Shown: positions 1 to 64,000 of the stretch, in pieces
Position numbering within the stretch: the first letter of the stretch is position 1
Layout of the letters: every line of letters begins with the position of its first letter
Assembly (NCBI GenBank): GCA_028292435.1
Contig: JAQGMI010000006.1
Coordinates: 1 to 64,000, forward strand
Direction: 5' to 3'
From: Betaproteobacteria bacterium
Lineage (GTDB): Bacteria > Pseudomonadota > Gammaproteobacteria > Burkholderiales > SG8-41
Length of the DNA stretch: 64,000 nt
Translations under genes and position numbers: made by a program
The notes under the pieces: generated by a model
The model's input: the letters and a program-made list of their open reading frames with translations, nothing else
What the model was told of the DNA's origin: nothing
Databases searched by the model: none

Positions 1-621
1 CACGCCGGCCTTCGCGTATTCAAGCTTGTGATAGAGCGCGAGCGCCCAGAAATGCGGCGGCGTCCACGCGAAAATAATGAGGAACAATAAAAGCGCCTGA
101 AACGGGACGTCTCCGGTCACCGCCGCCCAACCCAGCACCGGCGGCATCGCGCCCGATGCGCCGCCGATCACGATGTTTTGCGGCGTCATCGGTTTCAGGA
201 TGACGGTGTAAATAATGGCGTAACCGACAAACGTCGCGAGCGTGAGCCACATCGTCAGTTCGTTCACCTTGAAATAAAGGAGCGCGAGCCCGGTGCCGCC
301 GACTGCGAGCGCAAATATGAGCGTCTCGCGCGGCGTAAGTTCGCCGCGCGGTAACGGCCGGCCGCGGGTACGCGCCATCAGCGCATCGATTTTCTGCTCG
401 ACGAGGCAATTGATGGCGGCGGCGGCGCCGGCCACCAAGGCGATGCCGATGGTCGCGGCGAACGCCACACCCGCGAAGCGCAGATCGAGTACACCGAATG
501 GAACGGCGAGGAACATGCCGATCACGGCACAGAACACGATCAGCGATACGACCCTGGGCTTGGTCAGCGCGAGGAACTGGGCGAACCGGGATGAGGATTG
601 GGATAAAGCGACGGAAGTCAT
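1..621 (-). CDS. ctaB: Protoheme IX farnesyltransferase (heme O synthase), 3' end cut by window edge
   Basis: This integral membrane prenyltransferase adds a farnesyl chain to heme B, giving heme O, the substrate of CtaA. The 207 codons visible run off the left edge, so the C-terminus is missing. The N-terminal half shows the family's Asp-rich active-site region (N-C-L-V-E-Q-K-I-D followed by [10 protein letters not shown]), then [20 protein letters not shown] and PPVLGW, which are strongly conserved in UbiA-type CtaB proteins. Several hydrophobic helices are present. The ATG at 619-621 overlaps the ctaA stop as ATGA, so the two are translationally coupled. The identification is firm. Confidence 0.95.
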
Positions 622-1616
622 ACGGAATTCGGGCGAGTGCCGCCACGGGAAAGGGCGAAGTTTATCACTACCATAGTGACCAACAAAGCGGCGGCGACCG
701 CATTGTGCGCGACCGCGATGGGCAGCGGCAGTGTCATCAAAACATTCGCAAGGCCGAGGCAGAGTTGTAGCGCAAGTAACATTGCCAATGCAGCACCCAT
801 ACGTGCGCAACCGCCGGTTCGAATCAGTTCCAAGGCGAAACTGCCGATATAAATAAGCGTCAGGAGCGCGCCGATGCGATGGGTCCAGTGAATAGCCGTC
901 AGCGCCTCGATCGACAGCGGCGCACCGGCCGCCGTCATGCCGAGTTCGCGTGCGAGATGAAAGCCGTGGTCGAAATCCATCGCGGGAAGCCAGGCGCCAT
1001 GGCAAGTCGGGAAGTCGCGGCAGATGAGCGCAGCGTAATTCGTCGATACCCAGCCGCCGAGTGCGATCTGGCAAATCACGATTACCAGGCCGATCGCCGC
1101 CCATGAACGAAGTCGGAGCGCCCCCGGCGACATCGCTGGCCACTCGCGTTGCCGCAGTGCGAGCCACGAGATGAGCGCCAGCGTCGCCATGCCGCCAAGC
1201 AAGTGCAAAGTCACGATAACGGGCTTGAGCAACATCGTGACCGTCCACTTGCCAAGTGTTGCCTGAACGCCGACGAGCAACACGATGGCCGTCGGCAGCC
1301 ATGGTGACTGTTGTAATACACGCCGCTTGCGCCAGGCAATGACCATTATCGTCACCAGCAGCAGGCCGAGCGTGCCTGCGATATAGCGATGGAACATTTC
1401 CTTCCACGCTTTGTGTCCTTCGACCGGCCGGTCGGGAAACCCTTGCTCGGCGCGGGCAATCTGATCGGCGCCCTCAGGTACGCCGACGAGGTGGCCATAA
1501 CAGCCGGGCCAATCGGGGCAGCCCAGCCCCGCGTCCTGCAAGCGCACGTAGGCGCCCACTACCACCACAATGAATGTAAGGCACGCAGCGACGAAGACGA
1601 GCGTCTTGTATTTCAT
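618..1616 (-). CDS. ctaA: Heme A synthase (COX15/CtaA family)
   Basis: CtaA oxidises the C8 methyl group of heme O to a formyl group, making heme A for the aa3 oxidase. The 332-residue protein has about eight membrane helices in two similar halves. Candidate heme-ligand histidines are His76 (FHRY), His138, His246 (WTHR) and His304. Two Cys pairs, CPDWPGC (33 and 39) and CRDFPTC (199 and 205), sit in the periplasmic loops as in the Cys-pair-containing CtaA subtype. It overlaps the SCO-like gene upstream and ctaB downstream by 4 bp each, so it is inside a tightly coupled operon. Confidence 0.95.
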
Positions 1617-2185
1617 CCGATCCTCGAGGTCTTGAGCAAACGTGAGAGATCTTTGATGATTCCGCCCGGTTCCGCATCGCGCGGATAACGCAGCACCACG
1701 TTGCCAAGCGGATCGATGAGATAAAGATAATCGTCAACCGCGCGCCCGGCGGGCAAGCGCTTGACTACATCGCCAGCGCCGGCGCGCACGAACCAGGTAC
1801 CCGGGAAATTTTCCGCAAGCTTGCTGTCAAGCGGCGCATCGTCGCTGATCAGCCACACGCGTTCAATGCGGTCCATCTCCTTGCCCTGGGTCAGGCGCAA
1901 CTGGCGGATCGTAAACAGCTTGCGCTGGCAAGGCTCAAGGCATTGCGCCGCGTCGGTCATCAGCAAAACCCATTTGCCGCGCAATCGACTCAATGAGAAT
2001 GGCGAACCATCGACGAGTTTAAGGTTCGCATCGGGCAACGGCGGCGCGTTGAGGAGTTCGCCGTAATTGATGTGCCGCGCGGGCGGCGCAAAGTAATAGG
2101 CAATGTACGAGCCGACGACGGGCGCGAGGCACAATGCGCCGATCAGCAACAGGCTGCGTCGGTTCTTAGCCGGCTTTTCTGACAT
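1613..2185 (-). CDS. SCO-like thioredoxin-fold cytochrome oxidase assembly protein, membrane anchored
   Basis: A 190-residue protein with one N-terminal membrane helix (about 11-32) and a periplasmic thioredoxin-like domain. A CxxxC pair (Cys82 and Cys86, in QCLEPC) matches the copper-binding Cys pair of SCO1/PrrC proteins. The distal His that completes copper binding in true SCO proteins (usually in VDHS before the LID strand) is replaced here: the segment reads AVDDYLYLIDP, with Asp151-Asp152. Its place between surf1 and ctaA supports a role in oxidase assembly. Loss of the His suggests thiol-disulfide chemistry or altered copper handling rather than standard CuA loading; that is inference. 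Confidence 0.75.
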   Translation of the reverse strand: MSEKPAKNRRSLLLIGALCLAPVVGSYIAYYFAPPARHINYGELLNAPPLPDANLKLVDGSPFSLSRLRGKWVLLMTDAAQCLEPCQRKLFTIRQLRLTQGKEMDRIERVWLISDDAPLDSKLAENFPGTWFVRAGAGDVVKRLPAGRAVDDYLYLIDPLGNVVLRYPRDAEPGGIIKDLSRLLKTSRIG

Positions 2186-2870
2186 TGAGTGCCACGTAGA
2201 TGATCAGGATAGCCGCCGCCATAACAAACCACTGGAATGCGTATGCATAGTGCTTGTCGATGCCGAGGTCGGGCGGATTCCACTCACGCACGAGGCCGTC
2301 GTCGATTGCATTTTCCTGTTGAATGACGATCGGCTGCAGCGCGATCGGTACTGTCGCGCGATAGCGGTCGAGCGTCAGGTTCTGCCAAACATGCCCCTCG
2401 ATGGTGTTGGTCGACAGCTCGAGATAGCGCTTGCTCGGCACAGTCGCAAGTCCCGTGATGCGCAAGGTTTCCGCAGGCGTTCTGATCTGCGGCAGCGTCG
2501 TGCGCGACTCCGTTGCCGCAATCCACCCGCGATTGACGAGCACGTAGCGGTCGCTGTCGGCGATTTTGAGCGGCATCACCACGAAGTAACCTACCGTGCC
2601 GCGCACGATGCGGTTGTCGATCAACACCGCATGTTGAGGCTCGAATCGCCCGCGTACTTCGACGCGTCGCCACACGACGTCATCGGCCCGCACCTCTGCG
2701 CCCGATAAACCGATCGGCGCTTCATGGTTCGCCGAGGAGATGCGATCGGCCATGGCTGCCTTTTCGTGGCCGCGCCCAAGCTGCCAGTTGCCCAGCGCGA
2801 GCGTCGCGACGATGCCGATAATCGCGGCGAGCGTCGGCCATAGCGAAGGCGTGAATCGATAGCGCGGCAT
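2166..2870 (-). CDS. SURF1 family cytochrome oxidase assembly protein
   Basis: SURF1 proteins help insert heme a into subunit I. The 234-residue product has the family topology: an N-terminal membrane helix carrying GNWQLGR, a periplasmic middle domain, and a C-terminal helix preceded by KHYAYAFQWF, the typical H-x-x-Y-A-x-Q-W motif. I chose the ATG at 2870; a GTG at 2882 is also in frame. The 3' end overlaps the SCO-like gene by 20 bp. It begins 54 bp from the divergent DUF2909 gene, so this block (surf1 to ctaB) probably has its own promoter in that gap. Confidence 0.9.
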   Translation of the reverse strand: MPRYRFTPSLWPTLAAIIGIVATLALGNWQLGRGHEKAAMADRISSANHEAPIGLSGAEVRADDVVWRRVEVRGRFEPQHAVLIDNRIVRGTVGYFVVMPLKIADSDRYVLVNRGWIAATESRTTLPQIRTPAETLRITGLATVPSKRYLELSTNTIEGHVWQNLTLDRYRATVPIALQPIVIQQENAIDDGLVREWNPPDLGIDKHYAYAFQWFVMAAAILIIYVALNVRKAG

Positions 2871-2924
2871 CGCTCTGGTCACTGCCTGCCGGCTGGGCTA
2901 CACTCGACGAGAGCGAGGTTGCCA

Positions 2925-3119
2925 TTGAAAATTTTCGTAATATTATTCATCTTTCTGATCCTGGCGAGTCTGGGCTCGGCGCTGTATTTCCTTATCAAGG
3001 ATAAAGGTAATTCCACGCGCACTGCCAGGGCACTGACCTGGCGCGTGGTGTTTTCCATCGCGCTGTTTTCGATCTTAATGCTCGCCTACCATTTCGGCTT
3101 TATCAGCGCCAGGTTGTAG
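2925..3119 (+). CDS. Twin transmembrane-helix small protein (DUF2909 type)
   Basis: A 64-residue protein made of two hydrophobic helices (about 2-22 and 42-60) joined by a short polar loop with KDKGN. Length, topology and position between ctaE and surf1 match the DUF2909 family found in betaproteobacterial oxidase loci. The function is unknown. It is the only plus-strand gene within this minus-strand oxidase region. I chose the TTG at 2925 because a GAGCGAGG ribosome site lies six bases upstream and the product then begins MKIFVILF; an in-frame TTG at 2919 would add two residues. Confidence 0.75.
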   Translation: MKIFVILFIFLILASLGSALYFLIKDKGNSTRTARALTWRVVFSIALFSILMLAYHFGFISARL

Positions 3120-3149
3120 AAAAAAAACGCCGCACTTTTGAGTGCGGCG
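3120..3149 (-). terminator. Rho-independent terminator of the ctaC-ctaE operon
   Basis: A perfect 9-bp stem (arms 3128-3136 and 3141-3149, loop of four) is followed on the minus strand by eight T residues (A-run at 3120-3127). It lies about 50 bp beyond the ctaE stop, so it ends the subunit operon and separates it from surf1-ctaB. On the plus strand no T-run follows the stem, so it should not terminate the DUF2909 transcript. Confidence 0.85.
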
Positions 3150-3200
3150 CTGTTCCCCCTTGCGGGAAACCTTCCCCCTTGTGTTCGGTGCCGGTGCGGG

Positions 3201-4049
3201 TTACAGCCAGTAGACGAGTATGAACAGCAGCAACCATACCACGTCGACGAAGTGCCAGTACCACGCCACGCCCTCAAAGCCGAAATGGTGGTCCGCCGTA
3301 AAGTGCCCCGCGATTGAGCGGCCGAGTATGACGATCAGCATCAGTGTGCCGACCGTTACATGGAAGCCGTGGAAACCTGTCAGCATGAAGAAAGTCGAAC
3401 CATACGCGCCGGTGGTCAGCTTCAGGTTAAGGTCCGAATAAGCTTCGTGATATTCGTACGCCTGCAGGCCAAGAAAGGTGGCGCCCAGCGCGATGGTCAG
3501 GAAAAGACCGACGATGAGTTGAGTTCGATTGTTCTTGAGCAAACCCCAATGCGCGATGGTCACCGTGACGCCGGACGTTAACAGGATGAGCGTATTGATT
3601 GCGGGCACGCCCCACGCCGCCATGGGAGTGAATTTCTCCGCGATGCCGGGGCCGGCCGTCGGCCATTGCGCCGTGAACTCAGGCCAGATCAGCTTGTGAT
3701 CGAGATCGCCCAACCACGGCACCGACAGCACGCGCATGTAAAACAGCGCGCCGAAAAACGCGGCAAAGAACATGACTTCCGAGAAGATGAACCAGCTCAT
3801 GCCCCAGCGGAACGATGCGTCGACCTGCTTGTTGTAGCTGCCGCCCTCGCTCTCGTGGGCGACCGAGCCAAACCAGCCGAACATCATGTAAAAAAGAACG
3901 CAGAGGCCGAAAATCAGCACGAACTTGCCCCAGCTCGCGTCATTCATCCACAGCGCCGCGCCGAACGCCATGCTGAGCAGTGCGAGCGAACCAAAAATCG
4001 GCCACCGCGACGGGTCCGGAACGAAATAACGGGCTGATTGGTTCATCAT
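3201..4049 (-). CDS. ctaE: Cytochrome c oxidase subunit III
   Basis: Subunit III of the aa3-type terminal oxidase, a seven-helix membrane protein that stabilises the complex and its proton uptake. The 282-residue product has the family's hallmark segments: SEVMFFAAFFGALFYMR with the conserved Glu in helix III, the NTLILLTSGVTVTIAHW helix, and the C-terminal HFGFEGVAWYWHFVDVVWL. It is the last gene of the ctaC-D-G-E unit and is followed by a strong terminator. Confidence 0.97.
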   Translation of the reverse strand: MMNQSARYFVPDPSRWPIFGSLALLSMAFGAALWMNDASWGKFVLIFGLCVLFYMMFGWFGSVAHESEGGSYNKQVDASFRWGMSWFIFSEVMFFAAFFGALFYMRVLSVPWLGDLDHKLIWPEFTAQWPTAGPGIAEKFTPMAAWGVPAINTLILLTSGVTVTIAHWGLLKNNRTQLIVGLFLTIALGATFLGLQAYEYHEAYSDLNLKLTTGAYGSTFFMLTGFHGFHVTVGTLMLIVILGRSIAGHFTADHHFGFEGVAWYWHFVDVVWLLLFILVYWL

Positions 4050-4102
4050 GATGCGGTCTCCCTCTATGCCTTAGCTTTAAATTTCCTGCCGATCGTCTGT
4101 AA

Positions 4103-4315
4103 TTAGCTGATGATGAAACGCACCAGCGCGACGAGACTCAATACCAAAAGAATTGCACCGATGATGCCGGCGATGATGACCTGGGCGGGCTTCAGCGTAA
4201 CGGCGTCGTGTTCATACGCGGCACGCCGGCGGATGCCGAGAAAAGACCAGAATACCGCCTTCGCCACCTGCAGCGGCGATGCGCCGGATTTTTTCTCTTC
4301 GATTGCCATATCCAT
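4103..4315 (-). CDS. DUF2970 small membrane protein
   Basis: A 70-residue protein with a short polar N-terminus, a central SFLGIRRRAAYEHD segment, and one C-terminal membrane helix (about 46-68). Length, the G-I-R-x-x-x-x-x-E-x-D core and location between ctaG and ctaE match the DUF2970 family that accompanies betaproteobacterial oxidase genes. No biochemical role is established. The ATG at 4315 overlaps the ctaG stop as TGATG, so it is translationally coupled to ctaG; a TTG one codon upstream is possible. Confidence 0.8.
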   Translation of the reverse strand: MDMAIEEKKSGASPLQVAKAVFWSFLGIRRRAAYEHDAVTLKPAQVIIAGIIGAILLVLSLVALVRFIIS

Positions 4316-4854
4316 CAACTGGCTTTCCTGGCCGTGCCTTCGATCTCAAAGAACGAGTACGACAAGGTGATCGTGTTGATGTCCGCCGGCAGACCGTGCT
4401 CGAGCACGAAGACCACCGGCATTTCGCGCGCCTCCCCGGGCTTCAGCGTTTGCTGGGTAAAACAGAAACATTCGAGCTTTTTGAAGTAACGGATCGCAAT
4501 CTGCGGGCCGTAGCTCGGAATCGCCTGCCCGGTCACCGCGTGGTCAGCGTTGTTGCGAATTTCGTACATGACGGTCGTCAGTTCGCCGGGATGTACACGC
4601 ACATTGGTCTGCAACGGCCGAAAGCTCCATGGCAGCTTGCCGCTCAGGTTGGAATCGAATTCGATGGTGACCATGCGCGCGGTGTCGATTTGCGTGTTGC
4701 CGACGGTGTCGGCCTTCAGCACGTTGTTGACGCCCGTCACTTCGCAGATCTTCTGGTAGAACGGAATCAGCGCGAACCCGAAGCCGAACATGCCGACCGC
4801 GACGATCGCAAGCTTGCGCATCGTCAGCAAATTCGATTCAGTCTGGGTCACCAT
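4315..4854 (-). CDS. ctaG: Cytochrome oxidase copper chaperone CtaG (Cox11 family)
   Basis: CtaG delivers copper to the CuB site of subunit I. The 179-residue protein has one N-terminal helix (about 12-31) and a periplasmic immunoglobulin-like domain. It keeps the copper-binding CFCF (Cys129 and Cys131), the Cys after the helix (YQKICEVTG, Cys37), and the conserved VHPGE and NNADHAVTGQAIPS segments. I chose the ATG at 4854 over an in-frame TTG at 4860. This start lies inside the 3' end of the 37-aa ORF, so translation of the two is coupled. Confidence 0.95.
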   Translation of the reverse strand: MVTQTESNLLTMRKLAIVAVGMFGFGFALIPFYQKICEVTGVNNVLKADTVGNTQIDTARMVTIEFDSNLSGKLPWSFRPLQTNVRVHPGELTTVMYEIRNNADHAVTGQAIPSYGPQIAIRYFKKLECFCFTQQTLKPGEAREMPVVFVLEHGLPADINTITLSYSFFEIEGTARKAS

Positions 4855-4961
4855 GGCCAATGCCGCACGATAACGGCGATGAAAAACGCGGCAGCGATCG
4901 CAGCGAGGACGAGCGCCGTCCGGTATTTGCCGGGATCCTGCTCAGCCATCGCAACGCTCAT
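4848..4961 (-). CDS. 37-aa cytochrome oxidase small assembly protein
   Basis: A short ORF between ctaD and ctaG, 37 residues: a polar start (MSVAMAEQDPGKYR), one hydrophobic helix (about 15-31), and the tail IVRHWPW. Its ATG directly follows the ctaD stop and its TGA overlaps the ctaG start by 7 bp. A one-helix peptide at this exact place is a recurring feature of betaproteobacterial oxidase operons, where it is named a cytochrome oxidase small assembly protein. The function is known only by association. Tight packing on both sides makes it very unlikely to be a chance ORF. Met5 is an alternative start. Confidence 0.75.
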   Translation of the reverse strand: MSVAMAEQDPGKYRTALVLAAIAAAFFIAVIVRHWPW

Positions 4962-6545
4962 TTACTTGACGACCGGCGGCGTTTCAAAGCTGTGATACGG
5001 CGGCGGCGAGCTCAACGTCCATTCGAGCGTGTCAGCGCCTTCCCACGGCTTGTCCGCCGCCTTCTCGCCACCTCTGGCGCACTTGATGATGCCCCACACG
5101 AACAGCAATTGCGACAGGCCGAATCCAAATGCGCCGATCGACGCGAGCATGTTGAAGTCGGCAAACTGCATCGCATAGTCCGGAATCCGGCGCGGCATGC
5201 CGGCGAGACCCAGGAAGTGCATCGGGAAGAATGTCACGTTGAAGAAAATCAGCGAAAGCCAGAAATGCCATTTGCCGAGCGCTTCGTCGTACATGTGGCC
5301 GGTCCACTTGGGCAGCCAGAAATAGGTGCCCGAGAAAATCGCGAACAGCGAACCTGCCACCAGCACGTAGTGGAAATGCGCGACCACGTAATACGTATCC
5401 TGCAACTGAATATCGACCGGCGTGATCGCCAGAATCAATCCGGTAAAACCGCCCATCGAAAACACGAAGATGAAGCCGACTGCAAACAGCATCGGCGTCT
5501 CAAACGTCATCGAGCCTTTCCACATCGTCGCAATCCAGTTGAATACCTTAACGCCGGTCGGCACTGCGATCAGCATGGTCGCGAACATGAAAAAGAGCTG
5601 TCCGGCCGCCGGCATGCCGGTCGTGAACATGTGGTGCGCCCATACGATGAATGACAGGATTGCGATCGAAGAAGTTGCATAGACCATCGACGCATAGCCG
5701 AACAGCGGCTTGCGCGCGAACGCCGGAATCACCTGCGACACGATGCCGAACGCCGGCAAAATCATGATGTAAACCTCGGGGTGACCGAAGAACCAGAAAA
5801 TGTGCTGGAACATGACCGGGTCGCCGCCACCGGTGGCGTTGAAGAAGTTCGTGCCGAAATGGCGGTCCGTCAGCACCATCGTGATCGCACCCGCAAGCAC
5901 CGGCATGACAGCGATCAGCAGGTAGGCCGTGATGAGCCACGTCCATACGAACAACGGCATTTTCATGAGCGTCATGCCCGGCGCGCGCATGTTCAGGATC
6001 GTGGTGACGATGTTGATAGAACCCATGATCGATGACGCGCCCATGATATGCAGCGCGAAAATGCCCAGATCCATGCCCGGACCCATCTGCGTTGACAGCG
6101 GGGCATAAATCGTCCAGCCCGCGGCAGGTGCGCCGCCCGGCACGAAAAACGACGTGACAAGCAGGATCGCGGCCGGCGGCAGCAGCCAGAAGCTCCAGTT
6201 ATTCATGCGCGCGAACGCCATGTCGGGCGCGCCGATCATCATCGGAATCTGCCAGTTCGCGAAGCCGACGAATGCCGGCATGATCGCGCCGAACACCATG
6301 ATGAGACCGTGCATCGTGGTCAATTCATTGAAGAATTCAGGACGCCAGAACTGCAGTCCGGGCTGGAACAATTCGGCGCGGATGCCGAACGCAAGCGTGC
6401 CGCCGATGAAAAACATCGTCAGGCTGAAGATCAGATAGAGCGTGCCGATGTCCTTGTGGTTGGTCGTCTGGACCCAACGCATGATGCCCGCCGGATGATG
6501 CGCGTGCGCGTCGTGACCGTTTGCGTGGCCGTGTGCTGCTTCCAT
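4962..6545 (-). CDS. ctaD: Cytochrome c oxidase subunit I
   Basis: The catalytic subunit of the aa3 oxidase, which reduces oxygen to water and pumps protons. The 527-residue protein has twelve helices. Visible residues are His79 (low-spin heme a), the HPEVY motif with His255, Glu257 and Tyr259 (CuB and the cross-linked Tyr), His304-His305 (CuB), His390 and His392 (hemes), Lys333 of the K channel (GVKVFNW) and Asp108 of the D channel. It is therefore a complete type A1 heme-copper oxidase. The first 17 residues contain six His, an odd metal-binding-like tail. It lies 15 bp after ctaC. Confidence 0.98.
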   Translation of the reverse strand: MEAAHGHANGHDAHAHHPAGIMRWVQTTNHKDIGTLYLIFSLTMFFIGGTLAFGIRAELFQPGLQFWRPEFFNELTTMHGLIMVFGAIMPAFVGFANWQIPMMIGAPDMAFARMNNWSFWLLPPAAILLVTSFFVPGGAPAAGWTIYAPLSTQMGPGMDLGIFALHIMGASSIMGSINIVTTILNMRAPGMTLMKMPLFVWTWLITAYLLIAVMPVLAGAITMVLTDRHFGTNFFNATGGGDPVMFQHIFWFFGHPEVYIMILPAFGIVSQVIPAFARKPLFGYASMVYATSSIAILSFIVWAHHMFTTGMPAAGQLFFMFATMLIAVPTGVKVFNWIATMWKGSMTFETPMLFAVGFIFVFSMGGFTGLILAITPVDIQLQDTYYVVAHFHYVLVAGSLFAIFSGTYFWLPKWTGHMYDEALGKWHFWLSLIFFNVTFFPMHFLGLAGMPRRIPDYAMQFADFNMLASIGAFGFGLSQLLFVWGIIKCARGGEKAADKPWEGADTLEWTLSSPPPYHSFETPPVVK

Positions 6546-6560
6546 GGGCTCTCCTAAATC

Positions 6561-7703
6561 CTATTTGCGTAAGTTCTTGACGTCGGCGGGCGAGATCATG
6601 TCGCCGGTCTTGTTGTTCCACGAATTGCGTTCGAAGGTGATTACCGCCGCCAGTTCGACATCCGACAATTGTTTGAACGATGCCATCGCGGTGCCGGGCT
6701 TGCCGTTGAACACGAGATTGAGGTGCGCGTCTTTCGGACCGCCTGCAATCTTGGATCCCGAAAGCGCTGGAAACGCCGGCGGCGTGCCCATGCCGTTAGG
6801 CTGGTGGCAGACCTGGCAATTGGCGGCATACACTTTTTCGCCGCGTGCTTTCAGTTCGTCAAGCGTGAAGACTTTATTCGGATCGTCCTGCTGAGCCGCC
6901 ATTTTTTTCTTCTGCTCGGCCACCCACTGCGTGTATTTCTCCGGCTCGACCGCTTCGACCACGATCGGCATGAACCCGTGTTCTTTGCCGCACAGTTCGG
7001 CGCACTGACCGCGATAGACGCCCGGCTTGTCGACCTTGAACCAGGTGTCGCGCACGAAGCCCGGAATCGCGTCCTGCTTGACGCCGAATGCCGGCACCCA
7101 CCATGCGTGAATCACGTCGTTAGCGGTGAGAATGATGCGCACTTTCTTGCCGGTCGGCACCACGACCGGATTGTCGACTTCCAGAAGGTAATGCGGATTG
7201 GCTTCGCGCGTCTTGCGGCCTTCGGGCGAATTGTCGGTGATGCTGTCGCGCGGCGTGGCGAGGCTGCTATAGAAACTGACGCCCTCCTGCAGGTAATCGT
7301 AACCCCACTTCCACTGGTAGCCCGTGACTTTGATCGTCATGTCCGGGCTCGAGGTGTCTTTCATCGCGATGATGGTCTTGGCAGCGGGAATCGCCATGCC
7401 GATCAAAATCACGAACGGGATAATCGTCCAGATGATTTCGACGGTCGTGTTCTCATGAAATTGCTCGGCTTTGTGACCGACCGATTTGCGATGCATGATG
7501 ATCGAGTACGTCATCGCGCCGAACACGACGACGAAAATCACGCAGCAGATGACGAAAATCAAGGTGTGCAGGTCGTAGATCTCACGCGCGATTACCGTTT
7601 GCGGTGTTTGCAGGTTGTAATCGCTGGCGATGGCCAGCATGGGCATCAGGTTGCCGACCCCTGCGACAGCGAACCCTATACCCTTTATCCACTTACTGAT
7701 CAT
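6561..7703 (-). CDS. ctaC: Cytochrome c oxidase subunit II with fused C-terminal cytochrome c domain
   Basis: Subunit II accepts electrons through CuA. The order is: signal or helix segment (1-25), two membrane helices (about 45-70 and 88-112), the cupredoxin domain with CuA ligands His199, Cys234, Cys238, His242 and Met245, then a cytochrome c domain with CQVCH (Cys296, Cys299, His300) and a probable axial Met340. The fusion makes this a caa3-like subunit that could take electrons directly from the bc1 complex or a soluble cytochrome. I chose the ATG at 7703 because GGAG lies six bases upstream; an in-frame ATG at 7745 falls in a tandem repeat. First gene of the operon. Confidence 0.95.
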   Translation of the reverse strand: MISKWIKGIGFAVAGVGNLMPMLAIASDYNLQTPQTVIAREIYDLHTLIFVICCVIFVVVFGAMTYSIIMHRKSVGHKAEQFHENTTVEIIWTIIPFVILIGMAIPAAKTIIAMKDTSSPDMTIKVTGYQWKWGYDYLQEGVSFYSSLATPRDSITDNSPEGRKTREANPHYLLEVDNPVVVPTGKKVRIILTANDVIHAWWVPAFGVKQDAIPGFVRDTWFKVDKPGVYRGQCAELCGKEHGFMPIVVEAVEPEKYTQWVAEQKKKMAAQQDDPNKVFTLDELKARGEKVYAANCQVCHQPNGMGTPPAFPALSGSKIAGGPKDAHLNLVFNGKPGTAMASFKQLSDVELAAVITFERNSWNNKTGDMISPADVKNLRK

Positions 7704-7727
7704 GCTTGGCTCCAACGGTGCGTGAAA

Positions 7728-7766
7728 TTCATTGCGCTTGCTCATTGCGCTTGCTTACTGCGCTTA
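7728..7766. repeat. 13-bp tandem repeat, three units
   Basis: Three head-to-tail units of 13 bp (7728-7740, 7741-7753, 7754-7766) share the core CATTGCGCTTG, the third with two changes. The unit length is not a multiple of three, and the array spans the possible upstream ATG of ctaC at 7745. This argues that the array is leader sequence rather than coding. Confidence 0.7.
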
Positions 7767-7861
7767 ACAACGTGCGCCAGACCGGACACTCGCCGCGCAT
7801 TGGTTGCGCACATTGCGGCCGTCGCTTGCAAGCGATCGGTCCATTGCGGTCCAATGCGAAA

Positions 7862-7889
7862 TCGGCCAAAAGATGTCGGCCAAAAGATG
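7862..7889. repeat. 14-bp perfect tandem duplication
   Basis: Two identical 14-bp units (TCGGCCAAAAGATG) lie back to back at 7862-7875 and 7876-7889 in the ctaC leader. Units of this size could be a duplicated protein-binding site or simple replication slippage; the sequence alone does not decide. Confidence 0.75.
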
Positions 7890-7997
7890 TCAGGGTGCGC
7901 GTTCAAGGTCGGATAACTTCATCGCTGACCCGCGCCTCCATCACCACACCCCAAGCGAACTCTCCCAATCCAGCTAACGTTCGAAAAACGCATGGAA

Positions 7998-8025
7998 TTT
8001 ATCACATTAGCGACGGTGTAGGCAA
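7998..8025 (-). promoter_or_regulatory. Candidate sigma-70 promoter for the ctaC operon
   Basis: Reading the minus strand, TTGCCT (8020-8025) is followed after 16 bp by GATAAA (7998-8003) with a TG pair one base upstream, an extended -10. It is the best match I see between bioD and ctaC, but both hexamers are imperfect. Confidence 0.3.
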
Positions 8026-8092
8026 ACGCTAGACCGAGCAAAATCGTCAACTTTCGAGTGAGCCGCCGCGACATTTATCCGACTTGCGACGT

Positions 8093-8773
8093 TCAGCGCA
8101 GCGCTGCCAGATTGAGTTGAGACGACAGGCGATGAGCGTCCGGCGCCGGGGAAAATTCGACCGTGCCCAGCAGCGGCGAATCCAACCGTTCGCCAAGCGC
8201 CGCGATGTTTTCATCAGCTACCGGCATCGCCGCATCGATTCGGTTAGCGATCCAGCCGGCGAGTTTTAACCCGCGAGCGCGAACTGCCGCCGCGGTCAGG
8301 ATCGCGTGATTCAGACAACCCAGCCGCACGCCGACCACAAGAATGACGGGCAGGCAAAGCCGCTGCGCAAGATCGGCACTGTCTACCGTGCGATTCAGCG
8401 GCACGCAAAAACCGCCGGCGCCCTCGACGATGACGACATCTGCCGTCGCCGCGAGACGCGTATAAGCGACCACGACGCTAGCGAGATCAATGGTGACGCC
8501 GGCCAGCCGCGCGGCAATATGCGGCGCAATCGCTGCTTCGAAGCAGTATGGATTGACGAGCGCGCGATCGAATTTCACATTGCCGGCGGCGCACAGCTGG
8601 GCGACGTCGTCGTTGAGCCATCCTTCGGCGTCGCGCACTGCGCCTGCAGCGACCGGCTTCATGCCGACGACGCGTTTGCCCATGCGCGCGAACGCATGCA
8701 ACAACGCGCACGCGACCAGCGTCTTGCCGACGCCCGTGTCGGTTCCGGTAACGAAATAGCCGGATGCCGTCAT
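8093..8773 (-). CDS. bioD: Dethiobiotin synthetase
   Basis: BioD forms the ureido ring of dethiobiotin from 7,8-diaminononanoate, CO2 and ATP. The 226-residue protein starts with the P-loop GTDTGVGKT (residues 10-18). It continues with GMKPVAAG, carrying the substrate-binding Lys, and the VIVEGAGGFCVPL segment that closes the active site. It is the last gene of the bioB-F-H-C-D run and overlaps the bioC stop by 4 bp (ATGA). Confidence 0.95.
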   Translation of the reverse strand: MTASGYFVTGTDTGVGKTLVACALLHAFARMGKRVVGMKPVAAGAVRDAEGWLNDDVAQLCAAGNVKFDRALVNPYCFEAAIAPHIAARLAGVTIDLASVVVAYTRLAATADVVIVEGAGGFCVPLNRTVDSADLAQRLCLPVILVVGVRLGCLNHAILTAAAVRARGLKLAGWIANRIDAAMPVADENIAALGERLDSPLLGTVEFSPAPDAHRLSSQLNLAALR

Positions 8774-9651
8774 TGTTTGTCCACGGGCAGCGGTTTGATT
8801 TCGATTACCGGCTTGCCCTCGGGCGTCGTGCGCTTTTGCGGCACCCAGGCGTGGCCGTAAATGACTTCGAAAGTCGCAGGCAGGCGGTCGTCCTTGCGGA
8901 AGCGCTCGTAATTGCGCTCGACCGCCGCCAGCGTTGCCCGCGCCGTCATGCCGGGCCGCCGGCCGGCGTTTGCGTTATGCGCGCCTATCGCTTTCAAGTC
9001 ATGCATCAACGCGCGCACGTCGGCGTAAGTGAGCGTGATGTACTCCATGTCCATCACCGGGTCGGCGAAGCCGGCATGCACGAGCATGTCGCCGACGTCA
9101 TGCATGTCGATGAAGCGATTCACATGCGTATAGCGGTCCGTGTCGGCGTACGCGGCGCGCAACTCCTTCAAGGTATCGGGTCCCAATGTGCTGAACATCA
9201 GAAGCCCGCCGGGCGCGAGCGCGCGCCGCAGTTCGATAAACGCATGCGGCGGATCGTTAACCCACTGCAGGGCGAGATTCGACCACACAAGGTCGAACGC
9301 GCCCGATTTCAGCGGTAAGTGCTCGATGTCGCCGCAGACAGGCAGCATGCCGCGCCCCAGCACGCGTTTCAACCATGGCGCGTGGCCACGCGCTTCACGC
9401 AGCATCGCCGGCGCGATATCGAGCGCGCATAACTGCGCGCGTGGAAATCGGGCATAAAAATCCGGCAGCACGTTGCCGGTGCCGCAGCCGGCATCGAGTA
9501 TCGCTGCAGGCTGCAATTTAACGAATTCGAGCCGCGACAACATGCGCCGGCACACCTCGTGCTGCAATACGGCAGCTGCGTCGTAGCCGCGCGCCGCTTT
9601 GTCGAATGATTCGCGCACGCGGCGCTTGTCGATTGGGACGGCGTTATCCAT
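8770..9651 (-). CDS. bioC: Malonyl-ACP O-methyltransferase
   Basis: BioC methylates the free carboxyl of malonyl-ACP, disguising it so fatty acid synthase can build the pimeloyl chain. The 293-residue product opens with MDNAVPIDKRRVRESFDKAA, typical of BioC, and has the SAM-binding motif DAGCGTGN, an acidic LDIAPAML strand, and the LALQWVNDP motif of the family. The ATG at 9651 overlaps the bioH stop by 8 bp. A longer frame upstream only reads through bioH and lacks homology-like sequence, so I reject it. Confidence 0.93.
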   Translation of the reverse strand: MDNAVPIDKRRVRESFDKAARGYDAAAVLQHEVCRRMLSRLEFVKLQPAAILDAGCGTGNVLPDFYARFPRAQLCALDIAPAMLREARGHAPWLKRVLGRGMLPVCGDIEHLPLKSGAFDLVWSNLALQWVNDPPHAFIELRRALAPGGLLMFSTLGPDTLKELRAAYADTDRYTHVNRFIDMHDVGDMLVHAGFADPVMDMEYITLTYADVRALMHDLKAIGAHNANAGRRPGMTARATLAAVERNYERFRKDDRLPATFEVIYGHAWVPQKRTTPEGKPVIEIKPLPVDKQ

Positions 9652-10396
9652 GACAAAACGCCGCGACAAGGCGCGCGCAGTTATCCGGTTGGGCGATAAA
9701 CGGTGCGTGTGCAGCCCCCGCAATGGTTTCGAGCCGAGCGTGCGGCAATCGACGCTGCAAGTAATCGCCGGCAGCGGGTGAAACGATGCCGTCATGCTCA
9801 CCATGCAAGATCAGCATGGACTGAGTGATCGTGGGTAGCTCCGCGCGCAGGTCGGATTTCTGCAGGATTGCTAATCCGCCAGCCAGTGCGGTGACGTCAG
9901 ACGCGGCAGCCGTGCAAGCGTGCGCGCGCAAATAACGGGCGACGTCGCGCGCCTTTGTGTCGCCATGCACCTGCAACAGCACGAATCGCTGCAAAGCCGC
10001 ATCGATGTCCTGACCGAAATCGCGCGCAAATGCATTGAATACCGCTGGCTCCATGCCGCAATCCCAATTGTCCTTGCGAACGAAACGCGGTGTCGCCGCA
10101 ATCAAAATCACGCGCTGAATCTGGTCCGGCTTCAACTGCGCCCACCGCAACGCGACTTGCCCGCCCAATGACCATCCGCAGACCGTCGCGCGTGAAACGC
10201 ATGCGTTCGCAACCGCCTCGACGACGGCATCGAGATCGCCGGACTTAACGATATGACCAGCGAACAAATCGACGCGATGCACGCGAAACTCGCGCGCGAG
10301 CATGGCCGCAAATTCTCCCCACACGCCGGCATTCATGCCCCATCCAGGCAACAGAACGAGATCGGGACCCGCACCTTCGACCATGATTCGCATCAC
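9644..10396 (-). CDS. bioH: Pimeloyl-ACP methyl ester carboxylesterase
   Basis: BioH removes the methyl group from pimeloyl-ACP methyl ester, ending the chain-building stage started by BioC. The 250-residue alpha/beta-hydrolase shows the oxyanion segment LLPGWGMN, the nucleophile elbow GWSLGG (Ser76), the acid in HGEHDGI (Asp202) and the base in GAAHAPF (His230). BioC and BioH sitting side by side is consistent with the E. coli-type pimelate route. It overlaps bioF upstream by 4 bp. Confidence 0.93.
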   Translation of the reverse strand: MMRIMVEGAGPDLVLLPGWGMNAGVWGEFAAMLAREFRVHRVDLFAGHIVKSGDLDAVVEAVANACVSRATVCGWSLGGQVALRWAQLKPDQIQRVILIAATPRFVRKDNWDCGMEPAVFNAFARDFGQDIDAALQRFVLLQVHGDTKARDVARYLRAHACTAAASDVTALAGGLAILQKSDLRAELPTITQSMLILHGEHDGIVSPAAGDYLQRRLPHARLETIAGAAHAPFIAQPDNCARLVAAFCHG

Positions 10397-11553
10397 GACG
10401 CGCGCTCAACCTGGCGCAGCGCGTCGATCAGGCGTGTCACGTCTTCTTCGTTGTGCGCCGCTGATAACGAGATGCGCAGCCGAGCGGTGCCGGCCGGCAC
10501 CGTTGGTGGCCGAATCGCCGGCACCAGCACCCCGTGCTCGGCAAGCGCCGCCGATACGCGCATCACGTCAGTGTTGCTGCCGATGACAAGCGGCTGGATG
10601 GCAGTGTCCGACGCCATCAACGGCCACCGCATGCCCGCTATGCCGATTTTGAGCCGAGCGATCAGAGAAGCAAGCAGTTGGCGGCGGCCGGTTTCGCGGC
10701 CGATGATTTCGAGGCTCGCGAGCAGCGCATGAGCGAGCAGCGGCGGCGACGCCGTGGTGTAAATATATGTGCGTGCGCGCTGGATCAGCATATCAATGAC
10801 GTCTTCGTCTCCCGCGACAAATGCGCCGGCGACGCCCGCCGCCTTGCCGAGCGTGGCCATGTAGATAATTCGCGGCGACGCGACGCCAAAATGTTCGAGC
10901 GCGCCGCCGCCTGTCTGGCCGAGCACGCCGAAGCCATGCGCGTCATCGACGAGCAGCCAGGCGTCGTAACGCTCGCAAAGCCGCAGCAACGCCGGCACCG
11001 GTGCGATATCGCCGTCCATGCTGAATACCGCATCGGTAATCACCAGCTTGCGGCGGGCCGACGACGCGGCCAACAGCCGCTCGAGCGCGGCCAGATCGAC
11101 GTGTGCGTATCGCCTGAAATTTGCGCGCGACAATAAAACGGCATCGTTCAACGACGCATGATTCAGCTTATCGGCGAAGACATCGTCGTGACGCCTGACG
11201 AGTGCGGTGACGGCTCCAATGTTGGCCATGTAGCCGGTCGAAAACAGAAGCGCCCGCGGCATGTGGATGAACTGCGCGAGCGCGATCTCGAGCCGATAAT
11301 GAGCGCTCGTATGCCCGAGGATCAAGTGCGAAGCACCGGCACCGACGCCGCTGGTGCGCGCGCCTTCGCAAGCGGCCTCAATCAACCGCGGATCGGCCGC
11401 GAGACCTAAATAGTCGTTGCTGCAAAACGCGACATAATCGCGGCCATCGACGACGACGCGCGCGCTTTGTGCACTTTCAAGCGTTCGGCGCTGCCGAAGC
11501 AGATTATCCGCATCGAGCGCCGCGAGATCGGCGGCGAGATCGTCGAAGGACAT
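10393..11553 (-). CDS. bioF: 8-amino-7-oxononanoate synthase
   Basis: A PLP enzyme that condenses pimeloyl-ACP with L-alanine to give 8-amino-7-oxononanoate. The 386-residue length matches E. coli BioF. The cofactor Lys is Lys237 in TLGKAAGVAG, with the supporting VDDAHGFG (Asp203, His206), His132 and the N-terminal CSNDYLGL and GAGASHLILG segments. I chose the ATG at 11553 (MSFDDL); a TTG at 11616 would add 21 residues that do not look like the family. It lies 67 bp from the bioB stop. Confidence 0.93.
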   Translation of the reverse strand: MSFDDLAADLAALDADNLLRQRRTLESAQSARVVVDGRDYVAFCSNDYLGLAADPRLIEAACEGARTSGVGAGASHLILGHTSAHYRLEIALAQFIHMPRALLFSTGYMANIGAVTALVRRHDDVFADKLNHASLNDAVLLSRANFRRYAHVDLAALERLLAASSARRKLVITDAVFSMDGDIAPVPALLRLCERYDAWLLVDDAHGFGVLGQTGGGALEHFGVASPRIIYMATLGKAAGVAGAFVAGDEDVIDMLIQRARTYIYTTASPPLLAHALLASLEIIGRETGRRQLLASLIARLKIGIAGMRWPLMASDTAIQPLVIGSNTDVMRVSAALAEHGVLVPAIRPPTVPAGTARLRISLSAAHNEEDVTRLIDALRQVERAS

Positions 11554-11620
11554 GCTGCGCGGATTCAGCTTGGAGGTGAGCGCCCGCTCCGGCAGCGTAG
11601 AGCAGCCGGCGGGCAATGGG

Positions 11621-12649
11621 TTACTGTTCGCTGGCCACAGCTTGTACGCCGGCGGTTGCTACGCGCAGCGGATACATGCCGAGCTTGTCCAGCAGCGCGC
11701 GATCCCGGGCAGCTTCCGGATTGCCGGTCGTCAGCAATTTGTCCCCGTAGAAAATCGAATTAGCGCCGGCGGCAAAACACAGCGCCTGAATCCCTTCCGA
11801 CATTTCCTGGCGGCCCGCCGACAGCCGCACCATCGCTTTGGGCATCGTAATGCGCGCAACGGCAATCGTACGCACGAATTCGAATGGATCGAGCGCCGCC
11901 GTGCCGTGGAGCGGCGTGCCTTCGACTTGCACCAAATTGTTGATCGGTACGCTTTCGGGGTACGGCGTTAGATTGGCGAGCTGCGCGATCAACGCCGCGC
12001 GCGTGCGCCGCGTCTCGCCCATGCCGACGATGCCGCCGCTGCATACGTGCAGGCCCGCGTCTCGCACTTTACCGAGCGTGTCCAGCCGGTCGTCCTGGGT
12101 GCGCGTGGACACGATTGAACCGTAAAACTCCGGCGCGGTATCCAGATTGTGGTTATAGTAATCGAGGCCCGCATCCTTCAACTGTTCGGCCTGCCCGGCT
12201 TTCAGCATGCCGAGCGTTGCACAAGTTTCCATGCCGAGTCCGCGCACGGCTTTGACCATCTGCAGCACGCGGTCGAGCTCGCGTTGCTTCGGTCCGCGCC
12301 ATGCGGCGCCCATGCAGAATCGAGTCGCGCCTTGATCGCGTGCCGCTTTCGCGGCCGCAACGACGACATCCACTTCAAGCATCGCTTCGTTGTCGACGTC
12401 GGTGTGATAACGCGCGGCCTGCGGACAGTAACCGCAATCTTCGGGACAGCCGCCGGTCTTGATCGACAACAGCGTCGAGAGCTGCACGGCATTGGCGTCA
12501 AAATTTTCCCGATGCACAGTTTGCGCGCGAAACAGCAAATCGTTGAATGGCAAATCCAGCAGTGCGGCGACCGCATCGACGCTCCACTGCGGAACCGGTG
12601 CGGTGTCGGCTTTGCCGGCTGCCTGCGCGTTGTGGGTAATGGTATCCAT
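11621..12649 (-). CDS. bioB: Biotin synthase
   Basis: A radical-SAM enzyme that inserts sulfur into dethiobiotin. The 342-residue protein has the CxxxCxxC cluster motif in [12 protein letters not shown] (Cys68, Cys72, Cys75), [12 protein letters not shown], and the C-terminal RLSAGR and [16 protein letters not shown] segments that hold the [2Fe-2S] and substrate sites. It is the first gene of the operon. Its start is only 53 bp from divergent comF, so both promoters must share that gap. bioA, the only missing step of ring assembly, is not in this window. Confidence 0.97.
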
Positions 12650-12702
12650 GCTGATATGCTCACGGGAGGGTGAATGCTGCCAGGAAAAAGTGCTGTTAGA
12701 TC

Positions 12703-13446
12703 ATGAGCTTTGAATCTTCAGCGATAGGCCGCCGGTTGTCAAATTTGCGGCGAATATTTTTGAACAATTGCGTGCAAATTGCACATGCGACGCTGCCCGA
12801 GCAATGCCTGTTGTGCAACGCCGCTGCTACGACACTCGCCTTATGCGGTCGTTGCCATGACGAATTGCCCTGGCTGCCCCAAGCGCATTGTCCGCAGTGC
12901 GCGTTGCCGACAACCAATGGCAATGTTTGCGGCGGCTGTTTGAGTCATCGACCAGGCTTCGATGCGATTACCGCTGCGTTTATTTACGAATGGCCGCTTG
13001 CGCCGCTGATTCAGCGATACAAGTACGCTGGCAACCTGGCGCTTGCAGGTGTGTTTGCGCGTGCGCTTGCGAGCCGGATCAATACCGCGGTCGACGTCAT
13101 CATTCCGATGCCGCTCGCGCCGCGGCGACTGGCGGAGCGCGGGTTCAATCAGGCGCTTGAAATCGCACGGGTCGTGAGCCGCGTGAAACAAACAACGCTG
13201 GCACCGACGGCTTGCCGGCGCGTGCTGGAGAGCTTGCCGCAAGCAACGCTGCCGTGGAAAGAACGGGCGCGCAACATTCGCGGCGCATTCGTCTGCGACG
13301 CGGATCTGAGCGGTAAACGCGTCGCGGTCATCGACGACGTATTAACGACGGGCGCAACGATCAACGAACTTGCTCGCAACTTGCGCAAAGCCGGCGCGAT
13401 TGAAATTCAGGGCTGGGTGGTGGCGCGTGCGGTGAAGCAGGACTGA
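12703..13446 (+). CDS. comF: ComF family phosphoribosyltransferase-like protein (competence)
   Basis: The 247-residue protein has an N-terminal zinc-binding region with four Cys pairs (Cys35/38, 48/51, 63/66, 76/79), then a type I phosphoribosyltransferase fold ending in the PRPP motif VAVIDDVLTTGAT (207-219). The RGFNQALEIAR segment is typical of ComF. ComF proteins are needed for natural transformation in several bacteria, probably in handling incoming single-stranded DNA; the exact reaction is not settled. It stands alone, divergent from bioB and convergent with mshN. Confidence 0.9.
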   Translation: MSFESSAIGRRLSNLRRIFLNNCVQIAHATLPEQCLLCNAAATTLALCGRCHDELPWLPQAHCPQCALPTTNGNVCGGCLSHRPGFDAITAAFIYEWPLAPLIQRYKYAGNLALAGVFARALASRINTAVDVIIPMPLAPRRLAERGFNQALEIARVVSRVKQTTLAPTACRRVLESLPQATLPWKERARNIRGAFVCDADLSGKRVAVIDDVLTTGATINELARNLRKAGAIEIQGWVVARAVKQD

Positions 13447-13483
13447 GTTGCCGACGCGAGTTTGCGTTTCGGCCGGGAAAAAA

Positions 13484-14860
13484 CTACTGCAATTGCTTCA
13501 ATCGCTGATCGACGAAGGCCGTTAGTTCCGGGTTCAGCGTATTAGTGCTGCGGGCGCGCCGAAATGCTTCCTGCGCTTCACTATTGCGCTTCAATGCCTG
13601 CAATGAAATGCCGAGCCCCATCAGCCAGATGCCCGACTGTGGCGCCAGGCGCAGCGCCGCCTGATATTGGTCAACCGCTTCTTTGTGCTGCGATGTCCGC
13701 TGATATAAAGCAGCCAGAAATGCAAGGTAATCGGGGCTCGACTGTCCCGACGCAATCGGCTTCTGCAAAGTTTCAATGGCGCCGACGGCGTCGCCCCGGT
13801 CAACCTGCATGCGTGCCAAAGCCATCGCGAATCCAGCCTGATTTGGATTGATCCGCAGGCCCTCCAGCAGCACCTGTTCCGCTTCGCCGTTCTTCTTGGC
13901 CTCGATCAGCAGGCCGAACAAGCCCTGGCGCGCGCCGACGTGCGCAGGATTGGTTTGCAACGCGAGGCGGAACCCTTCCTGCGCCTCAGCAAGCCGGCCC
14001 TGGTTCAGCAAGTTGGCCGCTTCGCGGTACTCGTTTTCCGCCATTGATTGCGGTGACAACTGCTGTGAGCGTTTATCGATCTGCGGATTCGCGAGCGCGA
14101 CGCGAGCTTTGTTGTCCGCCGCTGTATCGGGTGACGCTGTTTTTGCCGCAACGACCGGTACGGCGGATGCAGCTTTCGCATTTTCCGCTGAGGCGCTCGT
14201 TGCTGCCATGGGCGGCCTCAGTGTGGAAGAGATTGCTGGCTCAGGAGCGACATTCGCAGGTTTTGCCGACGACATCTGCGGCGCCGGATTCAATGCCGCA
14301 AAGGTTTTCGCGTCGGGCGATACTGGTGTGCGCGAACTCGCCGCACTGCTCGCCGACTTGGCAGGCTGCGACTCGCTATCGCCACGTACGGCTTGTCGCG
14401 TCAGTGCCGGGGCCCTATCGACCACCGCCGAGGTTGCGACCGGCGGCGATAACTCTTTGTCCTTGGCCACAGTTGCGTTTTTGGCCGGCGCTGGCTTGCG
14501 GACCATCGTTGCGTCGTCGCGCGGCGACCCTGGACCTGCAGCCGTATTCAGATCGAGCGCCATACGCGACGCCGGAGAACTGGAGCCTGGCGCGGCGTCG
14601 GTCGCAGCGTCGACTTGTTTCGATTGTTCCGTCTGCACGCCAGGCCCGGCGAGTGCCGACCTCTTGGTTTGAAATTGATTGACCTGCCACGCGATGCCCG
14701 CGATCACCACGACCGCGAGTGCAACGCCGGCGAGCCATCGCCCTGTGCCGCGGCTATCGGCGCGCGGTAATACGCGCACCTGGTCGGGGAGTTCACCACG
14801 CTCAGTACCCGAAGCGCGACGCTTTTCGAGGTCCTGCAACATCTGGTTGATCAGGCTCAT
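13484..14860 (-). CDS. mshN: MSHA pilus biogenesis protein MshN, TPR-containing
   Basis: The protein begins MSLINQMLQDLEKRRA, the signature start of MshN proteins, followed by one membrane helix (about 41-60). A long Ala/Pro/Ser/Lys-rich linker spans about 70-260 and should cross the periplasm. The C-terminal third is made of tetratricopeptide repeats (EYREAANLLNQGRLAEAQEGF and later units). It is the last gene of the MSHA locus. I chose the ATG at 14860 because that is where the family signature begins; the upstream GTG/TTG codons lie inside mshM. The likely role is support of the secretin or the inner-membrane complex. Confidence 0.88.
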   Translation of the reverse strand: MSLINQMLQDLEKRRASGTERGELPDQVRVLPRADSRGTGRWLAGVALAVVVIAGIAWQVNQFQTKRSALAGPGVQTEQSKQVDAATDAAPGSSSPASRMALDLNTAAGPGSPRDDATMVRKPAPAKNATVAKDKELSPPVATSAVVDRAPALTRQAVRGDSESQPAKSASSAASSRTPVSPDAKTFAALNPAPQMSSAKPANVAPEPAISSTLRPPMAATSASAENAKAASAVPVVAAKTASPDTAADNKARVALANPQIDKRSQQLSPQSMAENEYREAANLLNQGRLAEAQEGFRLALQTNPAHVGARQGLFGLLIEAKKNGEAEQVLLEGLRINPNQAGFAMALARMQVDRGDAVGAIETLQKPIASGQSSPDYLAFLAALYQRTSQHKEAVDQYQAALRLAPQSGIWLMGLGISLQALKRNSEAQEAFRRARSTNTLNPELTAFVDQRLKQLQ

Positions 14861-14868
14861 GCGCGGCT

Positions 14869-15756
14869 TTACTTGTAAATAAGCCAGCCGAGGCTGCTGG
14901 CGGACACTACAACCATGGCGAAGCCCCACCACCACCAGCGCTTTTGCTGCACTGCCGGCGTGTCGCTGGCGGCCGCTCGCACGTGATGCGGCGCGATCTC
15001 GTGCGCGCCCTCGCCGTAGGCGAGCAACAACGTTTTGTGCGCGAGAACGTTGAGCAGGCGCGGAATGCCGCCGCTGGCCCGGTGCAAAGCACGCACTGCG
15101 GAGTTTGTAAACAGACGGTTGCCGCGGTATCCGGCGACCCGCAAGCGGTGCGCGAGATAATAATCGACTTCGTCGCGCCCTAATTCGCCAAGGCGATATT
15201 GAAACGTGATGCGCTGGCGTAACTGACGGATTGAATCCTGTGCGAGCCTGTCGTCGAGTTCAGGCTGGCCGAACAGCACGACTTGCAGCAACTTGCGCTT
15301 TTCCGTTTCGAGATTGCTCAGCAGACGCAGCGCTTCAAGGCTTTCGATCGGCATTGCCTGCACCTCGTCAAGGCACAGCACGACGGACTTGCCGTCGCCC
15401 GCGAAACCAAGCAAGGCCTGCGTCAGGCCTTTGATCATATGATATTGATCATCCTCTTTGCCAAGATCGACGCCGAGCTCTTCCGCCAGCGCGAGCAGCA
15501 ACGTGCGCGGCTCGAGATATGGATTTGGTATGTAAGCGGAAACGTAGCTGTCATCGAGCGTCGCGAGAAATTTGCGGCATAGCAGCGTCTTGCCCGTGCC
15601 GACTTCTCCGGTGATCTTGATAAAGCCTTCACCGTTTTTAACCGCGATCAGCAGCGTATTGAGCGCTTCCTGATGGCCGGTGCATGCGTACGCAAAATTC
15701 GTGTCGGGTGTAATGCCGAACGGCAGTTCCTGTAATCCAAAATGAGATTGATACAT
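14869..15756 (-). CDS. mshM: MSHA biogenesis AAA ATPase MshM (GspA/ExeA type)
   Basis: A 295-residue AAA ATPase beginning MYQSHFGLQELPFGITPDT, the usual start of the ExeA/GspA/MshM group. Walker A is GEVGTGKT (50-57) and Walker B is VVLCLDEVQ (125-133). After the ATPase domain comes a Trp-rich C-terminal membrane helix (about 272-293) that anchors it to the inner membrane. In the homologous type II system GspA works with GspB to fit the secretin through peptidoglycan; by position MshM should do the same for MshL. It ends 8 bp before the mshN start. Confidence 0.9.
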   Translation of the reverse strand: MYQSHFGLQELPFGITPDTNFAYACTGHQEALNTLLIAVKNGEGFIKITGEVGTGKTLLCRKFLATLDDSYVSAYIPNPYLEPRTLLLALAEELGVDLGKEDDQYHMIKGLTQALLGFAGDGKSVVLCLDEVQAMPIESLEALRLLSNLETEKRKLLQVVLFGQPELDDRLAQDSIRQLRQRITFQYRLGELGRDEVDYYLAHRLRVAGYRGNRLFTNSAVRALHRASGGIPRLLNVLAHKTLLLAYGEGAHEIAPHHVRAAASDTPAVQQKRWWWWGFAMVVVSASSLGWLIYK

Positions 15757-15809
15757 ACAGAATCGAGTCCGGTGCGCTTAAATGGCCTTCAGTAAGGTAG
15801 AGGCAGCAA

Positions 15810-17642
15810 TCATCGAGCTGGCGTCGCCGGTTTGTCATCCGTTGCCGGCGCCGGGCGCCGCAGGCTCTGCATGCGTTCATTAACTTCCTGCGCCTGCTGC
15901 TGCCAAGCGGCGTCGCCCTTGATTACCGTGGTCTTCAGCAAAATAACAAGTTCGCTTTTATTGAGCTGCCGGCTGCGGCTTCCCAGAATACCGCCGAGTA
16001 TTGAATTGTTCGTTCCCGGCAGGCCGGAGTCCGAGTTGGCCTGCTGCTGTTTCATTAAACCGCCAATCGCGGCGATTGTGCCGTCCTGCACACGGACGAT
16101 GGTATCGCTTTCATTGATATTGCTTGACGCAAGCGGAAGTGTGATGACACCCAGCGTGCCGAGATTCAGCGTCTTCGTCTTGTCTGTAACCAAACTCACC
16201 GATGGATGCACATGCAAGGTAATCTGGTCGTCATCGGAAATCTGCGGCGTCACATCGAGCGCAATGCCCGAAAAGAACGGCGCTACCGTGATGGTCGGCG
16301 ATACCGTGGTCGACGTGCCGCTGGCCGTAGTGGTAGTCGACACATTGGTTACGAAAAATTCGTCGGTGCCGACTTTGATGACCGCCTTCTGGTTATTAAG
16401 AGTGGCAATCCGCGGGCTCGACAACACGTGAACCGTGCCTTGCGATTCGAGAAAACTCAGCAACGCGGCAAAGCTGCTGGTTTGAAATGCAAGGCCGAAC
16501 ACCGACGCAGGCGTCGCTGCACCAGACAGCAGTCTGGCTGTCGCAGAGCCGGCGCTTAGACCACCGAGTGGATCGGGACTAATTGGCAAGGACGAGGCGG
16601 GATCGGCGGTGATTGTCGAATTTGCCAACAACGCCCCATCAGGTCCGCGCGCTGTGAACGATTGCAGTATGCCATCAGTCCGCAATATCGTGCCCGGTTG
16701 AATCAGCCCTGCGCTAAAGCGGCTGTTCGGCCCCGTGTTGAATCCGGCCCAATTGATACCAGTCGAATACTGATCGCTCAAACTCACTTCGATGATTTTC
16801 GCTTCCAGCATGACTTGGCGTTCGACTACGAGCGACATTGCCTTTAGATATTGCTCAACGGACCGCAGCTCATTCGGCAACGCACGTACCAGTATCACGC
16901 CGGCGGTTGGATTGACGACCACGCTGCGGCCGCCCTCGGTGCCGACAATCGAGGTAATTGAGTCGTTGATTTCGGCCCAGAAATCATTATTCGAAGTAGT
17001 CGTCACGCGACTGCTTTCGAGCGACTGCGCCGAACCGCCGGCACCACCCGCAGGCGCTGGAGTCGGCGGCGCACCGGGCGCGCCGGCAGTGCCTTGTGGC
17101 TGCCCCTGCGCCGCAGAAGTCTGTATCGATCCGGACGTGACGCGCACATCGGCCCGGCCGACCCGCCGTCCGGCCAGATAATTCACCTGGAACAAACGCG
17201 TCTGGACGGAAACCGGCTGAATATAGATACGAGTACCCTGGACCTTGTACTCGTAACCGTACAATTCGCGAATTGCTTCCAGCGCCTCGGTCATCGTTAC
17301 CCCCTTGAGATTGACCGAAACCGCATCTTTGATCTCAGGATGTACGAGCATGCTGTAGCGAGTTCCCGATACAAGCGCCATGAACACCTGGTTCGCCGGC
17401 GCATTGTTGACGTTAAGATCGAAACGCGGCTCGACCGGCTGGCTCGCTTTCGGCATTTCAACAGTCAGCGGCGGCAACAGCGCCTGGTTCACGGCATCGG
17501 GCTGTGCTGGCTTGACCCGCGGCTCGGCGGCCTTGCTAAGATCAGCTTCGATCTGTGTCTGCACGAAGTCTTTTTTAAACAGCTTCGACTCGCAGCCAGT
17601 CAGCACAAGGGCTGTCAACAGCACCACTAAAAAAATTTTCAT
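15810..17642 (-). CDS. mshL: MSHA pilus outer-membrane secretin MshL (lipoprotein)
   Basis: A 610-residue secretin that forms the outer-membrane gate for the pilus. It has a lipoprotein signal with lipobox LTGC (Cys17). An N-domain follows (about 70-140: FDLNVNNAPANQVFMALV, then the STN-like SVNLKGVTMTEALEAI), then a Gly/Ala/Pro-rich loop near 185-215. The C-terminal secretin domain holds VLSSPRIATLNNQKAVIKVG and the closing AAIGGLMKQQQ, GLPG and LLKTTV motifs. It lies 19 bp after mshK and before mshM. Confidence 0.93.
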   Translation of the reverse strand: MKIFLVVLLTALVLTGCESKLFKKDFVQTQIEADLSKAAEPRVKPAQPDAVNQALLPPLTVEMPKASQPVEPRFDLNVNNAPANQVFMALVSGTRYSMLVHPEIKDAVSVNLKGVTMTEALEAIRELYGYEYKVQGTRIYIQPVSVQTRLFQVNYLAGRRVGRADVRVTSGSIQTSAAQGQPQGTAGAPGAPPTPAPAGGAGGSAQSLESSRVTTTSNNDFWAEINDSITSIVGTEGGRSVVVNPTAGVILVRALPNELRSVEQYLKAMSLVVERQVMLEAKIIEVSLSDQYSTGINWAGFNTGPNSRFSAGLIQPGTILRTDGILQSFTARGPDGALLANSTITADPASSLPISPDPLGGLSAGSATARLLSGAATPASVFGLAFQTSSFAALLSFLESQGTVHVLSSPRIATLNNQKAVIKVGTDEFFVTNVSTTTTASGTSTTVSPTITVAPFFSGIALDVTPQISDDDQITLHVHPSVSLVTDKTKTLNLGTLGVITLPLASSNINESDTIVRVQDGTIAAIGGLMKQQQANSDSGLPGTNNSILGGILGSRSRQLNKSELVILLKTTVIKGDAAWQQQAQEVNERMQSLRRPAPATDDKPATPAR

Positions 17643-17661
17643 CCCTGTGTCCTTGCCTGAA

Positions 17662-18054
17662 TTATTTGATGTTGTTTTGTTTATGCGCGGACGTCTGCGG
17701 TTTAGGCGCAGGCGGTTTTACCGGGGTCATCTCCACACCCGGATACATTCTTAACGTTTCTGTGCCGCTGCTCGATTTCAACACCACTTCGCCTTCGCTG
17801 ATCTTGATGACGCGTGCTTCCCCGTACTTGCCGTTGAGCTTTACCAGCTCGCCGCCGATCATTGCGGAGCGCGAAGTAGGCGTAATCATTACGCTTTGTA
17901 ACACTGGGCCCGCGGCTACCCCCGTGTTGGTTTCCGCAGCGTATATACCCACGGGGGGACGCGTCGGATCATTCAGAACTTGTGCACTAAGGCTGCCCGA
18001 TCGCACGACCAGCGCCGCGCAAGCAAGCGCCATAACAGTGATGGTTCGAGTCAT
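17662..18054 (-). CDS. mshK: MSHA biogenesis protein MshK
   Basis: A 130-residue periplasmic protein: signal peptide (about 1-24), then LNDPTRPP, the motif that opens MshK and GspC-like or PilP-like domains. A small beta-rich domain follows (QSVMITPTSRSAMIGGELV) and then a Pro/Lys-rich tail. The motif and place between mshJ and mshL give the assignment. It probably links the inner-membrane assembly to the MshL secretin, as PilP does in other type IV pili. The ATG at 18054 overlaps the mshJ stop (ATGA); an ATG at 18066 is an alternative start. Confidence 0.82.
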   Translation of the reverse strand: MTRTITVMALACAALVVRSGSLSAQVLNDPTRPPVGIYAAETNTGVAAGPVLQSVMITPTSRSAMIGGELVKLNGKYGEARVIKISEGEVVLKSSSGTETLRMYPGVEMTPVKPPAPKPQTSAHKQNNIK

Positions 18055-18764
18055 ACTTCCAGCCATGCTTTGTCCAGACTCAGCGTGTAGACCGTCACAG
18101 TCAACGTCAACCGCGGATAGCCTTCGGCACTCAGGCTAGCGCGCGACCAGAACATACGCGACGGCAGTTTTTCCAGGCGCGCCAGGTAATCGTACAAGTC
18201 GGCATAACTGCCCTGCACGGTAATCTGCACACCGTGCTTGAACACGACGCCTTCGCTCACCGTGTTTTTGTCCCGCTTGTCCGGAACTTCCCTTGGCTTG
18301 GCAGCCGTCCCCGGCATATCCTGCTTTTCGGATTTTTTCTCGATGAGCGGTGTCAGCGGCAAAGTGCGCATAGAGATAAGTTGTACCCGCGCATCACGCG
18401 CCAGCACGTCCCGCAGAAGCGCCTTCATGTTCTGAGCAGGCACGAGCTTGTGTTGCAGGTCTATCAGCGTTTCATCGATTGCACCGATCTGACTCTTCAG
18501 TTCGTCACGTCTCACGCGATCGTTTGCATCGGCGCCCGCGCGCTGTTGTTCCATGGACTGGATCTTGAGATTAAAGGCCTGCATCTCCGTCTGCTGCTGT
18601 GCCATCCGGGCCGACAGCACCTTCATTTGCGTCGTTCTGGGATCTATAAATAGCGAATTCATGACAAACGCGACGAATGCAATGAGCGCGAGAAAAAACA
18701 ACACTCGTTCGCGCTGCGCCATGGCGTCGACTTTCGCCGCATACCTGCGCCAACTGCTTTTCAT
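18051..18764 (-). CDS. mshJ: MSHA biogenesis protein MshJ (GspM/PilO-like)
   Basis: A 237-residue bitopic inner-membrane protein: a short basic cytoplasmic start, one membrane helix (about 21-41), a coiled coil (about 43-105), and a C-terminal ferredoxin-like region. The segment containing GVQITVQGSYADLYDYLARLE is typical of GspM/PilO-type alignment proteins. It sits between the PilN-like gene and mshK with 4-bp overlaps, matching the PilM-N-O-P order of other pili. Confidence 0.87.
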   Translation of the reverse strand: MKSSWRRYAAKVDAMAQRERVLFFLALIAFVAFVMNSLFIDPRTTQMKVLSARMAQQQTEMQAFNLKIQSMEQQRAGADANDRVRRDELKSQIGAIDETLIDLQHKLVPAQNMKALLRDVLARDARVQLISMRTLPLTPLIEKKSEKQDMPGTAAKPREVPDKRDKNTVSEGVVFKHGVQITVQGSYADLYDYLARLEKLPSRMFWSRASLSAEGYPRLTLTVTVYTLSLDKAWLEV

Positions 18765-19543
18765 CGCCCACCTGCCTGTTCAACTCGCGCTCTCAATGCG
18801 TCCCGTGTTATGGGCGAACTCAGGTTGCCGAGTAACGGCGCTTCCACGGCGGGTGATTTGCTTACCATTCCCGGATTGTCCGGAATATCGGCCGTCGATA
18901 TCGTGAACTCAAGGAAGCGCGGCAACACCGGCGTCGGTGCTTTGGTATCCTTATCGACCTTTTGCTCTGCCGCGCCTTTTATGGGCTCTGACAGTGGCTG
19001 ATAAATGCGCATCGCAGCGAACTGTTGGCCTTGCAATGCCGGCTCCTGGTTCAATTGCTTAAGATAGTTCGCCACCAGATCGGTGCTCGTCGTGCGGCCT
19101 TGGATTGCGAACTCATTGCCGGCGCGTGCAATATCGAATCCTGTCAGCCATAGACCGCTGACACTTTGACGTGAGAACGCACGCATGTAAGCGGAAAATC
19201 CGTCGGTGTTGCCGATTACTCCATTTTGCAATGCGTCGACAATCTCGCGACGCGCTTGTAGTTTCGCATCGAGCGCGGCAAATTCGGCTTCTGCCTGGGT
19301 ACTCGGCTTCTTGTTCGCGAGCTGAGCGGTCAGCTTTTCGTTCAGAGTGGCGGCTTCTTTATATGCCTGATCGACGGCCGCAGCCTGAGCCTCGAGTGTC
19401 CGCAGCTGCTGATTCTGGTAAACCGCAAACAACGCGGCAATTGCAACGACGATGCCGGTTCCGACCGCCATTGCCATCGCTGAAGCGAAAGAAAATCCCT
19501 TCTTCCTGAAAAGCGGATTAAAAAGGTTGATCTGCTGGCTCAT
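18761..19543 (-). CDS. PilN-like MSHA biogenesis protein (second mshI-type gene)
   Basis: A 260-residue inner-membrane protein starting MSQQINLFNPLF, the PilN signature that binds a groove on PilM-like partners. A membrane helix (about 23-43) and a coiled coil (about 44-100) follow, then a ferredoxin-like domain with DGFSAYMRAFSRQSVSGLWL. It is coupled to mshI upstream and mshJ downstream by ATGA overlaps. In many MSHA annotations it is called mshI2 or simply PilN domain-containing. Its role is to connect the cytoplasmic actin-like MshI to the periplasmic ring. Confidence 0.85.
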   Translation of the reverse strand: MSQQINLFNPLFRKKGFSFASAMAMAVGTGIVVAIAALFAVYQNQQLRTLEAQAAAVDQAYKEAATLNEKLTAQLANKKPSTQAEAEFAALDAKLQARREIVDALQNGVIGNTDGFSAYMRAFSRQSVSGLWLTGFDIARAGNEFAIQGRTTSTDLVANYLKQLNQEPALQGQQFAAMRIYQPLSEPIKGAAEQKVDKDTKAPTPVLPRFLEFTISTADIPDNPGMVSKSPAVEAPLLGNLSSPITRDALRARVEQAGGR

Positions 19544-20490
19544 GTTGCTGCCGCGTTATCGCGGAGAGCCGCGCCGATCGCCTCGAAGCATTGTGATTGG
19601 CGTGCCGGATGCTTTAAGTCAGGAATCGCCGGAAAGTCCAAGACCGAAGAAAGGTCGATGCTTTCGACAGGCACCGACAGATTCGGCGCAAGATATTCAA
19701 GCAGTCCGCATTCCTGCGGTAGCGGCGCGAGCAGTAGTTTTGAGATCGGGACGTAATGGTAGTTGCGATCAAAGTTGTCGAGAGAGCGCTGAAGCTCGAG
19801 CGCGATCCGCTCGAAGGCCTGATTCCGCTGAGCGGCGTCGGTATCGGTATCGGTAATCTGGCTTACTGAAACCTCGATGCGCCGTGCAAGATAGAGCTCG
19901 CCGCCGCGCGTGAAAGTGAGCATTCCCTCTTTCTCAAAGAAAGCGAGCATTGCGACGCCCCGGTCCTCTGGCTCGAACAACGCCGCGATGTTGCGTTGAG
20001 CAAGATCCGGGATATCGATCGCATCCAGTGGAACGGCGGCGTCGTTGAAAAGATTGACGCAGGCTTCAATGACAGTATTGCGTGCGGTGATTGCATACAC
20101 TGAATGATTGCGTGCGGGCGCGTTGCCATCGACCGGGATATCGAGCACGTCGACGGTGGCGGCGTCGAGCGGGTAGTCGATGACGTCCTTGACCCGCCAG
20201 CGGACGGCGGTTTTCAGCTCCGCGGCCGGTACGTTCGGCGCGTCCAGTTGGTGCACCTGATAATCCTGGCTTTTGAGCAGCGTGGTGCAGCGATATTGGT
20301 CGAGGCGTAGTTCCTTGCGCAACCTCGTAAGGGTCTCAGCATAGGAGCCCTCCCGGCGATAGCTTTCGCACAACGTAATCTCGGGTTTGTGATTGACCGT
20401 TCGCTTGACGTGAACGAGGTCAACATGATCCGGATGCAGGCCGAGCGCCAGCCATCCTGACCGTTTCCTTCCCTGAGAAAACCAAGCCAT
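19540..20490 (-). CDS. mshI: PilM-like MSHA biogenesis protein MshI
   Basis: A 316-residue cytoplasmic protein of the actin-like PilM/MshI group, with no membrane helix. The AELKTAVRWRVKDVIDYPLD segment and the later AIDIPDLAQRNI are characteristic of MshI. It should pair with the PilN-like protein encoded next. It follows a 95-bp gap after mshQ that contains a good -35 box, and AAGGGA lies eight bases before its ATG. It therefore probably starts a second transcript for the assembly genes mshI to mshN. Confidence 0.87.
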   Translation of the reverse strand: MAWFSQGRKRSGWLALGLHPDHVDLVHVKRTVNHKPEITLCESYRREGSYAETLTRLRKELRLDQYRCTTLLKSQDYQVHQLDAPNVPAAELKTAVRWRVKDVIDYPLDAATVDVLDIPVDGNAPARNHSVYAITARNTVIEACVNLFNDAAVPLDAIDIPDLAQRNIAALFEPEDRGVAMLAFFEKEGMLTFTRGGELYLARRIEVSVSQITDTDTDAAQRNQAFERIALELQRSLDNFDRNYHYVPISKLLLAPLPQECGLLEYLAPNLSVPVESIDLSSVLDFPAIPDLKHPARQSQCFEAIGAALRDNAAAT

Positions 20491-20528
20491 TTACTATCCC
20501 TTGTTTTCGTTTTGGCTAGAGCTTGTTG

Positions 20529-20557
20529 AAGCTAATTTAACGTGCAGTCGTTGTCAA
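20529..20557 (-). promoter_or_regulatory. Candidate promoter for mshI-mshN
   Basis: On the minus strand a perfect TTGACA (20552-20557) is followed after 17 bp by TAGCTT (20529-20534), about 40 bp before the mshI start. The -10 is weak, but spacing and position are right for an internal promoter splitting the pilus locus into two transcripts. Confidence 0.45.
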
Positions 20558-20585
20558 TTACTTTGCTGCGCAAATGCCCTTCACA

Positions 20586-23500
20586 TCAGTAGTTCTCACG
20601 CTGGTAGATAAACTTGTCGGAATTGCGGTAAGTGCCGAAGGTTGCACGCGCGCTGGGATTGTCGGTATAGGTCGCGCCGCTCCAAGCGCCTTGCAAATAC
20701 GTTTTGGCCGCGCCGGTCAGATCTCCCGTCACATCAACGCTGCCGCGATTGCCGGCCCCGGGCGCGGGCAAGCGCAAACTGCCGATTCCTGCACTGAATG
20801 CCCCGCCGACAGTTGGCGCGCCGATTGTGAACGCAGGGGGTTGAGGATTACCCACCGTGACGCTACCCGTTACCGTTGTGCAGTTGTCTGCGCCGTTGGT
20901 GACGAAACCGGTTCCATTCCAGTACTGCGTTTGAATCGGGACAGGCATCGAAATCAATTCGGAGCCGTTGGCGTTCTGCAATCTCAGCCGTCCATAGCGG
21001 AATTCGTTGCCAGAATCGAATGCAATCGCACTGATGACCAAAGGCGACGCCGTGGTAATAACTTGAGTGGCTCCCTCGGCGTTATCACTCGCCGCGACTG
21101 TATTATTGATGCTGGCGGTAAACAGCGCTTGAGGCAACGCGGGGCTGCGTGTGAATGCGAGCAGATCGCTGAGCGTATAGGTCACCGTACCTGTGCCATT
21201 GCTGTTGGACACGACACTCGCCGTGGCAGGAGATGCCCCGTTATTGTCCCAGCCCGGCGCCGGTGTGCTCACAGGTAGAAGCGAATATGTATAGGTTTCT
21301 GTTACCAAGCCGCCGGTAGCGCCGAACGTTGTCGTCAACACACACGTGTTCGCATCGGGTGCGGTCGTGCAGTTCTTTGCCGCTGCGCTCACGCCGCCGA
21401 CGCCGATTTTCCATAATGTGCCACGGTAGTTAGCGGTCGTCGTGCCCGCCGCGTTGCGCGCAATTATCGTGAACTGCGGTATCGTTGAATAGCCGAATGG
21501 TTGCCCGATATAAGTAAATGTTCGCTTTGGGCCAGTCCCGGTGCATGATGTATCCAAAGCATTGAACGTTTTGAAAGTCGGCGTGACCGCCGCGGTCACA
21601 TCAAAATGATCCGGCACGAATCGTCCGATTTGCACAGTGGCGGTGGCCGGAATAGTCAATGTCGCCGCTGGCGTGCCGTCCACGGAATCGACACTCGCAT
21701 AGTTCGAATCCACGAGTTGTAGATTGAATGATCCAACCTCGGAATAATTGGCTGTCGCATTCTCACGCACACCGCTGCCGGCGCTCGTCCACGAAGCGCT
21801 CGCAATGCCGAGTATGCCGGGGGACGTACACAGTGCTCCTAAGCCCGTACAACTCGGAAACCCGGCAACCGCCGTTGGGTTTCCGTTGTAGTTCGTTGCG
21901 CTCGCCGGAACGGGTGTAGCACGCAAAGTAAACGGACGGGGTGTTGCTGCAGTGGATTCTGACGCCTTGTGCACAATGCCCCCACTTGCAGTGACATTGG
22001 CGAGTGCCCGAGCGGTTCCTGCGCTTTGCCAGTCGAGATCCAGCGCCGAGACTGTCAGACTTTGAGGTCGTATTGCGAAACGATCCGTCGAGCAGCCGAT
22101 TTGCGTGTAAGGACCGCCGACCGGTGAACGGATCTGAAAGCGCACATCGCGATATGAATTGTTGACCGTAACAGCAGGAAGAGTGCCGCGACCGCTCGCC
22201 GGAATACTGAAATTGGCTTGCGCCTGAATGAGCGGCCAACCAGCGTTGCAGCCATTCACGTCGAGCACCCCGCCGCTACTGCTGTCCAGCAGGCGCACTT
22301 CAACAGTTACCGCCACGGGCGAAACGGCCGTCTTGGTCGCGTTGATGTGCACGACATCAAGGGTGAACCCGACGCCTGCGATCTTCGTCTGAATTTTTCC
22401 GAGGATAGATCCCGCCGGTGTCGACGTCTCGAACACGTTGTATAGCCCGGGCACCGCGGTGATCCCGGCGATTGGCTCTCCAATCGCAAAATCGCCATAT
22501 GCATTGACGACGCCCGTCACAGACGTGCTGCTTGCACCAGCCGCACCCAAGGTTGTCGGATTCCAATTGGTGCCGTTATAGCGTTCGACTATGAAGTTCG
22601 ATGTGGACGCGCCCGCGTCGAGATCAACCGGAGTGCCCGGAATGAAGTTGAATGTTGCGTTATAAGTAGAGGCCACCGGAAGCCCGGCTGCGGTCAGCGT
22701 CCAGAACCGGTTAACGCTTTGAAGCGCGTCGATCCCGGTGCTTGCAATGGGTGCCGTAACCTGTGGATGGTCAGTGCCGGTCGTGCTAATTGTTAGACTG
22801 CCGGCCGTGAATCCGGCCGTTCCTTGTATCGTCACCGGCGTGTAATTATTTGCGTCCCCCACCGGAAAGGTAAGTGTTCCAGCCGCTGAGTAATTCTTCT
22901 GAACAAAGCCGGCGACGTAACTTGATGCGCCCTGTGTTGGGACCGTCGCCGCAGTTCCCAGGACAACGCGATTTGCGCCTGTGACAATCGTGCCGCTTGT
23001 AAGCGTCAATGTCGTGTTAACGGTCGCGGTCGATGAAAGCGTGACGCCATTCACGCTGTTCATGAGGAGGTTACTGAATGCCAACGCCGTGCCCGAGAGT
23101 GTTTGCGTTCCTGCAGTAAGCTTGTTACTAGTCACAATACCGGTAGTCAATGTTCGAGTGAACGTACCATTCATCGTCGCGTTTGCCCCGCGAAGATTCA
23201 GCCTACCGGCAGCAGAATGAACAAACGTCCCATTGTTCACAAAATCACCGTTCGCATTGATGGTGCCGGTGGTACTGGTTGTGATCAATCCGCTGGTCGA
23301 AGCATTTGTGTTGTTTGTTAATGTACCCCCGACCGTAATGGTGCCGACACCGGACAGCAGGATGGAGTCAGTGCCCGTGCCGGCTACGGTGCTTGAATTT
23401 GTTAGATTCCCGGCGATGTTGAGCAGGCCGGTGCTCACTGTGGTACTTGCGACAAGTGTCGTGTTGCTATTGCTAAACGTCGCGCCGGGACTGCTGACGG

Positions 23501-24467
23501 TGAAGGTGCCTGCGCCGACGGTTATAGTGTCCCCGTTGGTCACTCCCGCAACTCCGTTGACGATTATAGTGCCCGTGCCGCTAATCGAAGCCGTCGCCGA
23601 CCCAGCGGTGCTGGACGGCGCCAGGCGCAAATTTCCGGTGACCGTGATCGCGCCGTTGTTTGTCGTCAGAAGCGCGTCGCGCGTTGCACTGCCATTACCG
23701 CCCGTGATCGAGACGTCGCCCGCGACGTTCAGATTTCCCGTCGCGGTTACCGACGCAGTGGCTGCGGTGTTATTGGCTACGTTACTGCCGTTCAGTGCGA
23801 GATTTCCGCCTACTGATATCGTGCCTGTATTGGTAACGGTCAGGACAGCCGTGGACTGAACGGCACCGGCGTTAAGTGTGGCATCGCCGGTGACGGTAAT
23901 CGTCCCGGATGTGGCAGATACAGAGGCGAGGTTGCCGCCACCGCCGCCCGCCGAGCCGCCGTTGATGACGAGGTTTCCCCCGACCGTCAATACGCGGTCG
24001 GCGACGGCAATCTGCTTGGTGACAGTCGCTGTCGGCGCATTAATCGTGACATCGTTGGTGACAATGAGACTTGAGCCGCCGGCAAATGTCAGTCCGGTGG
24101 CGGTACCGCCGGTCGCGATCGTGACTGATGCAGCGGTCCTTGCGGCGTCGACAGAGATGGTGATGCCATTGCAAATCGTGACATCATCTGCGCTCGTCGG
24201 AAATGTAGTCGCCCCCGCGGCCGCGCAACTTGCGGAACTCCAGTTACCATTCGTACCCCAAGTACCCGCTGTCCTCCCAAATTTTGGAGCGGCAACTGAA
24301 TAGTCACTTGAAAGGCCAGCGCCAATGAACAGAATTATTAACACGACCGTCTTCAGAAGACTTGCGATATCTCCGACCTGTGGTTGCTTGGCTCGAATGT
24401 TTTTGATTTGCTGCAAATGAGTGCTCGCTATCGCGCTCGCTGCCCCGCTAGAATCGTGGCTGGTCAT
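20586..24467 (-). CDS. mshQ: MshQ-like giant surface or pilus-associated protein (DUF6701 C-terminal region)
   Basis: A 1293-residue exported protein, the largest in the window. After a membrane or signal segment (about 38-59), residues 60-480 form many short Gly/Thr/Val repeats (variants of ITVTGNL and TVGGNLAL). These look like a right-handed beta-helix of the adhesin kind. A second beta region follows to about 660. From about 669 to the end it matches the DUF6701/MshQ region: DHFDVTAAVTPTFKTFNA, FTYIGQPFGY, and near the C-terminus RYGRLRLQNANGSEL. Its ATG overlaps the mshP stop. The likely role is as adhesive tip or surface partner of the pilus; this is inference from family and location. 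Confidence 0.85.
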   Translation of the reverse strand: MTSHDSSGAASAIASTHLQQIKNIRAKQPQVGDIASLLKTVVLIILFIGAGLSSDYSVAAPKFGRTAGTWGTNGNWSSASCAAAGATTFPTSADDVTICNGITISVDAARTAASVTIATGGTATGLTFAGGSSLIVTNDVTINAPTATVTKQIAVADRVLTVGGNLVINGGSAGGGGGNLASVSATSGTITVTGDATLNAGAVQSTAVLTVTNTGTISVGGNLALNGSNVANNTAATASVTATGNLNVAGDVSITGGNGSATRDALLTTNNGAITVTGNLRLAPSSTAGSATASISGTGTIIVNGVAGVTNGDTITVGAGTFTVSSPGATFSNSNTTLVASTTVSTGLLNIAGNLTNSSTVAGTGTDSILLSGVGTITVGGTLTNNTNASTSGLITTSTTGTINANGDFVNNGTFVHSAAGRLNLRGANATMNGTFTRTLTTGIVTSNKLTAGTQTLSGTALAFSNLLMNSVNGVTLSSTATVNTTLTLTSGTIVTGANRVVLGTAATVPTQGASSYVAGFVQKNYSAAGTLTFPVGDANNYTPVTIQGTAGFTAGSLTISTTGTDHPQVTAPIASTGIDALQSVNRFWTLTAAGLPVASTYNATFNFIPGTPVDLDAGASTSNFIVERYNGTNWNPTTLGAAGASSTSVTGVVNAYGDFAIGEPIAGITAVPGLYNVFETSTPAGSILGKIQTKIAGVGFTLDVVHINATKTAVSPVAVTVEVRLLDSSSGGVLDVNGCNAGWPLIQAQANFSIPASGRGTLPAVTVNNSYRDVRFQIRSPVGGPYTQIGCSTDRFAIRPQSLTVSALDLDWQSAGTARALANVTASGGIVHKASESTAATPRPFTLRATPVPASATNYNGNPTAVAGFPSCTGLGALCTSPGILGIASASWTSAGSGVRENATANYSEVGSFNLQLVDSNYASVDSVDGTPAATLTIPATATVQIGRFVPDHFDVTAAVTPTFKTFNALDTSCTGTGPKRTFTYIGQPFGYSTIPQFTIIARNAAGTTTANYRGTLWKIGVGGVSAAAKNCTTAPDANTCVLTTTFGATGGLVTETYTYSLLPVSTPAPGWDNNGASPATASVVSNSNGTGTVTYTLSDLLAFTRSPALPQALFTASINNTVAASDNAEGATQVITTASPLVISAIAFDSGNEFRYGRLRLQNANGSELISMPVPIQTQYWNGTGFVTNGADNCTTVTGSVTVGNPQPPAFTIGAPTVGGAFSAGIGSLRLPAPGAGNRGSVDVTGDLTGAAKTYLQGAWSGATYTDNPSARATFGTYRNSDKFIYQRENY

Positions 24468-24907
24468 GGGCTCACCAAAATGGTGATCTGACGCTCAACG
24501 TAATTCGCGTCCGGCGATGCAGGCGGGCATAGTGCGTTGTTGCATGCCGTGGCAACGATAGTGTCCATGTTTACAGTCGCCCCCGCCTCGTTGAACGTGT
24601 TGCGTAAACATGTGACGGTTACTGTAAAGCCGCTTAACGTGTTCGCAGGTGTCACGGGCGTGCTCGCGGCGCAGGCATTGTTGCGCAATGAATTGAATGC
24701 GCCCCATTCAGCGCCTGAGCGCGCCGCCGCATAAGCACGGGTGCCGAGTGTGTCCAGCGAAGTTCCGGCTTCCTGGTAAACCCGAAAACTGATCATGTAT
24801 GCACTTAGCAACATTAATATCGTGATCAAAAACACGGCGGTCACAAGCGTGAACCCGCCTTCACGTGAAGCACGACGTCCGAACTGTGATTGCTGGCGTC
24901 GCTTCAT
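24464..24907 (-). CDS. mshP: Minor pilin-like protein MshP
   Basis: A 147-residue pilin-like protein with a class III-type leader ending in REGG and a mature start FTLVTAVFLITILML. The usual Glu at mature position 5 is Thr here. That Glu normally pairs with the N-terminus of the next subunit, and its absence is typical of a subunit that caps the tip, like GspK. Two Cys pairs (around CAAS/CLRN and CNNALC) may form disulfides. It overlaps mshO and mshQ by 4 bp each. The assignment rests on position and the PilX/MshP-like start. Confidence 0.82.
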   Translation of the reverse strand: MKRRQQSQFGRRASREGGFTLVTAVFLITILMLLSAYMISFRVYQEAGTSLDTLGTRAYAAARSGAEWGAFNSLRNNACAASTPVTPANTLSGFTVTVTCLRNTFNEAGATVNMDTIVATACNNALCPPASPDANYVERQITILVSP

Positions 24908-25818
24908 GGAACGTTGCTCACCTGAACCTGCTGAAACAGGTTCACGGCAGTGGCGCTGGTAGCATCGCTGAAACCAAGCTGGATTGAGACCACGCCGACA
25001 CGCTGATTGATTACGTTCTGGTCGTAGGTGATTGTGCAGCTGGCGATATCTTGCGCCAGCAGACTCGTCGTGCCGACTGGCGGCGATGGCTGCGCAACCG
25101 CGATCGTATAAGCTGAAATCCGGCTCAACGTATGTGCGCCGGGATCGCAGACGTATGAGACAGGACCCGACACGATCTGGAAGCGCTGACTCGGCGACTC
25201 GAGCGAGAATTTGTGTGCGGCGAATTGAACGACGTTTTCACCGCCGGCGCCGGCTGAAACTGTCGATATCAGGCTCTTGTTGCCCGTAATTGCGGTGGTT
25301 GCCGCATACGCATCGGCATTGCTGAAGCCGCTCCCGAGATTGTAAACAACGAGGTAATCGGTATTCACAATGGCGGCGCGATTTGGCAGACCGCCCAGCG
25401 TCGTAAAGCACGTGTCGGACACGCTGGTGACAAAAGCATCCCCTGCTGCGTCGCCGACAACTGCGTCGCAAATATGCGCGGGCGCCGAGGACAATTGCGA
25501 ACGATAACGTCCGCCAGTACGCGTCTGCAAAAATTCGAGGTAATAAACGGCTCCAACGCTCTTCACACGCACGCTGTTGGGCAATGCGGTTTGCAGGTCG
25601 CGCTTGATCTGCATAAAAGCGGTGTTCGCAGCATCCGTAATCGACGCCCGCCGTTGTGCGTCTTGATATTGCTGCAAGGGCACCCGCAGAAAAACGGCGA
25701 CTGCAGCAGCAATAATGGCCGTGATCGAAATCACCGTGACCATTTCGACGAGCGTAAAGCCGCCTGCGACGCTGCGCGCGAAAACCGCAAGAGGCCTAGG
25801 TTTGCGCATGGTGATCAT
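24904..25818 (-). CDS. mshO: Minor pilin-like protein MshO
   Basis: A 304-residue prepilin-like protein, longer than an ordinary pilin. A 19-residue basic leader ends in Gly, followed by FTLVEMVTVISITAIIAAA with Glu5 present. The globular part starts with QYQDAQRRASITDAANTAFMQIKRDLQTALPNSVR, a pattern shared with GspJ/PilW-like minor pilins. It probably belongs to the tip or priming complex with MshC, MshD and MshP. It overlaps mshD upstream and mshP downstream (ATGA both). An ATG at 25809 is also possible. Confidence 0.85.
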   Translation of the reverse strand: MITMRKPRPLAVFARSVAGGFTLVEMVTVISITAIIAAAVAVFLRVPLQQYQDAQRRASITDAANTAFMQIKRDLQTALPNSVRVKSVGAVYYLEFLQTRTGGRYRSQLSSAPAHICDAVVGDAAGDAFVTSVSDTCFTTLGGLPNRAAIVNTDYLVVYNLGSGFSNADAYAATTAITGNKSLISTVSAGAGGENVVQFAAHKFSLESPSQRFQIVSGPVSYVCDPGAHTLSRISAYTIAVAQPSPPVGTTSLLAQDIASCTITYDQNVINQRVGVVSIQLGFSDATSATAVNLFQQVQVSNVP

Positions 25819-26375
25819 AGAGTCGGCGCATATCTCGTCCGATAGCCGGCGAGCGTAACGGTGACATTGGCAGGACCCGTCACAGTCACCGTGATAAGCA
25901 ATACATCGCTGGCGTTATCGTTGGCGCCAATTCCGCTGAGTGCCACTCCGGCCACCGCAACCTCGGCGCTGTAGTTTGCAAGGCCGGGAATTAATGTATT
26001 CGTGATGTCCCTGATACCGGGTGACGCGTCGGTCTTGGTATTGAAACCGTTGTAGTCGTTTACGTTGTCGAAAGGTTTAAATGTGTCGTAACGCGATTCG
26101 CCAGCCTCGGGTCCGATCGCTTCCGGAATAGCGCAGCTCGCTGCACTGGTGGCAGTGGAAACCGCCGGATCATCGGGGTCGCAGTAAGTAAAAGGCATCT
26201 GTTGGATTTCTTCGAGCAGCGATTCGGCAATCGCAAGCGCCTGTTTCTTGACGACGGGATCGGCACTGCCGCGCGCGGCAAAATCGAACGCAAGCAAGGT
26301 TCCCGCAACGCCGGCGCCCATGATTGCAATAAACAGCACGAGCTCTATCAGAGTGAAGCCGCGTTGCGCCTTCAT
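25815..26375 (-). CDS. mshD: Minor pilin-like protein MshD
   Basis: A 186-residue prepilin-like protein: leader MKAQRG, mature start FTLIELVLFIAIMGAGVAGT with Glu5. The segment KKQALAIAESLLEEIQQMPF after the helix is characteristic of GspI/PilV-like minor pilins and MshD. The rest is a beta-rich domain with DNVNDYNGF. I chose the ATG at 26375 for the standard short leader; GTG codons at 26381 and 26387 are in frame and would overlap the mshC stop. Confidence 0.87.
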   Translation of the reverse strand: MKAQRGFTLIELVLFIAIMGAGVAGTLLAFDFAARGSADPVVKKQALAIAESLLEEIQQMPFTYCDPDDPAVSTATSAASCAIPEAIGPEAGESRYDTFKPFDNVNDYNGFNTKTDASPGIRDITNTLIPGLANYSAEVAVAGVALSGIGANDNASDVLLITVTVTGPANVTVTLAGYRTRYAPTL

Positions 26376-26380
26376 AATCA

Positions 26381-26881
26381 CTAGCACCCGGGCGCACCGG
26401 CGAGGCAGTGGACGTATCCGGTAACTGCATCGACGTAAAAAGTGCGACTGACGTCACCCACGCCCGTGCTGTTGACAGTAATCATTTGCGCCGCGCTTGG
26501 ACTGCCGTTGCCATCGAAAGTGAAAGTGGTGGCAGCAGCGAAAGCGACACCTGATGGCGTACCAAGTGAGAGTGCCGACCCGGTTGACGGATCTATCACG
26601 GCGCCGCCAGTACCATCAGGTTTTTTGCAGCAGACGCTGACCGAGTTCGCGGTTATGGTTACAACGATTGGTTGACCGGACGGCAGGGTTCGGCGCTGTG
26701 CAATTGCAATCTTCTGCGCATAGCGCACCATATTTTGCGCCTGATCGTAAAACCCGCGGGATTCAAAACCTGTACGGTCCATGAACCGCGGGGCAGCGAA
26801 TGCAGCCAGGATACCGATCACGATCAAAGTCGTGATCAGCTCGACAAGCGTAAAACCTCTGAGGTCGGCCTTTTTACTCAT
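26381..26881 (-). CDS. mshC: Minor pilin-like protein MshC
   Basis: A 166-residue prepilin: leader MSKKADLRG, then FTLVELITTLIVIGILAAFA with Glu5. The next segment, APRFMDRTGFESRGFYDQAQ, then MVRYAQKIAIAQRRTLP, is the usual MshC/FimT-like motif. A Cys pair lies in SVCCKKPDG and another near the C-terminus (HCLAGAPGC). I chose the ATG at 26881 for its short leader; an upstream in-frame start at 26983 would give an unlikely 43-residue leader. It begins 112 bp after the last MshA-like gene. Confidence 0.87.
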   Translation of the reverse strand: MSKKADLRGFTLVELITTLIVIGILAAFAAPRFMDRTGFESRGFYDQAQNMVRYAQKIAIAQRRTLPSGQPIVVTITANSVSVCCKKPDGTGGAVIDPSTGSALSLGTPSGVAFAAATTFTFDGNGSPSAAQMITVNSTGVGDVSRTFYVDAVTGYVHCLAGAPGC

Positions 26882-26993
26882 CGGGTCGTGTTGCCGCTGA
26901 AAAGACACGGGGCGGTATGCCGCATTGCGCGTTGCACCCGCCCCGTTTCGCCGCACTGGATTCCGCCAGAACGGCCGCGACAAAACTATTCGT

Positions 26994-27431
26994 TCAGCAG
27001 CCGCCCGAAACTACCGTGGCAACGCCCGTCGCCTCATTGTAGGTAACGTTACAAGTCGCCACTGCCGTTTGAAAATCCCACGTGCCGGTGCCGGTACCGG
27101 GGGTATAGACGAACGTGCCGCCGCTGTTCACCGCAGTCGCAATTCCCGCCGCAGCGTCGGTCGGAATTCCGCCAGCCGCGCCGGTGCTCACTGCAACCGT
27201 GGTTGCATCAAGCATCGTAACCGGCGTCGCGTTTGTGCCCAGCGCAATATAGCGACCTTGGACGACGCTAACTGCTGCGCGAGTGGCGCCGGCCAAGCCA
27301 TTCAATGCCGAAATTCGCGCCTCTTTTGTGTAACTCGCATACTTGGGAATTGCCGTTGCCGCCAGTATGCCAAGGATAACGATTACGACCACCAATTCGA
27401 CCAACGTAAAACCGTGTTGTAAGCGCTCCAT
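26994..27431 (-). CDS. MshA-like type IV pilin, copy 1
   Basis: A 145-residue type IVa prepilin. The seven-residue leader MERLQHG precedes [20 protein letters not shown], with Glu5 and the conserved Pro22 kink. After the helix comes [21 protein letters not shown], then [14 protein letters not shown], a short variable domain and two Cys (ATCNVTY and the final GGC), the usual C-terminal disulfide. It is very similar in DNA and protein to copy 2, so the two arose by recent tandem duplication. By similarity to MshA it should be a main shaft subunit; which copy dominates cannot be told. Confidence 0.9.
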
Positions 27432-27454
27432 GATCCCCCCGTGAAGTGAAGCTA

Positions 27455-27886
27455 TTAACAGCCGGTGGCCGTAACGGCAGCATCACCCGTCCCGGCCGTG
27501 TATGTAACGAAACAATTGGTCACGGCCGTTGCAAAGTTAAATCTCGTTGAGGCCGGCACGTAAATGAATGTACCGCCCGTATTGACCGCGTTGTCGATAC
27601 CGCCTGCGGCACCCGTCGGAAGGCCACCAGCCGCGCCTGTGCTAACCGCAACAGAGGTACCGTCTAGCATGCCCACCGATGCAGCGCCGGTTCCGAGTGC
27701 TATGTACCTGCCTTGCACTACCGTAACCGCAGACCGGATTGAGCCAGCCAATCCGTTCAGTGCCGCCGTCCGCGCCTCAGTCGTATAGCTCGCGTATTTC
27801 GGAATAGCTGTTGCCGCAAGAATGCCCAGGATAACAATGACGACTACCAACTCGACCAACGTAAAACCGCTTTGTTGCCTACGCAT
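27455..27886 (-). CDS. MshA-like type IV pilin, copy 2
   Basis: A 143-residue prepilin with leader MRRQQSG and mature start [20 protein letters not shown]. It shares long stretches with copy 1 ([18 protein letters not shown], the Gly-rich NTGGTF region) and ends with the same kind of Cys pair (TNCFVTY and the final TGC). A GGGAG ribosome site lies seven bases before its ATG. A weak hairpin (27917-27931) stands in the 95-bp gap upstream. It is 23 bp from copy 1, so the two are probably on one mRNA. Confidence 0.9.
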
Positions 27887-27981
27887 TAGTAAACTCCCAA
27901 TAAATTTTCGTTGTAATCCCGCTGCACGGGAACCTGATCTTCCTAATAAACATTCAGCAGGTTTCGTGCCATCGGCAAGGA

Positions 27982-28482
27982 TTAGCTACATCCGGCGGTG
28001 TTCGGTGCACTGAATACCGGAGCAGTGATTACACCCGCTGCCAGATTGGCGGAGGTGTACGTAAAACTGCAAGTTGCAGGCGTGGTGCTGCCTAATACTT
28101 GAACGGTAAGCGTCGTGTTTCCCGCAGCTCCACCACCGGTCGTGGCAAAGCCTTCAGCTGCGCTAATCGTGACTCCCCCGGCGGAAACGATACCCGCCGC
28201 ATCGGCGGTAGGATATTGATTGATAAGGGTTACATTAACCCCTTCCATTGGCAGGTTAAATGCGGCTGCAGTGCAGGGAGCCGCGCCTTGGGTCGAAAGA
28301 CAAGCACCGTGCGCGATCGCCGCCGCCCCCTTCATCGAACCTAGTGCGCCGTTGAGTTTAGCGATTCGTGCCTGCGTCTGGAGAGCCGCGTACCGAGGCA
28401 ATGCCGTGGCCGCCAAGATGCCTAATATGACGATTACTACGACCAGTTCAATCAACGTAAAGCCGGTTTGCCGTGCGTTCAT
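27982..28482 (-). CDS. MshA-like type IV pilin, copy 3 (divergent)
   Basis: A 166-residue prepilin with leader MNARQTG and mature start [20 protein letters not shown]. The helix matches the other two copies, but the head domain is different and larger, with two Cys pairs ([11 protein letters not shown], and ATCSFTY with the final AGC). It resembles standard MshA ([17 protein letters not shown]) more than copies 1 and 2 do. I chose the ATG at 28482 because GAGG lies five bases upstream. A candidate promoter at 28570-28599 stands before it, so it would be the first gene of a pilin transcript. Confidence 0.9.
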
Positions 28483-28569
28483 ATGCACCTCGCTAGTGAC
28501 CGAAGTCACAGAATTTAGTTAAAAAAGTCGCCATAACTGCCGATGTTTCAACAAGTTTTCCGGGCGGGA

Positions 28570-28599
28570 AGTATATCACTTGCGTGACCCTGGTGCTAA
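28570..28599 (-). promoter_or_regulatory. Candidate promoter for the three pilin genes
   Basis: On the minus strand TTAGCA (28594-28599) is followed after 18 bp by TATACT (28570-28575), with a TG pair one base upstream giving an extended -10. It overlaps the end of the minor pilin gene and leaves a leader of about 80 nt before the copy 3 pilin. Major pilins usually need stronger expression than the assembly genes, which fits. Confidence 0.42.
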
Positions 28600-29093
28600 A
28601 ACCACTTATATCTAGAAACTGGAGCCAGAGTGACGCCTGCCACGGTTTTAGCGGCAAGGCGAGCGTCGACCTCCTGCCGAACAGATACCCGAAATCGCAA
28701 TTCCTTCTTGCCACCGTCCGTTTCAAGATAAGCGCGATTGTTAAGCACATAAACCAACTCGTGCTCTCCAGTCGAGTAATACCAGCTCCCGCCGGTCAAA
28801 GGTGGACCGTAATCGCCCGCATACGTGCTCGGTCGATCCTGCAACCAGCGGATCGGATTCTCGGTCTCTAACTCGCGGACATCCATCCGATTCGTAGCCA
28901 TCATTTCCGCCATTCGAATCTGGACGCCCATTTTGACGCCGGATAGAACGGATTCCATCGCTGCCTTTTCTGCTCTCTCCTGCCAATACAAAAAACGGTC
29001 GCTTGCAAAAACAGACAACGCACTAATGATGCTGATTACCAGGATCAGTTCGATCAATGTAAAACCGAGGAGGTGCTGCGGCCGCGGAATCAT
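28596..29093 (-). CDS. Minor pilin-like protein between mshG and the mshA genes (MshB/MshF position)
   Basis: A 165-residue prepilin-like protein: leader MIPRPQHLLG, then FTLIELILVISIISALSVFA with Glu5 present. The helix continues into SDRFLYWQERAEKAAMESVL, and the head contains NPIRWLQDRPSTYAGDYGPP and GSWYYSTGEHELVYVLNN. There are no Cys. In Vibrio-type loci mshF and mshB occupy this place; the WYYSTGEHELVY pattern is of the kind seen in pseudopilin heads that bind a partner. I cannot decide between the two names. It lies 43 bp after mshG. Confidence 0.8.
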   Translation of the reverse strand: MIPRPQHLLGFTLIELILVISIISALSVFASDRFLYWQERAEKAAMESVLSGVKMGVQIRMAEMMATNRMDVRELETENPIRWLQDRPSTYAGDYGPPLTGGSWYYSTGEHELVYVLNNRAYLETDGGKKELRFRVSVRQEVDARLAAKTVAGVTLAPVSRYKWF

Positions 29094-29136
29094 CTCGACG
29101 CACCGTACATTAATTTGGTTGGGATTAAACTTACCG

Positions 29137-30363
29137 TCATTGGTGCATCATCGCTTTTCCGAGATCCCAGATCGGCAGAAACACGCCAAGTGCGAGTATC
29201 AATACGAGGACCGCCAGACAGATAATGAGGATAGGCTCGATCTGCGAAGACAAAGTCTTTAACTCGTACTCGACCTCACGCTGATACATCTCGGCGATTT
29301 CCTGCATCAAGTCGTCCAGCGCGCCCGATTCTTCGCCGACTGCGATCATTTGCAGGACGACAGGCGTGAAAACACCGGCGGCGGACGCCGTACGCAATAC
29401 AGCTTCTCCGCGTTCAACGCCCTCACGCATTTTTTCGATCTTGGCGGCTATGTAATCGTTGTCTACTGTCTGCGCTACGGTCGTCAACGCCTGCACGACG
29501 GGCACGCCGCTGCGGCTTGCCAAGGCGAAACTGCGGGCAAAGCGTGACAGCGTTGCCTTGAGTATGATTTTGCCGGCAATGGGGATTTTTAGTTTAATTT
29601 CATCCCATTTAAGCTTGCCGGCGCGCGTTCGCGTCCACCCGCGAAACCCGAAAAATGCACCGATAACTGCGACCAGCATCGCCGGCCACCATGCAACCAT
29701 GAGGTTCGAGAAGTCGATCAAGATTTGGGTCATCAACGGCAGCTTGGCGTTGAACCCCTTGTAAACCTTTGCGAACGCCGGAATTACAAACAAGTTGATA
29801 ATCACAATTGCGACCGCCATGGTGGCGATCACGAAGCTTGGATAGCGAATCGCGGACTTGATCTGCTCGCGCATAAACTTTTCAAACTCAAGATGGTGGA
29901 ACATCCGCAGAAAAATTTCTTCGAGCTGGCCCGTCATTTCGCCGACGCGCACCATGTTGATATAGAATGGCGAGAAAACGTTCGCCTGACGCCCCATCGC
30001 TGCTGACAGTTCACGCCCGCCGTCGAGACTCTCGCGCACGTCTTTGATGACCGCACCGAACGTTGGATTGGTGGACGATTCCTGCAGGCCGGCAAGCGCA
30101 CGCATGATAGGGACACCGGCCTTCAGCAACGTATACATCTGGCGGCTGAACAACATCAGGTCGTCCGGCTTGATTTTTTCCTGCGTAAGACGCGCAAGAA
30201 TGCCCGCGCCGCCGTTAGCTGGCGCGCTGGTTGGCACGATCTCGACTGGAGTAATGCCAAGCGTGAACAACTGCGAAGCGGCAGCGCCGGTGTCGGCGCT
30301 TTCTAGTACGCCTTGAACGAGTTCGCCGCCGGAGTCACGCGCCTTGTAAGCGAAGTGCCCCAT
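29137..30363 (-). CDS. mshG: Inner-membrane platform protein MshG (GspF/PilC family)
   Basis: The polytopic platform on which the pilus is built, partner of the MshE motor. The 408-residue protein starts MGHFAYKARDSGGELVQGVLE as this family does. It has the duplicated GspF domain: first copy LFSRQMYTLLKAGVPIMRAL (about 70-90), second copy RFARSFALASRSGVPVVQAL (about 270-290), with three membrane helices, the last near the C-terminus (LIICLAVLVLILALGVFLP). The ATG at 30363 follows the mshE stop closely; a GTG two codons upstream overlaps that stop. Confidence 0.93.
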   Translation of the reverse strand: MGHFAYKARDSGGELVQGVLESADTGAAASQLFTLGITPVEIVPTSAPANGGAGILARLTQEKIKPDDLMLFSRQMYTLLKAGVPIMRALAGLQESSTNPTFGAVIKDVRESLDGGRELSAAMGRQANVFSPFYINMVRVGEMTGQLEEIFLRMFHHLEFEKFMREQIKSAIRYPSFVIATMAVAIVIINLFVIPAFAKVYKGFNAKLPLMTQILIDFSNLMVAWWPAMLVAVIGAFFGFRGWTRTRAGKLKWDEIKLKIPIAGKIILKATLSRFARSFALASRSGVPVVQALTTVAQTVDNDYIAAKIEKMREGVERGEAVLRTASAAGVFTPVVLQMIAVGEESGALDDLMQEIAEMYQREVEYELKTLSSQIEPILIICLAVLVLILALGVFLPIWDLGKAMMHQ

Positions 30364-30365
30364 CG

Positions 30366-32072
30366 TCACGCGTCTTCGAACTGATTGCTGATGCGCATTG
30401 CCTCTTCAACCGTCGTCCTGCCTTGAACCACCAATTGCGCCGCATGGCCGCGCAGGGTATGTTCGCCGATCTCACGCTGGGCAACATCGATAAAGAGCGC
30501 GGGATCTTCCTGGTTGGCCGCCTCCACCACCGACTTGTTCATTTCGAGCATCTCATACACGCCCGTACGACCCAGGTAGCCCGTGCCATTGCAGTGCGAA
30601 CAACCCTTGCCTTTGGTGTAGCGGTAGTTATCCACTTTGGCGCCCAATTCGTGTGAAAGCCAGGCGTGTTCAGCCGGAAGTAGTGCATGCGTTGCCGCGC
30701 AGCTTTCACAAATCACACGCACAAGCCGCTGCGCGAGCACCATCTGCAGCGACAGTGCGACCATATAACGGGGAGCACCCATGTCGATCAACCGAATAGG
30801 CGTCGTCACTGCGTCGTTCGTGTGCAGCGTGGAGAGCACGAGGTGGCCGGTCATCGCGGCCCGCAAGCCGGTTTCGACTGTCTCCCGATCGCGCATTTCG
30901 CCGACCAAGATGATATCGGGATCCTGCCGCAAGGCTGAACGCAACACGCGGCCGAAGGAAAGTTCGATTTTCTCGTGCACTTGAACCTGGTTAATGCCAG
31001 CCAGCCGATATTCGACCGGATCCTCCACCGTGATGATCTTGCGCTCGAGCGTGTTTAACTGAGCGAGCGCAGCATAGAGAGTTGTCGTTTTGCCGCTGCC
31101 GGTGGGTCCGGTTACCAGCACCATGCCGCTCGGACGCCGCAGCACAGCTTGTAATCGCTCGAGGATATGTGCGGGCATGCCGAGCTTGTCGAGGGTCAAG
31201 ATGCCGCCGCTCTGATTCAATAAGCGCATCACAACCGATTCCCCGTATTGCGTTGGCATGGTCGAGATACGAACGTCGACCATGGCATTGCGAATTTTTA
31301 CGTTGAAACGGCCGTCCTGAGGCAGGCGCTTTTCGGAAATGTCGAGTCCGGACATCAATTTGAGCCGCAAGACGAGCGCCGAGGCAATTTTCGGGTCTGC
31401 TTCAGTTTGCAGATGCAGTACGCCGTCGATGCGAAACCGGATAACGAGCTTGCGTTCCTGCGGCTCGATGTGAATGTCCGACGCGCGAACCTGGCTTGCA
31501 TCTTCGAATACAGATTGAAGAAGTTTGACGACCGGCGCTTCCTCAAGTCCGGGCGTCAGCGCGAGCGCGCCGAAATCGACTGCATCGTCTCCGAGCTCGG
31601 CTTTCAGCTCCTGCGCGAGGCCGCTGATTTCGCCGGTACGGCGGTAGACGCGATCGATCGTCTCGAGAAGTTGCGACTCGGTCACGACGACAATTTCTAT
31701 CTCGCGCTTGAGAATGCGCGAGATCTCATCGTATGCGTTCAAGTCGCTGGGGTCGGCCATGCCGACCTTGAAGGCTTTCGGATTGTCCTCGAGCGCGATG
31801 GCACGGAAACGGCGGGCCTGCGTTTCGGGCAGCTTCTGCGTGACTTCGGGCTTCAGGTTGTAATACTTAAGATTGATGTACGGAATCTGCAGCTGTTTCG
31901 CCAGGGCTTCGGAGATCTCTTCCTCGGTGACGTAGCCTTGTTCAATGAACACGCGGCCGAGCTTGCGGCCGCTGCGCTTTTGTTCATCGAGTGCAAGCTT
32001 CAACTGCTCGGGAGTCAGCAGCTTTTGCTGAACGAGGATTTCGCCGAGGCGAACTTTTTCGGGTCTTGCCAT
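30366..32072 (-). CDS. mshE: Pilus extension ATPase MshE with N-terminal MshEN domain
   Basis: The hexameric motor that drives pilus assembly. The N-terminal MshEN domain (1-145) binds cyclic di-GMP in homologs through two RLG-type motifs. Here motif 1 is RLGEILVQQKLL, with Lys17 where Gly is usual, and motif 2 is KLGRVFIEQGYV. The ATPase has Walker A GPTGSGKTT (322-330), the Asp box, Walker B DPDIILVGEMRD (384-395) and the His box, plus a zinc site made of two CxxC pairs (CESC and CSHC). The 568-residue length is usual. It is the first gene of the MSHA locus; GGGAG precedes its ATG. Confidence 0.95.
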   Translation of the reverse strand: MARPEKVRLGEILVQQKLLTPEQLKLALDEQKRSGRKLGRVFIEQGYVTEEEISEALAKQLQIPYINLKYYNLKPEVTQKLPETQARRFRAIALEDNPKAFKVGMADPSDLNAYDEISRILKREIEIVVVTESQLLETIDRVYRRTGEISGLAQELKAELGDDAVDFGALALTPGLEEAPVVKLLQSVFEDASQVRASDIHIEPQERKLVIRFRIDGVLHLQTEADPKIASALVLRLKLMSGLDISEKRLPQDGRFNVKIRNAMVDVRISTMPTQYGESVVMRLLNQSGGILTLDKLGMPAHILERLQAVLRRPSGMVLVTGPTGSGKTTTLYAALAQLNTLERKIITVEDPVEYRLAGINQVQVHEKIELSFGRVLRSALRQDPDIILVGEMRDRETVETGLRAAMTGHLVLSTLHTNDAVTTPIRLIDMGAPRYMVALSLQMVLAQRLVRVICESCAATHALLPAEHAWLSHELGAKVDNYRYTKGKGCSHCNGTGYLGRTGVYEMLEMNKSVVEAANQEDPALFIDVAQREIGEHTLRGHAAQLVVQGRTTVEEAMRISNQFEDA

Positions 32073-32189
32073 AATCTCCCTGGATCAGCTGGTTTTAAAT
32101 GAAACTTCCAGCGTTAGCACATTGTGTACCATGCGAGCGGCAAGTTAACGTGTTTCATGCAGCATAACAAGGCAGCGGGCACTCGAATC

Positions 32190-32654
32190 ATGTTTGAAAT
32201 AATTCTGTACGAGCCGGAGATACCACCCAACGCCGGCAACATTATGCGCTTATGCGCGAATGCCGGCTGCCGGCTGCACCTGGTGCGGCCTTTGGGTTTC
32301 TCGCTGTCCGATAAGCAACTCGAGCGCGCCGGCATGGATTACCGCGAACAGCTCGACTATCGTGTGCACGACGATTGGCCGCGCTGCCTGGAAAGCCTTG
32401 CCGGCCGTCGAATGTTTGCGGTGACGACGCGAGGCACGCAGCGTTACGACCTGGCGCGCTTCAAACCCGGCGATGCCTTCGTGTTTGGTCCGGAAACCCG
32501 CGGCCTACCTCAAACGGTACTCGATACATTTTCCGCCGCCAGCCGTCTGCGAATTCCGATGGCGGCGGAAAGTCGCAGCATCAATCTGGCCAATGCCGTA
32601 TCGATCGTGTTGTATGAGGCGTGGCGGCAGCTCGATTTTTTACCGCGCGCGTAA
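32190..32654 (+). CDS. trmL: tRNA (cytidine/uridine-2'-O)-methyltransferase TrmL (SPOUT family)
   Basis: TrmL methylates the 2'-O of the wobble base 34 in tRNA-Leu isoacceptors. The 154-residue protein is a compact SPOUT knot enzyme, starting FEIILYEPEIPPNAGNIMRL with the conserved N-x-G-N-x-x-R. It continues with VFGPETRGLP (the SAM-binding G-x-E-x-x-G-L-P) and RSINLANAVSIVLYEAWRQ. I chose the ATG at 32190 (family start MFEI); the frame is open further upstream. It runs convergent to gpsA. Confidence 0.93.
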   Translation: MFEIILYEPEIPPNAGNIMRLCANAGCRLHLVRPLGFSLSDKQLERAGMDYREQLDYRVHDDWPRCLESLAGRRMFAVTTRGTQRYDLARFKPGDAFVFGPETRGLPQTVLDTFSAASRLRIPMAAESRSINLANAVSIVLYEAWRQLDFLPRA

Positions 32655-32661
32655 CCGTCCG

Positions 32662-32679
32662 GGCGGTGGATTCACCGCC
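32662..32679. other. Small hairpin between convergent trmL and gpsA
   Basis: A 7-bp perfect stem (GGCGGTG and CACCGCC) with loop GATT lies in the 69-bp gap between the two stop codons. No T-run follows on either strand, so it is at best a weak or Rho-assisted end signal. Confidence 0.3.
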
Positions 32680-32723
32680 GATACATCGACAGCATGATGA
32701 GAGTCCGCCTCAGGTCGTGTAAC

Positions 32724-33710
32724 TCACTGCTCCGACTTGGGGTCACGCTGCAGCAGTTCCTGCACCGCATCGCGGGCCGGTACACGTTGATCCATGACGC
32801 GGCAAACCGCGTTCGTAATTGGCATTTCAACCTTTAGATTGCCCGCCAATGCGTTGACGGCGCGCGCGGTATTAACACCTTCCGCGACATGCCCGAGACC
32901 ATCCAGCACCTGGTCAAGCGAACGACCCTGTGCAAGTTCGAGTCCGACGCGCCGATTGCGCGACAGATCGCCCGTACATGTGAGCACCAGATCGCCTACG
33001 CCCGCCAGGCCCATGAAAGTCTCGGGACGTCCGCCAAGCTTCATGCCCATTCGCGTAATTTCGGCGAGTCCGCGCGTAATCAGCGCCGCGCGCGCGTTGT
33101 ACCCGAGGCTCAAACCGTCGCTGATGCCGGCGGCAATCGCAATGACATTTTTAAGCGCTCCGGCAACTTCGATGCCGATATTGTCGTCGCTCGAATAAAT
33201 CCGCAGCCGGTCATGATGCAATTCACGAGCGACGCGTTGTGCGAATCCCACGTCGGCCGAAGCAAGCGTGAGCGCAGTCGGCATGCCGCGCGCGACTTCG
33301 TGCGCGAAGCTGGGTCCCGATAATGCGCCTCGCGCAACGGTGTGCGGCAACTCCGCCGCTGCGATCTGATGCGGCAACAACGCGGATCCCGTTTCGAATC
33401 CTTTGCACAACCAGACAAGGGGCGGCACTTGACCGCGTGCAACAAGCGCACTTAGCGCACCGCGGAACCCGGCCGTGGTCGTCGCCACCAGCACCAGTTC
33501 GCATTGTTCGAGTGCTGTCTCGAACTCTGGCGTAATGGTTATCGCGGCGGGAATTTGAAACTCGGCGAGATATCTTAGATTGACGCGGCTCGCTGCCATG
33601 TCACGCGCTTGTTCGGCGTCACGCGCCCACAACGTTACCGTATGCCGCGCCGCGAGGCTGATGCTGATCGCCGTGCCCCACGCGCCTGCGCCGAGCACGG
33701 CGAGCTTCAT
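32724..33710 (-). CDS. gpsA: NAD(P)-dependent glycerol-3-phosphate dehydrogenase
   Basis: GpsA makes sn-glycerol-3-phosphate from dihydroxyacetone phosphate for phospholipid synthesis. The 328-residue protein begins with the nucleotide-binding KLAVLGAGAWGTAISISLA. It also has VWLCKGFE, ALSGPSFAHEVARGMPT and the catalytic-lysine region GALKNVIAIAAGISDGL, then TCTGDLSRNRRVGLELAQG. It overlaps the SH3-domain gene by 4 bp and ends the rhodanese-grxC-secB-SH3-gpsA transcript. Confidence 0.97.
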   Translation of the reverse strand: MKLAVLGAGAWGTAISISLAARHTVTLWARDAEQARDMAASRVNLRYLAEFQIPAAITITPEFETALEQCELVLVATTTAGFRGALSALVARGQVPPLVWLCKGFETGSALLPHQIAAAELPHTVARGALSGPSFAHEVARGMPTALTLASADVGFAQRVARELHHDRLRIYSSDDNIGIEVAGALKNVIAIAAGISDGLSLGYNARAALITRGLAEITRMGMKLGGRPETFMGLAGVGDLVLTCTGDLSRNRRVGLELAQGRSLDQVLDGLGHVAEGVNTARAVNALAGNLKVEMPITNAVCRVMDQRVPARDAVQELLQRDPKSEQ

Positions 33711-34222
33711 ACGCCCCAGACTGCGGAGACTTTAATGTAACCGCTCTGACCGTCGCGATGCGTCACGCGCGCCCAACCCGTGCCGGTCAACTCATTCAAA
33801 TCGAGTAATACGTTTTGCTCGGCCTGAAACGCAAGCGGCGCTTTGTCCTCGGCGGCGGTTCGCACATCCGCGACGTTGACCTTGACCATGACGCTGCGCT
33901 TCTCGCTCAGGCTTTTAACCTCGACCCATGCCAATTCGCCGCCCGCGTCGCGGATTTTCGTCCAACCCTCGACCACGACGACGAGTTCGACCGGATAACC
34001 TCGCCCGAGAATAAATCTTTTCTTGGCTTTGACCGACGGCGCGTCGTACAGGACCGCTGCGCTATCGGCGATGGTGCGAAAGTCCGCCGCCGATGCGGGG
34101 GACGAAGCAAGCATCAGTGCAATTCCAAGAGCACCGCATACGCGTGCGCTGCGAAACAACAACGCCGGGCCCAGCCAACGGGCTGCAAACTGAATTGACC
34201 CGCGCGGCGCGAAAAGTTTCAC
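33707..34222 (-). CDS. Secreted SH3-like domain protein
   Basis: A 171-residue protein with a long signal region ending near SSPASAADF (about residue 47). It is followed by two bacterial SH3-like units: one around YDAPSVKAKKRFILGRGYPVEL to GGELAWVEVKSL, and one around LLDLNELTGTGWARVTHRDG to SGYIKVSAVWG. Such domains usually bind peptidoglycan or metal sites in the periplasm. No enzyme motif is visible. The GTG start overlaps the secB stop by one base (TAGTG). Genes of this type are common between secB and gpsA in betaproteobacteria. Confidence 0.75.
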   Translation of the reverse strand: MKLFAPRGSIQFAARWLGPALLFRSARVCGALGIALMLASSPASAADFRTIADSAAVLYDAPSVKAKKRFILGRGYPVELVVVVEGWTKIRDAGGELAWVEVKSLSEKRSVMVKVNVADVRTAAEDKAPLAFQAEQNVLLDLNELTGTGWARVTHRDGQSGYIKVSAVWGV

Positions 34223-34677
34223 TAGTTGGGTTTGGAACCCTGCTGTGCCTGCAGTTGCTGCATCTGCTGCTGGTAAATGTTTTCGAAGCTCATGGGCGCG
34301 AGCAAGACGGGCTGGAAACCGGCGCGCGACGTGACGGTCGAAATCGTTTCGCGAAGGTACGGAAACAGCGTATTGGGACAGGCAATACCAAGCAGCGGAC
34401 CCATGTCTTCCTGCGGCACATGGCGAATCTGGAACAGGCCGGCCTGCGCAACCTCGACGAGAAATACGGTTTTCTCTTTGACGCGAGCGGTGATCGTCAC
34501 GCTGAGCACAACCTCAAACATTCCGTCCTGCACACTGCGCCCGGTGCTATTGATATTCACTTCCATGTTCGGCGCTTCGGTTTCGAGAAACACCTCCGGC
34601 GCATTGGGCACTTCGACCGACAAATCCTTCAGATAAATTTTTTCGATGGCAAATGTCGGAACCGGCGATTCACTCAT
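34222..34677 (-). CDS. secB: Protein-export chaperone SecB
   Basis: SecB holds precursor proteins unfolded and hands them to SecA. The 151-residue protein matches in length and motifs: FAIEKIYLKDLSVEVPNAPEVF near the N-terminus, VEVAQAGLFQI, and the conserved GIACPNTLFPYLRETISTVT with FQPVLLAPMSFENIYQQQ. The Gln-rich tail (QQQMQQLQAQQG) is usual. It lies downstream of grxC. Confidence 0.97.
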   Translation of the reverse strand: MSESPVPTFAIEKIYLKDLSVEVPNAPEVFLETEAPNMEVNINSTGRSVQDGMFEVVLSVTITARVKEKTVFLVEVAQAGLFQIRHVPQEDMGPLLGIACPNTLFPYLRETISTVTSRAGFQPVLLAPMSFENIYQQQMQQLQAQQGSKPN

Positions 34678-34733
34678 TATATTTCCTGCAAACGTGGATT
34701 AAACATTGGGCGGCGCTTTGCCGCGATTGACGA

Positions 34734-34991
34734 TTACGCGCTCAGCATAGGATCGAGCTTGCCGGCGCGATCAAGCGCGGCGAGTTCCTCGTAGCCGCCG
34801 ACATGCGTTTCGCCGATATAAATCTGCGGCACCGTACGGCGGCCGGTACGTTCCATCATTTCAGCGCGCTTCGCGGGCTCGAGATCGACCCTGACCTTTT
34901 CGATCGCGTCGACACCTTTGGACGTGAGCAGCCGCTCCGCCATCTGGCAATAAGGGCACATCGCGGTCGTGTACATTTTTACTGCTGACAT
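34734..34991 (-). CDS. grxC: Glutaredoxin 3
   Basis: An 85-residue dithiol glutaredoxin that reduces protein disulfides with glutathione. It has the CPYC active site (MYTTAMCPYCQMA), the cis-Pro TVPQIYIGETHVGG loop, and the closing EELAALDRAGKLDPML. The ATG at 34991 gives the standard length; the frame open upstream of it runs into the rhodanese gene and is not part of the protein. It lies 14 bp after the rhodanese gene. Confidence 0.95.
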   Translation of the reverse strand: MSAVKMYTTAMCPYCQMAERLLTSKGVDAIEKVRVDLEPAKRAEMMERTGRRTVPQIYIGETHVGGYEELAALDRAGKLDPMLSA

Positions 34992-35005
34992 GCGCGCGTC
35001 TCCAC

Positions 35006-35443
35006 TTACTTCTGAATTGGCAGGCTGGCTTCGACCCACGCGTTCAAGCCACCGCGCAGCGCGACCACATCCGTGAATCCAATCTTTTGCAGCGCCGCGC
35101 ACACCTTTGCGGCCCGCGGTCCGGCTGGCGCACTCACGATAATCGGGCGCGATTTCATTTTCTCGAGTTCGCGCAGCCGGTTCTCGAGTTCGTTAAACGG
35201 AATATTGCGGGCATTGGGAATATGGCCCGCAGCAAACTCGGAACTGTCGCGCACGTCCAGCACGACTGCATCGCGCCGGTTCATCAACTGCACGGCTTCC
35301 ACCGCACCGACTTGCGCCACACCGCCCGCCGAGGCGCGGCTGATCAGCGGCCACAACAGCATGCTGCCGCTGACGGCCGCAGTCCCGAAAAGCATCATGT
35401 TCCACGGACTTTTCTGCAGAAACACGAAAAATGAAGTATCCAA
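35006..35443 (-). CDS. Membrane-anchored rhodanese-like protein
   Basis: A 145-residue protein with one N-terminal helix (about 16-36) and a rhodanese domain (VLDVRDSSEFAAGHIPNARNIPF to DVVALRGGLNAWVEA). The active-site loop reads VSAPAGPRAAK: the catalytic Cys expected after the central strand is replaced by Ala or Pro, so sulfurtransferase activity is doubtful. I chose the TTG at 35443 because AGGGA lies about six bases upstream; a TTG at 35485 is possible. First gene of the rhodanese-grxC-secB unit, divergent from gpmI. Confidence 0.82.
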   Translation of the reverse strand: MDTSFFVFLQKSPWNMMLFGTAAVSGSMLLWPLISRASAGGVAQVGAVEAVQLMNRRDAVVLDVRDSSEFAAGHIPNARNIPFNELENRLRELEKMKSRPIIVSAPAGPRAAKVCAALQKIGFTDVVALRGGLNAWVEASLPIQK

Positions 35444-35575
35444 AGGATTTCCCTGCGGTGTCGCGCAATTCGCACCGGCTTGCAATCGATTCTCGTCGGT
35501 CGCCGGACGTGTTTGCGCGCAAAATGGAATAAAATGTCGCGATATTATATACGAGCGCAGAAAGTATTAGAAATC

Positions 35576-37102
35576 ATGAATGTAACTCCCGTTTTGCTGG
35601 TCATCCTCGACGGCTTCGGTTATCGCGAAGAGTGCACTGACAACGCGATTTGCCAGGCGCGCAAGCCGCACTGGAATTTCCTGTGGAAGACTTATCCGCA
35701 CAGCACGATCGACGCATCTGAAAAATCCGTTGGCCTGCCGAAAGCGCAAATGGGCAATTCCGAAGTCGGACATCTGAACATCGGCGCCGGCCGCGTTATC
35801 TACCAGGATTTCACGCGAATCGAAGCGGACATCGAGAGCGGCGAATTTTTCAAGAACCCGGTTTTGACTTCAGCCGTCGATACCGCACTCGCAAACCGCT
35901 CGACCCTGCACGTGCTTGGCTTGTTATCGCCGGGCGGCGTGCACAGTCATGAAACGCAGATCGCTGCGATGGTTGAACTCGCAGCGCGCAAAGGATTGAA
36001 GGACGTCTGCGTGCATGCGTTTCTCGACGGCCGCGACACGCCGCCGCGCAGCGCGCGAGCCTCGCTCGAATTTATGCGTGACAAATGCCGGCAGTTCGGC
36101 ACCGGCCGTATCGTTTCGATCGTCGGCCGCTACTATGCGATGGACCGCGACCAACGCTGGGAACGCGTGGAGACGGCGTACAACCTCATCACGCAAGGTG
36201 AAGCCGCTCATCGCGCAGACGACCCGGTGGCCGCCCTGGAAATGGCTTACGCGCGCGGCGAAAACGATGAGTTCGTACAGGCGACCGTCGTCGGCAAGCC
36301 GTGCCGCATGAATGACGGGGACGTTTGCGTGTTCATGAATTTCCGCGCCGACCGTGCCCGCCAGATGACGCGCGCGCTTACAGACGAAGCGTTCACTGGT
36401 TTCAAACGCGGGTACCGGCCGCAACTCAAATATTTTTGCACGCTGACGAGTTATGGCGAAGATTTCAAAATGCCGGCCGCGTATTCACCGCAAAGTATTG
36501 GCAACGGTTTCGGCGAATACCTCGCGAAAAACGGGCTCAAACAATTACGGATTGCCGAGACCGAAAAATACGCGCACGTGACGTATTTTTTCAACGGCGG
36601 CATCGAAACACCGAACGTCGGCGAAGAACGAATACTCGTGCCGTCGCCGAAGGTCGCGACTTACGATCTGAAACCCGAGATGAGCGCCTTCGAGGTGACC
36701 GCTAAGCTCGTTGCTGCAATCGAGTCGCGCAAATTCGATGCGATCGTCTGCAATTACGCGAATGGTGACATGGTCGGCCACACGGGCAACCTGGCGGCGG
36801 CGACGCGCGCCATCGAAGTGCTCGACGAGTGTCTCGGCAGCGTGACCGCGGCGATGCAGAAGATCGGCGGCGAAATGCTGATCACCGCCGATCACGGCAA
36901 TGCCGAAATGATGCACGACGAAACCACGCACCAGGCGCACACGGCGCATACGCTCAACGTGGTGCCATTGCTGTACATCGGGCGTAAGGCAAAAATCGCC
37001 GCGGGCGGCGCATTGAAAGACGTTGCCCCCACACTGCTCAAGATGATGGGCCTGCCGCAGCCTGCCGAAATGACCGGCACGCCGCTGATCGATTTTGTTT
37101 AA
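35576..37102 (+). CDS. gpmI: 2,3-bisphosphoglycerate-independent phosphoglycerate mutase
   Basis: A glycolytic and gluconeogenic enzyme that interconverts 3- and 2-phosphoglycerate using two manganese ions. The 508-residue length is usual. It begins VTPVLLVILDGFGYRE with metal ligand Asp12, and has the phosphoserine site KAQMGNSEVGHLNIGAGR (Ser62), the HAFLDGRDTPP and GRYYAMDRD segments, and C-terminal metal motifs NYANGDMVGHTG and ITADHGNAE. I chose the ATG at 35576 (family start). It is followed by envC with an 8-bp overlap. Confidence 0.97.
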   Translation: MNVTPVLLVILDGFGYREECTDNAICQARKPHWNFLWKTYPHSTIDASEKSVGLPKAQMGNSEVGHLNIGAGRVIYQDFTRIEADIESGEFFKNPVLTSAVDTALANRSTLHVLGLLSPGGVHSHETQIAAMVELAARKGLKDVCVHAFLDGRDTPPRSARASLEFMRDKCRQFGTGRIVSIVGRYYAMDRDQRWERVETAYNLITQGEAAHRADDPVAALEMAYARGENDEFVQATVVGKPCRMNDGDVCVFMNFRADRARQMTRALTDEAFTGFKRGYRPQLKYFCTLTSYGEDFKMPAAYSPQSIGNGFGEYLAKNGLKQLRIAETEKYAHVTYFFNGGIETPNVGEERILVPSPKVATYDLKPEMSAFEVTAKLVAAIESRKFDAIVCNYANGDMVGHTGNLAAATRAIEVLDECLGSVTAAMQKIGGEMLITADHGNAEMMHDETTHQAHTAHTLNVVPLLYIGRKAKIAAGGALKDVAPTLLKMMGLPQPAEMTGTPLIDFV

Positions 37103-38276
37103 GCGCGTTTTACTCGCCGCCCTTTTTTCCTTGGTGTCCGGCGTCGGCAGTCATGCGGCGCAGCCCTCGAGCACCGCGCAGAAGCATGAATTGAACGCGC
37201 TTCGCAACCGCATCGACTCGTTGCAAAAGAATCTCGCCGCCTCGGAAGAAACGAAAAACGAAACGGCTGATGCACTGAAAGAATCCGAGCGCGCGATTTC
37301 CGAAAGCAACCGCCTGCTGCGCGGCCTCGCGGAAGATCAACGCGCGATCGGCGCGCGCCTTACGGACTTAAACGACCAAAGCGCCCGCACGAACGGCGAG
37401 ATCGAAGCGCAGCGCACGCGGCTTGCGCGCCTCCTTTACCAGCAATACACGGGCGCGCAACCGGACGCCCTCAAACTGTTGCTCAATCGGCAGGACCCGA
37501 ACCAGATCGCGCGCGAATTTCATTACCTGACTTACCTCGCGCGCGCGCGCGCCGACCTGATTGCCAATCTGCGTTCGAGCCTCGGCCGCATTTCGGATCT
37601 CACCCAGGAAACCCAGCGCGAAAGTACCGAACTCGCCGCAATCAACGCCGCTCAGCAAGCGCAACGCAAACGGCTCGAAGCGGAAAAAGCCGCGCGCAAG
37701 GCAGTGCTCCTCAAGGTCTCGCGCCAGATTGAAAAACAGCGGCGCGAAATTTCCACGTTGAAACGCGATGAAACCCGGCTCGCGAAGCTCGTCGAACAGC
37801 TCAGCCAATTGCTCGCGCGCACCAAACCGCCGGGTTTGCGCAACGAGCGCCTGCCCGATGGCGCCCCGGCCGTCGGCGCGTTCGGCCAGCTAAAAGGCCG
37901 CTTGTTCCTGCCCGTGAAGGGCGAACTCAAAAACCGCTTCGGCGGCCAGAGAGAAGGCAGCGGCGTGCTGTGGAAAGGCCTGTTCATTGCCGCCCCGCAG
38001 GGCCAGGAAGTCAAAGCGGTGGCGGCCGGCCGCGTCGTGTTCGCCGACTGGCTGCGCGGGTTTGGCAACCTCTTGATTATTGACCATGGCGACGGCTACA
38101 TGAGCCTTTACGGCAACAACGAGTCGCTTTTTAAGCAAGTCGGCGATGCCGCGAAGGCCGGTGAGGCGGTCGCCGCTGTCGGCAACAGCGGCGGTAACAT
38201 GGATTCGGGTTTATACTTCGAAATCAGGCATCAGGGTATCGCTTTCGATCCGTTAGGCTGGGTCAGTTTACGGTGA
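37095..38276 (+). CDS. envC: Murein hydrolase activator EnvC-type protein (degenerate LytM/M23 domain)
   Basis: A 393-residue periplasmic protein: signal peptide (about 1-22), two long coiled-coil stretches (about 28-115 and 150-245), and a C-terminal LytM domain (about 275-390). The M23 zinc ligands are absent. The positions that should hold H-x-x-x-D read WKGLFIAA, the H in Y-x-H is Asn (SLYGNNESL), and the usual H-x-H reads GLYFEIR. This is the pattern of EnvC, which activates amidases at the septum rather than cutting peptidoglycan itself. The TTG start at 37095 overlaps the gpmI stop. Confidence 0.88.
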   Translation: MFKRVLLAALFSLVSGVGSHAAQPSSTAQKHELNALRNRIDSLQKNLAASEETKNETADALKESERAISESNRLLRGLAEDQRAIGARLTDLNDQSARTNGEIEAQRTRLARLLYQQYTGAQPDALKLLLNRQDPNQIAREFHYLTYLARARADLIANLRSSLGRISDLTQETQRESTELAAINAAQQAQRKRLEAEKAARKAVLLKVSRQIEKQRREISTLKRDETRLAKLVEQLSQLLARTKPPGLRNERLPDGAPAVGAFGQLKGRLFLPVKGELKNRFGGQREGSGVLWKGLFIAAPQGQEVKAVAAGRVVFADWLRGFGNLLIIDHGDGYMSLYGNNESLFKQVGDAAKAGEAVAAVGNSGGNMDSGLYFEIRHQGIAFDPLGWVSLR

Positions 38277-38360
38277 TCAAACCGGATTGGCGCCGCCGGC
38301 GAACGAGTAGCGTCGGTCGGTGTCCATCGGAAATGCCATCGGTTTACACAGGAGTTTGAA

Positions 38361-39791
38361 ATGCGCAGCAAACTGCAACAATTCGGATTGATTGCGCTCG
38401 GCGTGTGCCTTGGCGTCATGATCTCGCTTAATTTCTCGGCCGTTGCGCAGCGCGAGGTACTGGGGCCGCTGCCGGTCGAAGAGTTGCGCGCATTCACGGA
38501 AGTCTTCGGCCGCATCAAATCCGATTATGTCGAAACCGTCGAAGACAAAAAACTGATTACCGAAGCGATTACCGGCATGCTCGCCGGTCTCGACCCGCAT
38601 TCGGCGTACCTCGATCAGGACGCGTTCCGCGAACTGCAAGTCGGGACACAGGGCGAATTCGGCGGACTCGGCATTGAAGTCGGCATGGAAGACGGTTTCG
38701 TCAAGGTCGTTTCTCCGATCGATGACTCACCGGCGTCGCGCGCGGGCATCAAATCGGGCGACCTCATCGTGAAACTCGATGAGACTTCGGTCAAAGGCCT
38801 GACGTTGAACGATGCCGTCAAACGCATGCGCGGCAAACCCAATACGCAGATTGTGCTGACCATCGTGCGCAAGGGCGAAACCAAACCGATCGTGGTTACG
38901 CTGACGCGCGCCGTCATCAAGATTCAAAGCGTGAAATCGAAACTACTCGAGCCGGGTTTTGCCTATTTTCGTGTAACCCAGTTTCAGGAGCACACCGGGG
39001 AAACGCTCGCTGCTGCGATCCAAAATCTGTACAAGCAGAATCAGGGCTCCATGCGAGGCATTGTGCTCGATCTGCGCAATGACCCGGGCGGTTTGCTCAA
39101 CGGCGCGGTTGCCGTGTCCGCTGCATTCCTGCCGCAAAATACGCTCGTCGTTTATACCGACGGCCGCACCGAAGACGCCAAGATGCGGCTTACGGCCAGC
39201 CCCGAAAATTATGTGCGCGGTCGCATCAAAGACGATTATCTGAGCAAGCTGCCGGCCGAAATCAAAAACGTGCCGATGGTGGTGCTCGTCAACAGCGGCT
39301 CTGCATCGGCGTCTGAAATCGTGGCCGGCGCGCTGCAAGACCACAAGCGCGCCGTCATCATGGGCACTCAAACGTTCGGCAAAGGTTCGGTACAAACCAT
39401 CCTTCCGCTGGGCAACAGCACCGCGATCAAATTGACGACCGCGCGTTACTACACGCCGAACGGCCGTTCGATTCAGGCAAAAGGCATCGTTCCTGACATC
39501 ATCCTCGACGATGGCAGCGCAGGCCGCGAACCGGCGCTCAAACTGCGCGAATCGGATCTCGACAAGCACTTGAGCAACGGTCTCAAGGATGAAAAGGCGG
39601 CAGTGCCCGGCGCCCCGGTACCCAATGCGTTCAACTTCACGCCGACACCGCGCCCGAAAGACGTCGACGAAAAAGATCTGAAACCGGAACCCGGCGAAGT
39701 CGTCGCCAAAAGCGATTATGAATTGGCGCAGGCCATCTCGTTCCTGAAGAGCCGCGGTCCAACGCCGACCACGCGTGCCAGCGCGCGTTAA
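38361..39791 (+). CDS. ctpA: C-terminal processing peptidase, S41 family
   Basis: A 476-residue periplasmic serine protease: N-terminal signal or anchor helix (about 7-29), PDZ domain (about 97-180, GGLGIEVGMEDGFVKVVSPI), then the S41 core with LDLRNDPGGLLNGAV, the catalytic Ser314 in VNSGSASASEI, and Lys341 in QTFGKGSVQ. A Pro-rich C-terminal tail follows. Such enzymes trim cell-wall hydrolases and other envelope proteins. It sits after envC, a conserved order, and is closed by a terminator at 39812-39841. Confidence 0.95.
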   Translation: MRSKLQQFGLIALGVCLGVMISLNFSAVAQREVLGPLPVEELRAFTEVFGRIKSDYVETVEDKKLITEAITGMLAGLDPHSAYLDQDAFRELQVGTQGEFGGLGIEVGMEDGFVKVVSPIDDSPASRAGIKSGDLIVKLDETSVKGLTLNDAVKRMRGKPNTQIVLTIVRKGETKPIVVTLTRAVIKIQSVKSKLLEPGFAYFRVTQFQEHTGETLAAAIQNLYKQNQGSMRGIVLDLRNDPGGLLNGAVAVSAAFLPQNTLVVYTDGRTEDAKMRLTASPENYVRGRIKDDYLSKLPAEIKNVPMVVLVNSGSASASEIVAGALQDHKRAVIMGTQTFGKGSVQTILPLGNSTAIKLTTARYYTPNGRSIQAKGIVPDIILDDGSAGREPALKLRESDLDKHLSNGLKDEKAAVPGAPVPNAFNFTPTPRPKDVDEKDLKPEPGEVVAKSDYELAQAISFLKSRGPTPTTRASAR

Positions 39792-39811
39792 ACCGGCGCA
39801 ATTGCTCCACG

Positions 39812-39841
39812 ACGCCCGGCACCGTCCGGGCGTTTTATTTT
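39812..39841 (+). terminator. Rho-independent terminator after ctpA
   Basis: An 8-bp stem (ACGCCCGG at 39812-39819 and CCGGGCGT at 39826-39833, loop of six) runs directly into TTTTATTTT. It lies 20 bp past the ctpA stop and only 12 bp before the next start codon, so the MoeB/ThiF gene probably depends on read-through or a promoter within this stretch. Confidence 0.85.
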
Positions 39842-39853
39842 CGGCCTCTCGCC

Positions 39854-40603
39854 ATGAATGACGATCAATTGCTGCGTTATAGCCGGCACATACTACTGCC
39901 GGAGATCGGCATCGATGGTCAGGAAAAAATAACCCGCTCGCATGTGCTGATCGTCGGCGCCGGCGGCCTCGGTTCGCCGGCCGCGCTGTACCTCGCCTCG
40001 GCCGGCGTCGGCACGCTGACGATTTGCGACGGCGACGTCGTTGATCTCACCAACCTGCAGCGCCAGATCGTGCATCGAAGTGAAGCGATCGGCACTCCGA
40101 AAGCGGTTTCCGCGCAGCGCACGCTTGCCGGCATCAATCGCGAAGTGACGGTGCGCGCAATCGGCGAACGCTTGAGCGGCGCGCGATTCGACGAACTCGT
40201 GTGCGAAGCCGACGTCGTGCTCGACTGCAGCGATAATTTCGCCACGCGCCATGCGCTCAACCGCGCGTGCGTAACCGCTGGCAAGCCGCTGGTATCCGGC
40301 GCCGGCGTGCGCTTCGACGGCCAGATCGCGGTGTTCGACCGCCGCCAGCCGGACGCGCCGTGCTATCACTGCCTGTTTCCGGAAACCGGCGATAACGAAG
40401 ATATGCGCTGTGCGGTGATGGGCGTGTTCGCGCCGCTGGTGGGCATCATCGGTTCGATGCAGGCAGCCGAAGCGCTCAAGCTGATTGCGGAGATCGGCGA
40501 TTCATTAAACGGCCGCCTGCTGTTGCTTGATGCGCTGGCGATGGATTGGCGCTCCGTGCGCTTGAAGCGCGACCCGGCGTGCCCTGTCTGCGGCAACATT
40601 TGA
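39854..40603 (+). CDS. HesA/MoeB/ThiF family adenylyltransferase
   Basis: A 249-residue E1-like enzyme that adenylates the C-terminus of a small sulfur-carrier protein (MoaD or ThiS). It has RYSRHILLPEIGIDGQ, the nucleotide site GAGGLGSPAALYLASAGVG, DLTNLQRQIVH with the arginine finger, DNFATRHALN, and the zinc Cys pairs CYHC and CPVC. MoeB and ThiF cannot be told apart from this sequence; neighbours envC-ctpA upstream are a common context for the gene annotated moeB. Confidence 0.9.
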   Translation: MNDDQLLRYSRHILLPEIGIDGQEKITRSHVLIVGAGGLGSPAALYLASAGVGTLTICDGDVVDLTNLQRQIVHRSEAIGTPKAVSAQRTLAGINREVTVRAIGERLSGARFDELVCEADVVLDCSDNFATRHALNRACVTAGKPLVSGAGVRFDGQIAVFDRRQPDAPCYHCLFPETGDNEDMRCAVMGVFAPLVGIIGSMQAAEALKLIAEIGDSLNGRLLLLDALAMDWRSVRLKRDPACPVCGNI

Positions 40604-40606
40604 CTC

Positions 40607-41767
40607 ATGCGTAGCGCGCCGATACGCCAGTGGCTGCGCCGCTTGTTTCGGCTTGACGAGAGTGATCCGGCCGAGTCGCATCTGGAACGCGGAAAGGCGC
40701 TTTGCGCGCGCGGCGATCATGCGCAAGGTGTAGAAGCCTATCAGCGTGCCATCGACGCCGACCCCGACGATGCGGAAGCGCATTACCGGACCGGCATCGC
40801 ATGGCGCGATCAGGAACAATTTGCATCAGCCGTCGCAAGCTATCATCGCGCGCTTGCGATAAAGCCCGATTACATCGAAGCGCACAACAACCTGGGCGTC
40901 GTTTTTCAGTTGCAAAACGACCTGCCAGCAGCGCAGAGCTGCTATCGGCGCGCGGTCGAGCTCAATCCCGATTTCAGCCAGCCTTACATCAATCTCGGCC
41001 GCCTCTGTGAAATGATGGGCACGCGGGCCGAAGCCGCGCAATGTTACCGCCAGGCGATCGCCGCCAACGTCGAGCCTGAAACGTTTCGCCATTTTCTCGA
41101 TGCCGCGGAAGGCGTGATGACCGGTCGCGCGCCGGCCGCTTATGCACGCACCGTCTTCGACAATTTCGCCGAGCAATTCGACCATCGACTGGTCGCCGAT
41201 CTCGGCTATCGCATTCCGCAGATCCTCGGCGAACGCGTGCTCGAACTCTGCGCCTCACGCCAATTACGCGTGCTCGATCTCGGTTGCGGTACCGGCCTGT
41301 GCGCTCAACACCTCAAGCCATCTGCCTCATCGATGATCGGCGTCGATGTGTCGCCCGCGATGCTCGCCAAGGCGGGTACGCTCAAGCTTTACGACGAATT
41401 GATCGAGCAAGACATCACCGATTACTTGACGGCGGCGGCGCCGGCCAGTTTCGACCTAGTGCTCGCGGCCGACGTGTTTGTGTATATCGGCGATCTCGCG
41501 CAAGTGTTCAACGAAACAGCGCGAGTGTTGGACAACGAAGGATTGTTTGCTTTTTCAGTCGAGCGCACCGAGGAGGCGCGCGACTTCATGCTGCAGCCGA
41601 ATGGCCGCTACGTCCAATCCGCGGCATACATTCAGCGCATTGCTGCAGAAAGCGGATTCGCCGAACTGGTGTCTTTTGAAGAAACGATCCGCGGCGCTCC
41701 CGGCCATGGCGCGCCGGGTCTCGTATTTATTCTGCGCAAAAAACCGCAAAAAAGCAGCACGCTTTAG
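40607..41767 (+). CDS. TPR-repeat SAM-dependent methyltransferase
   Basis: A 386-residue two-domain protein. Residues 25-165 hold about four TPR units (for example AEAHYRTGIAWRDQEQFASA and EAHNNLGVVFQLQND). Residues 175-380 are a class I methyltransferase with the SAM motif VLDLGCGTGLCAQHL, then GVDVSPAML and DLVLAADVFVYIGDL. The segment YARTVFDNFAEQFDHRL before the SAM motif is typical of TPR-methyltransferases of this kind. The substrate is unknown; the TPR part probably chooses a protein partner. The gene follows the MoeB/ThiF gene by 3 bp, so they may be co-transcribed. Confidence 0.82.
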   Translation: MRSAPIRQWLRRLFRLDESDPAESHLERGKALCARGDHAQGVEAYQRAIDADPDDAEAHYRTGIAWRDQEQFASAVASYHRALAIKPDYIEAHNNLGVVFQLQNDLPAAQSCYRRAVELNPDFSQPYINLGRLCEMMGTRAEAAQCYRQAIAANVEPETFRHFLDAAEGVMTGRAPAAYARTVFDNFAEQFDHRLVADLGYRIPQILGERVLELCASRQLRVLDLGCGTGLCAQHLKPSASSMIGVDVSPAMLAKAGTLKLYDELIEQDITDYLTAAAPASFDLVLAADVFVYIGDLAQVFNETARVLDNEGLFAFSVERTEEARDFMLQPNGRYVQSAAYIQRIAAESGFAELVSFEETIRGAPGHGAPGLVFILRKKPQKSSTL

Positions 41768-42228
41768 GTCATATCGAGATCGTTGTCCCCGGCCTTCGGT
41801 GCTGCGGCGGCTACTGCTGCGGGCCGCGCGGCAGCCGCTGGCGCTGCAGCAGGCGCCGCAGTCGCAGCGGGCGCCGTAGCCGGGGCAGGTGCTGCAGGCG
41901 CAGGCCGCGCTGCAGCAGCGCGTGCGGCGGCCGGCGCCACCGTTGAGGGGGTTGTCACTTTTCCGGATAACAGATCCTCAAGATCTTTCACAACCTGTTC
42001 GAGATTAGGACCGGCGCGGCCCTGGCACTGCACGAGCACGCGCGCGGGAAAATCCTGCAAGGTGAGCGCGCGTCCCGTCGAGCGGATTTTGGCGGCACTG
42101 TCGAGCGCAGGACTCAGGTGGGTGCTTTTGAAACCGGCTTTCATGCTTTCGACGCCGTCAACGATGGCCTGCTGTGACCGTGCGATTCCGATCAAGAGCT
42201 CCGCTAGCTGCTGAGTGGTTACGTTCAT
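41764..42228 (-). CDS. Uncharacterised protein with Ala/Pro-rich C-terminus
   Basis: A 154-residue protein I do not recognise. Residues 1-97 look globular and helical: NVTTQQLAELLIGIARSQQA, then GFKSTHLSPALDSAAKIRS and ARVLVQCQGRAGPNLEQVVKD. Residues about 98-148 are almost only Ala and Pro, and the tail is acidic (GDNDLDMT). There is no signal peptide or membrane helix. GGAGG lies four bases before the ATG at 42228, so it is well expressed if transcribed. It is convergent with the methyltransferase gene and follows slmA on the same strand by 26 bp, so it may share the slmA mRNA. Confidence 0.65.
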   Translation of the reverse strand: MNVTTQQLAELLIGIARSQQAIVDGVESMKAGFKSTHLSPALDSAAKIRSTGRALTLQDFPARVLVQCQGRAGPNLEQVVKDLEDLLSGKVTTPSTVAPAAARAAAARPAPAAPAPATAPAATAAPAAAPAAAARPAAVAAAAPKAGDNDLDMT

Positions 42229-42254
42229 GAAACCTCCGTGATTTGGCTTTTGAT

Positions 42255-42830
42255 TTATTCGGCGAGCAGGCCGGGCATTTGCTCGGTCCAGTACTGCATC
42301 GGGTCGCGCTTGAATCCGCTTTTCGCGTACTGGTGCCAACGCCCGATGATGAAACTCATGATGAGATTCGCGCGCGCCGAAGGGTCGCCCGTGGCGGCCA
42401 CTTCATTCTGACCGGCCGCGAAGCGCAACGCCTGCTTGAGCGTCGCTTCAACGCGATCGTGCAGTTGATTGATGCGCTGCTGCAGGCGTTCGTTTTCATG
42501 CACGAGCGCATCACCGATCAGCACCCGGGTCATGCCGCGGTTCTTCTGCGCGAAGCCGAGCAGCATCGCGGTGACCGCTTCGATTTGCTTGAGACCGCTT
42601 TTTTCCTCGGTGGTGATTTTATTGATCAAGCCGAACAGCGTCTCTTCGATGAATTCGATCAGCCCTTCGAACATCTGCGCCTTGCTCGCGAAATGCCGAT
42701 AGAGCGCCGCTTCCGAGACGGACAGGTTAGCCGCGAGCGCCGCGGTCGTGATTTTTTCGGCCGCCGGTTGTTCCAGCATGCGCGCGAGCGTTTGCAGAAT
42801 CTGCAGCTTGCGATCCCCACGTTTGCCCAT
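42255..42830 (-). CDS. slmA: Nucleoid occlusion factor SlmA (TetR family)
   Basis: SlmA binds sites across the chromosome and blocks FtsZ ring assembly over unsegregated DNA. The 191-residue protein starts MGKRGDRKLQILQTLARML, has the TetR helix-turn-helix LAANLSVSEAALYRHFASKA, and the SlmA-typical LIEFIEETLFGLINKI, NRGMTRVLIGDAL and GRWHQYAKSGFKRDP segments. The ATG at 42830 has AGGAG four bases upstream. The gene follows the HAD nucleotidase and argB, an order seen with slmA elsewhere in proteobacteria. Confidence 0.92.
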   Translation of the reverse strand: MGKRGDRKLQILQTLARMLEQPAAEKITTAALAANLSVSEAALYRHFASKAQMFEGLIEFIEETLFGLINKITTEEKSGLKQIEAVTAMLLGFAQKNRGMTRVLIGDALVHENERLQQRINQLHDRVEATLKQALRFAAGQNEVAATGDPSARANLIMSFIIGRWHQYAKSGFKRDPMQYWTEQMPGLLAE

Positions 42831-42847
42831 GATGCTCCTCCCGAGCT

Positions 42848-43507
42848 TTAATTGAAATGCCACGCAAGGCGTGGCAATTGAAGCAGGTTTTTAATGCTGT
42901 AATCGACGTAGGCCGGCGTGCACGATGGACGTGCCCCCCTTGCCCTGGTGACATAAACGGTGGACATGCCGAGCTTCTTCGCCGTCTTCAAATTGGCAAG
43001 CGTGTCCTCGACCATGATGCACGCGCGGGCGCGCACGCGGTTGCGCCGGAACAGTTTCAGGAAACCATAACTGTCGGGCTTCGGCCGAAAGCCGGTGTGC
43101 TCGATTGAAAACAGATCGTCAAACAAGTCGGCGATACCGAGCACGTTGAGCACCTGGGTCGCATAGTGCACGGGCGCATTCGAGAACACGATCTTGCGGC
43201 CGGGCAATCGAGACAAGGTGGCGCGCAGCCCCGGCTCGCGCACGACCATGCGGTCGAGCGCAGGGAAATCGTGCGTTTCTTTCAGAAAATGACGCGGGTC
43301 GGTGGCGTGATTGCGAATAAGGCCGGTCAATGTTGCGCCGTAGCGTTGCCAGTAGTGCTGCCGCAGCGCGCCCGCGCCCGCTTCGTCGAGCCCGAGATGC
43401 GTCTGCATATAAGTCGTCATCGCGCGGTTTATCTGCGGGAAGATATGCGGGCTTGCATTGTGCAGCGTGTTGTCAAGATCGAATACCCACACCCGGTTAA
43501 ATTTAAT
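42848..43507 (-). CDS. HAD-family pyrimidine 5'-nucleotidase
   Basis: A HAD phosphatase of the SDT1-like pyrimidine nucleotidase group, which dephosphorylates nucleoside monophosphates. Motif I is VWVFDLDNTLHNA, motif II is IVFSNA, the Lys is in GFRPKPDSYGF, and motif IV is CIMVEDTLANLKTAKKLG. Homologs begin with a few residues before VW. The first standard in-frame start is GTG at 43492, but its nearest ribosome site is 20 bases away. AAGGGAGG lies five bases before an in-frame ATT at 43507, so I propose ATT as the start, giving 219 residues; with GTG it is 214. Confidence 0.85.
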   Translation of the reverse strand: MKFNRVWVFDLDNTLHNASPHIFPQINRAMTTYMQTHLGLDEAGAGALRQHYWQRYGATLTGLIRNHATDPRHFLKETHDFPALDRMVVREPGLRATLSRLPGRKIVFSNAPVHYATQVLNVLGIADLFDDLFSIEHTGFRPKPDSYGFLKLFRRNRVRARACIMVEDTLANLKTAKKLGMSTVYVTRARGARPSCTPAYVDYSIKNLLQLPRLAWHFN

Positions 43508-43530
43508 GACCGCCTCCCTTCGGCGGGCCG

Positions 43531-44451
<921 letters not shown>

Positions 44452-44470
44452 CTACACGACCGTGCCCAAC

Positions 44471-44505
44471 AAAAAAGGCGGCGAGCCTTGCGGCTGGCCG
44501 CCTTT
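44471..44505 (-). terminator. Rho-independent terminator of hsp20
   Basis: On the minus strand a long stem (arms 44474-44482 and 44497-44505) with a further inner stem (AGCC/GGCT) is followed by a run of T (A-run 44471-44476). It lies 19 bp after the hsp20 stop and isolates that gene from argB. Confidence 0.85.
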
Positions 44506-44523
44506 CAGAGCGAAGCTTGATAT

Positions 44524-44949
44524 TTACTGAATCGTGATGCGTTTCGCCGCGCTGGTCGCTTTTTTGGCCAGCTTGAGTTCAAGAATGCCGTCGGTGTAAC
44601 GCGCCTGGGTCTGGGCTTCGTCGATGTCCTGCCCGAGCGCGAACGCGCGGTAGACTTTGCCGAAGTAGCGCTCGGAGCGCAGCACTTTTTCGCCTTCTTT
44701 GACCTCTTTTTCGTTTTTCACTTCGGCGCTGATTTCAACCTGGTTGCCGTCGATCGCGACGTTGATGTCTTCCTTGCGAACCCCGGGAATTTCGGCTCGC
44801 ACTGCATAGCCGCTCTCGTTCTCGCTGACATCAACGCGCAATTGCGCGGGCGCGGCGGCCGGTTCGTAAGTCATCGGGCGCACGAAAAAACCGCGCATCA
44901 GTTCATCCAGAGCTGTATCGAGCGTATTGAAACGTGCAACGTTTGCCAT
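44524..44949 (-). CDS. Small heat shock protein (Hsp20/alpha-crystallin family)
   Basis: A 141-residue ATP-independent chaperone that holds unfolding proteins. The alpha-crystallin domain spans about 45-135: LRVDVSENESGYAVRAEIPGV, INVAIDGNQVEISAEV, and the closing YTDGILELKLAKKA with G-I-L-E-L. The tail RITIQ carries the I-x-I anchor that links oligomers. AGGAG lies seven bases before the ATG. A near-consensus heat-shock promoter at 44993-45021 and a strong terminator make it a single-gene heat-inducible unit. Confidence 0.95.
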   Translation of the reverse strand: MANVARFNTLDTALDELMRGFFVRPMTYEPAAAPAQLRVDVSENESGYAVRAEIPGVRKEDINVAIDGNQVEISAEVKNEKEVKEGEKVLRSERYFGKVYRAFALGQDIDEAQTQARYTDGILELKLAKKATSAAKRITIQ

Positions 44950-44992
44950 AAAAATCTCCTGTTGGTTTTTCGGGCCTCCGCCCTACGAGGCA

Positions 44993-45021
44993 AATATGGG
45001 AATCCGGTGGCGGATTTCAAG
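44993..45021 (-). promoter_or_regulatory. Sigma-32 (RpoH) heat-shock promoter of hsp20
   Basis: On the minus strand CTTGAAA (45015-45021) is followed after 14 bp by CCCATATT (44993-45000). Both boxes and the spacing fit the RpoH consensus (CTTGAAA, 11-16 bp, CCCATNT). It lies 44 bp before the hsp20 start. Confidence 0.78.
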
Positions 45022-45127
45022 GGCCCGCGGACTGCACTTCCGCGACCTTGTGACCGCCAAAAAAACCCCGTAAATTGCGCCATCCCGTCCGAATTCAAGC
45101 CCCCTGAACACCCCGAGCCAAGACGAT

Positions 45128-45670
45128 TTGCAGCAGCACCGGCCGTACTTGATGCGCTACGCGCTGCTGCAGCTGCGCAATGCCGACCATGCCGAAGACG
45201 TGGTGCAGGAGACTCTGCTCGCCGCGCTCGAAGGGCGCGCGAAATTCGCCGGTAACTCGTCGCTCAAGACGTGGCTCACCGGTATTCTCAAGTACAAGAT
45301 CCTGGACGTGATCCGGCGCAAATCGCGCGAGCAGCCGTTGGCGCCCGGCAGCGATGACGACGAGTCCGGCACCGTCGACGCGCTGTTCAAGCGCGACGGC
45401 CACTGGCAGGAAATGCCCGCAACCTGGGGCAATCCAGACGAGGCGCTCCAGAACAAAAAGTTCTGGGAAATGTTCGAGCTTTGCTCGAAGCTGATGCCCG
45501 AGCGCACCGCGCGCGTCTTCATGCTGCGCGAAGTCATGGAAATGTCGACCGAGGAAATCTGTCAGGAACTGGCCATCACGCCGACCAACCTGTGGGTGAT
45601 ATTGCATCGCGCGCGCCTCGCACTGCGCGAGTGTCTTGAAATCAAGTGGTTTGGCGGCGTCAGGAAATGA
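45128..45670 (+). CDS. ECF-type RNA polymerase sigma factor
   Basis: A sigma-70 family factor without regions 1 and 3. Region 2 starts at once (YLMRYALLQLRNADHAEDVVQETLLAALEG, then FAGNSSLKTWLTGILKYKILDVIRRK) and region 4 is LMPERTARVFMLREVMEMSTEEICQELAITPTN with a helix-turn-helix. The loop between them (about 66-105) is long and acidic. The start is unsure: no ribosome site precedes the TTG at 45128; a CTG at 45104 is in frame and would add eight residues. The 61-aa zinc-finger gene follows by 12 bp and is likely its regulator. Confidence 0.87.
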   Translation: MQQHRPYLMRYALLQLRNADHAEDVVQETLLAALEGRAKFAGNSSLKTWLTGILKYKILDVIRRKSREQPLAPGSDDDESGTVDALFKRDGHWQEMPATWGNPDEALQNKKFWEMFELCSKLMPERTARVFMLREVMEMSTEEICQELAITPTNLWVILHRARLALRECLEIKWFGGVRK

Positions 45671-45682
45671 AGCCGGGCTTTT

Positions 45683-45868
45683 ATGCGCACATGTAGAGAA
45701 GTCAGTGAACTGCTTTCGCAATCGCAGGAGCGCCCGCTGGGCGCCTATGACCGCTTCAGCGTGCGGCTGCACCTCCTTGTCTGCAGAGGGTGCACGAACT
45801 TTCGCGCGCAGTTGGCGTTTTTGCGCGCCGCAGTGCGACGCTATCGCGATGCGGACGACGTGAATTGA
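45683..45868 (+). CDS. Small zinc-finger (zf-HC2-like) putative anti-sigma factor
   Basis: A 61-residue soluble protein with Cys4 and a His30-x3-Cys34-x2-Cys37 set (HLLVCRGC), the zinc site of the ZAS/zf-HC2 anti-sigma fold. There is no membrane helix, so it would act in the cytoplasm, as zinc-containing redox-sensing anti-sigmas do. Position directly after the ECF gene supports the pairing. It is short, and binding to the sigma factor is inferred, not shown. Confidence 0.72.
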   Translation: MRTCREVSELLSQSQERPLGAYDRFSVRLHLLVCRGCTNFRAQLAFLRAAVRRYRDADDVN

Positions 45869-45962
45869 CCGGCACCGGAATCGACGCGTGAACCAATCGC
45901 GGCGTCGGTAGGCATTAACAGGCGCGTGCAATCCAATCGCGCGCCGGCAATGCGATACCGCT

Positions 45963-45971
45963 TGCTATAAT
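45963..45971 (+). promoter_or_regulatory. Candidate extended -10 promoter of dacA
   Basis: TGCTATAAT, a perfect extended -10 (TG, one base, TATAAT), lies 17 bp before the dacA ATG in the 120-bp gap after the anti-sigma gene. No clear -35 is seen, as is common for extended -10 promoters. If used, the leader would be only about 10 nt. Confidence 0.45.
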
Positions 45972-45988
45972 CATAATTTCCGAAGGCC

Positions 45989-47134
45989 ATGCGCGCACTT
46001 CTGTTACTGCTCTCACTCGGCATTTGCACCGCGTCGTACGCCCAGTCTCCCCCGCCAAACAGTCCGCTCGCAGCGCCGGCGCCATCGATTGCAGCGCGCT
46101 CGTTTTTGCTGCTCGATTATCGCAGCCAGCAAACGCTAGCCGGCAAGAACGAAAATGAGCGCGTCGAACCCGCTTCGCTCACCAAGCTGATGACGGCCTA
46201 CCTGACCTTCCAGGCGCTCAAGCAAAAAGTCATTCAGCCCGGGCAGGCGGTGCCAGTATCGGAACGCGCGTCGAAAGCCGAAGGCTCGCGCATGTTCATC
46301 GAGCCGCGCAAACCGGTGACGGTTGAAGAGTTAATGCGCGGCATGATCGTGCAGTCCGGCAATGACGCCTGCATCGCGCTCGCCGAATTGATTTCGGGTG
46401 GCGAAGACGCGTTCGCACAGGCAATGAACGCTCAGGCGCAAAAGCTCGGCATGAAAAACACGAACTTCATGAATTCCACCGGCCTGTCCAATCCGCAGCA
46501 CTATTCAACCGCGCGGGACCTGGCGCTGCTCGCCATCGCGATCATTCGCGATTTCCCTGAATATCATCCGCTGTATGCGATGAAGGAGTATCGCTACAAC
46601 AACATCACGCAGGCCAACCGCAACCGCTTGCTGTGGTCGGACCCCACGGTCGATGGCATGAAAACCGGTTTTACTGAAAACGCCGGCTATTGCCTGATCA
46701 CTTCAGCCAGGCGCGGCGAGCGCCGCCTGCTGTCGGTCGTGCTCGGCACCGCGTCGGATACGGCGCGCGCGACCGAAAGTCAGAAGCTGCTCAATTATGG
46801 TTTCCAATATTATGATAGCGTGAAGCTGTACGAGAAAAGCCAGACGATCGCCAGCCTCCAGGTGTGGAAAGGTGCGGCCAATACGGTCAAAGCGGGATTT
46901 CTCGATGATCTTTACGTGAGCCTGCCCAAGGGCCAGGCCGACAAGGTGAAAGCCAGTTTGGAAAGCCGCCAACCGCTGTTGGCGCCGGTCTCCGCCGGCC
47001 AGAACATCGGCGTGATGAAACTGACGCTCGACGGCAAGCCGTATGCCGAACTGCCGGTGGTCGCGCTCGAAGATGTTGCGCTGGCTGGCATTCTCGGCCG
47101 CGGGTGGGATTCAATTCGACTTTTGTTCAAGTGA
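45989..47134 (+). CDS. dacA: D-alanyl-D-alanine carboxypeptidase (PBP5/6 type)
   Basis: Removes the terminal D-Ala from peptidoglycan pentapeptides, limiting cross-links. The 381-residue protein has a signal peptide ending near SYAQS, the catalytic SxxK Ser63-Lys66 (SLTKLM), the SxN Ser123-Asn125 (VQSGNDA) and the KTG Lys225-Gly227 (DGMKTGFTENAGYC). A beta-rich PBP5 C-terminal domain follows and the last residues (RGWDSIRLLFK) form an amphipathic membrane anchor. A D-amino-acid transaminase gene follows by 7 bp. Confidence 0.95.
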   Translation: MRALLLLLSLGICTASYAQSPPPNSPLAAPAPSIAARSFLLLDYRSQQTLAGKNENERVEPASLTKLMTAYLTFQALKQKVIQPGQAVPVSERASKAEGSRMFIEPRKPVTVEELMRGMIVQSGNDACIALAELISGGEDAFAQAMNAQAQKLGMKNTNFMNSTGLSNPQHYSTARDLALLAIAIIRDFPEYHPLYAMKEYRYNNITQANRNRLLWSDPTVDGMKTGFTENAGYCLITSARRGERRLLSVVLGTASDTARATESQKLLNYGFQYYDSVKLYEKSQTIASLQVWKGAANTVKAGFLDDLYVSLPKGQADKVKASLESRQPLLAPVSAGQNIGVMKLTLDGKPYAELPVVALEDVALAGILGRGWDSIRLLFK

Positions 47135-47141
47135 GGTAATC

Positions 47142-48005
47142 ATGGCGAGCGACACAATTTATCTGAACGGCGAATTCATGCCGCTCGAAGAAGCGCGCGT
47201 ACCGGTACTCGATCGCGGGTTTATTTTCGGCGACGGTGTGTACGAGGTAGTACCGGCCTATTCGCGCCACCCGTTTCGCCTCGCCGAGCATTTGAAGCGG
47301 CTGCAAAACAGTCTCGATGGCATCCGGCTTGCCAATCCGTTGTCCGACGCGGAATGGACCGCGCTCACGCACGAACTGATCAAGCGCAACGACGGCGACG
47401 ATCAATCGATCTACTACCAGGTCACGCGCGGGCCGGCCAAGCGCGCGCACGAGTTTCCGCTCGAGGTGAAACAGACCGTCTTCATGATGAGCAACCCGCT
47501 GGTGACGCCGCCGCAGGCGCAAATCGACAAGGGCGTGGGCTGCATCACGGCGACCGACTTTCGCTGGCTCAAATGCGACTTGAAATCGGTGTCCCTGCTC
47601 GGCAACTGTCTGTTGAAGCAAATGGCGGTCGATGCGGGCGCAGCCGAAGTTGTGATGTTTCGCGACGGCTACCTGACCGAAGCATCGGCAAGCAACGTAT
47701 TCATCGTGCGCAACGGCGTGCTGCTCGCGCCGCCTAAAAATCATCTGATTCTTCCCGGCATTACGTACGATGTCGTGATCGAAATCGCCAAAGCCAACAA
47801 GATGCCGATCGAGCTGCGCGAAATCTCGGAGCACGAAGTGCGCACGGCGGAAGAGATCTGGGTCACCTCGTCGACCAAGGAAGTACTCGCCGTCACGATG
47901 CTTGACGATGAACCGGTAGGCGAAGGCAAGCCCGGCGGCACTTTCCGCCGGATGCACGCGCTGTACCAGGATTTCAAACAAACCGTGATGCGGCGTGCCG
48001 CCTGA
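47142..48005 (+). CDS. dat: D-amino-acid transaminase
   Basis: A class IV PLP aminotransferase that makes D-amino acids such as D-glutamate or D-alanine from 2-oxoacids. The 287-residue protein begins SDTIYLNGEFMPLEEARVPV, has DRGFIFGDGVYEVVPAY, the cofactor Lys148 in CDLKSVSLLGN, and YLTEASASNVFIV. The C-terminal TSSTKEVLAVTMLDDEPVG is the family pattern. GAGG lies five bases before the ATG at 47142. Branched-chain or aminodeoxychorismate lyase activity is less likely given the D-transaminase signatures. Confidence 0.88.
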   Translation: MASDTIYLNGEFMPLEEARVPVLDRGFIFGDGVYEVVPAYSRHPFRLAEHLKRLQNSLDGIRLANPLSDAEWTALTHELIKRNDGDDQSIYYQVTRGPAKRAHEFPLEVKQTVFMMSNPLVTPPQAQIDKGVGCITATDFRWLKCDLKSVSLLGNCLLKQMAVDAGAAEVVMFRDGYLTEASASNVFIVRNGVLLAPPKNHLILPGITYDVVIEIAKANKMPIELREISEHEVRTAEEIWVTSSTKEVLAVTMLDDEPVGEGKPGGTFRRMHALYQDFKQTVMRRAA

Positions 48006-48014
48006 TCGATTCGT

Positions 48015-48287
48015 ATGGCCGAGAAGCAGGACCCGTCATTAATCGATTACCCATGCGAGTTTCCGCTCAAGATTATGGGACCGACCCGCGCGGGCTTCGC
48101 GCAGGCAGTGCTCGAAATCGTGCGCCGGCACGCGCCTGATTTCGACGGCGCGACGATGGAAATGAAAACCAGCAAGCATGGCAAATACCTGAGCATCACG
48201 TGCACAATCAACGCCCGATCTCGCGAGCAGCTCGATGCGCTATATCAGGAGCTTTGCGACCATCCGATGGTCGTGATGGCGCTCTAG
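48015..48287 (+). CDS. DUF493 (YbeD-like) protein
   Basis: A 90-residue ACT-like ferredoxin-fold protein: LIDYPCEFPLKIMGPTRAGFA at the start and LYQELCDHPMVVMAL at the end are family signatures. YbeD sits before lipB in E. coli and does so here, 12 bp upstream of lipB, suggesting a link with lipoate attachment. Its biochemical role is unknown. It forms part of dacA-dat-DUF493-lipB-lipA. Confidence 0.9.
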   Translation: MAEKQDPSLIDYPCEFPLKIMGPTRAGFAQAVLEIVRRHAPDFDGATMEMKTSKHGKYLSITCTINARSREQLDALYQELCDHPMVVMAL

Positions 48288-48299
48288 CAGGAGCAGGCA

Positions 48300-48980
48300 A
48301 TGAGCATCGAGCAAAAAATCCTGGCGTCGGAAGCGATTGTTGAGGCCTCAATCCCCGCGCCTCAATCCGCAATCCTGGCACGGCACCTCGGCTGCGCCGA
48401 CTATGCTGCCACCGTCCAGGCAATGCGCGACTTCACATTGCAACGCACGGCGCAAACGACCGACGAACTATGGCTGGTCGAACATCCGCCGGTTTACACG
48501 CTGGGTGTTGCCGCACGCGCACAACATCTACCGCGCGCCGACAATGGCATTCCCGTCGTCAAAACCGATCGCGGCGGTCAAATCACGTACCACGGCCCCG
48601 GCCAAATCGTCATCTATCTGTTGCTCGATTTGCAGCGGCGAAAACTCACCGTGCGCCCACTGGTGAGGCTCATGGAAAACGCCGTGATAGACTTGCTCGC
48701 AGGTTTCGGCGTGGTGGCAAGCGGCCGCGTCGATGCGCCCGGCGTCTATGCAGGCGACGCTAAAATTGCGGCCCTGGGCCTGCGCATCCGCAACGGCCGC
48801 TGCTATCACGGACTCGCACTCAACGTTGACATGGACTTAAGCCCCTTTCACGCCATCGATCCCTGCGGCTATGCAGGTCTCGCCGTGACGCAGACGCGAG
48901 ATCTCGGCATTGCGGATAAGGTCGACGCCGTCAGCGCCAAACTGAGCGGGTATCTCGAAACCCGCTTGCGTTCGTATTGA
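48300..48980 (+). CDS. lipB: Octanoyltransferase LipB
   Basis: Moves the octanoyl group from acyl-carrier protein to lipoate-dependent enzyme subunits. The 226-residue protein has [27 protein letters not shown], and the catalytic dyad Lys155 ([12 protein letters not shown]) and Cys189 ([10 protein letters not shown]). A 25-residue N-terminal extension precedes the core. A consensus ribosome site (AGCAGGAGC) leads its ATG. It is followed by lipA, the next enzyme in the pathway. Confidence 0.96.
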
Positions 48981-48997
48981 CATGCCATGAGCGACCG

Positions 48998-49948
48998 ATG
49001 AGCGACGTGAGCGAAAAACAAAAAGGCGCAGCGAAAACATCGCGCGCGCACGGCAGATCGACAATCCAAATCGTGCCGGTCGAGCGGCTGAAGAAGCCGG
49101 ACTGGATACGTGTGCGAATGGGCAACGGCACGCGCTTCCAGGAGATCAAGGACGTGCTGCGCAGCCACCAGTTGCACACGGTGTGCGAGGAAGCGAGCTG
49201 CCCGAATATCGGCGAGTGCTTCGGCAAAGGCACGGCCACTTTCATGATTCTGGGCGACCTGTGCACACGGCGCTGCCCGTTCTGCGACGTCGCGCACGGG
49301 AGGCCGAAGCCGCCCGACGCGAACGAACCGGTCAATCTGGCGACGACGATCGCCGCACTCAAGCTGCGCTATGTCGTCATCACAAGCGTTGACCGCGACG
49401 ATCTGCGCGACGGCGGCGCGCAGCATTTCGCCGATTGCATCAAGGCCGTGCGCGAGCGGTCGCCGGCAACGCGAATCGAAGTGCTGGTGCCGGATTTTCG
49501 CGGCCGCCTCGACGTCGCGCTCGGCATCCTGGCGCGTACACCGCCCGATGTGCTCAACCACAATCTGGAAACCGTGCCGCGGCTTTACAAGCAGGCACGC
49601 CCGGGCGCGGACTACGCCAATTCGCTGTTGCTGCTGAAGCGCTTTAAGGAACAGTTGCCGCACATTCCGACCAAGTCGGGCCTGATGCTCGGCCTCGGCG
49701 AAACCGACGAAGAGATTTCCCAGGTGCTGCTTGACCTGCGCGCCCATGGCGTTGACATGTTGACGCTCGGCCAGTATCTGCAACCGTCTGCGCACCATCT
49801 GCCGGTGCTGCGGTATGCCGAGCCGGCGATATTCGAAGCTTTTCAACGCGAGGCAGGCGCACTCGGTTTTGCGCACGCCGCATGCGGGCCAATGGTGCGT
49901 TCGAGCTATCATGCCGACCAGCAAGCGCATGAAGCGGGCGTAACTTAA
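48998..49948 (+). CDS. lipA: Lipoyl synthase
   Basis: A radical-SAM enzyme that inserts two sulfurs into the octanoyl chain. The 316-residue protein shows both clusters: the auxiliary cluster C-x4-C-x5-C (Cys63, Cys68, Cys74, in [13 protein letters not shown]) and the SAM cluster C-x3-C-x2-C (Cys89, Cys93, Cys96, in CTRRCPFC). The C-terminal SSYHADQQA carries the conserved Arg-Ser-Ser-Tyr motif. I chose the ATG at 48998; an in-frame TTG at 48977 overlaps lipB. Confidence 0.96.
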
Positions 49949-49964
49949 GCCGGGCTTCGCGCCG

Positions 49965-49992
49965 TTTTGCCACCAGGCGTTTCCACTATAAT
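49965..49992 (+). promoter_or_regulatory. Candidate promoter upstream of the small unknown gene
   Basis: A perfect TATAAT at 49987-49992 lies 88 bp before the start at 50081, in the gap after lipA. The -35 is poor: TTTTGC (49965-49970) gives a 16-bp spacer, TTGCCA (49967-49972) only 14. Confidence 0.4.
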
Positions 49993-50080
49993 CGACGACC
50001 GAGAGACTGCGGCATGCATTGCCGGCGGCATCAGGCAAAAGTTTTCGCAGCCTGCTCACAAAAACTGAGGCGCAATTAAA

Positions 50081-50455
50081 ATGCCACGCTTTTACATCGG
50101 CCTTGAAGACAAGGAAAAAGAACTGTGGAAGGCGGCCAACGTCACGACCGAAGGCAATTACGTGGTGTCGGTCGAATTGTCATTCTCGGGACAGGATGGC
50201 AAGCCGCTGGAGCGCTATAAAGCGGCCATGCTCGCGATCAGCCGCGATGCGACCAAGCGCCGCCAACTATCCAAGTACTCGTGGATGTTCGCGCTCGATG
50301 CGCGATTGAATGACGTGATGCAGGTGCTGGTCGACCATCTCGGCGTCGAGCATCATTCGTTTACCGTGGCACAACTGAATTCCGGCGAAGGTCTCGCCTA
50401 CGATGCGGAGAAACGCGTAGTCTGCGAATTTTATTCGAAGAACTGGATGGATTGA
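50081..50455 (+). CDS. Uncharacterised 124-aa protein
   Basis: I do not recognise this protein. It is soluble, with no signal or membrane helix, and reads as an alpha/beta fold: MPRFYIGLEDKEKELWKAAN, then VVSVELSFSGQDGKPLERYK, DATKRRQLSKYSWMFALDAR, VLVDHLGVEHHSFTVAQL and an end VVCEFYSKNWMD. The two-His EHHS and the Trp/Tyr-rich tail are the only distinctive points. A GAGG site lies ten bases before its ATG, and a TATAAT lies upstream. It is convergent with polA, 22 bp apart. Confidence 0.7.
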   Translation: MPRFYIGLEDKEKELWKAANVTTEGNYVVSVELSFSGQDGKPLERYKAAMLAISRDATKRRQLSKYSWMFALDARLNDVMQVLVDHLGVEHHSFTVAQLNSGEGLAYDAEKRVVCEFYSKNWMD

Positions 50456-50477
50456 CGAGCACGCAGTCTGCTGCTTT

Positions 50478-53204
50478 TCAGTGCGCTTTCTCCCAATTCG
50501 GCCCGACCCCGACGTCCACCACCAGCGGCACTGCCAGTTCGGCGACGCCCGCCATTAACAGCGGCAGCCGGGATTTGACCGCATCGATCTCGTCGTCCGG
50601 CACCTCGAGCACGAGTTCGTCGTGCACCTGCATGATGAGCATCGACTTCATCTTTTCGTCGGTTAACCAACGTTGCACGGCAATCATCGCGAGCTTGATC
50701 AGATCGGCGGCAGTGCCCTGCATCGGCGCATTGATCGCGGCGCGTTCAGCGCCCTGACGCCTCGCGCCATTGCTCGAACGGATTTCCGGCAGCCACAAGC
50801 GTCGTCCGAATACCGTTTCGACGTAACCCTGCACCCGCGCTTTTTCCCGCGTCTCGCGCATGTATTCGGCAACGCCCGGATAGCGCGCGAAATAGCGATC
50901 CATGTACTGCTGCGCCGCCGCGCGCTCGATCCCAAGCTGGCTCGACAAACCATACACCGACATGCCGTAAATCAACCCGAAGTTGATGACTTTGGCGTAA
51001 CGCCGCTGCTCGTTGTCGACCGTGTGCGGCTCGAGACTGAAGATTTCCGCCGCGGTCGCGCGATGAATGTCCTCGCCCGCGGCAAACGCCTTGAGCAAAC
51101 TCGCGTCCTGCGAAATGTGCGCCATGATGCGCAATTCAATCTGCGAATAATCCGCCGACACGATGTGGCTGCCGGCGGGCGCGATGAAAGCTTCGCGAAT
51201 CCGGCGGCCTTCAGCCGTGCGCACCGGAATGTTCTGCAGATTCGGATCGTTGCTCGACAAGCGGCCGGTGATCGCCACCGCCTGCGCGTAATTGGTGTGC
51301 ACGCGTCCCGTTTCGGGATTGACCATGCGCGGCAGCTTGTCGGTGTACGTCGATTTCAATTTCGCGATGCCGCGGTATTCGAGCAACAATTTCGGCAGCG
51401 GATGATCGAGCGCAAGCTGCGCCAGCGCGTCTTCATCGGTAGAGGGCGTTCCCGACGGCGTTTTTTTAACCGGCTTGATACCCAGTTTGCCGAACAGGAT
51501 TTCCTGGATTTGCTTCGGCGAATTGAGGTTGAACGGCTGCTCGGCCTGCTTGTGCGCGGCCGCTTCGATTTCCATCATCTTGGCGCCAAGCTCGCGGCTT
51601 TGCGCCTCGAGCAACATGCTATCGAGCAGCACGCCGTTGCGCTCCATGCGGTGAAGCACCGGCATCACCGGCATTTCGATTCCGCCGTAGATGTGCGCGA
51701 GCTTCTGATCGCTCTCGACTTGCGGATAAAGCGCGCCATGCAGTTGTAGCGTGATGTCCGCATCTTCGGCCGCATAGTCGGTCGCGCGCTCGATTGACAC
51801 CTGGTCGAAACAAATCTGGCCCGCGCCTTTGCCACACACGTCGACATACGGAATCGTCTGCAGCCCGAGATGACGTTCGGCCATGTTGTCCATGTCGTGC
51901 GGCTTATGGCTTTCAACGACATAGGATTGCAATAGCGTGTCGTGCGCAACGCCGGCAAGCGCAACGCCATAGTTGGCGAGAATGTGCATGTCGTACTTGA
52001 GGTTTTGGCCGAGTTTCGGCTTCGACGCATCTTCGAGCCATGGTTTCAATTTGGCGAGCACGGCTGAAAGCGCCAGCTGATCAGGCGCGCCGGGATAGAT
52101 ATGCGCGAGCGGCAGATAGGCCGCGCGGCCGGGCTCGATTGAAAACGACATGCCGACGAGTCGCGCCTGCATCGGATTGAGGCTTGTGGTCTCAGTGTCG
52201 AGACAAACGAGCTGAGCGCCGAGCATGCGCTGCAGCCACTCGTCGAGTTGCGCATCCGTCAATATCGTTTCGTAATTGCGCTCGATGTTCGCTTTGACGG
52301 TCGGTGCGGGTGCGGCGATAGGCGTCGGCGGCGCGGAGGCCTCGGCCGCTGGACTTGCGCCGTTCAGTTCGCGCCGCCACGTTTTAAATTCGAAACGATC
52401 GAACAATTCGGCGAGCTTCGCGGCATCCTGCGCCGTGTGCGCGAGGTCTTCCAGTTGTATAGGCAGTTCGACATCGCACTTGATCGTCAGTAACCCGCGC
52501 GCCTGCGGCAGCCAGCCGAGTACCTTGCGCAGGTTTTCGCCGACCGCGCCGCCGACGCTTGCCGCATTTGCAATAACGCTATCGAGCGTCCCGTACTGTG
52601 CCAGCCATTTGACGGCTGTCTTGGGGCCGACTTTGTCGACACCCGGTACGTTATCGATTGCATCGCCGACAAGCGTCAGGTAATCGACGATGCGCTCGGG
52701 TTTGACGCCGAATTTTTTCTCGACGCCGGCTTCATCGAGCGTTTCATTCGACATCGTGTTGACCAGCGTGACATGCGGATTGACGAGTTGCGTCATGTCC
52801 TTGTCACCGGTCGACACGACAGTGCGCACGCCTTTCAACGTGGCCTGACACGCGAGCGTGCCGATTACATCGTCGGCTTCGACGCCGTCGATGATCAAGA
52901 GCGGCCAGCCCATCGCGCGTATCGTCTCGAGCAGTGGTTCGATCTGCACGCCAAGATCGTCCGGCATCGGGGCGCGCGTCGCCTTGTATTCAGGATAGAT
53001 GTCGTCGCGAAACGTCTTGCCTTTGGCGTCGAAAATACAGGCGCTATAATCGGCCGGATAATCCTTGTGCAGCTTGCGCAGCATGTTCAGCACGCCGTAA
53101 ATGGCGTTGGTCGGCTCGCCCCTGCTGTTGCGCAACTCGCCAATGGCATGAAACGCGCGGTACAGGTATGAGGAACCGTCTACAAGCAGCAGTGTTTTTG
53201 TCAT
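50478..53204 (-). CDS. polA: DNA polymerase I
   Basis: A 908-residue repair and Okazaki-fragment polymerase with all three domains. The N-terminal 5'-nuclease (LLLVDGSSYLYRAFHA, GVEADDVIGTLA, GDAIDNVPGVDKVGPKTA) is intact. The 3'-5' exonuclease keeps DTET (near 335) and YAAEDADIT, so proofreading should work. The C-terminal polymerase has DYSQIELRIMAHIS, RRYAKVINFGLIYGMS, and MQVHDELVLEVP. AAGG precedes the ATG at 53204; the frame open upstream is not part of the family sequence. Divergent from the LOG gene. Confidence 0.97.
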   Translation of the reverse strand: MTKTLLLVDGSSYLYRAFHAIGELRNSRGEPTNAIYGVLNMLRKLHKDYPADYSACIFDAKGKTFRDDIYPEYKATRAPMPDDLGVQIEPLLETIRAMGWPLLIIDGVEADDVIGTLACQATLKGVRTVVSTGDKDMTQLVNPHVTLVNTMSNETLDEAGVEKKFGVKPERIVDYLTLVGDAIDNVPGVDKVGPKTAVKWLAQYGTLDSVIANAASVGGAVGENLRKVLGWLPQARGLLTIKCDVELPIQLEDLAHTAQDAAKLAELFDRFEFKTWRRELNGASPAAEASAPPTPIAAPAPTVKANIERNYETILTDAQLDEWLQRMLGAQLVCLDTETTSLNPMQARLVGMSFSIEPGRAAYLPLAHIYPGAPDQLALSAVLAKLKPWLEDASKPKLGQNLKYDMHILANYGVALAGVAHDTLLQSYVVESHKPHDMDNMAERHLGLQTIPYVDVCGKGAGQICFDQVSIERATDYAAEDADITLQLHGALYPQVESDQKLAHIYGGIEMPVMPVLHRMERNGVLLDSMLLEAQSRELGAKMMEIEAAAHKQAEQPFNLNSPKQIQEILFGKLGIKPVKKTPSGTPSTDEDALAQLALDHPLPKLLLEYRGIAKLKSTYTDKLPRMVNPETGRVHTNYAQAVAITGRLSSNDPNLQNIPVRTAEGRRIREAFIAPAGSHIVSADYSQIELRIMAHISQDASLLKAFAAGEDIHRATAAEIFSLEPHTVDNEQRRYAKVINFGLIYGMSVYGLSSQLGIERAAAQQYMDRYFARYPGVAEYMRETREKARVQGYVETVFGRRLWLPEIRSSNGARRQGAERAAINAPMQGTAADLIKLAMIAVQRWLTDEKMKSMLIMQVHDELVLEVPDDEIDAVKSRLPLLMAGVAELAVPLVVDVGVGPNWEKAH

Positions 53205-53246
53205 TGCGCCTTGGCGCCTGAAGTGGCTGAAAAAGAGGAGTGCGAC

Positions 53247-53966
53247 ATGAGCCAACCGACCAAAGTTCCGACTCGATTGACCGCCGAATCCAACTGGCCC
53301 GCGCGCGAGTCGTGGCGCATGTTCGGCATTATGTCAGAATTTTTCGAGGCAACTGAACGCTTGGGCAACATTCAGCCTGCGGTCAGCATGTTCGGCAGTG
53401 CGCGGGTGGCGGTCGATCATCCGTATTTCGCGCTCGGCGAACAGATCGCGCGGCGCCTTTCGGATGCCGGCTTCAGCGTGATTTCCGGCGGCGGTCCCGG
53501 CATGATGGAAGCGTTCAACAAAGGCGCGTACTTCGGCAAGTCTGCCGCCGTCGGCCTCAATATCGAATTGCCGCGCGAGCAGTTTGCAAACGCCTATCAG
53601 GACATCAGCCTTTCATTCCGCCATTTTTTCGCGCGTAAAGTGACCTTCGTGCGCTTCTCCACTGCCTACGTCGTATTGCCCGGCGGTTTCGGCACGCTCG
53701 ACGAACTGCTGGAAGCGTTGACGCTCGTGCAGACCGCCAAGATCCGGCAGATGCCGATCATTCTCGTGCATACGCCATTTTGGCAGGGCTTGATCGATTG
53801 GCTGCGCGAACGGCTGGTCGCCGAAAACATGATCGCGGCCGGCGACCTCGACCTGTTGCAACTCGTTGACGACCCGCAGCAAGTCGTCGACGCGATATTC
53901 GATTATTACGAGAAACGCGGCTTCCCGGCGGCCGAAGCCGAACGCGAAGCGACGCTAACGCTTTGA
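53247..53966 (+). CDS. LOG family protein (nucleotide phosphoribohydrolase type)
   Basis: A 239-residue Rossmann-fold protein of the LOG/TIGR00730 group, which release the base from nucleoside 5'-monophosphates. It has VSMFGSARVAVDHPYFALGE, the signature VISGGGPGMMEAFNKGAYFG, the catalytic region RKVTFVRFSTAYVVLPGGFGTLDE with PGG-x-GT-x-x-E, and a variable C-terminus. Whether it makes cytokinin-type signals or recycles nucleotides is not shown. GAGGAG lies six bases before the ATG at 53247. Confidence 0.88.
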   Translation: MSQPTKVPTRLTAESNWPARESWRMFGIMSEFFEATERLGNIQPAVSMFGSARVAVDHPYFALGEQIARRLSDAGFSVISGGGPGMMEAFNKGAYFGKSAAVGLNIELPREQFANAYQDISLSFRHFFARKVTFVRFSTAYVVLPGGFGTLDELLEALTLVQTAKIRQMPIILVHTPFWQGLIDWLRERLVAENMIAAGDLDLLQLVDDPQQVVDAIFDYYEKRGFPAAEAEREATLTL

Positions 53967-54052
53967 AGTCGAGGACTGAGAATTCCCGAAGTACGGCTTT
54001 GAAGTTTTTGCCTGAAAAGCCGATAATGAGAGGTCGTCACCAAGGAATTCAC

Positions 54053-54388
54053 ATGCGGAACCTGTTTGCCCTCTTGCTGCTGTGCGCTGCCCTGCCCGCC
54101 ATGGGCGCCGACCGGCCAGGCAATCTGCAACCGATTCCCGACCCGCCGCCACCGCCGCCGGGCTTTGAAATTGATCCCGCGCTCGAACCGCAAGTCACGA
54201 TTCTGAAGCGCGGCACCGACACGGTGGAAGAATATCGTGTCGCCGGCAAGCTCTACATGTTGAAAGTAACGCCCGCCAGCGGCCGTCCGTATTATTTGAT
54301 CGACGAAAAAGGCGACGGCAAAATGTCGCGCCAGGAGACATTCGACTTCGGCCTGCGCCCACCGATGTGGGTCATCCATTCCTGGTAA
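54053..54388 (+). CDS. DUF2782 secreted protein
   Basis: A 111-residue periplasmic protein: signal peptide ending after ALPAMG (about residue 18), a Pro-rich segment (PIPDPPPPPPG, 29-38), then a small domain with PQVTILKRGTDTVEEYRVAG, MLKVTPASGRPYYLID and MWVIHSW at the end. This matches DUF2782, a proteobacterial family of unknown function found beside polA and thrB. AAGGA lies six bases before the ATG at 54053. It is followed by thrB. Confidence 0.85.
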   Translation: MRNLFALLLLCAALPAMGADRPGNLQPIPDPPPPPPGFEIDPALEPQVTILKRGTDTVEEYRVAGKLYMLKVTPASGRPYYLIDEKGDGKMSRQETFDFGLRPPMWVIHSW

Positions 54389-54443
54389 CGTAGCTGCCGC
54401 ACGCTCTGCCGAAACCCGCGGTTCGCGCATCGGCAGCTAATCC

Positions 54444-55394
54444 ATGTCCGTCTTCACGACCGTCACGCCGGAACAGCTCGCGGCCTGGCTGCGCAACTAC
54501 TCGCTCGGCACGCTCGTCAAGCTCGAGGGCATCGCCGCCGGCATCGAAAACACGAACTACTTCGTCACCACGACGCAAGGCCGCTACGTTCTGACGCTGT
54601 TCGAAAAGCTGCAGGCGCACGAGTTGCCGTTCTACATGAACCTCATGACGCATCTCGCCCGTCACGGGATACCGTCTCCGCAACCGGTCGCCGACCTGAG
54701 CGATGGGGTTTTGAACGAATTGAACGGCAAGCCGGCCGCCATCCTGACCTGCGTGCCGGGCGCCGACCTGAAAGACGTCGACGCCAATCATTGCGAAACC
54801 ATCGGCGCTCTGCTTGCCCGCATGCATCTGGCCGGCCAGTCATACACAATGCGGATGCAGAACCCGCGCGGGCCTCACTGGTGGCAGGCGGCGCTGCCGC
54901 AGGTGACGCCATTTCTCGATGAACACGCGAGCGCGATGTTGAAAGCCGAAGTCAATTTCCAGGTGAACTGCATTCAGCCGGAATTACCGCGCGGCGCGAT
55001 CCATGCCGATTTGTTTCGCGACAACGTGCTGTGGGATAGCGAGCGGGTCGGCGGCGTGATCGATTTTTACTTTGCCTGCACGGACACTTTTCTCTACGAC
55101 GTCGCCATCACCGTCAATGACTGGTGCTTTACGCCGGCGCCCGCACTCGATAACGTGCGCGCGAAAGCACTGCTGACCGCCTATCACAGCGTTAGACCGT
55201 TCACCGCGGCCGAGCATGCATGCTGGCCGCAGATGCTGCGCGCGGCGGCGCTGCGTTTCTGGCTGTCGCGGCTGTATGATTTTCATCTGCCGCGGCCCGG
55301 CGCGCTGGTGCACGCCAAAGACCCCGCGTATTTCCAGCGTATGCTTGAGCAGTATATTGCGCGGGCCGTTGAACTCCGACCGATGCTGGCCTGA
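54444..55394 (+). CDS. thrB: Homoserine kinase (ThrB, protein-kinase-like fold)
   Basis: Phosphorylates homoserine in threonine synthesis. This is the APH-like ThrB form, not the GHMP form. The 316-residue protein opens SVFTTVTPEQLAAWLRNYSLGT, has GIAAGIENTNYFVTTTQGRYVLTLFE, the catalytic IHADLFRDNVLW (Asp in H-A-D) and the metal-binding VIDFYFACTD. DUF2782-thrB is a conserved pair. The BPSS1780-type gene begins 2 bp after its stop. Confidence 0.94.
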   Translation: MSVFTTVTPEQLAAWLRNYSLGTLVKLEGIAAGIENTNYFVTTTQGRYVLTLFEKLQAHELPFYMNLMTHLARHGIPSPQPVADLSDGVLNELNGKPAAILTCVPGADLKDVDANHCETIGALLARMHLAGQSYTMRMQNPRGPHWWQAALPQVTPFLDEHASAMLKAEVNFQVNCIQPELPRGAIHADLFRDNVLWDSERVGGVIDFYFACTDTFLYDVAITVNDWCFTPAPALDNVRAKALLTAYHSVRPFTAAEHACWPQMLRAAALRFWLSRLYDFHLPRPGALVHAKDPAYFQRMLEQYIARAVELRPMLA

Positions 55395-55396
55395 CG

Positions 55397-56149
55397 ATGC
55401 AAATCCGCAGCGTTGACGCGTCGCACGGCTGGCTCTGGCTGACTCAGGGCCTGGCATTATTCCGGCGCAACCCGGCACAGTGGGTGTTCATGATCGGGTT
55501 GCTGTTCGTCGGCAGCCGCCTGCTGCTGACCGTGCCGTATCTCGGCTTGATCGTGGTCCTGCTGACGCCCAATTTTCTGGCCGGCCTGACGCACGGTGCG
55601 CAGGCGCTGAGCGAAGGCAAGCCTTTGCGTTTCGGCTATCTCGCGAGCGGCTTCCTGAAAAATGCCGGGCGTCTCGTCACCTTGGGCGCCGTCACGCTGA
55701 TGGGACATTTCGTGATGCTGCTTGCCATGACGACAGTCGCGGGCGCCGCGCTGTCGGATATCGTGCAGACGATGGGCAGCGGCGCGGTGACCGCAGAGAC
55801 GGTGGCAGCGATGCGCACGGCGGCGCCGCGACTGCTCCTGAGTGTCGCCGTTGGCCTTGGCGTTGCGCTGCCCGTCATGCTCGCTGTCTGGTTCGCGCCA
55901 ATGCTCGTGTTCTTCGATGACCTTAAACCGGTCCCCGCCATGATTGCGAGCCTATGGGCGTGCCTGCGCAACCTGTTGCCGCTGCTCGTTTACACGGCGG
56001 CGGTGATGGTGCCCTTGTTCATCCTGATGCAGATCGGCGTGGCGCTCACGCGCCAGCCTGACATGGGTATCTGGCTGCTGGCGCCGGTGCTTGTGCCGTC
56101 GTTATACGTCAGCTATCGCGATTTGTTCGTCGCCGCGCCGGCGGAATAA
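55397..56149 (+). CDS. BPSS1780-family multi-pass membrane protein
   Basis: A 250-residue protein with about six hydrophobic helices. Its N-terminus, RSVDASHGWLWLTQGLALFRRNPAQW, matches the BPSS1780 family of betaproteobacteria. A further signature is WFAPMLVFFDDLKPVPAMIASLWACLRNLLP. The function is unknown. It lies 2 bp after thrB and convergent with uvrD, so it is probably co-transcribed with thrB. Confidence 0.85.
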   Translation: MQIRSVDASHGWLWLTQGLALFRRNPAQWVFMIGLLFVGSRLLLTVPYLGLIVVLLTPNFLAGLTHGAQALSEGKPLRFGYLASGFLKNAGRLVTLGAVTLMGHFVMLLAMTTVAGAALSDIVQTMGSGAVTAETVAAMRTAAPRLLLSVAVGLGVALPVMLAVWFAPMLVFFDDLKPVPAMIASLWACLRNLLPLLVYTAAVMVPLFILMQIGVALTRQPDMGIWLLAPVLVPSLYVSYRDLFVAAPAE

Positions 56150-56154
56150 AAAAC

Positions 56155-58368
56155 TCAAGCGGCGGACAGCTTCGCGAATTCGAGCGCGAGCCACTTGGTG
56201 CCGTTGCGGTGAAAGTTGACCTGCACGCGCGCGTCGTTGCCGCGCCCTTCCGCGTTGACGATCACGCCATTGCCGAATTTGGGATGCACGACGTTCTGGC
56301 CGATGCGCCACGGTGATGCGGTATCGACGCTCGCGGTCACGTGCTGGGTTGCACTGTACTTGCCGAGCGGTTCGCGCGCGGCCGGCACGAGCGAAGCATA
56401 GGCGCCGGCGCGGTTGATGCGTTTTAACAGCGCGTCCGGGATTTCATTGAAGAAACTCGACGCGATGTTGTAACGCGTCTGGCCATGCAGCATGCGGCTC
56501 TGCGCAAACGATAGGTACAAGCGGCGGCGCGCGCGCGTCAGCGCCACGTACATGAGCCGCCGTTCTTCTTCTTTGCCGTCGGCTTCGGACATGCTGTTCT
56601 CGTGCGGGAAAAGGCCTTCTTCGAGGCCGCTGATGAACACGCTGTGGAATTCGAGGCCTTTCGCCGAATGCACCGTCATTAGTTGCAGCGCATCGGCGCC
56701 GGCCTGCGCCTGGTTGTCGCCCGCCTCGAGCGCAGCATGGGCGAGAAAACCCGCGAGGCTGGTGTCATCCTGCGCCCCGTCGGCCACGAAGCCCGCCGCG
56801 GCGTTAATCAGTTCGTCGAGGTTCTCGAGGCGATCGGCGCCTTCGCGCTCTTTCGCGTAAAACGCTTTGAGCCCGCTGTGTTCAATCACGTGTTCTATGA
56901 TTTCGGGCAGCGGCAAGCCGGCGCACGCGGCGCGCATGCTCGCGATCAAAGCAACGAACGCCTCAACGCCTTTCTTGGGCGCAGCCGCATCGCGCGAAGC
57001 AGCGACTAGCGCTTTTTCCTTCGCCGCGGTCCACAGGCTGACGCCGCCTGTACGTGCCGCGTCCTGCAATTGCTCGAGCGCGCGATTGCCGATACCGCGT
57101 GTTGGAAAATTGATGATGCGCAGCAATGCGCCATCGTCGTCATCGCTCGCGAGCACGCGCAGATATGCCAGCGCATGCTTGATTTCCTGCCGCTCGAAAA
57201 AACGCAAACCGCCATAGACGCGGTATGACATCCCGGCGTTGAACAATGCGTGCTCGAGTACGCGTGACTGCGCGTTCGACCGGTATAAGAGCGCAATCTC
57301 GGAAAGGCGCAAGCCATCGTGATGCAGCGACTTAACCTCATCGACGATAAAGCTCGCTTCGTCGATGTCGGTGCCGGCTTCATAGACCCGCAATGGTTCG
57401 CCCTTGCCTTCGGCGGTCCACAGGTTTTTACCGAGACGCCGGCGGTTGTGGTCGATCAGCGCGTTGGCGGCGTCGAGAATGTGACCGTGCGATCGGTAGT
57501 TTTGCTCGAGCTTGATCACCTTCTCGATGCCGAAATCTTTCTGCAGATCGCCCATGTTGGCGGCCGAGGCGCCGCGAAACGCGTAAATCGACTGATCGTC
57601 GTCGCCGACCGCGAAGATTGCATTTTCGGCACCGCGCCCGCTCGTCGCGGCGTTCCATCCTGCCAACAGCCGCAGCCATTGATACTGCAGCCGGTTGGTG
57701 TCCTGGAATTCATCGACCAGGATGTGACGGAATCTGCCGCGATAGTGATCGCGCAGGATTTCGTTTTTCGACAAAAGATCGTAGCAGCGCAGCAGCAACT
57801 CGGCGAAATCGACCACCCCTTCGCGCTGGCACTGCTCGTCGTAGAGCGCGTACAGTTCTTTCAGACGGCGCGTGAATTCGTCATAGTCGTCGGCATCGAC
57901 GGCACGCTTGCCGGCGTCCTTATGGCTGTTGATGTACCAGCAGATCTGTCGCGCCGGAAATTTTTCATCGTCGACATTGGCCGCCTTCATCATGCGTTTG
58001 ATGAGCGCCAGCTGGTCCTGGCTGTCGAGAATCTGGAAAAGCTGCGGCAGCCCCGCTTCGCGGTAATGCGCACGCAGCATGCGATTGCACAAGCCGTGAA
58101 ACGTGCCGACCCACATGCCGCGCGTATTGATCGGCAGCATGGCGGAAATGCGAGTGAGCATTTCCTTGGCCGCCTTGTTGGTAAACGTGACGGCCAGCAA
58201 GCCGGCCGGACTCACCTGGCCCGTCTGGATCAGCCACGCGATGCGCGTCGTCAATACCCGGGTTTTGCCGCTGCCGGCGCCGGCGAGAATGAGTGCCGAT
58301 TGGTGCGGCAGTGTGACGGCTTCGAGTTGTGGCTCGTTGAGGCCTGTCAGGAATGAAGGAGACGACAT
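56155..58368 (-). CDS. uvrD: DNA helicase II (UvrD)
   Basis: A superfamily 1 3'-5' helicase for nucleotide excision and mismatch repair. The 737-residue protein starts LTGLNEPQLEAVTLPHQSAL, with Walker A AGAGSGKT (29-36), then AVTFTNKAAKEM, VDEFQDTNRLQYQ, the GDDDQSIYAFRGA motif, YRSNAQSRVLE, TVHSAKGLEF and YVALTRARRRLYL. The C-terminal WRIGQNVVHPKFGNGVIV is the Tudor-like domain of UvrD/PcrA that touches RNA polymerase. PcrA or Rep naming is possible, but UvrD fits best. A good promoter lies 27 bp upstream. Confidence 0.95.
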   Translation of the reverse strand: MSSPSFLTGLNEPQLEAVTLPHQSALILAGAGSGKTRVLTTRIAWLIQTGQVSPAGLLAVTFTNKAAKEMLTRISAMLPINTRGMWVGTFHGLCNRMLRAHYREAGLPQLFQILDSQDQLALIKRMMKAANVDDEKFPARQICWYINSHKDAGKRAVDADDYDEFTRRLKELYALYDEQCQREGVVDFAELLLRCYDLLSKNEILRDHYRGRFRHILVDEFQDTNRLQYQWLRLLAGWNAATSGRGAENAIFAVGDDDQSIYAFRGASAANMGDLQKDFGIEKVIKLEQNYRSHGHILDAANALIDHNRRRLGKNLWTAEGKGEPLRVYEAGTDIDEASFIVDEVKSLHHDGLRLSEIALLYRSNAQSRVLEHALFNAGMSYRVYGGLRFFERQEIKHALAYLRVLASDDDDGALLRIINFPTRGIGNRALEQLQDAARTGGVSLWTAAKEKALVAASRDAAAPKKGVEAFVALIASMRAACAGLPLPEIIEHVIEHSGLKAFYAKEREGADRLENLDELINAAAGFVADGAQDDTSLAGFLAHAALEAGDNQAQAGADALQLMTVHSAKGLEFHSVFISGLEEGLFPHENSMSEADGKEEERRLMYVALTRARRRLYLSFAQSRMLHGQTRYNIASSFFNEIPDALLKRINRAGAYASLVPAAREPLGKYSATQHVTASVDTASPWRIGQNVVHPKFGNGVIVNAEGRGNDARVQVNFHRNGTKWLALEFAKLSAA

Positions 58369-58394
58369 GGACTGTGAGTAAGCGGGACGGAGCG

Positions 58395-58423
58395 ATTATA
58401 AAACAGCACTTCTGGCGTGTCGC
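58395..58423 (-). promoter_or_regulatory. Candidate sigma-70 promoter of uvrD
   Basis: On the minus strand GCGACA (58418-58423) is followed after 17 bp by a perfect TATAAT (58395-58400), 27 bp before the uvrD ATG and just past the terminator of the gene upstream. I see no LexA box (CTGT-N8-ACAG) near it. Confidence 0.6.
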
Positions 58424-58424
58424 C

Positions 58425-58456
58425 GAAAAGACAACGGCCGGCAGCGCCGGCCGTTG
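58425..58456 (-). terminator. Rho-independent terminator of the FecR-SPOR gene
   Basis: A perfect 11-bp stem (58432-58442 and 58446-58456) with a three-base loop is followed on the minus strand by TCTTTTC. It lies 18 bp beyond the stop of the FecR-SPOR gene and insulates it from uvrD. Confidence 0.8.
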
Positions 58457-58473
58457 CATAAAAGCATTTCGAG

Positions 58474-59364
58474 CTACTTGGAGACTTTGGGTTCGGTCAC
58501 GCCCATCTTGCCTTTGAGTTTCTCGCCGAGCGCCGTTGCTTCTTCGCGCGTCATCAGATTGGAAATACGCACGCGATAGCTGACCGCATCTTCGGCTTTG
58601 ACCGGCCGGATTTCCGCTGCATAGCCAGCGTTACGCAATTCGTCGTACACCTTGAGCGCCGCCGCCTGATCGCTGGCCTCTGCAAGGTAAACGCGCCACT
58701 TGCCGCCCTTGCGTAATGCGCCGCCGCCCGCGGCGATGTCCGTCTCCAGCGACCATTTATCGAGCTGCTCCTTCGATACCGGTGCGACCGGATCGCCGGG
58801 CTGGCCCTTCGCCGCTACATAGAAGGACATCGGTTTATCCATCGTGAATGCCTGCTCGCCGCGCGTGACGTCGACCTTGCCTTCGACGAGACAGGCGATA
58901 TCGCGCGTCGAATCGGCTTTACCCCACAAGTCCGTGCCGCGGATGCCGACCGTAATCGTCACGATGCGCACTTTAACGTCGCGTTCGCCGCGAAATTTGC
59001 TCAAGGCCTGGGTCGTGAACCGGAATGCGCCGCTCAGAACATCGAGCGACGCGGTAACGACGTCTTTCAGCTGAAATTTTTTCTGCCCGAGATCATCGAG
59101 CGCGAGCAGTCCGTTCTCGCCAAGTTTGATCAGGCTGCCGTCGGACAGCCGCAGCAGCGCGCGCGCGCCGGGCCCGGTGATCACGCGGTCCTTATTCGTG
59201 AGCGTCGCCCCGATGCGCAATGCATCGCGCGCGCCGCTCGCATGCTCGACCCAGGCGGGCATCTGCACGCCTTCGACGACGATGGTGGGCGGAGCAACGC
59301 GCGCCGCGGCACTCGCACAGGTCGCCGCGAACATCAGCAACAAAAAGAGCGTCTTTATTTTCAT
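58474..59364 (-). CDS. Secreted FecR-domain and SPOR-domain fusion protein
   Basis: A 296-residue exported protein: signal peptide (about 1-20), FecR-like domain (about 27-165, DALRIGATLTNKDRVITGPGARALLRLSDGS then ITVGIRGTDLWGK), and a C-terminal SPOR domain (about 210-290, WRVYLAEASDQAAALKVYDELRNAGY). FecR domains usually bind signals or regulators in the periplasm, and SPOR domains bind peptidoglycan stripped of peptides at division sites. No TonB or sigma factor is nearby, so a septal or wall-associated role is more likely than iron signalling. GGGAG lies six bases before the ATG at 59364. Confidence 0.82.
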   Translation of the reverse strand: MKIKTLFLLLMFAATCASAAARVAPPTIVVEGVQMPAWVEHASGARDALRIGATLTNKDRVITGPGARALLRLSDGSLIKLGENGLLALDDLGQKKFQLKDVVTASLDVLSGAFRFTTQALSKFRGERDVKVRIVTITVGIRGTDLWGKADSTRDIACLVEGKVDVTRGEQAFTMDKPMSFYVAAKGQPGDPVAPVSKEQLDKWSLETDIAAGGGALRKGGKWRVYLAEASDQAAALKVYDELRNAGYAAEIRPVKAEDAVSYRVRISNLMTREEATALGEKLKGKMGVTEPKVSK

Positions 59365-59419
59365 TGTCGTCTCCCTGATTTGCCGCCGCCGGCGCGGCAG
59401 ATTTCGCATGCGGTGCGGG

Positions 59420-62031
<2,612 letters not shown>

Positions 62032-62048
62032 CCGTCGAGACCTTAAGC

Positions 62049-62570
62049 ATGAATAAATCAACGTCATTGCCGCTACGCGTCTATGCCCTATTGATGGCGA
62101 CGCTGCTCCTCGCGTCGTGCGGATTCCACCTGCGCGGCAAGGCCGACCTGCCGTTCGACTCGATGTACATAGTCGGCTCGCCCGGATTTACGACGCCGCT
62201 CGCGCGCGCTGTCAGGTCGGGCAGCAAAACGCGCGTCACTGAAAATTCAAAAGAAGCGGACGTGACCCTGCAAATTCTAAGTGAAACGCGCGAACGCTCG
62301 ATCCTTTCGTTGTCGTCAGCCGGCCGCGTGCTGGAATTGCAGTTGCGCTATCGCGTGAACTTTCGTTTGACCGACAAAGCGGGCAAGGAATTGATTGCGC
62401 CCGATCAGATCCTGCTCAAACGCGATCTGCTTTACAGCGACTCCGATGTGCTCGGTAAAGAGCAGGAAGAGGCGCTGCTCTATCGCGACATGCAAAGCGA
62501 CGCTGTCAACCAAGTCGTGCGCCGCTTGCAGGTGGCGCAACTCAATGCCGATGCGAAAGACCTGCGCTAA
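62049..62570 (+). CDS. lptE: LPS-assembly lipoprotein LptE
   Basis: The outer-membrane lipoprotein plug of the LptD translocon. The 173-residue protein has a lipoprotein signal with lipobox LLASC (Cys24), then GFHLRGKADLPFDSMYI, the G-F-x-L-R-G start typical of LptE. It continues with VLELQLRYRVNFRLTDKAGKELI and EEALLYRDMQSDAVNQVVRRL. I chose the ATG at 62049; a GTG at 62028 overlaps the leuS stop and is an alternative. leuS-lptE-holA is a widely conserved order. Confidence 0.92.
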   Translation: MNKSTSLPLRVYALLMATLLLASCGFHLRGKADLPFDSMYIVGSPGFTTPLARAVRSGSKTRVTENSKEADVTLQILSETRERSILSLSSAGRVLELQLRYRVNFRLTDKAGKELIAPDQILLKRDLLYSDSDVLGKEQEEALLYRDMQSDAVNQVVRRLQVAQLNADAKDLR

Positions 62571-62606
62571 AGCAGGATTGCGCGCTTCACGCCTTAGCGT
62601 TGCATC

Positions 62607-63626
62607 GTGCGTATAACCACCGAACAACTCGCGCAACAACTCAAGCGCACGCTCGCGCCGCTCTACATCGTTTATGGCGATGAGCCGCTGTTAGCGCTCG
62701 AGGCTGCCGATCGCATTCGCGCACGCGCGCGTGAAGACGGCCATGCCGAACGCGAAGTGCTGACCGCCGAACAGCATTTTGACTGGTCGCAGTTGAAAGT
62801 CAGCCGGCAATCGCAATCATTATTCGCGAGCCGGCGTATCGTCGAAATCCGCATTCCCAGCGGCAAGCCGGGCAACGAAGGCAGCCAGGCGCTGCAGGAT
62901 TACGCCGCCGATTTGCCACCCGACACGATCACGCTGATTGCGCTGCCCGACGTTGACTGGCGCGCGCAAAAAGGCGCGTGGTTCGGCGCACTCGATGCAG
63001 CCGGCGTGATGGTTGAAGCCGTGCAGGTCAAGCGCGACAAGCTGCCGGCATGGCTCGCCAGCCGCTTAAAAGCGCAGGACCAGACAGCCGACACCGAAAC
63101 GCTCGAGTTCATCGCCGACAAGGTCGAAGGCAATCTGCTCGCCGCGTATCAGGAAGTGCAGAAGCTGGCGCTGCTGTTTCCGCTCGGCGCACTGTCGTTC
63201 GACCAAATCAAGGCATCGGTGCTCGACGTTGCGCGGTTCGACGTGTTCGATCTGGGCGGCATCGTGCTCTCGGGCGACGCCACGCATCTCGTGCGCGTGC
63301 TCGACGGGCTCAAAGGCGAAGGTGCGGCAGCGCCGCTCATTCTGTGGTCGATGACGGAAGAGATTCGCGCCATCGGCCGCGTGCTCGCAGGCATGGCGGG
63401 CGGGCGACCGCTGCAGCAGGCGATGCGCGACGCGCGCGTCTGGGGACCGCGCCAGCAACTGGTCGAGCGCAACGTCGGCCGCTTCAACACGACGCAGATC
63501 GAGGCCGCGCTCGTGCACGCTGCCAGAATCGATCGCACGATCAAAGGGCTTGCGCGCGGCGACGTTTGGGATGAGCTGTTACAGCTGGGCCTGCGTTTCT
63601 CGCGCCGGCACGTCAAAGCCGCCTAG
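62607..63626 (+). CDS. holA: DNA polymerase III subunit delta
   Basis: The clamp-loader wrench that opens the beta ring. The 339-residue protein begins RITTEQLAQQLKRTLAPLYIVYGDEPLLALEAADRIR, with the truncated AAA domain. It then has the beta-binding SQSLFASRRIVEIRIP, the helical lid VEGNLLAAYQEVQKLALLFP and the C-terminal collar WGPRQQLVERNVGRF. The GTG start is 36 bp after lptE. Confidence 0.95.
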   Translation: MRITTEQLAQQLKRTLAPLYIVYGDEPLLALEAADRIRARAREDGHAEREVLTAEQHFDWSQLKVSRQSQSLFASRRIVEIRIPSGKPGNEGSQALQDYAADLPPDTITLIALPDVDWRAQKGAWFGALDAAGVMVEAVQVKRDKLPAWLASRLKAQDQTADTETLEFIADKVEGNLLAAYQEVQKLALLFPLGALSFDQIKASVLDVARFDVFDLGGIVLSGDATHLVRVLDGLKGEGAAAPLILWSMTEEIRAIGRVLAGMAGGRPLQQAMRDARVWGPRQQLVERNVGRFNTTQIEAALVHAARIDRTIKGLARGDVWDELLQLGLRFSRRHVKAA

Positions 63627-63672
63627 CTGCGCGCGAACGCCTCTGGCCGCACGCGGCTGATAGAATCTGGCT

Positions 63673-64000
63673 GTGGACATTCAGACTTACATGACCAATG
63701 TCGGTAAACGCGCACGCGCTGCGGCACGGCTCGTCGCCAAAGCCGACGCCGCGACCAAAAACCGCGCACTCGTATTGACCGCCGAAGCGATCGAGCGCGA
63801 TGTCGCGCGCCTGCTTGCCGCCAATGCGCTTGACCTTGACGCGGCGCGCGCCAAAAAACTCGATGCGCCGTTGATCGATCGTCTGACGCTGAGCAAAAAA
63901 AGCATCGCCGAAATGGCCGATGGCCTGCGCCAGATCGCGCGTCTGCCCGATCCGATCGGTGAGATCAGCGAACTTGCCGAACAACCGTCTGGCATTAAAG
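63673..64000 (+). CDS. proA: Gamma-glutamyl phosphate reductase, 5' part only
   Basis: The second step of proline synthesis. Only the first 109 codons are in the window: DIQTYMTNVGKRARAAARLV, ALDLDAARAKKLDAPLIDRLT, and AEMADGLRQIARLPDPIGEI. These match the N-terminus of ProA (aldehyde dehydrogenase fold), including the segments for NADP binding. The catalytic Cys is beyond the edge. The frame opens at GTG 63673, 46 bp after holA. Confidence 0.93.
   Translation, partial: MDIQTYMTNVGKRARAAARLVAKADAATKNRALVLTAEAIERDVARLLAANALDLDAARAKKLDAPLIDRLTLSKKSIAEMADGLRQIARLPDPIGEISELAEQPSGIK

Follow-up and report, generated by a model that had tools for sequence, protein, structure and literature searches.

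What is a protein with an adhesin-like front half doing in a pilus operon, and which part of it might attach it to the pilus? The question is raised by the minus-strand gene at 20586-24467 of the window (the whole stretch of DNA analysed, 64,000 nucleotides), which is the mshQ of an MSHA pilus operon.

The mshQ gene and its operon

The gene is accompanied by 17 other msh-like genes (an MSHA-type operon), with the minor pilins adjoining, and its start overlaps the stop of the gene before it (ATG within ATGA). The features of the protein and of the operon are these:

20586-24467, minus strand: mshQ, 1293 aa (predicted solenoid in the head, DUF6701 in the rear half, conserved tail)
24288-24467, minus strand: N-terminal extension and Sec-type signal peptide, residues 1-60 (read by eye)
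23118-24185, minus strand: predicted beta-solenoid, residues about 95-450 (AF2 model, VIA matches)
22482-22922, minus strand: distal beta domain (FPVGD..SVNRFWTL..GDFAIGE), residues about 516-662 (Bacteroidota relatives; lower model confidence)
20595-22103, minus strand: DUF6701 (PF20419), residues 789-1291 (Pfam match)
20589-20639, minus strand: conserved C-terminal tail FGTYRNSDKFIYQRENY, candidate docking signal, residues 1277-1293
24464-24907, minus strand: mshP-like minor pilin (named by position; weak pilin-family match, E 0.0069)
24904-25818, minus strand: mshO-like minor pilin (N_methyl; named by position)
25815-26387, minus strand: mshD-like minor pilin (N_methyl; named by position)
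26381-26983, minus strand: mshC-like pilin (N_methyl; named by position)
26994-27886, minus strand: two mshA-like pilin genes, 26994-27431 and 27455-27886 (N_methyl)
27982-28509, minus strand: mshB-like pilin (N_methyl; named by position)
28596-29093, minus strand: mshF-like protein (TIGR02532 above cut-off, N_methyl below cut-off; named by position)
29137-30369, minus strand: mshG-like inner-membrane platform (T2SSF)
30366-32072, minus strand: mshE-like extension ATPase (MshEN and an MshE-related c-di-GMP-binding domain)
19540-20490, minus strand: mshI-like (PilM-like) gene, adjoining mshQ downstream (weak PilM match, 23.6 bits, cut-off 133)
17662-19543, minus strand: three genes at the mshI/J/K place, 18761-19543 (PilN match), 18051-18764 and 17662-18066 (the latter two assigned by position only)
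15810-17642, minus strand: mshL-like secretin (Secretin match; best NCBIfam match MshL TIGR02519, 237 bits, just below its cut-off of 250.2)
14869-15756, minus strand: mshM-like gene (AAA; named by position)
13484-14935, minus strand: mshN-like gene (TPR; named by position)

The first-pass annotation had assigned the final ~620 residues to the DUF6701/MshQ region, and this is borne out by a DUF6701 match at residues 789-1291 (E 6.3e-67, 227.5 bits against a curated cut-off of 27); homology to seven other MshQ proteins spans residues 660-1293. DUF6701 was the only Pfam family found in the protein at E <= 1. At that threshold neither the PilY1 domain PF05567 (by sequence profiles in Pfam) nor a C-terminal autotransporter barrel (Pfam) was matched, the C-terminal half being DUF6701, nor was the type IX sorting domain TIGR04183 (NCBIfam), and the prepilin N_methyl motif is absent by both Pfam and NCBIfam. 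An AF2-type model of the DUF6701 part was too poor for use (mean pLDDT 53). A literature search by the name DUF6701 found nothing, and one combining MshQ with domain words found nothing relevant.

A predicted solenoid among many kinds of head

The head had been described as a run of short Gly/Thr/Val repeats, which proved loosely right. The composition agrees, G, T, V, N, S and A making up 77% of residues 95-450 compared to 59% of residues 664-1293, and a rung-like motif ([VIA]xG[ND][LAVFI]), picked after the sequence had been seen, occurs 8 times compared to 0.73 in shuffles, with none of 5,000 shuffles reaching 8. A fixed repeat length is not found: autocorrelation of five residue classes at lags 15-39 gave nothing above shuffles (p 0.49 or more), and a tandem repeat finder at its lowest threshold returned only a single 27-bp array, close to the start.

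Structure prediction, the check proposed in the first-pass annotation, gave a beta-solenoid and a second beta domain for residues 56-662 (AF2; pTM 0.82, mean pLDDT 77). The predicted rungs are three-stranded and spaced 26-31 residues over model residues 69-242, becoming less regular beyond. Foldseek of this model against solved structures returned nothing at E <= 0.001 (best 0.11), and a sequence search against solved structures nothing useful (best E 0.87). VIA-align matched the model to tailspikes and also to the autotransporter adhesins UpaB and TibA, in a second look that re-scored Foldseek's own list and in which repeats score well against one another. Among the fold comparisons, only the VIA second look supports a solenoid. 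We consider the beta-solenoid assignment, as modelled, to be supported. MshQ would thus share a passenger fold with UpaB and TibA, from which it differs in having no match to an autotransporter barrel.

This solenoid was also thought to replace a usual N-terminus. That the head is not standard holds, as an examination of 73 sites upstream of mshI found it at 7, but MshQ proteins have no single usual N-terminus to be replaced. This protein has DUF6701, the operon place and the conserved tail in common with other MshQ proteins; in front of these, relatives carry LamG, PA14, F5/8C, PKD, TIG, right-handed beta-helix or unrecognised heads, where this protein has the solenoid and the distal beta domain. 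LamG-type lectin domains form the largest recognised class (42/116), most heads belonging elsewhere. Head labels are scattered across the DUF6701 tree and differ even between tree neighbours, the solenoid label needing 9 changes for 11 rows. The G8 domain (PF10162) has no match in this MshQ; among homologous heads it scores above cut-off at two loci (L041 and L046), below it at L045, and is unmatched at L043 and L047.

MshQ probably belongs to the MSHA type IV pilus as a non-pilin that is exported by Sec, sits most likely at the tip and acts in the manner of PilY1/PilC. In the accessible part of a study of Vibrio cholerae, MshQ is termed a 'putative MSHA adhesin', and deletion of mshQ reduces surface MSHA while retraction is kept (PMC7096442). 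The deletion fits equally a periplasmic assembly factor, which MshQ may be instead. Such a protein would mainly assemble or prime the pilus, its variable head being a periplasmic or structural spacer with no binding role, and it is the rear and the tail that are conserved. We regard this as unlikely, since relatives frequently have as heads lectin-like domains or others familiar from binding proteins, which we count in favour of a tip protein, and since heads differ between tree neighbours.

The C-terminal tail and two sites without DUF6701

Among the 30-residue blocks of the tested stretch, the tail (FG...I-Y-x-R-E-x-Y) is by a narrow margin the best conserved; five of its positions are strongly conserved. 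A degenerate DNA pattern of it gave 32 matches in 30 of 300 genomes, compared to 1 for the reversed control. Thirty of these matches have loci: 26 end DUF6701 ORFs, one ends a protein of genome G164, and three lie in unrelated ORFs. The other two comprise the DUF6701 gene of locus L203 (G105:C9) and one unread match (G186:C23). The tail of a further genome, G201, has L in place of F and escapes the pattern. A looser protein pattern ends 104 of 126 DUF6701 ORFs compared to 5 of 5,764 other ORFs, and the strict tail ends 2 of those 5,764, counted in the loci only, both at mshQ sites. In these sequences the tail is nearly specific to mshQ genes. Three of the five ORFs found by the looser pattern look like chance. 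In gammaproteobacterial MshQ proteins the C-terminal end is often longer or different.

At the mshQ site of two draft genomes of one family, G164 and G201, the head is followed directly by the tail. These proteins could reflect gene decay or assembly error, the tail being a functionless leftover, as there are only two of them, from one family, in assemblies that are 94% and 85% complete. We find this quite unlikely: the proteins share 43% identity over 523 query residues with both reading frames open, both terminate exactly in the tail, and both genes are surrounded by other msh genes. Moreover, DUF6701 was not found anywhere in either genome, yet the same search found it in two genomes of the same family. 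At their loci (L097 and L101) the scores relative to mshI are, counted from the lowest, 3rd and 6th of 54 for mshD, 4th and 3rd of 57 for mshO, and 8th and 1st of 57 for mshP; for mshL they are 10th and 7th of 22. These ranks may hint at a link between loss of DUF6701 and divergence of the minor pilins, but they describe two genomes of one family, and some low values elsewhere are due to cut loci. What is new here is the MshQ C-terminus, its conservation, and the head joined directly to the tail without DUF6701. The tail is a candidate minimal docking signal.

The distal beta domain of the head recurs in very large Bacteroidota proteins, several of which also match part of the solenoid profile. 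Many carry a type IX sorting tail; of 8 C-ends tested, 6 have TIGR04183 where MshQ has DUF6701 and its own tail. It is conceivable, though we lean against it, that the last ~17 residues (FG...IYxRExY) form a transferable docking signal, able on its own to fix a passenger to MSHA pili, with DUF6701 an optional stalk and heads exchanged between the Betaproteobacteria tail and the Bacteroidota type IX sorting tail.

A distal domain common to proteins with a sorting tail would also suit a type II-like substrate, secreted or anchored on the outer membrane by the MSHA machinery and lying outside the pilus; MSHA machines are described as close kin of type II secretion in the consulted part of one paper (PMC10191384). 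This we hold to be very improbable. The gene sits with minor pilins and overlaps the preceding gene, and a general signal should end other proteins, whereas the strict tail is confined to mshQ sites among the loci and the genome-wide pattern adds, outside mshQ genes, only the three unrelated ORFs and the unread match.

MshQ as a probable modular pilus protein

A tip adhesin or pilus-exported surface protein, as the first-pass annotation proposed, agrees with the modular architecture, with the operon position and with the published putative-adhesin call; given that call, the ordinary reading is a tip protein that is modular and PilY1-like. In the available portion of the relevant report, the msh genes reported to influence specificity for the squid host include mshQ of V. 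fischeri (PMC4094467). Varied heads in relatives and near-constant end residues together suggest that MshQ is a pilus protein whose heads can be exchanged and whose short tail is a candidate for docking. The tail, together with DUF6701, would dock on a minor pilin complex of MshC/D/O/P; the pilus would then extend through the MshL secretin with MshQ at its end, its head facing outward and binding a surface or polysaccharide, and other lineages with other heads would have other binding.

As proposed in the excerpts consulted, PilY1/PilC proteins of type IVa pili are likewise non-pilins with a variable N-terminal module and a conserved C-terminal part (PMC9109919, PMC10191384), the latter proposed to prime pili in Myxococcus (PMC9109919). 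MshQ differs in lacking a PF05567 match and in its C-terminal family. If our reading is correct, the MSHA pilus line uses an unrelated protein to achieve much the same as PilY1, a tip whose heads can be exchanged. The varied heads would then constitute a natural set of putative binding modules, and the DUF6701-less proteins single out a short C-terminal stretch as the candidate for docking.

The mshQ gene and its predicted solenoid head

The window's mshQ lies in a co-directional msh cluster with 17 other msh-like genes, its first codon overlapping the stop codon of the preceding gene (ATGA). Beyond the family matches, the msh gene names used here are presumed from position.

Features of the msh cluster of the window
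20586-24467, minus strand: mshQ, 1,293 residues
13484-32072: whole msh cluster, with the following genes
within the cluster: extension ATPase with MshEN domain
within the cluster: platform protein
within the cluster: eight pilin-like genes, of which seven exceed a cut-off for a prepilin domain; the mshP-like gene has a weak match only
within the cluster: four genes in the place of PilM/PilN/MshJ/MshK
within the cluster: secretin, best NCBIfam match MshL (237 bits against a cut-off of 250.2)
within the cluster: AAA protein and TPR protein

Two mshA-like pilin genes adjoin in this cluster (26994-27431 and 27455-27886). At 24345-24467, about 36 residues stand ahead of the hydrophobic signal stretch of MshQ, which would mean that the signal peptide is extended or else that the overlap with the preceding gene fixes the start. 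Searching the window's genome with MshQ gave one match at E <= 0.001, the mshQ gene itself; a weak PilY1-type match lies elsewhere in this genome, in a 1,988-codon frame (G000:C85:78032-78637).

The first-pass annotation had assigned the C-terminal region to MshQ/DUF6701 and read the N-terminal region as beta-solenoid-like, and both readings are supported. Pfam finds one family in the protein, DUF6701, at residues 789-1291 (6.3e-67), and residues 660-1293 are homologous to seven other MshQ proteins at 31-58% identity. AF2 of this rear half (8 rows) gave a poor model with a mean pLDDT of 53. T, G, A, N, V and S abound in residues 95-450, where no fixed repeat length stands out; a rung-like motif, picked after inspection, occurs 8 times in the head compared with 0.73 in shuffles. 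Using 14 aligned rows, AF2 modelled residues 56-662 (pTM 0.82, mean pLDDT 77.4) as three-strand solenoid rungs from model residues ~40 to ~395, spaced 26-31 residues apart where regular, followed by longer strands and then a less certain beta domain. Foldseek with this model returned no match at E <= 0.001. A second look at Foldseek's own match list with VIA-align gave the Sf6 tailspike (Z 20.0, rmsd 3.5, 324 residues), UpaB (Z 16.6), TibA (Z 14.8) and an L. reuteri SRRP (Z 13.6). Since the AF2 rungs and the VIA-align matches both point to it, the head is predicted with good support to be a beta-helix or solenoid. A fold in common with tailspike and adhesins shows neither ligand nor enzyme activity.

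Heads of MshQ in relatives and beyond

DUF6701 was found in 23 of 60 relatives and in 45 of the 398 genomes of a phylum sample. Scanning 26 N-terminal regions of relatives against curated cut-offs, we found Laminin_G_3 in eight and Laminin_G_2 alone in two more, PA14 in two (both with LamG too), G8 in two, and in one each F5/8C with Big_7, PKD, TIG, right-handed Beta_helix, and Gly_rich_2 with Reelin. Two had sub-threshold head matches only (L045, G8; L040, glycine-rich), and seven matched no family at E <= 0.05. Among 45 further regions (42 from the phylum sample and three via the head search), Laminin_G_3 was found in 17 and PA14 in four at E <= 0.001. One DUF6701 gene has a right-handed beta-helix as its head (PF13229; L033:4055-8854), and a DUF6701 protein of 2,612 residues carries TIG domains in the 851-residue N-terminal part scanned (L052:4715-12553).

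We applied home-made profiles to 116 unique DUF6701 ORFs with 800 residues or more, some few of which contig ends cut short, and found the solenoid module in 10, LamG in 42 and neither in 64. Head searches brought in five of the ten (L096, L098, L100, L233, L234), which enriches this set in solenoids; in L096 (also fetched as L238), L098 and L100 the head match is mainly over the distal part. A less biased count starts from genomes of the order with a downstream mshI at E <= 1e-15 (80 of 300), of which 73 were examined, the window's own being left out. The ORF directly upstream of mshI has DUF6701 at 54 sites, and the solenoid module occurs at seven of the 73 (five with DUF6701, two without), so that the repeats are not standard in all MshQ proteins. 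The other 17 sites include contig ends, mshQ genes further off (G071, G136) and, by eye, at least two mshI-like genes beside seemingly unrelated genes.

A direct search, in which only four first-look candidates were scored in many genomes, placed the head in 10 of the 300 order genomes at E <= 1e-10. Nine matches are at an mshQ site, one of them cut by a contig end after mshP (G185); the tenth (G104) lies in another protein, one that bears a DUF11-type repeat. A DUF6701 gene with a solenoid head in genome G032 (L043:5551-9402, contig C127) has no msh neighbours by tblastn in its 17-kb stretch; an operon copy (L048) is also present in that genome.

The named genomes were scanned with one peptide pattern from the distal domain of the head, therefore only loci with that domain could be found. 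Of the 43 stretches obtained, 26 were confirmed: seven betaproteobacterial DUF6701 genes, the G104 protein, 15 Bacteroidota loci, and one each from Verrucomicrobiia, Candidatus Eisenbacteria and Thermoanaerobaculia. The Bacteroidota frames mostly have 2,000-3,500 codons, several being cut by the stretch end. A test for a type IX sorting tail covered the C-ends of 10 among the 19 loci that lack DUF6701: seven exceeded the cut-off (six of eight from Bacteroidota and the Eisenbacteria one), one fell just under it and two, including the G104 protein, had no match.

A quick tree was built from the last 480 residues of DUF6701 proteins (117 C-terminal ends: the 116 ORFs and the window); it leaves 41 of its 114 inner branches open. 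On it the solenoid label, borne by 11 rows, requires nine changes, or at least six on well supported branches only, compared with a mean of 10.7 when the label is shuffled (23 of 500 shuffles as low as nine). All three head labels together require 34 changes, where the minimum is two and shuffles need 43.8 (none of 200 got down to 34); 'neither' is a mixed class and changes do not equal single transfer events. Heads are thus somewhat clustered, yet far above the minimum. In G003 a solenoid mshQ and a LamG mshQ adjoin, with nearly identical tails. Adjoining DUF6701 gene pairs were seen at L041 (G003), L031, L032, L174, L182 and L122.

The C-terminal tail and proteins without DUF6701

Among 16 blocks of 30 residues (814-1293, 117 rows), the last is the most conserved, with a mean majority fraction of 0.53 compared with 0.34 over 814-1263; block 1174-1203 is a close second at 0.51. 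Within the tail the fractions are 0.97 for F1277, 0.99 for G1278, 0.91 for I1287, 0.83 for R1290 and 0.97 for E1291. In all seven paralog pairs compared, six of them adjacent, likeness is greater over the last 30 residues than over the remainder: 29/30 versus 264/508 in G003 at one extreme, 15/30 versus 234/516 at the other; gene conversion could be another cause of this likeness. Of 126 DUF6701 ORFs (six are duplicates), 74 end in the strict tail pattern, as do two of the 5,764 other ORFs with 100 aa or more in the scanned, partly overlapping loci; a genome-wide DNA pattern for the tail agrees with this. The two exceptions come from draft genomes of one family.

L097:6328-8436: mshQ site, directly before mshI; solenoid head and MshQ tail, no DUF6701
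L101:7894-10080: mshQ site, directly before mshI; solenoid head and MshQ tail, no DUF6701

These proteins, 43% identical to each other, match the head at E 6e-59 (L097) and 2e-51 (L101) and pass from it at once to a C-terminal ...FSREKEFIYTRELY and ...FSREKELIFTRERY, respectively. The L097 stretch holds mshC, D, O, P and the mshI-N set, to which the L101 stretch adds mshE and mshG. A Pfam profile search of both genomes found no DUF6701 at E <= 0.1 and was positive in two other genomes of the family; an alignment-based DUF6701 search of both, run without a positive control, was empty. Since the genomes are 94% and 85% complete, a DUF6701 gene elsewhere in them could still have been missed. In both genomes the scores of mshD, mshO and mshP, taken relative to mshI, are low and that of mshL is not; the minor pilins may have changed together with the loss of DUF6701. 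In L097 the mshP-like gene is separated from the short mshQ (4325-6300) by extra genes that by eye resemble toxin-antitoxin genes, together with another stretch of mshP-like sequence, which is cut.

In V. cholerae, MshQ is described as a putative MSHA adhesin whose loss lowers surface MSHA and leaves retraction unaffected (PMC7096442), and mshQ stands without a homologue in one table of its msh genes (PMC4624765). In V. fischeri, mshQ is one of several msh genes with a reported effect on squid host specificity (PMC4094467), and the MshQ proteins of two Shewanella strains are said to differ greatly in length (PMC7439477). Our literature search, with subscription papers mostly outside it, returned nothing on DUF6701 or on the domain make-up of MshQ. 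PilY1 proteins are described with the same plan as MshQ, a variable front and a conserved rear (PMC9109919; PMC10191384). The finding on the window's MshQ is real, and the protein is a variant of an already known kind.

From a signal read by eye, MshQ would be exported by the Sec route, dock on the minor pilins via its tail, and via DUF6701 where present, and pass the secretin at the tip of the growing pilus; the head would face outward and bind. The tail result is the part of the finding most worth testing.
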